A DNA stretch of 37,836 nt from Hominimerdicola alba 8 (GTDB lineage Bacteria; Bacillota; Clostridia; Oscillospirales; Ruminococcaceae): assembly GCF_000178155.2 (NCBI RefSeq), contig NZ_ADKM02000098.1, forward strand, positions 1 through 37,836. Reading direction: 5' to 3'. The notes under the pieces were generated by a model. The model saw only the letters and a program-made list of their open reading frames with translations. It did not search any database and was not told the origin of the DNA. Shown piece after piece: positions 1-37,836 of this stretch; position 1 is the first letter of the stretch, and every line of letters starts with the position of its first letter. Both the position numbers and the translations under genes were made by a program.

Positions 1-1317
1 AACCTCGTTGTAGAGGGAACTGATGAAATATCTGCGGAAATCCTTGATATTATCGACCTTTGCCATATTTTCAAGGACATTCTCTACCATGTAGATATTG
101 GCTTTGAGCATCTTTGACTGAATAACTGCTCTGGGGAATGCCTGACCTCTGAGTGTGGTATAGGGCAGAGGGGAACATATTTCGTCAACGATAAATCCGA
201 CGATTTCATCTGCTTCTGCATAACCGTCCCGACCGTCCTGACAGAGCCAGTCACCAAGATGCCAGTAGTCGAGATTATCTCTGACAACTTCTGTGAAATA
301 CTCTACTTCTTCTGCGTTATATCCGTCAGTCACTCTCTCAGCAGATTTTTCAACACTCGGAATGTTGAAAGTTGGCTTTGTCGCCGGAGGAATGATAGAG
401 GATTTATCACACAGTAATTGATTTTTCTGTTTTGTATTGTTGTTATTATATTGTCCCTGAATTTCAGACAGCGGAGTTTCAGCAGGCGGAGTGTCCAGAT
501 ACGGGTTTTCCACCTTCTGTTTTTCAGCCGCAGAAGAAACAGCAGCCTTTGCCTTGCCGCCCTCACGGATCGTAATAGCCTTGCGTCTTGTCTCAGCTTC
601 AAGTTCGTCTGCTTCTTCCTTGCTGACAGGAACATCGAAAAAGCTGTAAACATATTCAAAATGATTGTTCACGCTCTCATTCGACAGAAGTTTTGTGCGA
701 ACAAGGTAGCCCTTATCAATGAGCTTGTTCACAGCGTTATGCACGGCAGTCTTGCCCTCTTTGCAGATTGCTTTCAGTCCTGACATAGAGAAATTCCAAC
801 TATTCGGCAGAGAAAGAACTTTCAGCATAAAGCCGATCAGTTTGTTTCTGATCTTATTGGTTCTGAGGAGCTTTGCACTGATAATAGTGAAATTGCTGTC
901 CTTCTTCACACGGTTCAGGGTAGCGTTATCTACTGTAAATGTCTCCATTTCAATGTCATACTTCGGGATAGAATCGTCCAGTTCCGAGTATTCATAGAAG
1001 TCATAGAGATAACTGATCCTGCCCGTAGGGGACTCGTTTGGCATCAGCAAGGTCTTTTTGACATATCCCCACTGTTCCAGTTCAGCAAGCTGGGACTTGA
1101 TCGCTGTTTCACCGTCCTCACAGATAGCCACAAGTCCGGCAATCGTGAAATTCCATGTAGGCGGAAGGTCATTGATCTTGCCGAGCAAACCTATCGAATC
1201 GCAGCCAATATTGGTTGACCGCACGAAGCAATTGCTCAGAACGGCATAACCGCCTGACCTATGTACTCGGCAGATCGTATCTGGTATTGTTTTTTTTACT
1301 TTTGTTTTCTTGTCCAT
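1..1317 (-). CDS. Replication-initiator-like winged-helix protein, DUF6017-type (3' end outside window)
   Basis: The frame is open on the minus strand from ATG at 1317 to the window edge (439 codons seen, no stop), behind a GAGGTGAG ribosome binding site. Two similar winged-helix units lie at about residues 24-108 and 142-228, sharing the patterns LPxxWNF, GL.AIC..G.TA and NES. A linker rich in Ala, Glu and Gln follows. The last ~110 residues (from about VTDGYNAEEVEYF to VDNIKDFRRYF) resemble the DUF6017 C-terminal region of initiator-like proteins from clostridial integrative elements. The family call is from memory of that pattern. A role in element replication or copy control is inferred from the family and from the iteron-like repeats upstream. 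It follows the 94-residue gene by 15 bp, probably in one transcript. Confidence 0.72.
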   Translation of the reverse strand, partial: MDKKTKVKKTIPDTICRVHRSGGYAVLSNCFVRSTNIGCDSIGLLGKINDLPPTWNFTIAGLVAICEDGETAIKSQLAELEQWGYVKKTLLMPNESPTGRISYLYDFYEYSELDDSIPKYDIEMETFTVDNATLNRVKKDSNFTIISAKLLRTNKIRNKLIGFMLKVLSLPNSWNFSMSGLKAICKEGKTAVHNAVNKLIDKGYLVRTKLLSNESVNNHFEYVYSFFDVPVSKEEADELEAETRRKAITIREGGKAKAAVSSAAEKQKVENPYLDTPPAETPLSEIQGQYNNNNTKQKNQLLCDKSSIIPPATKPTFNIPSVEKSAERVTDGYNAEEVEYFTEVVRDNLDYWHLGDWLCQDGRDGYAEADEIVGFIVDEICSPLPYTTLRGQAFPRAVIQSKMLKANIYMVENVLENMAKVDNIKDFRRYFISSLYNEV

Positions 1318-1332
1318 TTCTCTCACCTCTGC

Positions 1333-1617
1333 TTACGCTCCGTACACAAATTCCATGTTGGATATTCGCAGCTTGTTGACCGCATAGACATGACCATACG
1401 ACTTCTGCACTACAAGGAGGAAACCTCTCTTGCAAAGCTCATACACAGCGGTACGAAGCTCATCGAAGGTGAACTGTGAAAGCTCACTGTAACGGCGAAG
1501 CTCATCGACCGTAACGTAGTCAAAGTCTGAATGGTTGAGCATTGCCGTCAGCAGTTCATTACAGGCTTTCGCTTCAAAGTTGTAATTGAGCAGACTGATT
1601 TCAGTAGGGTTCGGCAT
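1333..1617 (-). CDS. Small winged-helix-like protein, mobile-element associated
   Basis: A 94-residue protein starting at ATG 1617 behind AGGAGG at good spacing. The middle (about residues 33-75, VTVDELRRYSELSQFTFDELR then AVYELCKRGFLLVVQ) reads as a helix-turn-helix followed by a wing, as in replication or partition accessory proteins. I do not recognise a named family. It lies directly upstream of the DUF6017-type gene on the same strand, so the two are probably co-transcribed and may share a role in element maintenance. That role is inferred from position only. Confidence 0.6.
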   Translation of the reverse strand: MPNPTEISLLNYNFEAKACNELLTAMLNHSDFDYVTVDELRRYSELSQFTFDELRTAVYELCKRGFLLVVQKSYGHVYAVNKLRISNMEFVYGA

Positions 1618-1649
1618 AGAAAGACCTCCTTGACATAGTTCATCTGAAA

Positions 1650-1698
1650 TAAAAAAAGCTCCTCAGCGACCTGTTTTCATACAGGCTCAGTGAGAAGC
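1650..1698 (-). terminator. Leader hairpin with T-tract, possible attenuator
   Basis: Read on the minus strand, an imperfect hairpin (outer GCTTCTCA/TGAGGAGC with one G-U pair, inner CCTGT/ACAGG, loop ATGAAA) is followed by seven T. It sits upstream of the start at 1617, so leftward transcripts from farther right would meet it before the coding region. That suits attenuation of the replication genes, or insulation from upstream reading. Confidence 0.5.
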
Positions 1699-1731
1699 GA
1701 TGTGCAATATTCAATTTTTAGGCATAAAAAT

Positions 1732-1770
1732 AGCGGACAGCGCTTCTGTTATGAAACACCGTCCGCTTTT
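1732..1770. terminator. Second hairpin, bidirectional terminator-like
   Basis: AGCGGAC (1732-1738) pairs with GTCCGCT (1761-1767). T-rich stretches follow on both strands: TTTT to the right, and TATTTTTA when read leftward. The stem is only 7 bp, so the call is modest. Confidence 0.4.
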
Positions 1771-1801
1771 GTCCATTATTCAGTTTGCTTTGTCAACAGG
1801 C

Positions 1802-1943
1802 TTTCTACCGTTTGTTTTAAGGTTTCTACCAACTTTCTACCAACCTTGACGGCGGTAGAATTCTACCAGTTTTTCTACCAAAAATCTGCATTTTGATGAT
1901 TTTTCAGAAACAGCGTAGTTACGCAGTTTTCCATGTTTCTACC
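1802..1943. repeat. Iteron-like repeat cluster (T)TTCTACC
   Basis: Copies on the plus strand lie at 1802-1809, 1823-1830, 1834-1841, 1861-1867, 1872-1879 and 1936-1943. One inverted copy (GGTAGAA) is at 1854-1860, forming a small palindrome with the copy at 1861. Short repeats grouped upstream of a replication-initiator-like gene suit initiator binding sites. The link to the initiator is inferred. Confidence 0.6.
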
Positions 1944-1979
1944 CTCAAAAATGCTGATTTTACGGTGATTTGGTAACAC

Positions 1980-2008
1980 TTGGCGATAGATTACGATAAT
2001 TGGCGATA
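1980..2008. repeat. Pair of TTGGCGATA direct repeats
   Basis: TTGGCGATA occurs at 1980-1988 and 2000-2008, starts 20 bp apart (about two helical turns), with related TACGATA and TGGTGATA sequences beside them. This could be a protein binding site in the replication control region. Confidence 0.4.
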
Positions 2009-2217
2009 AAGTGGTGATACTATACCACAAAACACCGAAAATTTCAAGTATCCCCGCAAAATCCTTTCAGCAGAACATTAGTGAAGAGCAGGCTGTGCCT
2101 GCCATTGCCTGCGGCGTGGAAAAATATCCGTCCAACATTTGAAATATGACGAATTTGCGCGTTTTCAGAGGTGTAAAGGCATATTATTCACAGCATACCT
2201 TAAGAAATATTAAGGAT

Positions 2218-2268
2218 ACAATTAATGATATTTAAGATTGAGCGTTCCACAATTAATGATTATTTAAG
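2218..2268. repeat. Direct repeat pair overlapping promoter, possible operator
   Basis: ACAATTAATGAT followed by (T)ATTTAAG occurs at 2218-2236 and 2249-2268, starts 31 bp apart (three helical turns). The second copy covers the expected -35 position of the rightward promoter, which suits a regulator binding site. Confidence 0.45.
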
Positions 2269-2285
2269 GATCGGTATGTTATAAT
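2257..2285 (+). promoter_or_regulatory. Promoter for the 2375-5201 gene pair
   Basis: A perfect -10 box TATAAT is at 2280-2285. The -35 position 17 bp upstream holds a poor match (TGATTA), which suggests activator dependence or a weak promoter. Confidence 0.5.
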
Positions 2286-2374
2286 ATAGCACAGAGGGTC
2301 AGATAAAGAACAAAGAGATATACACAGATGACCCGTCATAAAAAACGACAGGATAACAGAAAGGACAGAAAACA

Positions 2375-3400
2375 ATGAAAACGACAACACAGATCAACAC
2401 GAGTACCATCGTAAGAAAGTTCCCTGAGTGGGCGAAAGTAGACCGCATCATCAACGGCGTTGAGATCTACAACATGAATATTTTTGACAATATCATGACC
2501 TTCAATCAGGACAATCTTGACGGACCTGCCTTTGACTACTTCGGCAGGATAGTTACATACGGCGAACTGCCCGCTCTTCGTGAAGCATACGCGAGAGGTC
2601 TTAAGCTGGCAGGTGTCAAAGATAACGGATGCAATGTCAGGTATTCGCTGGGCGGCGGTGCCAGTGAAGAGGGCGGCGTAACGCTGGTCACCTACTTCAT
2701 GGACGAGGAAACAAAGACCAACGAAACGGGCAAGCCCCTTGAACCGCATGTTCATGTAAAGCTGGTGGACGATGACGGCAACCTCATCGAAGAGAATGAA
2801 GTGATGGGTAACCTGCATGCCACAAGCCCCGCCTCTGCTGACCGCTATCTTGATAATCCCGAAGCTACCGCAGAACGCTGGTACTATGATGAAAACGGCA
2901 TAAAATGGGGCGTTACGGGCGATATCGCGGTAAGGCACGCAGACGGTTCTTACACTATCATGGGCAGGGCTTCCGACTCTTACGTTGATGAAAACGGCAA
3001 GCGCGTATACCTGTTCAATATTGAAAGTTCGCTGGACGAGAACGACCCCATCAACGAATGGGAGATATCCGCTTTTAAAAACGAGAGAGGAGGATATGAT
3101 GTGGTGGGTCAGGTGATACTCGACCCCGACCGCGCAGAACCCACGCCCGAACTGGTGGAATACATATGCCGCAAGTACAGGCTGGACGCTGTGAAGTTCT
3201 ACAGAGAGTTCGAGATAGGCGAGATAACAGCAAAGCGCGATTACATACTGCTTACCCACGACTATAACGGCTACTATGCGCCGCTCAGCAAAAACCACAT
3301 GATGCTGGTCAGCTATTCGGAAAACGGCGAAACTGTCAAGATAAGAGTGAGAAAAACACAGAAAATAGAGATATGTGAGAACTACAAGGAGGAGAACTGA
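2375..3400 (+). CDS. Adenylate-forming enzyme (ANL) relative lacking the ATP-binding core
   Basis: A 341-residue protein; ATG 2375 has AAAGGA upstream. Residues ~35-80 (DNLDGPAFDYFGRIVTYGEL, ARGLKLAGV) match the N-terminus of acyl-CoA synthetases/adenylation domains. Residues ~88 onward match the later motifs: SLGGGASEEGG at the usual A5 position, WGVTGDIA (A7, TGD), YTIMGRASDS (A8, GR.D), and ITAKRDY near the A10 lysine. The region that should lie between, about 150-250 residues with the glycine-rich TSGTTG loop, is absent, while the frame stays open. Typical ANL enzymes have about 500 residues or more. Adenylation activity is therefore unlikely. It may be an in-frame deletion relic or a protein with a changed role. 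One base separates its stop from the esterase start, so the two are co-transcribed. Confidence 0.62.
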   Translation: MKTTTQINTSTIVRKFPEWAKVDRIINGVEIYNMNIFDNIMTFNQDNLDGPAFDYFGRIVTYGELPALREAYARGLKLAGVKDNGCNVRYSLGGGASEEGGVTLVTYFMDEETKTNETGKPLEPHVHVKLVDDDGNLIEENEVMGNLHATSPASADRYLDNPEATAERWYYDENGIKWGVTGDIAVRHADGSYTIMGRASDSYVDENGKRVYLFNIESSLDENDPINEWEISAFKNERGGYDVVGQVILDPDRAEPTPELVEYICRKYRLDAVKFYREFEIGEITAKRDYILLTHDYNGYYAPLSKNHMMLVSYSENGETVKIRVRKTQKIEICENYKEEN

Positions 3401-3401
3401 A

Positions 3402-5201
3402 ATGAGAGGAAAAAAGTTTTTATCGGTGCTGACTGCGGCGGCTATGCTGGGAAGCACAACAGGTCTGGCGGCACTGGCTGAGGGTGCGGAGAAAGCACCA
3501 TCAAAGAAGAAGACCTACAACTATGTGGCACTGGGCGACAGCATAGCGGCAGGCTACGGGCTGTACAAGGGCGAAGGTCTTGACCCAGCGATGATAATCA
3601 ACGATAAGCTGTTGGCTGACCCTGTACAGGGAGCATATCCAGCCATATTCACAGGCTATCTCAAAGAGTTGGGCGCGCAGAACGGCGTTGAGGTAAAGGG
3701 CACTAATCTGGCGGCTACAGCATTCCGCGCTGAGGACATCGAAAAAGTCATCAGGCAGGAGGGCTATCAGGGCGAGTTTTCAAAGATGATACTTGAAATG
3801 TTCGTGAAGACCATACCCGCCGATGTGCTGACACCTTACCACGAATACTTCAATGATGCGCTTAGCGAAGCTGACCTTGTGAGCATACAGCTGGGCGGAA
3901 ATGACATAGTGATGAGCATTGTACCCGACATGCTGATGAGCGAGAACCCTGTTTTGCAGGCATCGGGCGTATCGCTGGCGCTGACGCTCTTCGGGCTTGA
4001 TACCACCACAGCGATGGGCGCAGGCATCAAGACTATAAACGATAACAAGGACAAGATAACAGCTGAGTCTTTCCTTGAAGCCGCAAACTACATGAAGAAT
4101 GTGGCTGAAAAGGCAGATGAACTGGTAGAACAGTCGGCTGAGCATGTAAAGGGCGTTGTCAAGGCAGTGCAGGAAGTCAACGGCGAAACCGATATCGCGC
4201 TGATAAGCATGTTCAACCCTTACCGCACAGAAGATATCGAGCCTGAACTGACAGAGGACATATTCTCGACACTGGGTCCCATCTTTTCGGAAGCATCTGA
4301 TGCGGCTGCCGAAAATGAAGCACAGGTAGATGAAAAGGGTGTACCCACCGATGGTTACATAGATGTGCTAAACGAAAAGGTAGAGCAGGTGACCGAACTG
4401 AAAAAGGCTATGGAAACCCTGAATGATGAAGCGGCTGAAAAAATGATGGAGCAGGCGGAGAAAGCTGAGGATATCAGCGAACTGAAAGACGCGGTCACTG
4501 AGATCACCACCGATGACAACGAGGCTGCGTACTATGCAATGGTAGATCTTCTTGATAAGATCGCTGATATTGAAGAGGTCCAGAAATTGCTTGACATAAT
4601 CAACAGCGGTGCAGATGTCAGCCAGCTGCCCGATATCACTGCTGTTATCGAACAGTTCCGCAACAGCACTGCGGCGGCAGAAGCGGCTGCTATGGCACAG
4701 CAGATAGCCGGTCCCATAGCTATGCAGATGGCAGGCAAAAACGTTGACCCGCAGATAAAGGGTCTTAACGAAAAGCTGAAAGCCATAGCCGCCGAAACAG
4801 GTGCGGTATACGTTGATGTTTACGGCATCTCACCTGAAACTGACTCCGACCCGCACCCCAACGCGAACGGTCACAAGGAGATAGCTGACATAATGTTTGC
4901 AGAACTTTCCGATATGGTCAGAGAGAGAATGTCAGCAGACGGCACCACTACTGCCGACGAAGACACCACAGGCGGCGATGACACTGTTTCTTCCGATGAA
5001 GACAAGACTGTAGGCGATATCAACGGCGACGGCAAGATCAATGTAACAGATATCTCGCTGGCGGCGGCACAGGTAAAGGGCATCAAGGCGCTGAGCGCTG
5101 AGTTTTTCCCCTTCGCTGATGCCGACCACAGCGGCAGGATAGATGTTACTGATGTTGTGCTGATAGCGGCACATGTCAAGAATGTTAAACATCTTTCATA
5201 A
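3402..5201 (+). CDS. Secreted SGNH/GDSL hydrolase with C-terminal type I dockerin
   Basis: A 599-residue protein. The start at 3402 is chosen because AAGGAGGAG lies just before it and a signal peptide follows at once (KK, hydrophobic core, AALAEG around residue 26). An in-frame ATG at 3375 lacks these. SGNH motifs are GDS (Ser47), GGND (Asn167) and DPHPN (Asp483, His485). Between the last two lies an insert of ~310 residues, acidic and coiled-coil-like, far longer than usual. Thr/Asp-rich linker ~510-535 leads to a dockerin (537-595) with two calcium-loop repeats, DINGDGKINVTD and DADHSGRIDVTD. Expected role: an ester hydrolase (possibly acting on plant cell-wall acyl groups) attached to a cohesin scaffold outside the cell. 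The substrate is not readable from sequence. Confidence 0.88.
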   Translation: MRGKKFLSVLTAAAMLGSTTGLAALAEGAEKAPSKKKTYNYVALGDSIAAGYGLYKGEGLDPAMIINDKLLADPVQGAYPAIFTGYLKELGAQNGVEVKGTNLAATAFRAEDIEKVIRQEGYQGEFSKMILEMFVKTIPADVLTPYHEYFNDALSEADLVSIQLGGNDIVMSIVPDMLMSENPVLQASGVSLALTLFGLDTTTAMGAGIKTINDNKDKITAESFLEAANYMKNVAEKADELVEQSAEHVKGVVKAVQEVNGETDIALISMFNPYRTEDIEPELTEDIFSTLGPIFSEASDAAAENEAQVDEKGVPTDGYIDVLNEKVEQVTELKKAMETLNDEAAEKMMEQAEKAEDISELKDAVTEITTDDNEAAYYAMVDLLDKIADIEEVQKLLDIINSGADVSQLPDITAVIEQFRNSTAAAEAAAMAQQIAGPIAMQMAGKNVDPQIKGLNEKLKAIAAETGAVYVDVYGISPETDSDPHPNANGHKEIADIMFAELSDMVRERMSADGTTTADEDTTGGDDTVSSDEDKTVGDINGDGKINVTDISLAAAQVKGIKALSAEFFPFADADHSGRIDVTDVVLIAAHVKNVKHLS

Positions 5202-5210
5202 ATGCACCGT

Positions 5211-5254
5211 AAGACCCGAACGCAGGATTTCACCTGTGATCGGGTCTTTTTTTG
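5211..5254 (+). terminator. Rho-independent terminator after dockerin gene
   Basis: AGACCCGA (5212-5219) pairs with TCGGGTCT (5240-5247), followed by a run of T. Confidence 0.85.
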
Positions 5255-5355
5255 TTTCAGATGTGACCTGTACTGCGGATCGAGGTCAATGTTATCGCCC
5301 GATGAAACGCCCTTTGGTGTGATGTGTTATCAGAACGACCGCATTTATAAATGTA

Positions 5356-5385
5356 TTGACAAAAACTGACTAGATGTGATATAAT
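5356..5385 (+). promoter_or_regulatory. Promoter of the Hsp70/AAA+ operon
   Basis: TTGACA (5356-5361) and TATAAT (5380-5385), 18 bp apart, both perfect. This is a strong sigma-A type promoter. No CIRCE element is visible nearby, so heat-shock control through HrcA is not supported. Confidence 0.8.
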
Positions 5386-5475
5386 AAAATTGGTATTTTG
5401 TGAATTGATATAAGCGGCATGGTCTGCAAGATCACGCGGAAGATGTGCCGTTTGTCATAGATCTGGGGGATAAAT

Positions 5476-6981
5476 ATGATTTTTGGTATTGATCTTGGTA
5501 CGACTTATTCGGTATGCTCTTACATAGATGACAAGGGCGAACCGCAAGTCATAACAAATATGGAGGGTCAGAGGACAACTCCATCTGTGGTGTATTTTGA
5601 GAGCGGCAGTTCGGTGGTCGTGGGACAGGCTGCCAAAGAGAACAGTATATGCTTCCCCGATGATGTGGTATCTGCCATAAAAAATCACATGGGTGACAAG
5701 AACTACAGGTTCACCACATCTGACGGCACTGAATATTCGCCCGAAGTCATTTCAGGGCTGATACTGAAAAAACTCGCCGCCGATGCCAATGATTTCCTGG
5801 GAAATGATGTGCCTGTGAAAAAAGCAGTCATAACCATACCTGCATATTTTACCGATGCTGAGAGAACTGCCACCGAAAATGCCGCGAAGATAGCGGGTCT
5901 TGAACTGGTGCGCACCATCAATGAACCCACTGCCGCCGCACTCTACTATGCGTCGAGCAGTAAGCTGGAACACGGCAATATACTGGTCTACGACCTGGGC
6001 GGCGGAACTTTCGATGTGACTGTGATAAGGGTCGATGGCAAGGATGTTGCGGTAAAGAGCACAAAAGGTCTTAAAAATGTGGGCGGCAGATTTTTCGATG
6101 AAGAAATAGTTGACCTTATAAATGACTATATAGATGACAAATACGATATCGACCTTGAAGATGACGAGTACAAGGACGTTTATCAGGAACTTTTCACCCG
6201 CGCTGAAAAAGCTAAGATAAGCCTCAGCCGACAGGAGAAAACTGTGATACCCGTAAGGACGGGCGAGTTCAAGGAGAGTTTCGTACTGCAAAGGGCTGAC
6301 TTTGAAAAGATAGTCGCAAAGCTGTACAAGCGCACCGAATTCTGTGTAAAGACAGCCATCAGCGATGCGGGACTGACCGCAAAAGACATCGACAAGGCGA
6401 TACTTGTGGGCGGTTCAAGCAGGATACCGTACATTGAAGAAAATCTGACAAAACTGCTGGGCATGCCGCTTTCACATGAGGTCAATCCCGATGAAGTAGT
6501 GGCTATGGGCGCGGCGCTTTACGGTAAATACCTTGAAAACAGCGAGAGCGAGCAGAGGAAGATATCCGATGTATGCTCGCACTCGATAGGCATAGTCGCA
6601 CTTGACGAGATGACACTGCGCAAGTACAACCGCAAGCTGATAGAGCGCAACACCACTCTGCCTGCGGTGTCAAGCCTGCCTTTCAAGACAGCTTCGGAGT
6701 CGCAGGACAAGATAGAACTTTCGATAACTGAGGGCGAATTCAAGGAACTTTCAGATGTAAGGATAATCTCAGAGAGCGTTATCGACCTGCCTGCGGGTCT
6801 GCCAAAAGGCACAAGGGTCGAAGTGGAGATACAGCTGGACATGTCACAGCTGGTGCATGTAAGGCTGAGGATACCCTCTGTGGGCATTGACAGGGAGTTC
6901 AAGTTTGAAAGACTTTCAAATATGTCAGAACAGGACGTTGAGAAGCTGACAGGGCTTATCGCGGATTTCGATGTGAATTAA
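5476..6981 (+). CDS. Lidless Hsp70-family chaperone
   Basis: A 501-residue Hsp70 relative, against about 610 for DnaK. The nucleotide-binding domain (1 to ~370) is complete: DLGTTYS at the N-terminus, NEPTAAALYY, VYDLGGGTFDVTV and LVGGSSRIP. A beta substrate-binding domain follows (from ~385, ERNTTLPAVSS) and the protein ends at about residue 501 after LSNMSEQDVEKL, where DnaK would begin its helical lid. The linker is also unusual: the hydrophobic VLLLDV motif of DnaK is replaced by ISDVCSHSIGI. Cytoplasmic, no signal peptide. It is first in a four-gene operon, 13 bp before the AAA+ gene. Weakened interdomain coupling and client release by a partner other than a lid are inferences. It is not the housekeeping dnaK, which would neighbour grpE and dnaJ. 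Confidence 0.88.
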   Translation: MIFGIDLGTTYSVCSYIDDKGEPQVITNMEGQRTTPSVVYFESGSSVVVGQAAKENSICFPDDVVSAIKNHMGDKNYRFTTSDGTEYSPEVISGLILKKLAADANDFLGNDVPVKKAVITIPAYFTDAERTATENAAKIAGLELVRTINEPTAAALYYASSSKLEHGNILVYDLGGGTFDVTVIRVDGKDVAVKSTKGLKNVGGRFFDEEIVDLINDYIDDKYDIDLEDDEYKDVYQELFTRAEKAKISLSRQEKTVIPVRTGEFKESFVLQRADFEKIVAKLYKRTEFCVKTAISDAGLTAKDIDKAILVGGSSRIPYIEENLTKLLGMPLSHEVNPDEVVAMGAALYGKYLENSESEQRKISDVCSHSIGIVALDEMTLRKYNRKLIERNTTLPAVSSLPFKTASESQDKIELSITEGEFKELSDVRIISESVIDLPAGLPKGTRVEVEIQLDMSQLVHVRLRIPSVGIDREFKFERLSNMSEQDVEKLTGLIADFDVN

Positions 6982-6994
6982 GAGGCTGTTTGGT

Positions 6995-9900
6995 ATGGAT
7001 ATTTTATCGGCAAAAGGCGAAAAGGACTACGACAGGATAATCGAGGCAGGCGCGTGTATGCGCCCCGAAGAATGCAGTTCTAAGAGCGAGGCGCATGCCA
7101 TCGGCAAAGCCTACGAGAAAAAAGGCGCTTTCGGGCAGTGCCTTGAATGGTATATGCGCAGTTACGAACTGGGCGGCTCAGACGAAGAACTTGGCATGAT
7201 AGCAGGCGTGTGCCTTGCCTGCGGAAAGTATGATGAGCTGAGAAGTTTTCTGGACAACGGCAACGCCGATCCCGACGGCTATTATTACAGGGCGGCAAGG
7301 TATGAACTGGCACTGCGCACTGGAGGTTCGGCGGAAGAACAGATACAGGCGCTTAAAAACTTCATTGATGTGCAGTATGAAGAAAGTTACATGCTTCGCC
7401 TTACCGCACTGTATCTTGAACAGGGCAGCGACAAGGCGGCGGGCAAGCTGTGCAAAAAAATTATGCGTCTGTACATTGACACTGACGGCGCACTGTATGC
7501 GAAAGACCTCGCAGATGCGATAAAAGCAGGCGAGGGTCTTGCTTTTGTGCGCGAAAAGGCATGGCTGAAAGACAAGGTGTTCAAGCACATATCCTTTGAC
7601 CTTTCTGCAAAGCCGATGGAAGATATACGCATCGGCAGGGCGGCTGTCAGCACAGAAAAGCCGATGAATGCAGACAGGGTGACAGTCAGCGAAGAGAAGC
7701 CGAAAACCGAAGGCGGTGAAGGCAGAAAACTCCCTCTGTTCGGAAAAAAGTCTGCTGACAAAACCGCTAAAAAGGATAAGATATCCCCCATCGTTGAGAA
7801 AAGCATGAAAAATGTGGTGGGCATGGGTGAACTTAAAACTGCCCTCAACGACATCGTAAACGTATTGCAGACAGAAAAGAAGCGCGCAGGCACAGAAGCG
7901 ATAATCCTCAACAACATCAAGATACTGGGACCCGACGGCTGCGGCAAGACCACCGCCGCATACGCCGCGTGCAGGACGCTTAATGCGCTGGGTATATCAG
8001 CATTTGACGAGCCTGTGGTTACAGATTACGACTCTCTGCTGACCGATGACAATGAAGAACTTCACAGCCGAATACAGGAACTTTTTGACAATGCGATGGG
8101 CGGCTGTCTGCTGATAGAAAATATCCATGAATTTGATGACGAGAACGGTCACGGCGTAGGTTCAAAGATACTCGATCAGATCTACAGCGCCATAAAGTCG
8201 GCAAACGGCGGCGTGACGCTGATAATAACAGGCAGGGAAAAGGAAACGGAAGATCTCCTGCTGAAAAAGCCAAAAATAGCGGCGCTTTTCAATCTCAGGA
8301 CGGTGGTGCTGGGCAAATATTCGACCGATGACCTGATGGTGATAACCGACAGGCTGGCAGAAAGCAAAAGCCTTGTCATAAACGATGCGGCAAAGCTGGT
8401 GCTTAGGAAAAAGCTGGAGAACATGGCTTCCCAGCCCGACTTCACCTATTCAAAAGACCTCGAAAGGATACTGACTGAGGCTTATGTCAGCATGTCCAAC
8501 CGTCTTTCAAAGAAAAGGCGGGCAGCGGGCGATGATTACTATGTCATCACCGAAGAGGATATAAATTCGGGCGAGTCTGCCGAAACTGTTGAAGAACTGC
8601 TCGACAAGCTGAAAGCAATGACAGGTCTTGCATCGGTGAAAGAGTCGGTTCAGACGGTGGTAAATCAGGTTAAAGTCAACAAGATGCGCGCCGAACAGGG
8701 CATAGCGGCGGCATCGAACGGCACACTGCACATGGTATTCACCGGCAATGCGGGTACAGGAAAGACCACCGTTGCAAGGATAATCGGCAAGATATACAGA
8801 AGGCTCGGTGTACTGCCGAAGGGTCATTTTGTAGAGTGTACACGAAAAGACCTCATATCAAGCATATACGGCAAGACCGCACAGCAGGTCAGTGAAAAGG
8901 TCAAAGAAGCTATGGGCGGCATACTTTTCATCGATGAAGCATACTCCCTCTGCCGTGATGACAACGACACTTACGGCAAGGAAGCCATCGAAACTCTGCT
9001 GACAGAGATGGAGAACCACCGCGACAGCATAATGGTGATAATCGCGGGCTACGGTCCCGAAATGGACAAATTTCTCGACAAGAACCAAGGTCTGAGAAGC
9101 AGGATGTCCAACACCATCAACTTTGAGGACTACACTGCTGACGAAATGGTGTCCATATTCAAAAGCATGGTATCGGCACAGAAATTCATGCTGGATGTCG
9201 GTACTGACAAGGATATCCGCGATGTCATCGAAGCGCGGGCATCAAAGAAGGATTTCGGCAATGCGCGAGGTGTGCGCAACGTTCTCGATGATGTGATAAA
9301 ACAGCAGGCTAACCGTCTTGCTGACGGACAGGAACACAGCAGGAACGATTTCCTTATCATCAAAAAGGAAGATATAGCGGCGCTGAAAAGCAGTCGGGAC
9401 AGTGGCGGCGATGAGTGCAAGACTGCCGATGATTACGTGCGCGAACTTGAAGAACTGACAGGTCTTGGTTCGGTAAAGGCACAGGTACGGGCGCTGGTGG
9501 CATCTGCTAAGGTAAATCAGCGGCTTGCACAGTTAAACCGAAAGACACAGGGTTTCGGCACACTGCACATGGTATTCAAGGGCAACGCGGGTACAGGTAA
9601 GACCACCGTTGCAAGGATAATCGGCAATATCTATCATTCGCTGGGGGCGCTGTCAAAGGGTCAGCTGGTGGAATGCAACCGAAGCAATCTGGTGGCGGGC
9701 TATGTTGGTCAGACTGCCGCACGCACCCGTGAAAAGGTAGAAGAAGCACTGGGCGGTGTGCTGTTCATTGATGAAGCATATTCGCTGGCACAGGGCGGCG
9801 AGAACGACTTCGGCAGAGAAGCCATAAACGAACTGGTGGCACAGGTCGAGAACCACAGAAACGACCTCTGCGTGATAATCGCGGGCTATTCAAAGGATAT

Positions 9901-10261
9901 GGACGAATTTCTTGCGACAAATCAGGGTCTTAGCAGCCGTTTCACCAACGAGATAGTATTTGAGGACTACACCCCCGCAGAGATGCTGGAGATACTCAAA
10001 AAGACTGCCGCCGCAGACGGCAACTGCTTTGAGGACGGCATTGACGGTCTGCTGACAGAACTGCTGGCACAGAAGTCAGCGGCGGCGGATTTCGGCAATG
10101 CGCGAGGTGTCAGGAACGTGGCAGGCGCACTGAAAAGCAAAAAGGATATGCGCGCCATCGAATACCTCGACAGCCATCAGATAACGGATATGGCAGAAAC
10201 AGAAAGACTCCTGACCACCATAACCGCCGAAGATGTCATGGCGCTTATGAATGAGCGATAA
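6995..10261 (+). CDS. Triple CbxX/CfxQ-type AAA+ ATPase with N-terminal helical repeats
   Basis: A 1088-residue protein. Residues 1-~210 are TPR/Sel1-like helices (AYEKKGAFGQCLEWYMRSYELG), then a charged linker, then three AAA+ modules. AAA1: Walker A GPDGCGKTT (Lys318), but the Walker B position reads CLLIENIHEF and lacks the normal DE pair. AAA2: GNAGTGKTT (Lys590), LFIDEAYSL, NQGLRSRM. AAA3: GNAGTGKTT (Lys869), LFIDEAYSL, NQGLSSRF. AAA3 keeps the canonical pore loop GYVGQTA, whereas AAA2 has SIYGKTA. Modules 2 and 3 resemble CbbX/SpoVK/EccA ATPases, which remodel protein complexes. AAA1 is probably a non-hydrolysing structural module (inference). It lies 13 bp after the Hsp70 gene with a weak ribosome binding site, so translation may be coupled. 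Confidence 0.88.
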   Translation: MDILSAKGEKDYDRIIEAGACMRPEECSSKSEAHAIGKAYEKKGAFGQCLEWYMRSYELGGSDEELGMIAGVCLACGKYDELRSFLDNGNADPDGYYYRAARYELALRTGGSAEEQIQALKNFIDVQYEESYMLRLTALYLEQGSDKAAGKLCKKIMRLYIDTDGALYAKDLADAIKAGEGLAFVREKAWLKDKVFKHISFDLSAKPMEDIRIGRAAVSTEKPMNADRVTVSEEKPKTEGGEGRKLPLFGKKSADKTAKKDKISPIVEKSMKNVVGMGELKTALNDIVNVLQTEKKRAGTEAIILNNIKILGPDGCGKTTAAYAACRTLNALGISAFDEPVVTDYDSLLTDDNEELHSRIQELFDNAMGGCLLIENIHEFDDENGHGVGSKILDQIYSAIKSANGGVTLIITGREKETEDLLLKKPKIAALFNLRTVVLGKYSTDDLMVITDRLAESKSLVINDAAKLVLRKKLENMASQPDFTYSKDLERILTEAYVSMSNRLSKKRRAAGDDYYVITEEDINSGESAETVEELLDKLKAMTGLASVKESVQTVVNQVKVNKMRAEQGIAAASNGTLHMVFTGNAGTGKTTVARIIGKIYRRLGVLPKGHFVECTRKDLISSIYGKTAQQVSEKVKEAMGGILFIDEAYSLCRDDNDTYGKEAIETLLTEMENHRDSIMVIIAGYGPEMDKFLDKNQGLRSRMSNTINFEDYTADEMVSIFKSMVSAQKFMLDVGTDKDIRDVIEARASKKDFGNARGVRNVLDDVIKQQANRLADGQEHSRNDFLIIKKEDIAALKSSRDSGGDECKTADDYVRELEELTGLGSVKAQVRALVASAKVNQRLAQLNRKTQGFGTLHMVFKGNAGTGKTTVARIIGNIYHSLGALSKGQLVECNRSNLVAGYVGQTAARTREKVEEALGGVLFIDEAYSLAQGGENDFGREAINELVAQVENHRNDLCVIIAGYSKDMDEFLATNQGLSSRFTNEIVFEDYTPAEMLEILKKTAAADGNCFEDGIDGLLTELLAQKSAAADFGNARGVRNVAGALKSKKDMRAIEYLDSHQITDMAETERLLTTITAEDVMALMNER

Positions 10262-10284
10262 AGTATAAAGAGAGGAAAGTTTAA

Positions 10285-12015
10285 ATGAATAAAGAACTTC
10301 TGAAAACTCTTGACATAGATGACAGTCTGGGACTGCGCGAACTTAAGTCAAAGCTGGAAGAAAAACAACTCGAATACCTTGAAAGGGCGCAAAGCACTGC
10401 CGATGACAGCAGGCGCGAAGAACTGGAAAGCATTGTCGAGGATATCGAAAAGGAGATCGCCTTTCTTACAGACGAGATAAGCAGGGCGGGGTCGGCACTG
10501 GTCTTTGATGACGGCGGCAGTAATGATGCGGTGCTTGAGGAGAAGGAAGACAAGCCCGATGAAGTCATCAGTAAGGTCGAAGCCATCAAGAAGCGCAACG
10601 AGGAGAAGCGTCAGGCACAGCCTGTACAGCCTGCACCGTCAGCGGCAGACAGCTACTCTCAGCAGAACGCCGCACCCGTGAACACACCGCCGGTCAGCCC
10701 GTTATACGGCTATCAGAGCGGCAGCCCTGCCGCATATTCAAGGGATCTGAGCGGCGGTATGCAGGCTTTCAAAAATAAGGATTATGACATTTCGCTGAGT
10801 ATTTTCAGAGATCTTTCAAATGCGGGCGATGTTGATGCCATGTTCATGCAGGCGCACCAGTGTTTTGAGGGTCTGGGCTGTGACAAGGACTGGAACAGAT
10901 TTGAATTCTGGATGAAAAGCGCGGCTGATAAGGGTAATGTCAGCGCAAAATGTTATCTGGCTGAGAAGTATCTGAAACATGCAGACAACAGGTCGCCAAT
11001 AGGTTCAAAACAGGCACAGAAAGTCTACAAGGAAGCGATAAAGATACTGGAAGAAGCTGCTGACACAGGCGATGCCGGCTCGATGAAGCTGTATGTCAGT
11101 GTGGCAGAGATGCTATACAACGGCGTTTACGAAGAGCAGACTGTTGCCATCAGACAGTGCCTTTCCCGCCGTAACGCCACTAAAGCCATGTCCTACTGCG
11201 ACAAACTGTCACAGCTGGAAACCGACCAGTTTGAAAAAACGAACTGGCTGGAGCGTAAGAAATACCTCAGCAAAAAGCGCGGATTCAAGGAAGATGCGTC
11301 GGGCAAACCCGTCAAAGCACAAAAACAACACGGCGGCTGTCACATCGGGTGCGGCACGATAATCTTAGGCATCGTGGCATTATATCTGCTATCGGTGGTC
11401 ATTTCGGAACTGTATGTTCATTTTATAGGCAATAAGAAACTCGACAAGGAGCTTAAAGAACAAGGCTCATCTCAGGCTGCACAGCAGGCTGTGGAAGATA
11501 CTTTCGGCAAAAACAATGTTACGCTGTTCAGTTTCCCGCCTGAAAGGATAACTGATACCCAGCAGGTCACCACCGACCTGGCTGAGGTACAGAACAGCTA
11601 CAATTATTCCATCGACGGCGATTCATGGGCAAGGGCATACGTTTTCCGCGCAGGCAACGGCAATGATCTTTCGTATATGAACTTCGACCTCGACAAAAAG
11701 TTCAGCGCTTTAACCTTTAAGATGACTCCCCTGCTGGAACACGATTGCTGGACGACCAACGCACAGGTGCAGGTGACTGACATCGACACCGGCGAGATAA
11801 TCTATGATTATGTGCTTGAAGAAGGCACAGGCGTTGCAGATGTGACAGTCAATATCGAGGGTCGCGACAATATAAGCCTTTCGGTTTACGCTATGGAGGG
11901 CGGTGATATGTTCGCAAGACTCAGCTATGTAATGGTCAAGAACGGCGAGTTCCATGTTGAACCGGTCACAGGTGATGAAGCGGCAGAGGAAGTTCCAGCT
12001 GAGGTGACAGAGTGA
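10285..12015 (+). CDS. Membrane protein: coiled coil, Sel1-like repeats, one TM, external NPCBM-like domain
   Basis: A 576-residue protein with GAGAGGAAAG before the ATG. Order of parts: charged helical N-terminus (1-~70), which has the look of a degenerate J-domain without HPD, although that is speculative; a Pro/Gln/Ala-rich linker (~100-155); Sel1-like helical repeats (~160-260, with AMFMQAHQCFEGLG and AKCYLAEKYL); a basic stretch; one transmembrane segment (~355-383, IILGIVALYLLSVVISEL); and a C-terminal region (~405-550) with beta-sandwich character like NPCBM carbohydrate-binding modules (FSALTFKM, VQVTDIDTGE, VTVNIEGRDNISLSV). Basic residues before the segment suggest that the C-terminus is outside. 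Placed 23 bp after the AAA+ gene, it probably connects the chaperone machine to the envelope (inference). Confidence 0.7.
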   Translation: MNKELLKTLDIDDSLGLRELKSKLEEKQLEYLERAQSTADDSRREELESIVEDIEKEIAFLTDEISRAGSALVFDDGGSNDAVLEEKEDKPDEVISKVEAIKKRNEEKRQAQPVQPAPSAADSYSQQNAAPVNTPPVSPLYGYQSGSPAAYSRDLSGGMQAFKNKDYDISLSIFRDLSNAGDVDAMFMQAHQCFEGLGCDKDWNRFEFWMKSAADKGNVSAKCYLAEKYLKHADNRSPIGSKQAQKVYKEAIKILEEAADTGDAGSMKLYVSVAEMLYNGVYEEQTVAIRQCLSRRNATKAMSYCDKLSQLETDQFEKTNWLERKKYLSKKRGFKEDASGKPVKAQKQHGGCHIGCGTIILGIVALYLLSVVISELYVHFIGNKKLDKELKEQGSSQAAQQAVEDTFGKNNVTLFSFPPERITDTQQVTTDLAEVQNSYNYSIDGDSWARAYVFRAGNGNDLSYMNFDLDKKFSALTFKMTPLLEHDCWTTNAQVQVTDIDTGEIIYDYVLEEGTGVADVTVNIEGRDNISLSVYAMEGGDMFARLSYVMVKNGEFHVEPVTGDEAAEEVPAEVTE

Positions 12016-12036
12016 TAAGAAAGGGGTGCGGCTGAT

Positions 12037-12630
12037 ATGTTCGGCAAGGCAAACAACAGTAATTCTCAGGGCGAAAACGCAAGAGAATATGAGTACGAAA
12101 AGGAAAAACAGACCGAAAAGCAGAGTATCGGCAAAAACAAGGAATTCATCTTCAAATACTCGCAGGACGAAAAACTAAGACAAAAGCTGAAAACTCCGCG
12201 TTCAAGGGCTTATATGGAAGCGCTCTCGATGATAGACCTGCTGAGCGCAACTGACGAGGAGATAATCGAAAAACTGCAAAGCGAAATGGACGAAGATACT
12301 CTTGAAGAGATATCCGAGATGTCAGCCGAAGAGATAATCGCTGAGATAATGACTTCTGTCAGGGAAGAACTTGAAACAGCCATAGAAGAAGCAGGCGAAC
12401 AGCTTGTGGGTGTTCTGTCGAAGTGCTATATAAGCGGCTGTGATGTACATGCCATAGACCAGTATGGCAATATAATCGAACACTACAAAATAACAGAGGG
12501 TCTGCCCACCCCGCTTGACAAGGGAAGAGAACTGTTCCACAAAAACCCGAACTGCAAGTGCGTTGAGGTCTACACAGGGTTTGCAATGATAGTTGATGAG
12601 GACTCGACTGTAACTGAGGTTAGATTCTGA
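12037..12630 (+). CDS. Acidic protein of unknown family, last gene of Hsp70/AAA+ operon
   Basis: A 197-residue protein 21 bp after the previous gene, with AAAGGGGTG upstream of ATG 12037. I do not recognise a family. The N-terminal ~35 residues are polar and probably disordered. Residues ~55-120 are strongly acidic predicted helices (DEEIIEKLQSEMDEDTLEEI). The C-terminal ~75 residues contain GVLSKCYISGCDVHAID and HKNPNCKCVEVYTG, four cysteines spaced in two pairs that could bind metal or form a compact domain, and end in beta-strand-like sequence. No signal peptide or membrane segment. It may be an adaptor or client of the chaperone/ATPase pair (inference from position). Confidence 0.65.
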   Translation: MFGKANNSNSQGENAREYEYEKEKQTEKQSIGKNKEFIFKYSQDEKLRQKLKTPRSRAYMEALSMIDLLSATDEEIIEKLQSEMDEDTLEEISEMSAEEIIAEIMTSVREELETAIEEAGEQLVGVLSKCYISGCDVHAIDQYGNIIEHYKITEGLPTPLDKGRELFHKNPNCKCVEVYTGFAMIVDEDSTVTEVRF

Positions 12631-12687
12631 TAAAAATGGCATGATCGGTCACAAATAGCAGATCACTGATCAATATCCGGAACAAAG

Positions 12688-12715
12688 AGCACTTGCGCAA
12701 AGCAGGTGCTTTTTT
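12688..12715 (+). terminator. Terminator of the Hsp70/AAA+ operon
   Basis: AGCACTTGC (12688-12696) pairs with GCAGGTGCT (12702-12710, one G-U), followed by six T. This closes the four-gene unit. Confidence 0.85.
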
Positions 12716-12771
12716 ATCCCCTGAAAAGCGGAGATATAAAATATAAGCAGTAATAGCTTGAAACAGAAGTA

Positions 12772-12800
12772 TTGAAACCAGCGATCATCTGTGTTATAAT
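12772..12800 (+). promoter_or_regulatory. Promoter of the truncated phosphatase gene
   Basis: TTGAAA (12772-12777) and TATAAT (12795-12800), spacer 17 bp. It now drives only a 12-codon relic and the sequence beyond it. Confidence 0.7.
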
Positions 12801-12847
12801 ATAGTTGTGTTTTCACGCAAAGTATCCCTGCGGAAGGAGAAACTTAA

Positions 12848-12886
12848 ATGAAAAAGATCATGTTTATATGCCACGGCAACATATGA
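12848..12886 (+). pseudogene. Low-molecular-weight protein tyrosine phosphatase, 5' fragment only
   Basis: An ideal AAGGAG ribosome binding site precedes ATG 12848, and the reading is MKKIMFICHGNI then TGA. Low-molecular-weight tyrosine phosphatases begin this way, and their next residues are CRS (active-site loop C-x5-R). Here the match stops in the middle of that loop: ATATG agrees with a following Cys codon (TGC) through 12885 and then diverges. Only the nucleophile cysteine half of the site remains and no further piece is seen in the window. I read this as the left breakpoint of an insertion or replacement that brought in the restriction-modification island. Confidence 0.7.
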
Positions 12887-13110
12887 ACATAGCTCCCAAA
12901 AGTGCAGTATTTAAGGCGTAAAACGACATTTTCAAAAAACATTTAACATCACTATAACATCGATTTTGGCCCGAACTTGCGTACATTTTTTTGGACCGGA
13001 ATATGTTTCGGTGACATACTAACATCGGATATCGGTTTTCCAAAAGTACAAATTTTAGTAAAGCTAAGAGTCTGCGATCTGTCCTCTGGTCAACAGAATA
13101 TTTATCAAAA

Positions 13111-13151
13111 AAATAGCTGAGACAGTTTATGATTGTCTCAGCTATTTTTGA
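13111..13151. terminator. Perfect 14-bp hairpin, bidirectional terminator
   Basis: The arms at 13111-13124 and 13134-13147 (core ATAGCTGAGACA) are fully complementary around a 9-base loop. T-rich sequence follows on both strands. It would stop reading from the phosphatase promoter into the island, and leftward reading out of it. Confidence 0.75.
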
Positions 13152-13381
13152 TGTTCTATGATCTTCTTTTTATCGTCGGTTTATATCAACGCTTTTTCGT
13201 TAGAAACCGTAAAAAAACAATGAGCTATTAATCATTATTCATGGTCGAGTCGATACGATAAGAAAAGCAGACAAAGAGTCAAAAAAACTTCTGGAGTTTT
13301 GATTGCGCTATAATGAAAGGATTATTACGGTTAGAATGTCCTTGGTTTTGTCCACTATACCAAATTAAGGACTATAAAAGC

Positions 13382-13410
13382 TTGACATGATTGGTGATAT
13401 TTGATATAAT
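13382..13410 (+). promoter_or_regulatory. Strong promoter outside the left-most shufflon repeat
   Basis: TTGACA (13382-13387) and TATAAT (13405-13410), spacer 17 bp. It points right, across the silent minus-strand hsdS cassette (antisense to it) and toward hsdM about 600 bp downstream. I see no equally good promoter between the cassette and hsdM. Confidence 0.75.
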
Positions 13411-13441
13411 GAATATTAGTATTTGTAAGATTATAGCTCAC

Positions 13442-13460
13442 GCTGATGAAGGGTGATAAG
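13442..13460 (-). repeat. Shufflon repeat B, copy 1 (LITLHQR)
   Basis: Inverted copy of CTTATCACCCTTCATCAGC, identical in all five copies; it marks the downstream end of cassette a. Confidence 0.9.
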
Positions 13461-13946
13461 GGTGTCGAGCTTTGCAAAGAAAGTGCCGATTTGGTGCTGT
13501 TCCTTTACGTCGGACGGTACTGTAAGGACTGTTTCAAAGTAATCGGCAGGAGTGATGTTGAGCAGTCCGTGATTTCTTGCACCCTCGGCAGCAATGGCTT
13601 GAACTCCCTTATGCCAACAGTCGGTATCATAATACGAAACAAGAAAATCAGAGTCAATATTTCCGTCCTCTTTCAGAGCGAATACAATGTAAAGTGTCGA
13701 TAATACGCCCATTTCGTACCTATCAAGTCTCTTGACTGCACCCCACGGGGCATCAGATGATGTACTCTTATTGTAGGCAAATTCACCTTTCTTCAACAGG
13801 TAGTAACCGCTTACATCTCGGCTTGCGATACGCTTATCGAAGAACTCGTTTTGATCTATCAAGCCATACTGTGCTGATATAGTAAGTGGTAGCTCTGATT
13901 CAAGGTTTTCGTTCTTTCTCGTCACTCTCTCGACCATATCAGACAG

Positions 13947-13961
13947 CTTACGCTGTTCCCA
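13947..13961 (-). repeat. Shufflon repeat A, copy 1 (WEQRK)
   Basis: Inverted copy of TGGGAACAGCGTAAG at the upstream end of cassette a. Identity with the copy at 21978 extends to 20 bases by including TTTCC. Confidence 0.9.
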
Positions 13962-14026
13962 GGAAAAAGTTTTAATTAAAATCATACCGGATGTAATACC
14001 GTACATATAGATTAGGAGGTTCTTTT

Positions 14027-16654
14027 ATGAACAAACAACAACTCGCTAATAAGATATGGGAAAGCGCTAATAAAATGCGCTCTAAAATCGAAGCTAACGA
14101 ATATAAGGACTATATCCTTGGCTTTATTTTTTATAAATATATTTCAGATGTTGAAATCACACACCTCTTAGGGCTGGGTTACACAACAGATACGTTATAC
14201 GAAGTACGAGAACCTGTATACCCTGACCCAGATAATGCGAGTGCTCCTTTCGATGACGAAGAAACAGTTAAGGATCTGGAAGAGCAAATCGACAATATCA
14301 AAACGGATATCGGATATTTTATCCCTTACACTGATCTTTTCAGCACTTGGCTTGAACTTGGGTCAGATTTTGATGTATCAAATGTCCGTGATGCACTCAA
14401 TGCTTTTAATAATCGTCGTATCGGTAAAACGCACGAAAAAGTGTTTAAGGGCATTTTTGACACGCTCCGCACAGGTCTTTCCAAACTCGGTGGTACTGCT
14501 GGAGAGCAGACGAAAGCTATTCGTGATTTATTGAATCTTATCAAGGATATCCCGACTGATAACAAGGAAGACTATGACGCTCTTGGATTTATCTACGAGT
14601 ATCTTATCGAAAACTTTGCGGCAAATGCAGGCAAAAAAGCTGGGGAATTCTATACTCCGCATGAGGTGTCGCTGCTTATGTCTGAAATTGTAGCATATCA
14701 TCTGCGTGATCGTAAGGAAATCAAAATTTACGACCCCACAAGCGGTTCGGGATCTCTCCTTATCAATATCGGCAAAAGCGCAGCACGTTATATGGGAACA
14801 GGCAACAATATAGCCTACTATGCACAGGAACTGAAGCAGAATACCTACAATCTTACACGAATGAATCTTGTAATGCGTGGCATCAAGGCGAATATGATAG
14901 AAACTCGCTGCGGTGACACGCTTGAAGACGACTGGCCTTATTTCTCCGAAGATGACAAAGGTGTTAAGATCGAGGGTACTTATGATCCTCTATATGTTGA
15001 TGCAGTTGTATCAAATCCTCCATACTCGCAAAATTGGGATCCGGACGGCAAAGAAAATGACGATCGATATTCCGGTTACGGTGTAGCACCTAAATCCAAG
15101 GCGGACTATGCCTTTTTGCTCCACGATCTTTACCACATAAAATCTGACGGAATTATGACTATCATTTTGCCCCACGGTGTTTTGTTCCGAGGCGGTGAAG
15201 AGGGTGAAATACGCCGTAACCTTATTGAGCGTAACAGAATTGATGCTATAATCGGATTGCCTGCCAATATTTTCTTCGGTACAGGTATTCCGACAATTAT
15301 AATGGTACTCAAGAAAAACCGCATTAACGATGATGTACTGATCATTGACGCATCTAAGGGGTTTGAAAAAGCCGGAAAATCCAATAAACTTCGAGCATCG
15401 GATATTCGCCGTATTACCGATACGGTAATAGACCGAAGGGACGTTCCGAAATACAGCCGTAAAGTAAACCGTGAGGAGATCAGGGCTAACGACTATAACC
15501 TAAATATTCCTCGATATGTGGACAGCTCCGAACCGGCTGAAACATGGGATATCTATGCTCAAATGTTTGGCGGCATACCGAACATTGAACTCGATGCACT
15601 TTCTGAATACTGGACAGCATTTCCCAAACTGCGCAGATCGCTTTTCCTGGCAAGATCGACAGAGTACAGTGAGGTCACAACAGACGATATAAAAACAACT
15701 GTTTGCAGAAGTGATGATGTATCTGCATTCCGTGAAAAATATCGAACAGCTTTCGATGATTTTAGCGACTATCTTTATACTGAGTTAATAGAGGGATGGG
15801 AAACCGTTCACACAGCAAGCGAGGAAAGTGTGCTGTCTGCAAATATTTTCAAGCGACTGGAAAACATTTCCCTTATTGACCCTTATGAAGCCTACCAACT
15901 GCTTGACAATGAATGGTCGACTATCTCCGCAGATTTAGAAAGTATGCATTCGGAGGGCTTTGAGGCTGTTAAACAGGTAGATCCTAATATGGTACTCAAG
16001 AAAAAAGGCAACGAAGATATTGAGGTTCAGGACGGCTGGAAAGGTCATATTCTTCCATTTGAACTTGTGCAGTCGGCTTATCTTTCGGAAGATATTGAAA
16101 AAATCTCAATTATGGAGAGTCGTATTGCAGAGATCGACAGCGAGACAAATGAGCTTTTTGAAAGTCTGAGCGAAGATGATAAAGAAAATCCATTCGTGAA
16201 TGATGACAAAACCGCATTTGTTGCCGCAGAGGTCAAAAAAGCGATCAAGGCAAAAGAGGTATCAATCGAAGTACTTGAAGTGCTGAAAAAATACGATAAG
16301 TTGATTACAGAGCAGAAATCTATTGCTAAGAATGTCAAGAAGGCGAGAGAGGATCTGCACGAAAAAACAAAGGAAACTATCGAGATACTTACAGATGAAC
16401 AGGCTTGTGAAATGCTGCGAGCAAAGTGGATCAACCGTCTTTGTGGTGAGCTTGCAGGCTTGCCCGATGCTGTGGTAAATACATTTACCGCAAAAATACA
16501 GGCACTTGCCCAAAAGTACAGTGAGACCTTGTCAGAAGTTGACGAGGATATCAGACGAATTGAAAGTGAACTTGGCAGTATGTTAGAAGAACTGACAGGA
16601 AGTGAATTCGATATGGCAGGATTGCAGGAGCTGAAAAAGCTCTTTGGAATATGA
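14027..16654 (+). CDS. hsdM: Type I restriction-modification methyltransferase subunit HsdM (long form)
   Basis: An 875-residue DNA adenine methyltransferase subunit; ATG 14027 follows TAGGAGG. N-terminal helical domain (NKQQLANKIWESANKMR) as in HsdM. Catalytic region: GEFYTPHEV (206-), DPTSGSGSLL for S-adenosylmethionine binding (236-) and NPPY (330-333), the target-adenine motif. Usual HsdM proteins have about 500-550 residues. Here ~350 more follow, including helical, coiled-coil-like stretches (about 680-790 and 845-870) that may help contact HsdS or HsdR. It works with HsdS for methylation and with HsdS and HsdR for restriction. hsdS follows after 45 bp. The gene sits between repeats of opposite orientation, so it may itself be inverted. 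Confidence 0.93.
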   Translation: MNKQQLANKIWESANKMRSKIEANEYKDYILGFIFYKYISDVEITHLLGLGYTTDTLYEVREPVYPDPDNASAPFDDEETVKDLEEQIDNIKTDIGYFIPYTDLFSTWLELGSDFDVSNVRDALNAFNNRRIGKTHEKVFKGIFDTLRTGLSKLGGTAGEQTKAIRDLLNLIKDIPTDNKEDYDALGFIYEYLIENFAANAGKKAGEFYTPHEVSLLMSEIVAYHLRDRKEIKIYDPTSGSGSLLINIGKSAARYMGTGNNIAYYAQELKQNTYNLTRMNLVMRGIKANMIETRCGDTLEDDWPYFSEDDKGVKIEGTYDPLYVDAVVSNPPYSQNWDPDGKENDDRYSGYGVAPKSKADYAFLLHDLYHIKSDGIMTIILPHGVLFRGGEEGEIRRNLIERNRIDAIIGLPANIFFGTGIPTIIMVLKKNRINDDVLIIDASKGFEKAGKSNKLRASDIRRITDTVIDRRDVPKYSRKVNREEIRANDYNLNIPRYVDSSEPAETWDIYAQMFGGIPNIELDALSEYWTAFPKLRRSLFLARSTEYSEVTTDDIKTTVCRSDDVSAFREKYRTAFDDFSDYLYTELIEGWETVHTASEESVLSANIFKRLENISLIDPYEAYQLLDNEWSTISADLESMHSEGFEAVKQVDPNMVLKKKGNEDIEVQDGWKGHILPFELVQSAYLSEDIEKISIMESRIAEIDSETNELFESLSEDDKENPFVNDDKTAFVAAEVKKAIKAKEVSIEVLEVLKKYDKLITEQKSIAKNVKKAREDLHEKTKETIEILTDEQACEMLRAKWINRLCGELAGLPDAVVNTFTAKIQALAQKYSETLSEVDEDIRRIESELGSMLEELTGSEFDMAGLQELKKLFGI

Positions 16655-16699
16655 GCAGTGCAGTTGCCACGCTCCGTTCATGAAAGGAGTTTGTGTAAA

Positions 16700-17800
16700 A
16701 TGACAAACAAAAATAATATTCCTGCGATTCGTTTCAAGGGTTTTAATGATACTTGGGAACAGCGTAAGTTGGGCGATGAAGCTATTGAGATACTTGCTGG
16801 TGGCGATATTGATAAGAGCAAAACCGTTGAAAACGGAAAGTATCCGATATATGCAAACGCTCTCACAAACGATGGTGTAGTAGGATATTACGATGATTAT
16901 TATAGAGTAAAAGCACCGGCTGTTACTGTAACAGGACGAGGTGAAGTAGGATTTGCTCAGGCGAGAATGGTTGATTTTACGCCTGTTGTAAGACTTTTGG
17001 CTATACGCTCCAATCACGATTGCTACTTCTTGGAAAATGCGATAAATAATCATAAGGTAGTTGTCGAATCAACAGGTGTTCCTCAGTTGACCGTCCCACA
17101 GCTATCTTCTTATAACATTTTCTTTCCTAAAAATGTCGAGGAAGAAACAAGAATTGGCGAGTTCCTTCACAACCTCGACTCCCTTATCACCCTTCATCAG
17201 CGTAAACTTGACAAATTGAACAAAGTCAAAATTTCAATGCTTGGAAAAATGTTTCCTAAAAATGGTGCTGATGTACCCGAAGTGCGATTTAAGGGATTTA
17301 CTGATTCTTGGGAACAGCGTAAGTTAGAAGAAGTCATTACTGTTGGTAACGGAATGGACTATAAGCACTTATCTGAGGGAGATATTCCTGTTTACGGAAT
17401 GGGCGGTTATATGTTGAGTGTTGATAAAGCACTATCATATGACAAAGATGCTATTGGCATCGGAAGAAAAGGAACGATTGATAAGCCTTATGTTTTGAAA
17501 GCACCGTTTTGGACGGTAGATACGCTGTTTTACTGTATTCCTAAAGAAGATTATTCACTTGATTTTGTGTATTGTATTTTTCAAAACGTGAACTGGAAAG
17601 AAAAGGACGAGTCAACAGGCGTACCAAGTTTATCAAAGGTTAATATAAATTCTACCGATGTTAAAGTACCAGCTTTAGCAGAACAAGAAAAAATCGGAGC
17701 ATATTTCTCAAAGCTCGATGATCTTATCACCCTTCATCAGCGTAAGTTAGAAAAACTACGAAATATAAAGAAATCAATGCTCGAAAAAATGTTTGTGTGA
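16700..17800 (+). CDS. hsdS: Type I R-M specificity subunit HsdS (expressed copy, TRDs b and c)
   Basis: A 366-residue protein. The start at 16700 is chosen for AAAGGAG about 11 bases upstream and for the typical opening NIPAIRFKGFNDTWEQRK; the longer frame from 16658 lacks such a signal. Two half-units of similar plan follow: TRD b (~23-155), LITLHQRKLDKLNKVK helix, second start-like VPEVRFKGFTDSWEQRK, TRD c (~210-335), and final LITLHQRKLEKLRNIK helix. Each TRD reads one half of a bipartite recognition sequence, and the helices set the spacing. Both halves carry shufflon repeats A and B at codons for WEQRK and LITLHQR, so either TRD could be exchanged. Recognition sequences cannot be told from here. 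Confidence 0.93.
   Translation: MTNKNNIPAIRFKGFNDTWEQRKLGDEAIEILAGGDIDKSKTVENGKYPIYANALTNDGVVGYYDDYYRVKAPAVTVTGRGEVGFAQARMVDFTPVVRLLAIRSNHDCYFLENAINNHKVVVESTGVPQLTVPQLSSYNIFFPKNVEEETRIGEFLHNLDSLITLHQRKLDKLNKVKISMLGKMFPKNGADVPEVRFKGFTDSWEQRKLEEVITVGNGMDYKHLSEGDIPVYGMGGYMLSVDKALSYDKDAIGIGRKGTIDKPYVLKAPFWTVDTLFYCIPKEDYSLDFVYCIFQNVNWKEKDESTGVPSLSKVNINSTDVKVPALAEQEKIGAYFSKLDDLITLHQRKLEKLRNIKKSMLEKMFV
16754..16768 (+). repeat. Shufflon repeat A, copy 2
   Basis: TGGGAACAGCGTAAG at the start of TRD b in expressed hsdS. Confidence 0.9.
17183..17201 (+). repeat. Shufflon repeat B, copy 2
   Basis: CTTATCACCCTTCATCAGC at the end of TRD b in expressed hsdS. Confidence 0.9.
17309..17323 (+). repeat. Shufflon repeat A, copy 3
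   Basis: TGGGAACAGCGTAAG at the start of TRD c in expressed hsdS. Confidence 0.9.
17723..17741 (+). repeat. Shufflon repeat B, copy 3
   Basis: CTTATCACCCTTCATCAGC at the end of TRD c. The bases just before it (CTCGATGAT) differ slightly from the other copies (CTCGACACC or CTCGACTCC). Confidence 0.9.
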
Positions 17801-17810
17801 GGTGAAATAT

Positions 17811-18416
17811 ATGCTTGAAAATAAAATCAACGCACAAAGCTCGGCAGAGCTTGCAAGAGAGGAAGAACGTATTTCAAAGCAAAAAGCTATGGCATTATTT
17901 GAACAGGATATGCTTGCTGACAAAAAAGCCGGTACACTGGACACACTCATGTTTATCCATAAAACGCTTTTCGGGGATATATATTACTTTGCAGGACAGG
18001 TACGGACCGTGAATATTGCAAAGGGTAGTTTTAGATTTGCTCCTGTTATGTATCTGGATCAGTCCTTGAAAACGGTGGAGCAGATGCCACAAAATACCTT
18101 CGACGAGATCGTTGCAAAATATGTTGAAATGAATGTTTGCCACCCGTTCCGTGAGGGGAACGGCAGAGCAACAAGGATATGGCTTGATCACATTTTTAAG
18201 ACCGAACTAAAAATGGTCATTGACTGGAGTATGATCGATAAAGAGGACTATCTGCTTGCTATGGAAAGAAGTCCGATACGCTCTACAGAGATAAGTGTAT
18301 TGCTTAAAAATTCTCTTACCGATAAAACAGAAGACAGAGAAGTATTTATGAAAGGTATTGATACAAGCTATTACTACGAGGGATACACGGCTTTTGATAT
18401 AAGCGAACTTAGATGA
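17811..18416 (+). CDS. fic: Fic-domain protein within the type I R-M operon
   Basis: A 201-residue Fic-fold enzyme. The start at 17811 follows GAGGTGA by a few bases, 10 bp after the hsdS stop. The active-site motif is complete: HPFREGNGRATR with His111, the acidic residue, the GNGR anion loop and the following Arg. The flap region upstream (KGSFRFAPVMYL) is as in AMP-transferring Fic proteins. The N-terminal helix (SSAELAREEERISKQKA) is where an inhibitory helix would be expected, but I do not see a clear (S/T)xxxE(G/N) motif. Fic proteins usually transfer AMP to Ser, Thr or Tyr of a target protein. Its place between hsdS and hsdR suggests a function linked to this locus, possibly control of an R-M subunit or abortive defence. 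The target is unknown. Confidence 0.88.
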   Translation: MLENKINAQSSAELAREEERISKQKAMALFEQDMLADKKAGTLDTLMFIHKTLFGDIYYFAGQVRTVNIAKGSFRFAPVMYLDQSLKTVEQMPQNTFDEIVAKYVEMNVCHPFREGNGRATRIWLDHIFKTELKMVIDWSMIDKEDYLLAMERSPIRSTEISVLLKNSLTDKTEDREVFMKGIDTSYYYEGYTAFDISELR

Positions 18417-18467
18417 TACTCACAGCAGTGACCATAGCTTGCAAAACAGATCAGAGAGGAAAACACT

Positions 18468-21400
18468 ATGAATACATTTGCAAAAGAAGCTGATTTTGAG
18501 GAAGCTCTTATCGACGCCCTTAAACAAAAGGGCTGGAACGATAAAGGCGGGGTTCTCCGCTATCCGACTGAAAAAGATCTGATCAAAAACTGGGCGGATA
18601 TCCTTTTTCAGAATAACAATACCATTGACCGCCTGAATGGTCATCCGATGACAGATGGCGAGATATCGCAGATCATCGAACAAATAAACGGTCTGCGTAC
18701 TCCGCTTAATCTTAATGCTTTTATCAACAGCGGCACTAAAGACGGCACGATCAGTATTACTCGTGACAATCCCGATGACCCCGACCATTTCGGTGCGGAG
18801 ATCTCACTTACGATCTTTAATCGTGCCGAAATCGCAGGTGGTCAGACTCGATATCAGATCGTACAGCAGCCGAAATACACCGCAAAAGCACTCTATCCCG
18901 ACAGACGTGGCGATCTGATGCTTTTGATAAACGGTATGCCTGTGATACATATAGAGCTTAAACGCAGCGGTGTAGATGTCAGTCAGGCTACAAATCAGAT
19001 AGAAAAATATGCACATGAGGGAGTGTTCACGGGATTGTTTTCACTCGTGCAGGTTTTTGTAGCCATGAACCCTGAAGAGACCGTATACTTTGCAAATCCG
19101 GGTCCGGACGGTGTATTCAACAAGAATTTCTTTTTTCACTGGGCTGACTTCAATAATCAGCCTATCAACAATTGGCACGATATAGCTGAAACACTGCTTT
19201 CTATCCCTATGGCACATCAGCTCATCGCCTACTATACCGTAGCAGATGCTACTGACGGCATATTGAAAGTTATGAGAAGCTACCAATTTTATGCAGCCTC
19301 GGGAATATCCGATAAAGTAGCCAAAATTAAGGATTGGGACGGTAAACAACAGCTAGGCGGTCATGTATGGCATACCACGGGAAGTGGTAAGACAATGACT
19401 AGTTTTAAAGCGGCACAGCTTATAGCAAGTTCTCATGATGCGCATAAAGTTGTTTTTCTTATGGATAGAATAGAACTTGGCACACAATCGCTATCTGAAT
19501 ATCGTAACTTTGCCGAAGCAACAGAATCCGTACAAGGAACGGAAGATACGACAGTGCTTTTCAACAAATTGAAAAGTTCAGATGCCTCGGATACGCTTAT
19601 TGTGACATCAATTCAGAAGATGAGTAACATTGATGATGAGTATAACCGGTCAAAGCAAAAGGACTGGGATATAATTCTAAAAAAGCATATAGTCTTTATT
19701 GTTGACGAGTGTCACCGCTCCACATTTGGCGATATGATGATTACGATCAAAAAAACATTTCCGAATGCTGTTTTCTTTGGTTTTACAGGCACACCTATCC
19801 GTCCTGAAAATGAGAAGAAAGGCAATACAACAACAGATTTGTTCGGCGAATTGATACACAAGTATACCGTTGCAAACGGTATTCATGACGGAAATGTACT
19901 CGGGTTTGACCCCGATATGATCTGCACTTTTGAAGATGACGAACTAAGACAAGCTGTTGCACTTGATGAACTTCACAAAGATCCGACTGATAAGACTGCC
20001 GTTGCTGAGATCATGCAAAGTGAGGAAGAAAAGAAAGTTTACGACTACTATATGTACGAAGTACCAATGGCAGGATTTGAAGATGAAAATGGAAAGTACA
20101 TCAAAGGTATTGAGGATATGCTTCCTAAAACACAGTACGATACGAAAAATCATCGTACCGCTGTAATAAGCGATATTATAAAGAAGTGGGATAAACTCAG
20201 CCGTGGAAGAAAATTCCATGCGATCCTTGCTACTTCAAGTATCCCCGAAGCGATAGAATATTACCGTCTGTTTAAATCTCCCGAATTATCGAACACACTT
20301 CGTATTGCAGCACTTTTTGAACCAACTATAGATAACGATGGTGGCAACAAATCTATCATTAAAGAAGACGGTATAATTGAGATGTTGGAAGACTATAATA
20401 AAATGTTTGATCAGCACTTTTCTATGCGTTCCTATGGATTGTACAAGAAAGATGTATCTGCACGACTTGCACACAAGGGTGTGTATAAGGACATAAAACC
20501 CGAAAAATGCGTAGACTTGCTTATAGTGGTTGATCAGATGCTGACTGGATTTGACTCTAAATGGGTAAACACTTTATATTTAGATAAGGTTCTGCGTTAC
20601 GAAGGACTGATCCAGGCATTTTCAAGAACCAATCGTCTGTTTAATGGCAATGATAAGCCATTCGGCAATATTCGTTATTACCGCAAGCCTCATACTATGA
20701 AAGCGAACATTGAACGTGCTTTTGACCTATATTCCGGCGAAAAACCCGATGAACTCTTTGCGGATAAGCTTCCCGGAAATATAGCAAAAATGGCTGACAT
20801 TTATCAGGATATTTATACCTTATTTGAAAATGCAGGCATAGAAGACTTTGAAAAAAATCCGGCAGATAAAAGCGAACGAGCGCAGTTTGCCAAGCTGTGG
20901 AAACAGTTTAATGATGTTCTTGCAGCAGCGAGAATACAGGGTTTTGAATGGGATACACCGTATGCAGATGAAAACGGCGAAGTCTACGAACTGCCCGATG
21001 AAAATACTTATCTGATATTAGCGCTCCGTTATAAGGAACTCTTTACAGGCGGCGGAACTGGTGGCGGCGGACCTATGGATGTTCCATATGAAATCGATAC
21101 TCACCTTACGGAGATAGACACAGGGCGTATTGACAGAGATTATATGAACTCACGCTATGCCAATTATCTTCGCTTATTACACGACAGAAAAGCAACTCCT
21201 GAGGAATTGCAGAAAAAACTTGATGATTTGCATAAGACTTTTGCCACGCTCACACAAGAGGAACAAAAGTATGCGAATATTTTTCTTCACGATGTACAAA
21301 GCGGTATCATCGAGCCCGACAGTGACATCTCATTTCGTGACTACATAGCACAGTATATGGTTAAAGCTAAAAACACTGAGATACGTCGCTGTGCAGAATT

Positions 21401-21650
21401 GCTTGGATGTGATGAAGAAAAACTGACGGAACGTGTTAACGCACATCCTACCGAAAAGACACTTGACTATGGAAACCGCTACACAGAACTTGTACAGTCT
21501 GTTGACCGTGTCAAAGCTAAAGCTTTCTTTGAGGAAAAAGAGGGACGCACATTGACAGTAATTAAGGTCAATAATAAAATAAGAACTCTACTGAAAAACT
21601 TTATCCTTTCCGGAGGCTTTGATATAGAAAGCTGTGATGATGAAGAATAG
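18468..21650 (+). CDS. hsdR: Type I restriction endonuclease subunit HsdR
   Basis: A 1060-residue motor/nuclease subunit; GAGAGGAAAAC precedes ATG 18468. The N-terminal nuclease has the PD-(D/E)xK pattern at Asp149 (RRGDLML) and Glu163-x-Lys165 (IELKRSG), followed by QATNQIEKYAHEG. The superfamily 2 translocase has Walker A TTGSGKT (Lys308), DECH (413-416), TGTPI, and late motifs LTGFDSKWVNTLYLDK and QAFSRTNRLF. A helical C-terminal part of ~350 residues, with a GGGTGGGG linker near 867, should bind the methyltransferase. With HsdM and HsdS it cuts unmethylated foreign DNA after translocation. All key residues are present, so it should be active. The stop overlaps the next small frame. Confidence 0.94.
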   Translation: MNTFAKEADFEEALIDALKQKGWNDKGGVLRYPTEKDLIKNWADILFQNNNTIDRLNGHPMTDGEISQIIEQINGLRTPLNLNAFINSGTKDGTISITRDNPDDPDHFGAEISLTIFNRAEIAGGQTRYQIVQQPKYTAKALYPDRRGDLMLLINGMPVIHIELKRSGVDVSQATNQIEKYAHEGVFTGLFSLVQVFVAMNPEETVYFANPGPDGVFNKNFFFHWADFNNQPINNWHDIAETLLSIPMAHQLIAYYTVADATDGILKVMRSYQFYAASGISDKVAKIKDWDGKQQLGGHVWHTTGSGKTMTSFKAAQLIASSHDAHKVVFLMDRIELGTQSLSEYRNFAEATESVQGTEDTTVLFNKLKSSDASDTLIVTSIQKMSNIDDEYNRSKQKDWDIILKKHIVFIVDECHRSTFGDMMITIKKTFPNAVFFGFTGTPIRPENEKKGNTTTDLFGELIHKYTVANGIHDGNVLGFDPDMICTFEDDELRQAVALDELHKDPTDKTAVAEIMQSEEEKKVYDYYMYEVPMAGFEDENGKYIKGIEDMLPKTQYDTKNHRTAVISDIIKKWDKLSRGRKFHAILATSSIPEAIEYYRLFKSPELSNTLRIAALFEPTIDNDGGNKSIIKEDGIIEMLEDYNKMFDQHFSMRSYGLYKKDVSARLAHKGVYKDIKPEKCVDLLIVVDQMLTGFDSKWVNTLYLDKVLRYEGLIQAFSRTNRLFNGNDKPFGNIRYYRKPHTMKANIERAFDLYSGEKPDELFADKLPGNIAKMADIYQDIYTLFENAGIEDFEKNPADKSERAQFAKLWKQFNDVLAAARIQGFEWDTPYADENGEVYELPDENTYLILALRYKELFTGGGTGGGGPMDVPYEIDTHLTEIDTGRIDRDYMNSRYANYLRLLHDRKATPEELQKKLDDLHKTFATLTQEEQKYANIFLHDVQSGIIEPDSDISFRDYIAQYMVKAKNTEIRRCAELLGCDEEKLTERVNAHPTEKTLDYGNRYTELVQSVDRVKAKAFFEEKEGRTLTVIKVNNKIRTLLKNFILSGGFDIESCDDEE

Positions 21651-21883
21651 TGATACATAGTGTTCAATTGGCAGAAAACGTTAAAGATATGTATTTCTCA
21701 AAAATACAAATTTATGAATCCGCCGATTTCGACAGCTATTCCGCAAAGCACGAAGGCATTTCTAAGTTCAAATATCATCAGTCGGTCAAAAAGGCACTGC
21801 TGACCTTGCTGAATGAAGAAGTAATACCACTTCGGGATGATGATTATAGAATTGATGACACAGCATTACTTAACAAGTCCTAA
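21650..21883 (+). CDS. Small hypothetical protein overlapping the hsdR stop
   Basis: A 77-residue frame starting at GTG 21650, which shares its first base with the last base of the hsdR stop, so translation would be coupled (no good separate ribosome binding site). Composition is protein-like: NVKDMYFSKIQIYESADFDSY, then a basic helix KFKYHQSVKKALLTLLNEEV and an acidic tail. I do not recognise a family. It ends before the hairpin at 21923. It could be an accessory factor of the R-M locus or the remnant of a longer gene. Confidence 0.4.
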   Translation: MIHSVQLAENVKDMYFSKIQIYESADFDSYSAKHEGISKFKYHQSVKKALLTLLNEEVIPLRDDDYRIDDTALLNKS

Positions 21884-21922
21884 CATCAAAAAAATCATAA
21901 AATCACGAAAAATCGCCTATTT

Positions 21923-21957
21923 GGGAGCTAAGTTTTTCTTAGCTCCCTGTTTTTTTA
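21923..21957 (+). terminator. Terminator of the R-M operon
   Basis: GGGAGCTAAG (21923-21932) pairs perfectly with CTTAGCTCCC (21938-21947) around TTTTT, then a long T run. It separates hsdR from the silent cassette just downstream and so keeps that cassette unexpressed. Confidence 0.88.
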
Positions 21958-21977
21958 TGCTTGTTTGTGCTATTTCC

Positions 21978-21992
21978 TGGGAACAGCGTAAG
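21978..21992 (+). repeat. Shufflon repeat A, copy 4
   Basis: TGGGAACAGCGTAAG, preceded by TTTCC as in the copy at 13947-13961 but in opposite orientation. Confidence 0.9.
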
Positions 21993-22463
21993 GTTAAAGA
22001 TATAGCCGATAACACTTATGGTGGAGGCACTCCTCAGACCTCCATAGATAGTTATTGGAACGGTGAAATACCGTGGATACAATCACAAGATATTATAGAA
22101 AATCAGCTTTTTAATGTTGAGCCGAGGAAGCATATTTCAGAAGAAGCAATATCAAAATCTGCTACGAAATTAGTACCCAAAAACTCCATTGCAATAGTGA
22201 CTCGTGTAGGCGTTGGAAAGCTCGCATTTATGCCGTTTTCTTATTGCACAAGTCAAGACTTTCTTTCGCTGTCTGGTATACAGATAGACGAAAAATATGC
22301 AACCTATTCGATATACCAAATGTTGCAAAAAGAGAAGCAAAATGTACAGGGCACATCAATCAAAGGAATAACCATAGAGGAGATGCTTTCAAAGAAGATT
22401 CCAGTCCCTTGTAACAGTGATGAACAAGGTGCGATTGGTGCATTTTTTCATAACCTCGACACC

Positions 22464-22482
22464 CTTATCACCCTTCATCAGC
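22464..22482 (+). repeat. Shufflon repeat B, copy 4
   Basis: CTTATCACCCTTCATCAGC. Like copy 1 it is preceded by CTCGACACC and followed by GTGAGC, but in opposite orientation to it, which extends their shared inverted repeat beyond the core. Confidence 0.9.
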
Positions 22483-22508
22483 GTGAGCCGCCAAAGGAGG
22501 ATAAGATT

Positions 22509-23441
22509 TTGAACGATATAAAAACGGATACTCTGTTCCATGAGTATTACTGTCAATGGCTGGTTATATATAAAGAAGGATCGGTCAGAGGCGTAACAAT
22601 GCAGAAGTATCACCTGACCGCAGAATGGGTGAAGAAACTGATCCCCGATGTGAAACTCTGCGATTTTGACAGGATCACATATCAGCAGCTCATCAATGAT
22701 TATGCTGAGACACACGAGCGCCAGACCACTATGGATTTTCACCACCAGCTCAAAGGAGCTATCCTTGATGCAGTCGATGACGGCTTGATCGCCCGTGATC
22801 CCACTCGCAAGGTTATTATCAAGGGTAAGTCTCCCAACGATAAAAAGAAGAAGTATCTCAGCCGTTATGAGCTTCAGAAGCTGCTTACAAGCCTTGACCT
22901 GAACAGCGGTTTGAATATGGATTGGCTTATTCTGCTTATTGCTAAGACCGGTATGCGTTTTTCCGAAGCGATTGCAGTAACGCCTGCGGACTTCGATTTC
23001 ACTCATCAGACGCTTAGTGTTAATAAGACATGGGACTATAAAGGCGAGGGCGGCTTTCAGCCTACCAAGAACAAGTCCTCGGTAAGAAAGATCCGCCTTG
23101 ACTGGCAAACGGTAGGACAGTTCTATGCTATCGTCAGAGAACTGAATGATACTGCCCCTATCTTTGTTTCAAAAGAAAAGAAGATTTACAACTCTACTCT
23201 CAACGATGTGTTGGAAAGACATTGCAAAGCTGTCGGAATCCCTACTATCTCCGTTCATGGACTTCGCCATACACACGCATCGCTTCTCCTGTTCGACGGT
23301 GTTTCGATCGCCAGTGTTGCACAGAGACTCGGACACTCAAGCATCAATACTACACAGAAGACCTATTTGCACATCATCAGAGAGCTTGAAAACAAGGACA
23401 TTGACCTCATCATGAAGTCGATTTCCAGTTTGCTCGACTAA
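22509..23441 (+). CDS. Tyrosine recombinase of the hsdS shufflon
   Basis: A 310-residue XerC/D-type recombinase. TTG 22509 is chosen as start because AAAGGAGG lies 8 bases upstream; the open frame reaches farther back into cassette d. N-terminal SAM-like DNA-binding part (~10-110). Catalytic residues are complete: Arg150 (GMRFSEA), His250 and Arg253 (HGLRHTH), His276 (GHSS) and Tyr286 (TYLHI). It sits between silent cassettes d and e, which face each other, as in hsdS loci whose specificity is switched by a resident recombinase (for example the pneumococcal SpnIII locus). Likely role: inversion between oppositely oriented A or B repeats. Which repeat is the true crossover site cannot be told. 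Confidence 0.9.
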   Translation: MNDIKTDTLFHEYYCQWLVIYKEGSVRGVTMQKYHLTAEWVKKLIPDVKLCDFDRITYQQLINDYAETHERQTTMDFHHQLKGAILDAVDDGLIARDPTRKVIIKGKSPNDKKKKYLSRYELQKLLTSLDLNSGLNMDWLILLIAKTGMRFSEAIAVTPADFDFTHQTLSVNKTWDYKGEGGFQPTKNKSSVRKIRLDWQTVGQFYAIVRELNDTAPIFVSKEKKIYNSTLNDVLERHCKAVGIPTISVHGLRHTHASLLLFDGVSIASVAQRLGHSSINTTQKTYLHIIRELENKDIDLIMKSISSLLD

Positions 23442-23476
23442 GTACATAAATAATGCGGTTTACGCTGGTTTCCCTT

Positions 23477-23512
23477 AAAGGGCATGACGGTCAAAACGTC
23501 ATGTCCTTTTTT
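23477..23512 (+). terminator. Terminator after the shufflon recombinase
   Basis: AAAGGGCATGACG (23477-23489) pairs with CGTCATGTCCTTT (23497-23509, one G-U), then T run. It lies inside the 3' tail of the silent cassette e frame on the other strand. Confidence 0.78.
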
Positions 23513-23523
23513 ATTTGGCTTAT

Positions 23524-23542
23524 GCTGATGAAGGGTGATAAG
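23524..23542 (-). repeat. Shufflon repeat B, copy 5
   Basis: Inverted copy of CTTATCACCCTTCATCAGC; the next base is A where the other copies have G. Confidence 0.9.
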
Positions 23543-24016
23543 GGAGTCGAGCTTTGAGAAATACTCTCCGATTTTTTCTTGTTCCTCATATTTCGGATAA
23601 AGCAAAACTACATTTTCCAAATCTGAATTATGGATATGAACAACAGATTTTCCTTGTGCTCTTTTTGATAGCTCTTTTTGCTGATTACCATTTGAAATTG
23701 TCAGGGCAAGGAAAACAGGATTGATATAATCGTCAGGAACAATAATATTCAAATCGCCACCAAGCAAAATGCCCGATTTTGCGACAAAAGAAGCCCTTGA
23801 AATATCTTCTGCCGTTTCGCCAGATGCAGGCACGATAACTTCGTGTCCAGTGCTATAAACAGAATTAGGCTGAACATCTACGAAAGTATCGACCTCGCTG
23901 ATAACAGTTTCATATTTTGTGTAGAGCCGACCATAAAGGATTATGGGTGTGCCATTTTCTTTCAAATCGTTCTTTGAATAGCCTGATCCTTTGGAAAATG
24001 TCGCAGCCGTCCTTAA

Positions 24017-24031
24017 CTTACGCTGTTCCCA
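24017..24031 (-). repeat. Shufflon repeat A, copy 5
   Basis: Inverted TGGGAACAGCGTAAG at the upstream end of cassette e; right-most element of the shufflon. Confidence 0.9.
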
Positions 24032-24084
24032 AAGACGTGCTACGAAAAATAAAAAGGTAGGAAAATCATAATGCTTTATCTGCT

Positions 24085-24320
24085 AACCCCAAATATCCGT
24101 TTGTAAAAATCACGAGTTCTGTATGATTTTATTAGAGAGATGTTCCGCATAATGGTTTGAAAAACGCAACATCACTTGACATACCCCCTGATGTTTAAAT
24201 ACGATATACACCCCCACATTTTTCATAGAGCTAATTTATTGAACACGCAGAAAATAATCACAAAATCTCTAAACCCGCTTATATAATCCCTCAAAGTGTC
24301 TGTACTAATGAACGAAGGGT
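24085..24320 (+). repeat. Long direct repeat, copy 1
   Basis: About 235 bp with diverged similarity to 24393-24624. Shared anchors are AGTTCTGTATGA, GTTCCGCATAA, ACGCAGAAAATAAT, CCGCTTATA and CTCAAAGTGTC, in the same order and nearly the same spacing. No convincing gene or tRNA lies in it. Confidence 0.6.
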
Positions 24321-24392
24321 TCCTCTATTCAAATCAAATATATTTTGCACAAAAACACAAGGGCTTCAATGTGCATCTATCCAAATTTTTTT

Positions 24393-24624
24393 AACCCTCA
24401 AATCCGGTTACAAAAATCGCAAGTTCTGTATGAACTATTGAGAAAGGTGTTCGCATAACCGTTCTGAAAACATATCTGAATGTGTTGCACCCCTGTGTCT
24501 AAAACTGATATGCAGACTGCACACAATCATCAAGACCGACTTGTTGAATACGCAGAAAATAATTACAAGATCTCCGAAACCGCTTATAAAATCGCCTCAA
24601 AGTGTCGGTACTTATGGAGGGATA
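24393..24624 (+). repeat. Long direct repeat, copy 2
   Basis: Second copy, offset about 307 bp from the first and separated from it by ~70 bp. The stretch 24032-25072 has no supported gene. Besides the two repeats it holds an unassigned region 24625-24928 and the oriT-like region. Confidence 0.6.
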
Positions 24625-24928
24625 ATTTAACCCACCATTAAACCCATACCGTCAATTGACATCTGCCCCACCACTGTGTCTCGATATTGAAATGATACAT
24701 TTTTTGCACAACTTTGGTCATCCCGTTTTGTTCAATGATACACAGTTTTTTACGGAGACCCGGATCTGCCTAAACTTTTCATTGAAAATCCTAGGTTATA
24801 GTAGAGGCAGTCATCTTTTTGCTGTCCAGGCAGCGGTCAGTGCGTATTCGGACATCAGCCCATACGGGCTAAAAAACGGTTCTATGATGACCCTTTTATT
24901 TTTTATCAGACTTTGCGTAGCAAGTAGA

Positions 24929-25003
24929 GAAAGTGCCGTATTCTTTGGCACTTTCTTCCAAAACGCAGTGTTACCCCTGCGATTTTTGCGTTTAGGGGAC
25001 CCT
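24929..25003 (+). other. Candidate origin of transfer upstream of mobC
   Basis: A perfect 9-bp stem (GAAAGTGCC 24929-24937 with GGCACTTTC 24947-24955) is followed by interlocking inverted repeats AACGCA/TGCGTT and CCCCT/AGGGG around 24963-24998. Stem-loops directly upstream of a mobC gene are typical of oriT. No nick site can be assigned with confidence. Confidence 0.45.
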
Positions 25004-25072
25004 CGCCCTAAACAAAAAGCCCCTCATCTGAGGAGCATAAAAAATCAAAAACCGATTGAAAGGAGAAATGAA

Positions 25073-25414
25073 ATGGCAAGAAAGTACAAGCAAGTCCACC
25101 GAAAAGAAATCGATTTTTCACTCGATGAATGGGCTGAGGTCGAGCGTAGGGCTTCTGTTTGCTGTATGAAAACAGGAACATTTATACGGCACATGGCTGT
25201 CAACGGTAAGGTTGTAAGTTTTGATGTAAAAGAGGTCGCACCAACGCTGAACGGAATGCGTATCATTTCAAACAACATCAATCAGGTGGCAAGAAAAGCT
25301 AATGAAACAAACAGCATCTATGCCGAGGATGTTGAGAAACTGAGAAAGGAAGTGGAAGCTCTCAGCCATACGCTAAGCAAGTTTGTGTCCACAGTACGTT
25401 GGAAAAAAGTCTGA
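25073..25414 (+). CDS. mobC: MobC-type mobilisation (relaxosome) protein
   Basis: A 113-residue protein. ATG 25073 follows GAAAGGAG; a longer in-frame opening from 24656 covers the oriT-like region and is not credible. The N-terminal ~50 residues (EIDFSLDEWAEVERRA, TGTFIRHMAV) are ribbon-helix-helix-like. The C-terminal half has the MobC pattern LNGMRIISNNINQVARKANE followed by a coiled coil. MobC helps the relaxase open DNA at oriT. No relaxase gene follows; xis starts within 100 bp, so mobilisation would need a relaxase from another element. Confidence 0.82.
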   Translation: MARKYKQVHRKEIDFSLDEWAEVERRASVCCMKTGTFIRHMAVNGKVVSFDVKEVAPTLNGMRIISNNINQVARKANETNSIYAEDVEKLRKEVEALSHTLSKFVSTVRWKKV

Positions 25415-25512
25415 GGTGCATACTTTAGCCATGACAATAACGATTAGGAATAACGCAAGCGGCACGAGAAATTCAAGAAAAACAATATCATACAACCGAA
25501 AGGAGAATGCTT

Positions 25513-25743
25513 TTGAACGAAGCTTTTGATACAAAAGAAAATATCACCAACACCATCCCCGTTTGGAAACGCTACACCCTTACTGTCACGGAAGCTGCCG
25601 AGTACTATCACATCGGAGAGAATAAGCTGCGCCGTATTGCAGAGGAACACAGCGATGCCGATTTCATTATTCTCAACGGCAACCGTGTGCTTTTCAAGCG
25701 TGAAAGATTTGAGGCTTTCCTCGATAGAGCGACCGTGATTTAG
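25513..25743 (+). CDS. xis: Tn916-type excisionase
   Basis: A 76-residue basic protein. TTG 25513 is preferred because AAAGGAG ends 7 bases before it, while the in-frame ATG at 25507 is too close to that site. It contains the MerR-like helix-turn-helix of conjugative-transposon excisionases (LTVTEAAEYYHIGENKLRRI) and the closing pattern VLFKRERFEAFLD. Xis bends the element ends and directs Int to excision. It is immediately upstream of int, the usual order, though the int is damaged. Confidence 0.85.
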   Translation: MNEAFDTKENITNTIPVWKRYTLTVTEAAEYYHIGENKLRRIAEEHSDADFIILNGNRVLFKRERFEAFLDRATVI

Positions 25744-25747
25744 GGTA

Positions 25748-25776
25748 TTGAAAAAGGCCCTGACTTGTGTTATAAT
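25748..25776 (+). promoter_or_regulatory. Promoter of int
   Basis: TTGAAA (25748-25753) and TATAAT (25771-25776), spacer 17 bp, between xis and int. Confidence 0.65.
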
Positions 25777-25820
25777 AAATATGCAAGTTCGGGTCTCTAT
25801 CTTTGAAAGGAGAGATCACT

Positions 25821-27017
25821 TTGAGTGAAGAAAGAAGAGACCATTTGAACAGAAAACTCCGATTTGGCGAGTGTCAGAATTCGGACGGCAGATATCGTTA
25901 TACCTATGTTGACGCTTTCGGAAAGAAAAGGTCGGTCTACAGCTGGCGGCTGGATACCACCGATCCTCATCCCGAGGGAAAACGGCACGATCTTTCTCTG
26001 AGAGAAAAGGAACAAAAGGTCGCTAAGGACACCTACGATCATATCGCTGTCAACGGCGGGAACTACACTGTGCTTGAGCTGGTGGAGAGATATCTGAAGC
26101 TGAAAACAGGTGTGCGTCAGAGTACACAGATAGGCTACCGTACCGTCATCAATCTTCTCAAAAAAGACCCCTTCGGCAGTCTGCGCATCGACAAGATAAG
26201 ATTGTCCGATGCTAAGATCTGGCTGATAAAACTGCAAAGAGAAGACGGAAAAAGCTACAGCTCGATCCACACGATAAGAGGTGTTCTGCGCCCCGCATTC
26301 CAGATGGCAGAAGACGACGATCTTATCCGCAAGAACCCATTCAGATTTGAACTGGCGACCATCATTGAAAACGACAGCGAGCCGAGAGAAGCTCTGACAG
26401 AAAAGCAGATGAACGACTATCTTGATTATGTCAGGGACGATGACTATTTCAGCCGCTACTACGACGGGATATTTATTCTTTTTAATACGGGAATGCGTAT
26501 CTCGGAATTTTGCGGACTGACAGTATCGGACATCGACTTTGATGAACACCGCATAAATGTCGAGCGTCAGCTTATCCGCACAAGCAGCGGCAAGTACATC
26601 GTACAGGCACCCAAAACTCACAGCGGCATACGCTTCATACCCATGACCTTCGAAGTTGAACAAGCATTCCGCAGGGTGATAAGCAGCCGCAGAAGAGTAA
26701 AGAGCGAACCTGCTGTCGGCGGCTGTATCGGATTTCTGTTTCTTGATAAAAACGGTATGCCAAAGCTGGCTATGCACTGGCAGAAAGTCATGCAGCGCAT
26801 TCGTGAGAAATACTGCCATGAACGCCTCAGAACTCTGCCGAAGATAACGCCCCACGTCTGCCGTCACACCTTCTGCACCAACATGGCAAGGAAAGGCATG
26901 AATCCCAAAATGCTGCAATACATAATGGGTCATGCCGACGTAGGAGTTACTATCCCCGTTCCAAATAGTAACACGAAAAACCACAGCAGTACCTACCGAC
27001 AAGAACAATCATTATAA
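25821..27017 (+). pseudogene. int: Tn916-family integrase, 3' end replaced, catalytic tyrosine missing
   Basis: 398 codons from TTG 25821, which follows AAAGGAGAG; the opening SEERRDHLNRKLRFGECQ is that of Tn916 Int. The N-terminal arm-binding domain (SDGRYRYTYVDAFGKK) and core-binding domain are present, as are catalytic Arg226 (GMRISEF), His345 and Arg348 (HVCRHTF) and His371 (GHAD). The tyrosine should lie ~10 residues later (family pattern TLNxYxH), but after GVT the sequence becomes IPVPNSNTKNHSSTYRQEQSL and stops. The break is at about 26954. A Tyr is present in the new tail but at the wrong distance and without the motif. The protein should bind DNA but not recombine it, so the element is probably immobile. 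Confidence 0.78.
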
Positions 27018-27026
27018 TAACGAATA

Positions 27027-27065
27027 AGGGCGATACCTAACTGTGCGAGGTATCGCCCTATTTTT
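27027..27065 (+). terminator. Terminator after int
   Basis: AGGGCGATACC (27027-27037) pairs perfectly with GGTATCGCCCT (27049-27059), then TATTTTT. Confidence 0.85.
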
Positions 27066-27148
27066 CATCTTATGTAAGGGTTCTTCTGCTACCGTGAGAA
27101 CGCGTCCCTACGCTGTCAATGAAGTTCAGTGTATTTTTAGATACTCTG

Positions 27149-27177
27149 TTGACTTTACCTGCATTTTATGCTAAAAT
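27149..27177 (+). promoter_or_regulatory. Promoter of the phosphorelay operon
   Basis: TTGACT (27149-27154) and TAAAAT (27172-27177), spacer 17 bp. The ~100 bp leader shows no c-di-GMP riboswitch that I can recognise. Confidence 0.65.
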
Positions 27178-27279
27178 TAATATGAATAATTATAGATTCT
27201 GACGGCGTGTACATCTATTGCCGGTTTACTTATCATGCGGGTTGTTTTGATTGGACTATTATGTAAGGAGGAATCCTGT

Positions 27280-28992
27280 ATGAAAGAATTGCTGGAACGC
27301 AAGAAGGGGCTTCGCAGAAGCATATTGATCGTTGATGATGACTATATCGCAAGAGAGATACTCGGAAGGATGCTGGAGGATCGGTATGAAGTCAGCTACG
27401 CCGAAAATGGTGTGATAGCGCTCAGCATCATAAAGAGGGACAAGCTGAAGCTTTCGCTCGTGATACTCGACCTGAATATGCCTGAGATGGATGGATACAG
27501 CCTGCTGAAGCTGCTTAGCAGCGACAATGAACTGAGGCGCATACCTGTGATCGTGCTGACCTCCGAAAAGGGCGCAGAGGTGGAAAGCCTGAGGATCGGT
27601 GCAGCGGATTTTATTACAAAACCCTTTGATATGCCTGAGGTCATTTGTGCAAGAGTCAGTCATTCTATCGAGCTTGCCGAGGACAGCGTCATTATCCATG
27701 AGACGGAGCGTGACGATCTGACAGGACTGTTTCATAAGGAATTTTTCTTTCAATACGGCAAAAGGCTTGACGAGCTGAATAACAATATGCCGATGGATGC
27801 AGTGGTAGTCGATATAAACCGTTTTCATGTGGTGAATGAACTGTATGGCAGAAGCTACGGAAACATGATTCTGAAAAAGATCGGTGAAAGCCTTCATGAG
27901 ATTGTCAGCGAAACAGGCGGACTGGCCTGCCGCCGTGACAACGATCAGTTTTGTGTCTACCTTCCCCACAGTGACGATCTTCAATACAAGCTGCCGCAGT
28001 ATATCGCTGTGATTGATCAACGCATAAATGACAGCAATATCAGCCTGCGGTATGGCATATACTCTGATGACGGCAGTGAGAAATGCATGGAACAACGTTT
28101 CGATTATGCCAGACTTGCCTGCCAGAAGCTCAGAAACAGCTATGTATCATGTTTCGATTTCTATAACGATGAGCAGCACGGCAAAGAGCTGTACGCTGAA
28201 AGACTCATCAACGATATGGACAGGGCGCTGTCTGAAAAGCAGTTCCGTGTCTTTTACCAGCCTAAGTATTCCATAACAGGCAGCCAGCCGAGACTTTCCA
28301 GTGCAGAAGCGCTTATCAGATGGTTCCATCCCGAATTTGGAATGGTAAGCCCCGGTCAGTTTATCTCGCTCTTTGAGGAGAACGGTCTGATACAGAAGCT
28401 CGACCGGTTTGTATGGAATGAAGCGGCAGCGCAGATCAGACAGTGGAAGGACTGCTATGGGATTGACATTCCCGTGTCGGTCAATGTGTCGAGAGTCAAT
28501 ATGTTCAATGCCCATCTTGCAGATATCCTGGAGAACATTGCTGCACAAAACGGCCTGGATCATGCTGAACTTCTGCTGGAGATCACGGAATCTGCCTATA
28601 CCGATAATTCCGATCAGATCGTCGAAGCAGTGAATAAACTTCGCATGTGCGGCTTCAGGATCGAAATGGACGATTTCGGCAGCGGATATTCTTCGCTGAA
28701 TATGCTGACCACGCTGCCGATAGATGCTCTGAAGCTGGATATGAAGTTTATCAGAGAAATATGCGAAAACGAAAAAAATGAACGTCTTGTCGGGATCATG
28801 ATCGACATTGCAAGACTTCTTGAAGTCCCTGTTATTGCGGAGGGCGTTGAAACAAAGGAACAGATGGAACTGCTCAAAAGGCTGGGCTGTAACATTATAC
28901 AGGGCTACTATTTTTCAAAGCCGCTTCCGCCTGAGGAGTTCGGAATTCTGATCGAAAAAGAACTGAGGGAGAAAAAAGATGCTTACAATTGA
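27280..28992 (+). CDS. Response regulator with REC, degenerate GGDEF and intact EAL (c-di-GMP phosphodiesterase)
   Basis: A 570-residue protein. ATG 27280 is chosen for AAGGAGGA just upstream. REC domain (~14-130): acidic DDD near residue 20, phospho-acceptor Asp64 (ILDLNMPEMDG) and a Lys in LTSEK. The GGDEF-like domain (~145-290) has CRRDNDQF where GGDEF should be, so no cyclase activity is expected. The EAL domain (~310-560) is complete: EAL at 343-345 (AEALIRW), LEITES, DDFGSGYSS, KLDMKF, AEGVET and QGYYFSKP. Predicted activity is hydrolysis of c-di-GMP, gated by phosphorylation of Asp64. It is first in an operon with an HPt protein and a hybrid kinase, the natural phosphate donors. Confidence 0.92.
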   Translation: MKELLERKKGLRRSILIVDDDYIAREILGRMLEDRYEVSYAENGVIALSIIKRDKLKLSLVILDLNMPEMDGYSLLKLLSSDNELRRIPVIVLTSEKGAEVESLRIGAADFITKPFDMPEVICARVSHSIELAEDSVIIHETERDDLTGLFHKEFFFQYGKRLDELNNNMPMDAVVVDINRFHVVNELYGRSYGNMILKKIGESLHEIVSETGGLACRRDNDQFCVYLPHSDDLQYKLPQYIAVIDQRINDSNISLRYGIYSDDGSEKCMEQRFDYARLACQKLRNSYVSCFDFYNDEQHGKELYAERLINDMDRALSEKQFRVFYQPKYSITGSQPRLSSAEALIRWFHPEFGMVSPGQFISLFEENGLIQKLDRFVWNEAAAQIRQWKDCYGIDIPVSVNVSRVNMFNAHLADILENIAAQNGLDHAELLLEITESAYTDNSDQIVEAVNKLRMCGFRIEMDDFGSGYSSLNMLTTLPIDALKLDMKFIREICENEKNERLVGIMIDIARLLEVPVIAEGVETKEQMELLKRLGCNIIQGYYFSKPLPPEEFGILIEKELREKKDAYN

Positions 28993-29314
28993 TAAACTCA
29001 GAGAATTTGGTGCTGATGTGGACGAGGGCCTTTCACGATGCATGAAAATGGAAGATTTTTATATCGGTCTTGTCAAAAAGGCTGTTGCCGACAACAGGCT
29101 TCCTTTGCTCGAACAGCAGATCGGAGAAGGCGATCTTGATGCGGCGTTTGAGACGGCTCATGCACTGAAGGGTATGTATACCAATCTGTCGCTTTCACCG
29201 TTGACAAAGCCGGTCAGCGAAATCACAGAGCTGCTCCGCGGCAGAACGGAAACCGATTATTCGCCTCTTTTAGCGGAAGCAAAAGTGCAGTTTGAAGCAT
29301 TGTGCAGTCTATAA
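28979..29314 (+). CDS. Histidine phosphotransfer (HPt) protein
   Basis: A 111-residue protein whose start overlaps the end of the EAL gene by 14 bp, which points to coupled translation. All-helical composition with the HPt signature AHALKGMYTNL, phospho-accepting His61 followed by LKG. It should carry phosphate between the receiver domains of the downstream hybrid kinase and the REC domain of the EAL protein. Cytoplasmic, no other domain. Confidence 0.9.
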   Translation: MLTIDKLREFGADVDEGLSRCMKMEDFYIGLVKKAVADNRLPLLEQQIGEGDLDAAFETAHALKGMYTNLSLSPLTKPVSEITELLRGRTETDYSPLLAEAKVQFEALCSL

Positions 29315-29340
29315 ATTGATCTCACAAGAGAGCTATTGAT

Positions 29341-32300
29341 ATGAAAAGGATAAAGAATAAAACAGGATTGTATGCGGCTGTGATAGGCAGCCTTATGATA
29401 GCAGCGATACTCATACTCGGTACATACTGGTCGGGGCAGAAAGCACAGCAGGATACGGTGACATCTGTCAGCAAGCTGTATCTTGACGAGCTTGCAGGCA
29501 GGCGTGAACAGGTAGTCTCTTCTGCATTGAAGCGAAATATCGGGAATATGCAGACGGCAGTCAGCCTTCTGACAAAGGACGATCTCAGCGATATAGCACA
29601 TTTGCAGGCGTATCAGCAGCGAGTGAGGCAGCTTTATACCCTTGAAAAATTTGCCTTTGTGGACACAAACGGGCTTATCTATACCGCAGACGGAACTATG
29701 GATGATATAGAGAAGTACAGCTTTGACTACAATCATATCCGTGAGCCTGAAATATCCGTTCGGGATGACGGAAGCGGCAGCAAGAGCGTTATTATAGCTG
29801 TACCGGTGGACAGGCTTCCCCTTGACGGGAAAACGCTGACCGTCTGCTTTATGGAAATTGATATGAACACCATGCTCGAGGGCGTGTCCTTACAGTCGGA
29901 TAACAATAATACCACCTTCTGCAATATCTACACACATGACGGTAACGCTCTGACAGATATGGTTCTCGGTGGTCTGGCAAGTGAGGACAATCTTCTTGAG
30001 GCTGTGGAGCACGCCGATTTTGACGACCATGCTTCGGCCGAGGCTCTGCGGTCTGATTTTGAAAATGGCAAGGGTGGAATCGTATCGTTTACATATAATG
30101 ATGTAAAGGAAACACTGTCATATACCCCGATAGACGGTACCGACTGGATGCTGACCTATCTGATCCGTGAAAGCGTTATCAGCGAGAAAATCAGCTCGGT
30201 GTCAGAGGGGATCCTTGTACGAAGCCTTGTACAGATATTTCTGACTGCACTTGTCATCCTTTTCATGTTCCTGCAAAACAAAAAGAATGCCGAGCTTGCC
30301 ATTGAAAAGGAGACTTCGGTGGTCAAGCAGGAGGAACTTGAGCAAAGATTGCGGCTGCAAAATGAACTGCTGGAGCAAGAGAAAATGCGCACCAGGCAGG
30401 ATCATATGATAACTGCTCTTGCATCAGATTACAAAAGTGTTTACTATGTGAATCTCGATTCGGACGAATGTATTTGTTACCGTTCGGAAGTAACACCGGA
30501 GGAGAGGCCGCAGGTCGGAGACCGTCTGTCATTTGTGGAAGCATTCACCCGTTACGCAAATGAGGTCGTTGCTGAGAGCTACCGTGAGAGCTTTTTGCAG
30601 TTTATTGCGCCTGACAATATACGCAGGCGGCTTGAAAAGGAAACGATCATTGCGCTGCGCTACCTGACTGTCGGAAAGAACGGCCAGGAGACCTATGAAA
30701 TGCTCCGTATGGCAGGCGTTCGCCATGCTGAGGACAGAGACGACCATACTGTCCATGCTGTCGGAGTTGGCTTTACGGATATAGACGGCGAAATGAGGGA
30801 ATCTATGGCGCAGAGCCGGGCACTCAGCGATGCACTTGCTGCCGCAGAACAGGCAAGCAAAGCAAAGACATCCTTCCTGTCGAGCATGAGCCACGAGATC
30901 AGAACGCCCATGAATGCTATCATCGGGCTGAATGCCATTGCCCTTAACGCTCCTGAATTAACTGACAAGACGAGAGATTATCTTGAAAAGATAGGCAGCT
31001 CAGCCAATCACCTGTTAAGTCTGATCAATGACATTCTGGATATGTCAAGAATAGAATCAGGGAAAACCGTGCTGAAAAATGAGGACTTCTCCTTCTCAAA
31101 GCTGCTTGAACAGATCAATACTATTTTCGGCGCACAGTGCGCTGATAAGGGACTGGACTACAATTGCCGCATCATCGGTTCGGTAGATGCCCATTATATC
31201 GGTGACAATATGAAGCTGCAGCAGGTGCTTATCAATATTCTCGGCAATGCCGTCAAGTTCACCCCCGAGGGCGGAAGCGTGGCACTTACTGTTGAGAGAA
31301 CAGCTCATTTTGACAGCAGGTCAACTCTGCGCCTTACGATATCCGATACCGGCATAGGTATGAGCTCCGAATACCTGCCGAAGCTGTTTGAGACCTTCAG
31401 CCAGGAGGACAGCTCTGCCACCAACAGATACGGCAGCTCGGGACTTGGAATGGCTATCACCAAAAATATCGTGGAGATCATGAACGGCAACATTGAGGTG
31501 CAAAGCGAAAAGGGAAAGGGTACTACATTTATCGTGACGGTCACACTTATGGATTCCGCATATTCCGAGAGTGATCCGGAAGATCATGACATGAATCTCG
31601 GTGAACTGAGTGTGCTTGTAATAGATGATGATCCGGTTGCCTGTGAACACGCAAAGCTGGTACTTGGTCAGGCGGGTATCGCCTGCGAGACTGTTCTTTC
31701 GGGCAGAGAGGCGATAGAACTGGTAAGGCTTAGACAGGCAAGACAGCAGCCGTTTGATCTGCTTCTCATTGACCTGAAAATGCCCGGAATGGACGGCATT
31801 GAAACGGCAAGAGAGATACGCAGTGTTGTCGGCTATGAAACGGCGATCATCATCATCACCGCCTACAAATGGGACAATGTGCTTGAAGAGGCCGAGGCTG
31901 CCGGTGTTGACTCCTTTATTTCCAAGCCGCTGTTTGCCGATAATGTAATCGAGGAATTCAGGTCTGCATACAGAAAGAAAGATCCTGCCGGAAGAAATAC
32001 TGGCCACAAGGCGGAGCTTAAAGGCAGGAACATACTGCTTGCCGAGGATGTTCCCATCAATGCGGAAATCGTGAAGATGGTGATTGCCATGCGTGAGATA
32101 CACGTCGATCATGCGGAGAACGGCAAAACAGCGCTTGAAAAATTCTCTGCAAGTGAAGTGGGACACTATGATGCAGTGCTGATGGATGTCAGAATGCCTG
32201 AAATGGATGGACTTGAAGCTGCGGCAAAAATAAGAGCACTTGAAAGAGCTGATGCAAAAACGGTTCCCATTATCGCTATGACCGCCAACGCCTTTGATGA

Positions 32301-32400
32301 GGATGTTCAAAGAAGTCTGCAAGCCGGAATGAATGCACACCTCAGCAAGCCGATAGACAACGATATATTGTTCGGAACGCTTGAGAGCCTGATCAAGTGA
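29341..32400 (+). CDS. Membrane hybrid sensor histidine kinase with two receiver domains
   Basis: A 1019-residue protein starting 26 bp after the HPt gene. Order: TM1 (~9-28), extracellular sensor of ~260 residues (Cache-like), TM2 (~295-313), coiled coil, weak PAS-like region (~355-490), HisKA with His518 (SMSHEIRTPMNAI), HATPase with Asn636 (LGNAVKFTPEGG), DTGIGM and GSSGLGMAI, REC1 with Asp811 (IDLKMPGMDG), and REC2 with Asp949 (MDVRMPEMDG, then MTANAF and LSKP). Receiver-to-HPt-to-REC transfer would end at the EAL protein in the same operon. The ligand is unknown. REC1 has IDDDP and REC2 has AEDVP acidic pockets, and both look functional. Confidence 0.93.
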   Translation: MKRIKNKTGLYAAVIGSLMIAAILILGTYWSGQKAQQDTVTSVSKLYLDELAGRREQVVSSALKRNIGNMQTAVSLLTKDDLSDIAHLQAYQQRVRQLYTLEKFAFVDTNGLIYTADGTMDDIEKYSFDYNHIREPEISVRDDGSGSKSVIIAVPVDRLPLDGKTLTVCFMEIDMNTMLEGVSLQSDNNNTTFCNIYTHDGNALTDMVLGGLASEDNLLEAVEHADFDDHASAEALRSDFENGKGGIVSFTYNDVKETLSYTPIDGTDWMLTYLIRESVISEKISSVSEGILVRSLVQIFLTALVILFMFLQNKKNAELAIEKETSVVKQEELEQRLRLQNELLEQEKMRTRQDHMITALASDYKSVYYVNLDSDECICYRSEVTPEERPQVGDRLSFVEAFTRYANEVVAESYRESFLQFIAPDNIRRRLEKETIIALRYLTVGKNGQETYEMLRMAGVRHAEDRDDHTVHAVGVGFTDIDGEMRESMAQSRALSDALAAAEQASKAKTSFLSSMSHEIRTPMNAIIGLNAIALNAPELTDKTRDYLEKIGSSANHLLSLINDILDMSRIESGKTVLKNEDFSFSKLLEQINTIFGAQCADKGLDYNCRIIGSVDAHYIGDNMKLQQVLINILGNAVKFTPEGGSVALTVERTAHFDSRSTLRLTISDTGIGMSSEYLPKLFETFSQEDSSATNRYGSSGLGMAITKNIVEIMNGNIEVQSEKGKGTTFIVTVTLMDSAYSESDPEDHDMNLGELSVLVIDDDPVACEHAKLVLGQAGIACETVLSGREAIELVRLRQARQQPFDLLLIDLKMPGMDGIETAREIRSVVGYETAIIIITAYKWDNVLEEAEAAGVDSFISKPLFADNVIEEFRSAYRKKDPAGRNTGHKAELKGRNILLAEDVPINAEIVKMVIAMREIHVDHAENGKTALEKFSASEVGHYDAVLMDVRMPEMDGLEAAAKIRALERADAKTVPIIAMTANAFDEDVQRSLQAGMNAHLSKPIDNDILFGTLESLIK

Positions 32401-32695
32401 CAACCAGATCTGCGGCAGTCAGGATGGTGCAGCTTTGTCAAAGAAAATGCAGAACTGATTCCATCATGCCATATGCAAAACGTCAGGTCATTCGATAATT
32501 GAAAAAAGTGCTGTCAGAGCTTTCTGCGACAGCACGGAAATCCAGTATGTGTGCTCTGCTCCGGACTGGATTTTGAAATGGCTGCGCCCCCACATCCCCA
32601 GAAAAAGTGTCAAAAATACTTTTTCGACAGTCTGAAGCCCAGCGTGATGCTGGGCTTTTCCTGTTGGAATTAGATTCTCTTTTTCACGCTGATCG
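32401..32695. other. Intergenic region with converging terminators
   Basis: No gene supported. It holds a leftward terminator at 32501-32535 and a short GC stem at 32636-32656 (AGCCCAGC/GCTGGGCT, then TTTT). The latter could be a weak rightward terminator. Confidence 0.5.
32501..32535 (-). terminator. Terminator on the minus strand
   Basis: GTGCTGTC (32508-32515) pairs with GACAGCAC (32528-32535). Read leftward, the stem is followed by TTTTTTC. It serves the minus-strand cytidylate-kinase-like relic. Confidence 0.65.
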
Positions 32696-33040
32696 TTATG
32701 TCTGCTCTGAACTTTGTACAGCACTGATAATCATCTCAACGCTTTTTTCAATCCGGCGTGAGCTGTCGATCACAAGATCATAGTTTTCAGCTTTGACCCA
32801 CGGCATACCGGAGATATTGCGGTAATACTCTGCTCTCGCCTTATCCGAGCGGCTGATATTTCGCACAGCCTCCTTCTGCGTATCGCCGTAGACCTCCCTC
32901 ACGCGGCTAATACGGTATTCAAGCGGCGCATGAACAAAAATCCTGAAAACATTTTTATGATCCTTCAGCACATAATCCGCAGCACGTCCGACGATCACAC
33001 AGCTTCCATTTTCCGCTATGCGTTCGATGATCTTCTTCTG
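32696..33040 (-). pseudogene. Cytidylate-kinase-like protein, C-terminal fragment
   Basis: The frame is open from 33040 to the stop at 32696 and reads KKIIERIAENGSCVIVGRAADYVLKDHKN, then FRIFVHAPLEYRISRVREVYG and RAEYYRNISGMPWVKAENYDL. That is the second half of the cytidylate kinase-like family common in gut Firmicutes (usually ~200 residues). The N-terminal P-loop half (ISREYGSGG-type) is missing, and a stop stands just upstream at 33041-33043. An ATG at 32998 could start a 100-residue piece, but without the P-loop it should not bind nucleotide. Confidence 0.7.
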
Positions 33041-33105
33041 TTAATATGTGCTGCGATCATAGCGATATCCGTCACGTTGATCTGTTCATAAAGGTTCACA
33101 TTACC
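33016..33105 (-). pseudogene. Dockerin second-repeat scrap
   Basis: On the minus strand this reads GNVNLYEQINVTDIAMIAAHI then NRRRSSNA and a stop. It matches the second dockerin repeat of the SGNH protein in this window (INVTD/IDVTD..LIAAH), with two changes in the calcium loop (GDVNGDG-like to GNVNLYE). It overlaps the start of the kinase fragment in another frame and begins right after the terminator of the gene at 33176. It is probably the 3' end of a lost cellulosomal gene. Confidence 0.5.
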
Positions 33106-33111
33106 GAGGGG

Positions 33112-33148
33112 AACAAGAAAACAGCCTGCACAATTTGCACAGGCTGCT
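33112..33148 (-). terminator. Terminator of the AAA-ATPase gene
   Basis: Arms 33122-33132 and 33136-33146 (CAGCCTG core, two wobble pairs), followed leftward by TTTTCTTGTT. Confidence 0.75.
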
Positions 33149-33175
33149 TTTGGTCATAACATATATTATTTTTTA

Positions 33176-34759
33176 TCATCTGCTAAGATGCTCGATAACA
33201 CATTCATGCTTTTTCTGCTCCTTGTCATAACTTATACCCACAAGCAGGATATCGCCCGAATACTCATCGAGTGCGCCGCTGTACCGCTTTTCTTTGATCT
33301 GAGCGATAGCACCGTCTGCGGAGCTGTTGTATTTGAGCTCGACTATCATCGCAGGCTTGGAACTATTTCTGTGGGGTATGAACACGATGTCCGCAAAGCC
33401 CTTGCCTGTGGGCAGCTCACGTATCATAGTGTAATCCTTGCGTGCTGAATAGTACGCTATCGTCACCGCACAGCTTAGTGAGTTTTCATTGTTGTATGCA
33501 AGCACAGAGGTGTTCGCCTCGTGTATCTGTTCAAGACGCTCTGCCACAAGCTCTGAATCTCCTTCGATAGTTGCTTTCACAAGATCATTCGACTGTCTTA
33601 TGGCTTCACCGACGATGCCCCAGCCCTTGTCATCGACAGCGTTTGCAAACTCTATCGCTATCTCCTGATTAGGGATATAAACTTCGCTTTCCTCTGCATC
33701 AAAAGCAAGATATCCCAGATGCACAAGCAGGGTCAGCGCATCATCTGCACTGTTTATTGTAGTCATATCGTTCTGAAACTTCTCAATGTTTATACGCACC
33801 CTCTGATCGCCCAGCATTCTGATAACAGCATCACGCAGACCGTCAAAGTTCATTTCGATAAACATTTTTAAGGACTCATAAGTCTCTGTACGTGTCCAAT
33901 AGCTGCCTATCATACCTTCGGTCACTGCATTGACAACTGAGTTTGGTGTGTAAATAGATGTTACTTTGCCTAGCGAATATCCGTCATACCACCTCTTGAT
34001 CTCCTCAAAATCCATACCATGCTGCTCACAAATACCCTTGACCTCTTGCTCTGTAAACCCTAAAAAGCCTGCAAGTCTGCCAGGTCGTGCCATTGTGTAT
34101 TCACGGAAGTTGTTCAGAGCGCTCTGCGTACCATACTTCTTGATAGGCAAAATGCCTGTGATATATGCCAGCTTAATAAATCTCTCTGCTGACACGCTCT
34201 TAAACATACCCCTAAGAAACATTACATAGCGTTCCTGCTCATCTTTAGAAGTATCCTCTCTGAACAGACAGTCCCACTCGTCAATAATTATGATGAATGT
34301 ATCACCTGTCTTGTAGTTGATTTTTTCAAGGACACTGGGTATATCTCTGTCATCATCGGAAACTGTGTTGGGAAATTCAGCGGCAAGCTCTTCTATAACT
34401 GCCTTTTGAATAAGATCGAGCGTGGCAAGCTCGCCCGTAACATTCGCCTTGCTGCGAAACTGTGATATATCAATATATATGACATTATTCTTGTTAAGCT
34501 CGCTCTCAAAGCTTGGCATACTTTCAATATCGAGTCCTTTGAACAGCTCTCTCGAATCACAGCCCTTGCTGTAATATGCTGTAAGCATAGCCGCTGCTAT
34601 AGATTTGCCGAATCTTCTCGGACGGCTCACACACATAAATCTGCTGGACTTATTCAGACAGCCATTGGTGAAATCTATCATCGAGGTCTTATCTACATAA
34701 ATATCATCATGCACTGCATTATAGAAATTAACATTGTTCGGATTAAGGTAAATGCCCAT
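33176..34759 (-). CDS. AAA-ATPase-like protein with C-terminal PD-(D/E)XK nuclease domain
   Basis: A 527-residue protein of the AAA-ATPase_like / PDDEXK_9 architecture frequent in Bacteroides and Clostridia. ATG 34759 has GGGAGA upstream. N-terminal signature YVDKTSMI, then a P-loop SRPRRFGKS (~45-53) of the family's short type, and the Walker B-like strand FIIIIDEWDCLF (~150). The C-terminal nuclease-like motif is ADIVFIPH then MIVELKYN, with Asp and Glu-x-Lys in place, followed by QIKEKRY. The function of this family is unsettled; links to mobile elements or defence are suggested only by where such genes occur. It is a single-gene unit with its own promoter and terminator. Confidence 0.88.
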   Translation of the reverse strand: MGIYLNPNNVNFYNAVHDDIYVDKTSMIDFTNGCLNKSSRFMCVSRPRRFGKSIAAAMLTAYYSKGCDSRELFKGLDIESMPSFESELNKNNVIYIDISQFRSKANVTGELATLDLIQKAVIEELAAEFPNTVSDDDRDIPSVLEKINYKTGDTFIIIIDEWDCLFREDTSKDEQERYVMFLRGMFKSVSAERFIKLAYITGILPIKKYGTQSALNNFREYTMARPGRLAGFLGFTEQEVKGICEQHGMDFEEIKRWYDGYSLGKVTSIYTPNSVVNAVTEGMIGSYWTRTETYESLKMFIEMNFDGLRDAVIRMLGDQRVRINIEKFQNDMTTINSADDALTLLVHLGYLAFDAEESEVYIPNQEIAIEFANAVDDKGWGIVGEAIRQSNDLVKATIEGDSELVAERLEQIHEANTSVLAYNNENSLSCAVTIAYYSARKDYTMIRELPTGKGFADIVFIPHRNSSKPAMIVELKYNSSADGAIAQIKEKRYSGALDEYSGDILLVGISYDKEQKKHECVIEHLSR

Positions 34760-34796
34760 GTTTTCATCTCCCTTGCGGCAGCATTCATCATATAGT

Positions 34797-34825
34797 ATTA
34801 TACATCAGATTTGCTGCAAAGTCAA
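34797..34825 (-). promoter_or_regulatory. Promoter of the AAA-ATPase gene
   Basis: On the minus strand TTGACT (34825-34820) and TATAAT (34802-34797), spacer 17 bp. Confidence 0.75.
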
Positions 34826-35011
34826 TAAAGTGGGAACGGTCAGGGGGCAATTATCAGAAATATGACAAAAGCTTTCCATAACCAACCTCCCGATAATAAT
34901 GATTTTTATACGTCTAAGAAAGAGTCCTGATTTGGACTATTCCTGCTTCTTATTATACCAAACAGCCCCGAAAAAGTCAATCTACTGGGCTATGTACGAA
35001 AGAAGCAAATC
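34826..35011. other. Intergenic region, partly recombinase relic
   Basis: No start codon with a ribosome binding site. The last ~50 bp (from 34961) stay in frame with the recombinase tail downstream, so the relic may begin there. Confidence 0.35.
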
Positions 35012-35164
35012 TGGAAACTGGCTAATTTCATCAATTCTCAGCCGCGTACCATCACGGAGTTTGATAAGGCGCTGGTGAAGAAACTGCTGGAAAGCGTCAA
35101 GGTCTGCGAGTTCTTTCTGGAATTTCGGTTCAAATCAGGCGTGACGATAAGCATTGAAAAGTGA
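35012..35164 (+). pseudogene. C-terminal tail of a serine recombinase
   Basis: The frame reads WKLANFINSQPRTITEFDKA, then LVKKLLESVKVCEFFLEFRFKSG, and ends in GVTISIEK before TGA 35162. This matches the end of the zinc-ribbon/coiled-coil region of large serine recombinases (ITEFDE.L...LV..V.V......FRF..G). The catalytic N-terminus and any start are missing. It is a trace of an earlier mobile element. Confidence 0.55.
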
Positions 35165-35178
35165 ACAGATAGAGCAAT

Positions 35179-35217
35179 CCCCGCATCACTGTTTTTCAGT
35201 GGTGCGGGGCTGTTTTT
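35179..35217 (+). terminator. Terminator after the recombinase relic
   Basis: CCCCGCATCACTG (35179-35191) pairs with CAGTGGTGCGGGG (35197-35209, one wobble), then CTGTTTTTA. Confidence 0.85.
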
Positions 35218-35242
35218 ATTGCGTTATTCACTCATCATTATG

Positions 35243-35899
35243 TCAGATTTTCTGATTTTCGGATTCCGTTTTCTTGATGGCATTATAGTATTCGAGCTGC
35301 ATCGGAAGTTCAGCCCAAAGCTGTGCTCTGGAATCGTTTGATGTCAGCACCATTATTATCTCTTTGTCCGGCACGGGATAGACGGTAAAATCATCTTGTT
35401 CGCCTTTATCTGTGCGTATTGGGAAGGCGAGCTGTTCGGTATCGATGCAAAACTGTGCATTCACGCCCTCTTTGTTACCTCTTGCATCAAGCCTTATCCA
35501 TTTATCATGCTCTCTGAGATATACTCCGTTAAGTCCGTGATAGACAAGCTCCGGCACATCGGCATCGTCGTTGAGTACGATCTTCTGATAGCAAAAGCCT
35601 GCGGGGATGCCCCTGCTGCGAAGTATCGCAGCCAGAAGATGAGTTTTTGCAAAGCATATTCCGTGACCTGCTTTGAGTACCTGCGATGCCGTGCAGGGCA
35701 CCTCGTCTGCTCCGATGTCAGCCGAATGTGAGATGTGGTCACGCACATACTCAAAAGCCTTTCTGATAAAATCGGTCTCGCCGTTTGACGCGCTATAAAG
35801 CTTGTCAGCCAGTTGTGCAACAGACTCGTTGTCAAAGTCAATGATATCACTGCATTGCAGATATTGGTCGATGTTATTCGTGTACAGTTTCGTTTTCAT
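35243..35899 (-). CDS. Transglutaminase-like cysteine protease-fold protein
   Basis: A 218-residue cytoplasmic protein. The transglutaminase-like triad is visible: Cys in GHGICFAKTHLLAAILRSRG, His in YHGLNGVYL and Asp in RLDARGN. Such proteins act as peptidases or amide-bond enzymes; the substrate is unknown. ATG 35899 overlaps the stop of the TfoX-like frame as ATGA, so translation would be coupled to it, and the upstream in-frame stop may also lower its expression. Confidence 0.82.
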   Translation of the reverse strand: MKTKLYTNNIDQYLQCSDIIDFDNESVAQLADKLYSASNGETDFIRKAFEYVRDHISHSADIGADEVPCTASQVLKAGHGICFAKTHLLAAILRSRGIPAGFCYQKIVLNDDADVPELVYHGLNGVYLREHDKWIRLDARGNKEGVNAQFCIDTEQLAFPIRTDKGEQDDFTVYPVPDKEIIMVLTSNDSRAQLWAELPMQLEYYNAIKKTESENQKI

Positions 35900-36234
35900 T
35901 TTTTCTCCGCCTTTCTGGTTTTCGGTTTCCGTTCTGGCAGCTCGCTGAACATTTCCGATACCATTTTTTGTAATAATTCTCTATCATCAATTATCGTTAC
36001 AGGCAGCATTTCCTTTGCACCATCATACGGCGGGCAAGCAATGCTGTCGGGCATATATTTCCGACTGGCTTCTGTTATTTTTACCATAAAGCCAGTTCCG
36101 TATATGCCACCGAAAATGCGCTCCCGATAGTAAAAAATATAGCCGCCCATCATAGGTGTTTTACGGATATCTTCCAATCATGCAAGCTGTTCTGTTATGT
36201 ATTCTGCAAGCTCTTTAGCCTTTGATTTTTCCAT
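35896..36234 (-). pseudogene. TfoX N-terminal-domain protein with in-frame TGA
   Basis: From ATG 36234 (AAAGGAG upstream) the frame reads MEKSKAKELAEYITEQLA, then TGA (36180-36178), then LEDIRKTPMMGGYIFYYRER, IFGGIYGTGFMVKI and PYDGAKEMLPV. Homologs have a residue such as Gly or Ser at the stop (..QLSGLED..), so one substitution (for example GGA to TGA) explains it. Translation might restart at TTG 36177, giving 93 residues. TfoX_N proteins are small proteins often of unclear role. Other genes here end in TGA, so readthrough is not expected. Confidence 0.7.
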
Positions 36235-36369
36235 AACAAATACTCCTTTACAACCTTTTCCCATACTCAACGTTATTTTGCAAACACCCGAATCGCAATT
36301 TTTGATTAGTCCGTTTTTAGCGATTTTACGCTGTTTCTAACTTCGACTCCAGTGGGGTCAAAGTTGATT

Positions 36370-36837
36370 TTATTTTGCCTTGCAGGACATTTTCTCAACA
36401 TCGAGCCTGAAAACCGCCACACCATTTAGCATTGCATCTCCATAGCTCCAATCAGGTCTTGCAGTAGTCTGTTTCATAAGCGTATTCAAACCTTTGATCT
36501 TTTCATTCTTATCCTCAACCAAATTGAGAGTACCTGTTCCGATAACGCTCTGGAACTTAGCAGAGAAATCGCAGGCTACATCTGCTTCAAGAAGCTCGTA
36601 GTTGCCGTCTATCTCAAATCCCACCTTCGGAGAAGTCTTTGAAAGCTCATATTTTCTGCCTGCCTTAGCTCCATGAAAATAGAAGCTGTAGTTTCCGTTT
36701 TCATTAATGTATCCGTAGTTTACAGGTACGATGTAAATATCGCCATTATCACAGAAAGCTATTCTTATGATCTGTTCTTTGGAAATAAATGCTTCGATTA
36801 CGCTGTTATCTGTTATTTCTCTGTCGTTTCTTCTCAT
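36370..36837 (-). CDS. Pyridoxamine 5'-phosphate oxidase-fold flavoprotein (Nim-like)
   Basis: A 155-residue protein with AGGAGGATACA before ATG 36837. It has the split-barrel pattern of the family: IIRIAFCDNGDIYIVPVNYGY near the N-terminus, FYFHGAKAGRKYELSKTSPK for cofactor binding, VGFEIDG, and FQSVIGTGTLNLVED, followed by a helical end with ARPDWSYGDAM. Members bind FMN and reduce small molecules, and include nitroimidazole-resistance Nim proteins. The substrate is not predictable. The stretch 36235-36369 downstream shows nothing clear. Confidence 0.85.
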   Translation of the reverse strand: MRRNDREITDNSVIEAFISKEQIIRIAFCDNGDIYIVPVNYGYINENGNYSFYFHGAKAGRKYELSKTSPKVGFEIDGNYELLEADVACDFSAKFQSVIGTGTLNLVEDKNEKIKGLNTLMKQTTARPDWSYGDAMLNGVAVFRLDVEKMSCKAK

Positions 36838-36892
36838 TGTATCCTCCTATATGGTCACAAACACAAGCAAGCCGAGCACTTGCGTAATGATT

Positions 36893-36921
36893 ATTATACT
36901 TCAATTACTTGAAAAAGTCAA
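36893..36921 (-). promoter_or_regulatory. Promoter of the flavoprotein gene
   Basis: On the minus strand TTGACT (36921-36916) and TATAAT (36898-36893), spacer 17 bp, divergent from the next promoter. Confidence 0.78.
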
Positions 36922-36953
36922 GCAGTCTGATTATCAGGATAAACCTTCACAGA

Positions 36954-36982
36954 TTGACTTTATGTATTCCTTATGATATAAT
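36954..36982 (+). promoter_or_regulatory. Promoter of the N-acetyltransferase gene
   Basis: TTGACT (36954-36959) and TATAAT (36977-36982), spacer 17 bp, about 38 bp before the start codon. Confidence 0.8.
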
Positions 36983-37019
36983 ATTATTACTAAGATTACG
37001 CTATATAGAGGCGATTACT

Positions 37020-37827
37020 ATGTCTGACATTGAAATAGAATACAGTATTGATGACACTCCAATGACCGATGATGAGATCATGGGATATTTGAAACGTATC
37101 GGAATAGAGTGTGATATAAATACAGACCTGAATAGTCTTGCATTACTGCAAAAAGCTCATCTTACACATATTCCATACGAAAACTATTACTGCCTTGAAC
37201 GCAGGATTACTTCACTCAATCATAAAGAATTGTATCGCAAACTGATAATCGAACACAGAGGCGGCATCTGTTTTGAGCTGAACGGGCTGTATGCGTGGCT
37301 TTTGAAAAGCATCGGATTCGATGTAAAAAGCCATCTAAGTAGATACATAATTCCCGAAGGCGAGATACATAAACGAACTCACAGAGTAATGACCGTCACG
37401 ATATGTGGAGAAAGATACCTGGCCGATGTAGGCGTAAATTCCGAATGTTCAAGAAAGCCGCTGTTGCTTGCAGAGGGACTTATTCAAAATGACGGTATTT
37501 CGGAATACCGCCTTGAAAAAGACGATTTCTTCGGTTGGGTATTGTGGCAGAAGCTCAAAAAACAATGATTGGCGCAGGCTGTATGGGTTCACCGAAGAAC
37601 CTCAGCTCGATATTGACTACATAATGCCGTGTATCTTTTGCGATATTCACCCACTTTCGGGGATAAACAAGTTTGAAAAGGTTTCAATATTTACTGATCA
37701 AAGTAATATACGGATATGGGATGGGCATTATCAGGAGTTTTCAGGTGGCGAGATAGTAAAAGATGAAGAAATAAAAGCCAATGGAAAAGCAGAAATTCTA
37801 AAAAAAGTGTTTTCAATAATACTATAA
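37020..37827 (+). pseudogene. nat: Arylamine N-acetyltransferase, frameshifted
   Basis: ATG 37020 follows GAGG and the frame runs to 37568. It includes the catalytic Cys (RGGICFELNG), His (THRVMTV) and Asp (LADVGVN), as well as IPYENYYCLE typical of the family. At an A6 run (37557-37562) the frame breaks: removing one A gives WVLWQKLKNNDWRRLYGFTE and continues in the other frame to TAA 37827, restoring a normal length of about 269 residues. NAT moves acetyl from acetyl-CoA to arylamines or hydrazines. As written the product loses its C-terminal third. This may be a real mutation, a slippage site or a sequencing error. Confidence 0.8.
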
Positions 37828-37836
37828 CTAAAGAAA

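Follow-up and report, generated by a model that had tools for sequence, protein, structure and literature searches.

Two short conserved sites and a resident tyrosine recombinase as probable agents of target-recognition domain exchange in a type I restriction–modification locus of Hominimerdicola alba 8

A type I restriction–modification (R-M) locus of Hominimerdicola alba 8 contains an expressed hsdS gene with two target-recognition domains (TRDs), three silent TRD cassettes and a tyrosine recombinase, raising the question of whether and by what route the silent TRDs enter HsdS. The locus lies in a window of 37,836 nucleotides (contig NZ_ADKM02000098.1), which denotes here the whole stretch of DNA analysed. 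Its sequence features are collected in Table 1, and comparison with related loci supports well the reading that it works like a shufflon. More specifically, we consider it quite probable that the resident recombinase exchanges TRDs at two sites, designated as repeats A and B, in what would be recombinase-mediated cassette exchange occurring naturally. The rival explanations weighed below are not all mutually exclusive, nor are they all exclusive of this proposal.

Table 1. Features of the hsd locus in the window
Feature	Position	Strand	Remarks
Candidate hsdM-operon promoter	13382..13410	+	TTGACA-17-TATAAT, TG before second hexamer; outside cassette a, reads through a towards hsdM
Silent TRD cassette a	13442..13961	-	B to A; 96% identical to the second TRD of L027 hsdS, 97% to an L027 silent cassette
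hsdM	14027..16654	+	N6_Mtase and HsdM_N; TIGR00497 above cut-off
hsdS, expressed	16658..17800	+	A-TRD1-B-107 nt-A-TRD2-B; two Methylase_S stretches (Pfam)
TRD1 cassette of hsdS	16754..17201	+	bounded by A and B
TRD2 cassette of hsdS	17309..17741	+	bounded by A and B
Fic protein adenylyltransferase, NmFic type	17793..18416	+	between hsdS and hsdR; PF02661; NF046029 295.6 bits, cut-off 230
hsdR	18468..21650	+	EcoR124_C domain; profile matches
Remnant, C-terminal end of a different hsdR	21717..21883	+	R. flavefaciens FD-1 type, by sequence identity
Terminator-like hairpin	21923..21947	+	between hsdR and cassette d
Silent TRD cassette d	21978..22482	+	A/B sites, Methylase_S; in frame with recombinase
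Tyrosine recombinase	22509..23441	+	Phage_integrase; probable TTG start after AGGAGG
Terminator-like hairpin	23477..23509	+	between recombinase and cassette e
Silent TRD cassette e	23524..24031	-	B to A; Methylase_S
Repeat A, TGGGAACAGCGTAAG	13947-13961(-), 16754-16768(+), 17309-17323(+), 21978-21992(+), 24017-24031(-)		exact matches
Repeat B, CTTATCACCCTTCATCAGC	13442-13460(-), 17183-17201(+), 17723-17741(+), 22464-22482(+), 23524-23542(-)		exact matches

The ten repeat copies listed in the first-pass annotation are exact at every site, and the 4.05-Mb draft genome (136 contigs) holds five copies of A and five of B, all inside the hsd locus; the reversed A and B patterns gave no occurrence in the same genome. 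The family consensus of B runs on as CAGCGTAAG, its 3' end being common to A, and the last bases of B differ among the window copies (GTAAG, GTAAA, GTGAG and ATAAG). Positions and strands of the sites bear out the claim of five A/B-bounded TRDs, two expressed, d on the same strand and a and e on the opposite one; the silent cassettes carry exact A and B, as does hsdS. Methylase_S was detected (Pfam, E ≤ 0.001) in hsdS, d and e, and not in a. In a survey of recombining hsdS genes, the criterion was an exact inverted match of at least 20 bp within 30 kb (PMC7394358); the window exceeds this: hsdS and e share 28 exact bp in inverted orientation, the longest such match, where TRD1 has its B site.

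Domain and profile matches confirmed the reported order hsdM-hsdS-fic-hsdR with a recombinase between d and e. The set that a type I R-M system requires, hsdM, hsdR and one complete hsdS, is present, and these reading frames and that of the recombinase are open. Doc proteins have the Fic fold. Alignment of the recombinase with solved integrases covers the R, K, HxxR, H and Y motif regions, whose roles we take to be those of the integrase motifs; the recombinase of R. flavefaciens FD-1 is 99% identical to it. A 276-bp stretch that includes the hsdR remnant matches FD-1 DNA at 97% identity, from the end of its hsdR through to repeat A. As to its extent, the locus has the contents originally assigned to it; its functional start is probably the promoter near 13382, which lies beyond the start first given.

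Cassette d and the recombinase share a single open frame (21837-23441). A functional TRD-recombinase fusion was considered and judged probably incidental, since the open frames of seven other orthologues span 117-325 amino acids and the AGGAGG motif followed by TTG fits a separate start; translation probably begins at TTG 22509. Two TRDs of FD-1 likewise sit in one shared frame. Two established classes were also set aside. An integron comprises an IntI-type integrase and attC hairpin sites, and the recombinase stayed below the cut-off of the integron-integrase model (50.3 bits, cut-off 265). A strict shufflon is that of R64, with the Rci recombinase, sfx sites and pilV; the rearranging gene here is hsdS, and the locus only works like one.

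Both A and B encode conserved HsdS residues (WEQRK and LITLHQRK), so that the repeats could be merely protein motifs, with any rearrangement due to RecA-type homologous recombination; the authors who described domain movement (DOMO) could not separate site-specific from homologous recombination (PMC3077401). The DNA of the sites argues otherwise. Loci of this kind in several bacterial phyla carry A and B with hardly any change. WEQRK is written with one of 48 possible codings at 117 of 124 sites, and LITLHQ differs by at most one base at 119 of 133 sites. The first seven bases of A, TGGGAAC, are identical in 143/143 sites retrieved as W-E at the protein level, a filter that already demands Trp-Glu and would let sites such as TGGTACC escape, and in 174/174 of a site set allowing up to 3 mismatches. 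A control search for hsdS covered 61 genomes, with 29 of 30 returned loci used, and just two overlapping loci of a single short contig passed the two-motif filter, with near-A and B sites. Because this control was too small, the neighboring Glu-Gln codons were taken instead: the conserved Glu-Gln just upstream of B uses all four codings (58/39/25/14), whereas synonymous positions within the sites are almost frozen. In silent cassettes, conservation continues to the end of the site or arm and falls right after it, and the 80 bp of sequence outside shared TRDs are just 18-58% identical (14 pairs examined). The site DNA is thus conserved beyond what the protein needs, and the protein-motif explanation is very improbable.

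A-TRD-B cassettes were found at 62 of the 80 best relatives of the recombinase in GTDB, and the other 18 loci had no detectable cassette, several of these contigs being short. Upstream of A, an inverted-repeat left arm averages 4.88 of 8 matches against 1.97 at random (107 silent sites), with zero gap clearly best; for B, no good inverted left arm was found at 7-bp spacing. Exact A failed as a simple marker of the recombinase, as it occurs in 16 of 396 family genomes and the recombinase in 7, with only 3 sharing both. This mismatch may stem from variant sites, hsdS remnants and fragmentation of the assemblies, but it still counts against a strict one-to-one link. On three Ligilactobacillus salivarius plasmids of about 213.65 kb, the same genes occupy the same places around the recombinase, but the layout differs in that hsdM has a single short hsdS next to it. 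L180-L184 gave no cassette at the protein level. A formerly active system that is now frozen could be suspected from the left arms of the window A sites, which are weak (2 to 5 of 8 matches, hand count), from the altered arm in the B site of cassette e, where AGCATAAG is found, and from the remnant of another hsdR. Such decay is unlikely given that all A and B heptamers (5/5 each) are intact and the hsdM, hsdS, hsdR and recombinase frames open, and the recombinase would presumably be active today.

Under the cassette-exchange proposal, the arm AGCGTAAG, common to A and B, is most likely bound by the recombinase, and the seven bases beside it, TGGGAAC in A and CTTCATC in B, would be the overlap regions. 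Tyrosine recombinases generally need matching overlap regions, so recombination would be confined to pairs of A sites and pairs of B sites. Every TRD begins at a site A and finishes at a site B, and exchange at A followed by exchange at B would replace one TRD while keeping frame and orientation. Since a and e lie on the opposite strand, they would be installed by pairs of inversions; d may enter if one more inversion, the third, takes place, or by being excised and reintegrated. As both halves of hsdS use the same two sites, any TRD may serve as TRD1 or TRD2, giving 20 ordered pairs, or 25 if copies arise, as in relatives. In a simulation with inversions only, all 20 pairs were reached.

Excision as circles followed by reintegration could instead be the main route, with inversions minor. 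The sites of d and hsdS are in direct orientation, the one-TRD hsdS genes (L042 and L076) and duplicated TRDs of relatives need deletion or insertion, and the pneumococcal tvr locus, whose two repeat types have a common core, operates by this route (PMC6265443). Two of the three silent cassettes are, however, inverted relative to hsdS, and a cassette on the opposite strand lies directly behind the recombinase at 24 recombinase matches in the 83 loci examined, a recurrence that favors inversion. We regard circles as the less probable main route.

How common this arrangement is was judged from the gathered loci, the window included. The same overlap heptamers stand at both TRDs in 31 of 32 two-TRD hsdS genes, and the 107-nt spacer between cassettes is present in 30 of 32 pairs. 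Repeats at both ends of every TRD, described as uncommon in the first-pass annotation, are therefore the rule in this group, and the layout was published in 2011 as DOMO (PMC3077401). Silent cassettes on both sides are indeed uncommon, but they recur. Among 36 loci with an hsdM match, six carry an inverted cassette no more than 2.5 kb upstream of that gene; of those six, the window and L018 also hold silent cassettes downstream, and in L025/L026 a rearranged hsdM is flanked by cassettes on either side.

Relatives also show the same TRD in different positions, which backs the claim that any TRD can enter either half of HsdS. TRDs 93-100% identical occur in both halves of one hsdS (L029, L036 and L106), as TRD2 in L057 and TRD1 in L072, and in expressed plus silent places (L027, L063, L064 and L095); within the window, no TRD was seen at both positions 1 and 2. 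The backbones of two Ruminococcus loci, L027 and L028, are about 95% identical, with breaks near A and B, and yet their six and five cassettes include no common one at ≥75% identity. This resembles a supply of new cassettes from an outside pool more than the reshuffling of one constant set, as expected if cassettes were replaced slowly in evolution, by horizontal transfer and recombination at the repeats, without frequent switching in a cell line. The rearrangements observed are those between species, and the draft assembly, which shows one arrangement and no alternative junctions, agrees with such slow replacement. Against it stand the retention of a resident recombinase and of silent TRDs with intact sites, the same-locus TRD duplicates at 99.8-100% identity (L028, L036, L046, L063, L064, L095 and L106), which imply recent movement, and analogous resident-recombinase systems that are described as switching in culture (PMC6265443, PMC4948785). 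Slow replacement alone appears to be the less probable account, though one to be taken seriously.

Exchange at A and B may also alter expression of the operon. The promoter at 13382 is the sole 12/12 match in 13300-24200, and the scan was overall only modestly over expectation (36 found versus a mean of 27.7, sd 5.3), so that this single site is relied on. Because it lies outside cassette a, some inversions would silence hsdM and others would detach hsdR: inversion of hsdM away from the left promoter would give an OFF state, and inversion between the hsdS sites and those of e would leave HsdM-HsdS without HsdR, a modification-only state. L018 has an 11/12 match in the equivalent relative position, and the layout in G396 is as expected from an inversion at A parting hsdM from hsdR, plus a deletion. 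Counting against the promoter's role, a strong promoter lies left of the upstream inverted cassette in just two of the six loci having such a cassette.

Several known systems resemble parts of this locus. DOMO, domain movement in the type I HsdS of Helicobacter pylori, Streptococcus pyogenes and Mycoplasma agalactiae, has the x-TRD1-y-x-TRD2-y layout with the same x and y, as in the window, and involves the same TRD in both positions, changes from 2 to 1 or 3 TRDs and movement between loci (PMC3077401). Its mechanism is given there as unknown, whereas the window has a recombinase of its own, holds silent cassettes in inverted orientation and uses short sites whose DNA is almost invariant between phyla. 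The tvr (SpnIV) locus of Streptococcus pneumoniae shares a tyrosine recombinase in the hsd locus, extra TRD segments and two repeat types with a common core, and holds a Doc homologue where the window holds Fic (PMC6265443). Its TRDs are fixed as 5' or 3' and its repeats direct (PMC6265443), whereas in the window the two hsdS halves use one pair of sites in common, and silent TRDs occur on either strand and on either side; with two of five cassettes inverted, the window departs from the tvr pattern of one repeat orientation and TRDs locked to a half. In the ivr/cod/SpnIII system, the tyrosine recombinase PsrA (CreX) inverts hsdS segments at a 15-bp repeat plus upstream sequence (PMC4948785, PMC7096588, PMC6620402); three inverted repeats of 15, 85 and 298 or 333 bp lie between whole hsdS genes, in contrast to two short sites per TRD. 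In Mycoplasma pulmonis, inverted hsdS genes flank the M and R genes and switch by site-specific recombination (PMC3077401, PMC9465063), but with whole hsdS genes rather than silent cassettes and without an x-type site (PMC3077401). Also similar are Listeria and Enterococcus loci (L183, L187 and L188), with recombinases 57-59% identical and B-like sites ending CAGCGTAAG in all three; L183 differs in paired hsdS genes annotated as inverted around the recombinase, and L188 in having the heptamer TGGTACC at the site of the second TRD, so that TRDs would be locked to one half.

Repeats flanking TRDs on either end are thus already known from the DOMO layout of 2011 (PMC3077401), and the predictions of promoter-based OFF and hsdR-detached states are added here. 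Tentatively, and with somewhat more doubt than confidence, we suggest that A, B and the recombinase form an integron-like economy that crosses phyla, in which A/B-flanked TRDs may be captured, stored, inverted and installed in either HsdS half at loci with hsdM identity to the window down to 33-45%. The overlaps would act as addresses, A for TRD start and B for TRD end, with variants locking TRDs in Listeria-type loci, and the same reactions would here turn hsdM off or detach hsdR. If so, one enzyme and two short addresses would explain TRD exchange that spares the HsdM-binding parts, within a cell and between species, and the presence of TRDs in either HsdS half, whose mechanism the DOMO authors left open. 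Reading the heptamer as an address would let the sequence of an hsdS locus predict whether it is position-free or locked, and a recombinase exchanging cassettes between two built-in heterospecific sites might serve as a laboratory tool. One locus could then change specificity, methylate without restricting, or go silent, and these predicted states would matter for phage defence and for epigenetic heterogeneity among bacteria of the rumen and gut.

Judged by its anatomy and by comparison with related loci, the locus is a real shufflon of target-recognition domain (TRD) cassettes, in which each TRD lies between a repeat A at its start and a repeat B at its end. All ten repeat copies proposed in the first-pass annotation were located, each exact, and every copy of A (five) and B (five) in the 4.05-Mb, 136-contig genome falls within this locus; the reversed A and B patterns have 0 occurrences in that genome. 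Domain searches bore out the proposed type I R-M locus, with hsdM, an hsdS carrying two Methylase_S stretches, a Fic gene of the NmFic type, an hsdR containing an EcoR124_C domain, and the gene of a tyrosine recombinase. Among the silent cassettes, d and e matched Methylase_S in Pfam; cassette a gave no Methylase_S match by Pfam and was counted as a TRD because it is 96% identical to the second hsdS TRD of the Ruminococcus locus L027 (97% to a silent cassette there). The recombinase, described as complete, indeed aligns to solved integrases over the regions that hold R, K, HxxR, H and Y, among which our assignment of the catalytic residues is presumptive. It has one frame in common with TRD d (a 534-aa open frame at 21837-23441), and a start at TTG 22509, after AGGAGG, is likelier than a fusion with TRD d. 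In R. flavefaciens FD-1 (L028, 8747-10933), the recombinase shares a 728-aa open frame with two silent TRDs that are identical to each other. An NmFic-like gene beside hsdS (window 17793-18416) recurs at 53-68% identity in L029, L036, L042, L046, L049, L062 and L102; the Fic beside hsdS in L057 and L072 is 27% identical.

Features of the shufflon locus in the window
Feature	Position (strand)	Remark
Repeat A	13947(-), 16754(+), 17309(+), 21978(+), 24017(-)	exact copies
Repeat B	13442(-), 17183(+), 17723(+), 22464(+), 23524(-)	exact copies
Candidate promoter	13382-13410	outside cassette a, points through a to hsdM; sole 12/12 match in 13300-24200
Remnant, last part of FD-1-type hsdR	21717-21883	right after the window's own different hsdR, runs on to site A of d

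At E <= 1e-40, the recombinase was found in 7 of 396 family genomes and 2 of 29 genus genomes (own genome counted). The scan of GTDB genome contigs confirmed 341 relatives, of which the 80 best were taken further; their titles point to Clostridia, Bacilli, Bifidobacterium, Desulfovibrionaceae, Succinivibrionaceae, Pasteurellaceae and others. At least one A-B cassette is present in 62 of these 80 loci when up to three mismatches are allowed in A and four in B. Among 43 relatives in a viral collection, cassettes occurred only beside the two closest in sequence (66% and 63%), and the remaining 41 (<=59% identity) gave none at the same thresholds. With duplicate loci (L024, L030) and overlapping 3-mismatch calls (L103, L104) left out, the final set comprised 174 cassettes in 68 loci, and the B-to-A spacer was 107 nt in 30 of 32 two-TRD hsdS genes. 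Exact A sites and the recombinase do not track one-to-one across the 396 family genomes (A in 16, recombinase in 7, both in 3). Genome G334, which has no recombinase match at 1e-40, carries eight exact A sites on contigs 45 and 49, five of them on contig 45 with spacing alternating between 1549 and 3687 bp. In G241, G249, G334 and G368, five exact A sites are found within 200 bases of where a contig starts, as would happen if heterogeneous junctions interrupted the assemblies. The hsd locus of Mycoplasmopsis cynos (L186) has a 61% identical recombinase and six sites resembling B (1-3 of 24 bases mismatched); no A-like site was found there at up to 4 mismatches.

Fifty-three pairs among the 174 cassettes share >=75% identity across most of the cassette, and 14 pairs that we selected from these show 90-100% identity inside the cassette and 18-58% in the 80 bp outside. 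The proposed entry of a TRD into either half of hsdS was corroborated in relatives: the same TRD occupies both halves in L029, L036 and L106, and one TRD is TRD2 in the Bifidobacterium locus L057 and TRD1 in L072. A TRD is found in both an expressed and a silent place within L027, L063, L064 and L095. In L095, L106 and L063, a base difference in the right end of B was not carried along with the TRD, which places the crossover to its left. Between L027 and L028, backbone blocks are 95-96% identical and their inner ends lie at A or B or <=46 bases away, except at one short gap inside hsdR; the last block has 320 bases at 87% identity. The six cassettes of L027 and five of L028 gave no match at >=75%.

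Because the 174 cassettes had been gathered by DNA similarity, the search was repeated at the protein level with no DNA constraint, yielding 143 cassettes in 60 loci. In this set one 15-mer encodes WEQRK in 117 of 124 cases (48 codings are possible), and the LITLHQ coding matches exactly in 78 of 133 and with at most one base different in 119 of 133. The heptamer TGGGAAC of A occurs in 143/143, where the filter's demand for Trp-Glu gives the choice of these residues and leaves the Glu codon and the next base free; CTTCATC of B occurs in 136/143. The control codons, those for Glu-Gln in the EQ..I motif that shortly precedes B, are spread over GAACAA (58), GAACAG (39), GAGCAA (25) and GAGCAG (14). 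All of these counts come from related sequences and hence are not independent draws. Control hsdS genes from other genomes formed a sample too small for use. In silent cassettes, conservation drops immediately past CAGCGTAAG of B, and ahead of A it is no more than partial. These patterns indicate that the A and B sites are DNA signals.

We infer that A consists of a left arm near CTGACGCT, the centre TGGGAAC and a right arm AGCGTAAG. The left arm matches the reverse complement of the right arm at 4.88 of 8 positions in 107 silent sites, clearly best at zero gap, and at 5.3-5.7 in expressed sites (random, 1.9-2.0); the match may be partly coding, as the stretch encodes a conserved HsdS part in expressed and some silent copies. 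Left arms of the window's own A sites are weak (2 to 5 of 8), and B has the right arm in common with A and no equally good left arm at A's spacing. One arm with two heptamers would resemble heterospecific recombinase sites. In 31 of 32 hsdS genes the two TRDs agree in their A heptamer and also in their B heptamer, and TRDs should therefore be position-free. In a Listeria relative (L188, 58% identical recombinase), first-TRD sites read TGGGAAC and second-TRD sites TGGTACC, a split that would lock TRD positions; L183 shows this split less clearly, with TGGGAAC and an altered arm at one of its second-TRD sites. The portions of PMC7096588 drawn on report that pneumococcal PsrA requires the 15-bp IR1 and sequence just upstream, and that longer PsrA repeats contain IR1-like sequence.

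A promoter match comparable to the candidate outside cassette a (11/12) stands at the same relative place in L018; none was found left of the cassette in L025, L045, L057 and L072. In a simulation with blocks as symbols and inversions at matching sites as the only moves, 5760 arrangements were reachable, and each of the 20 ordered TRD pairs occurred in an intact operon; at least two inversions are required to install a or e, and three to install d. Assuming that every matching inverted pair can recombine and that no separate promoter drives hsdM, six of the 12 one-step inversions separate hsdM from the candidate promoter, four detach hsdR with hsdM still driven, and two rearrange the silent part only. 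ON/OFF and modification-only states are thus predicted. Two of the inversion classes appear to have natural counterparts. In L042 and L076 a single TRD precedes hsdR, with Fic present or absent. In G396, a single TRD and then flank come after hsdM, and a TRD, the hsdS tail and hsdR lie inverted upstream of hsdM; this layout needs a deletion besides inversion, and the hsdM frame is broken close to its beginning, which may leave this copy inactive. In L018, the inverted upstream cassette is separated from hsdM by a gene (3021-4763) whose product looks DUF262-type (GmrSD-like); the operon may thereby carry a second defence gene.

Recombinase DNA of L027 and L028 is 97-98% identical to the window's, whereas their hsdM (40% in the best segment) and hsdR (30-31%) are distant. 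With the hsdR remnant, the simplest reading would be that the M-S-Fic-R core was exchanged and the cassette and recombinase module kept. Across the 36 cassette-bearing loci with an hsdM match (window included), the lowest identity to the window's hsdM is 33%, and 16 of these loci fall below 45%. Just right of the locus, a MobC/NikA-like gene (24656-25414) and a Tn916-type integrase (25803-27017) mark an integrative element neighbourhood; diverged direct repeats (D5, D6, D9) spaced 305-307 bp lie between cassette e and the mobilisation gene (24088-24616). A GDSL lipase with a dockerin domain (3375-5201) presumably fits a cellulosome-forming Ruminococcus.

Some of these loci may already be listed in a 2020 survey of epigenetic invertons. 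In the open-licence papers searched, hsdS, Ruminococcus, recombinase and inversion together were covered only by a REBASE survey, and nothing was found on a tyrosine recombinase with hsdS restriction cassette exchange. Recombinase-driven hsdS switching is already known (hsdS literature: PMC6265443, PMC7394358, PMC7096588, PMC6620402, PMC5198162, PMC9465063, PMC4948785). The parts of PMC3077401 consulted describe, in 2011, domain movement (DOMO) in HsdS, with its layout and TRD position changes and a mechanism then not known. The locus shares this layout, its relatives show such position changes, and it is best seen as recombinase-driven DOMO. What merits testing is the site code across phyla, together with the ON/OFF and modification-only states predicted here.
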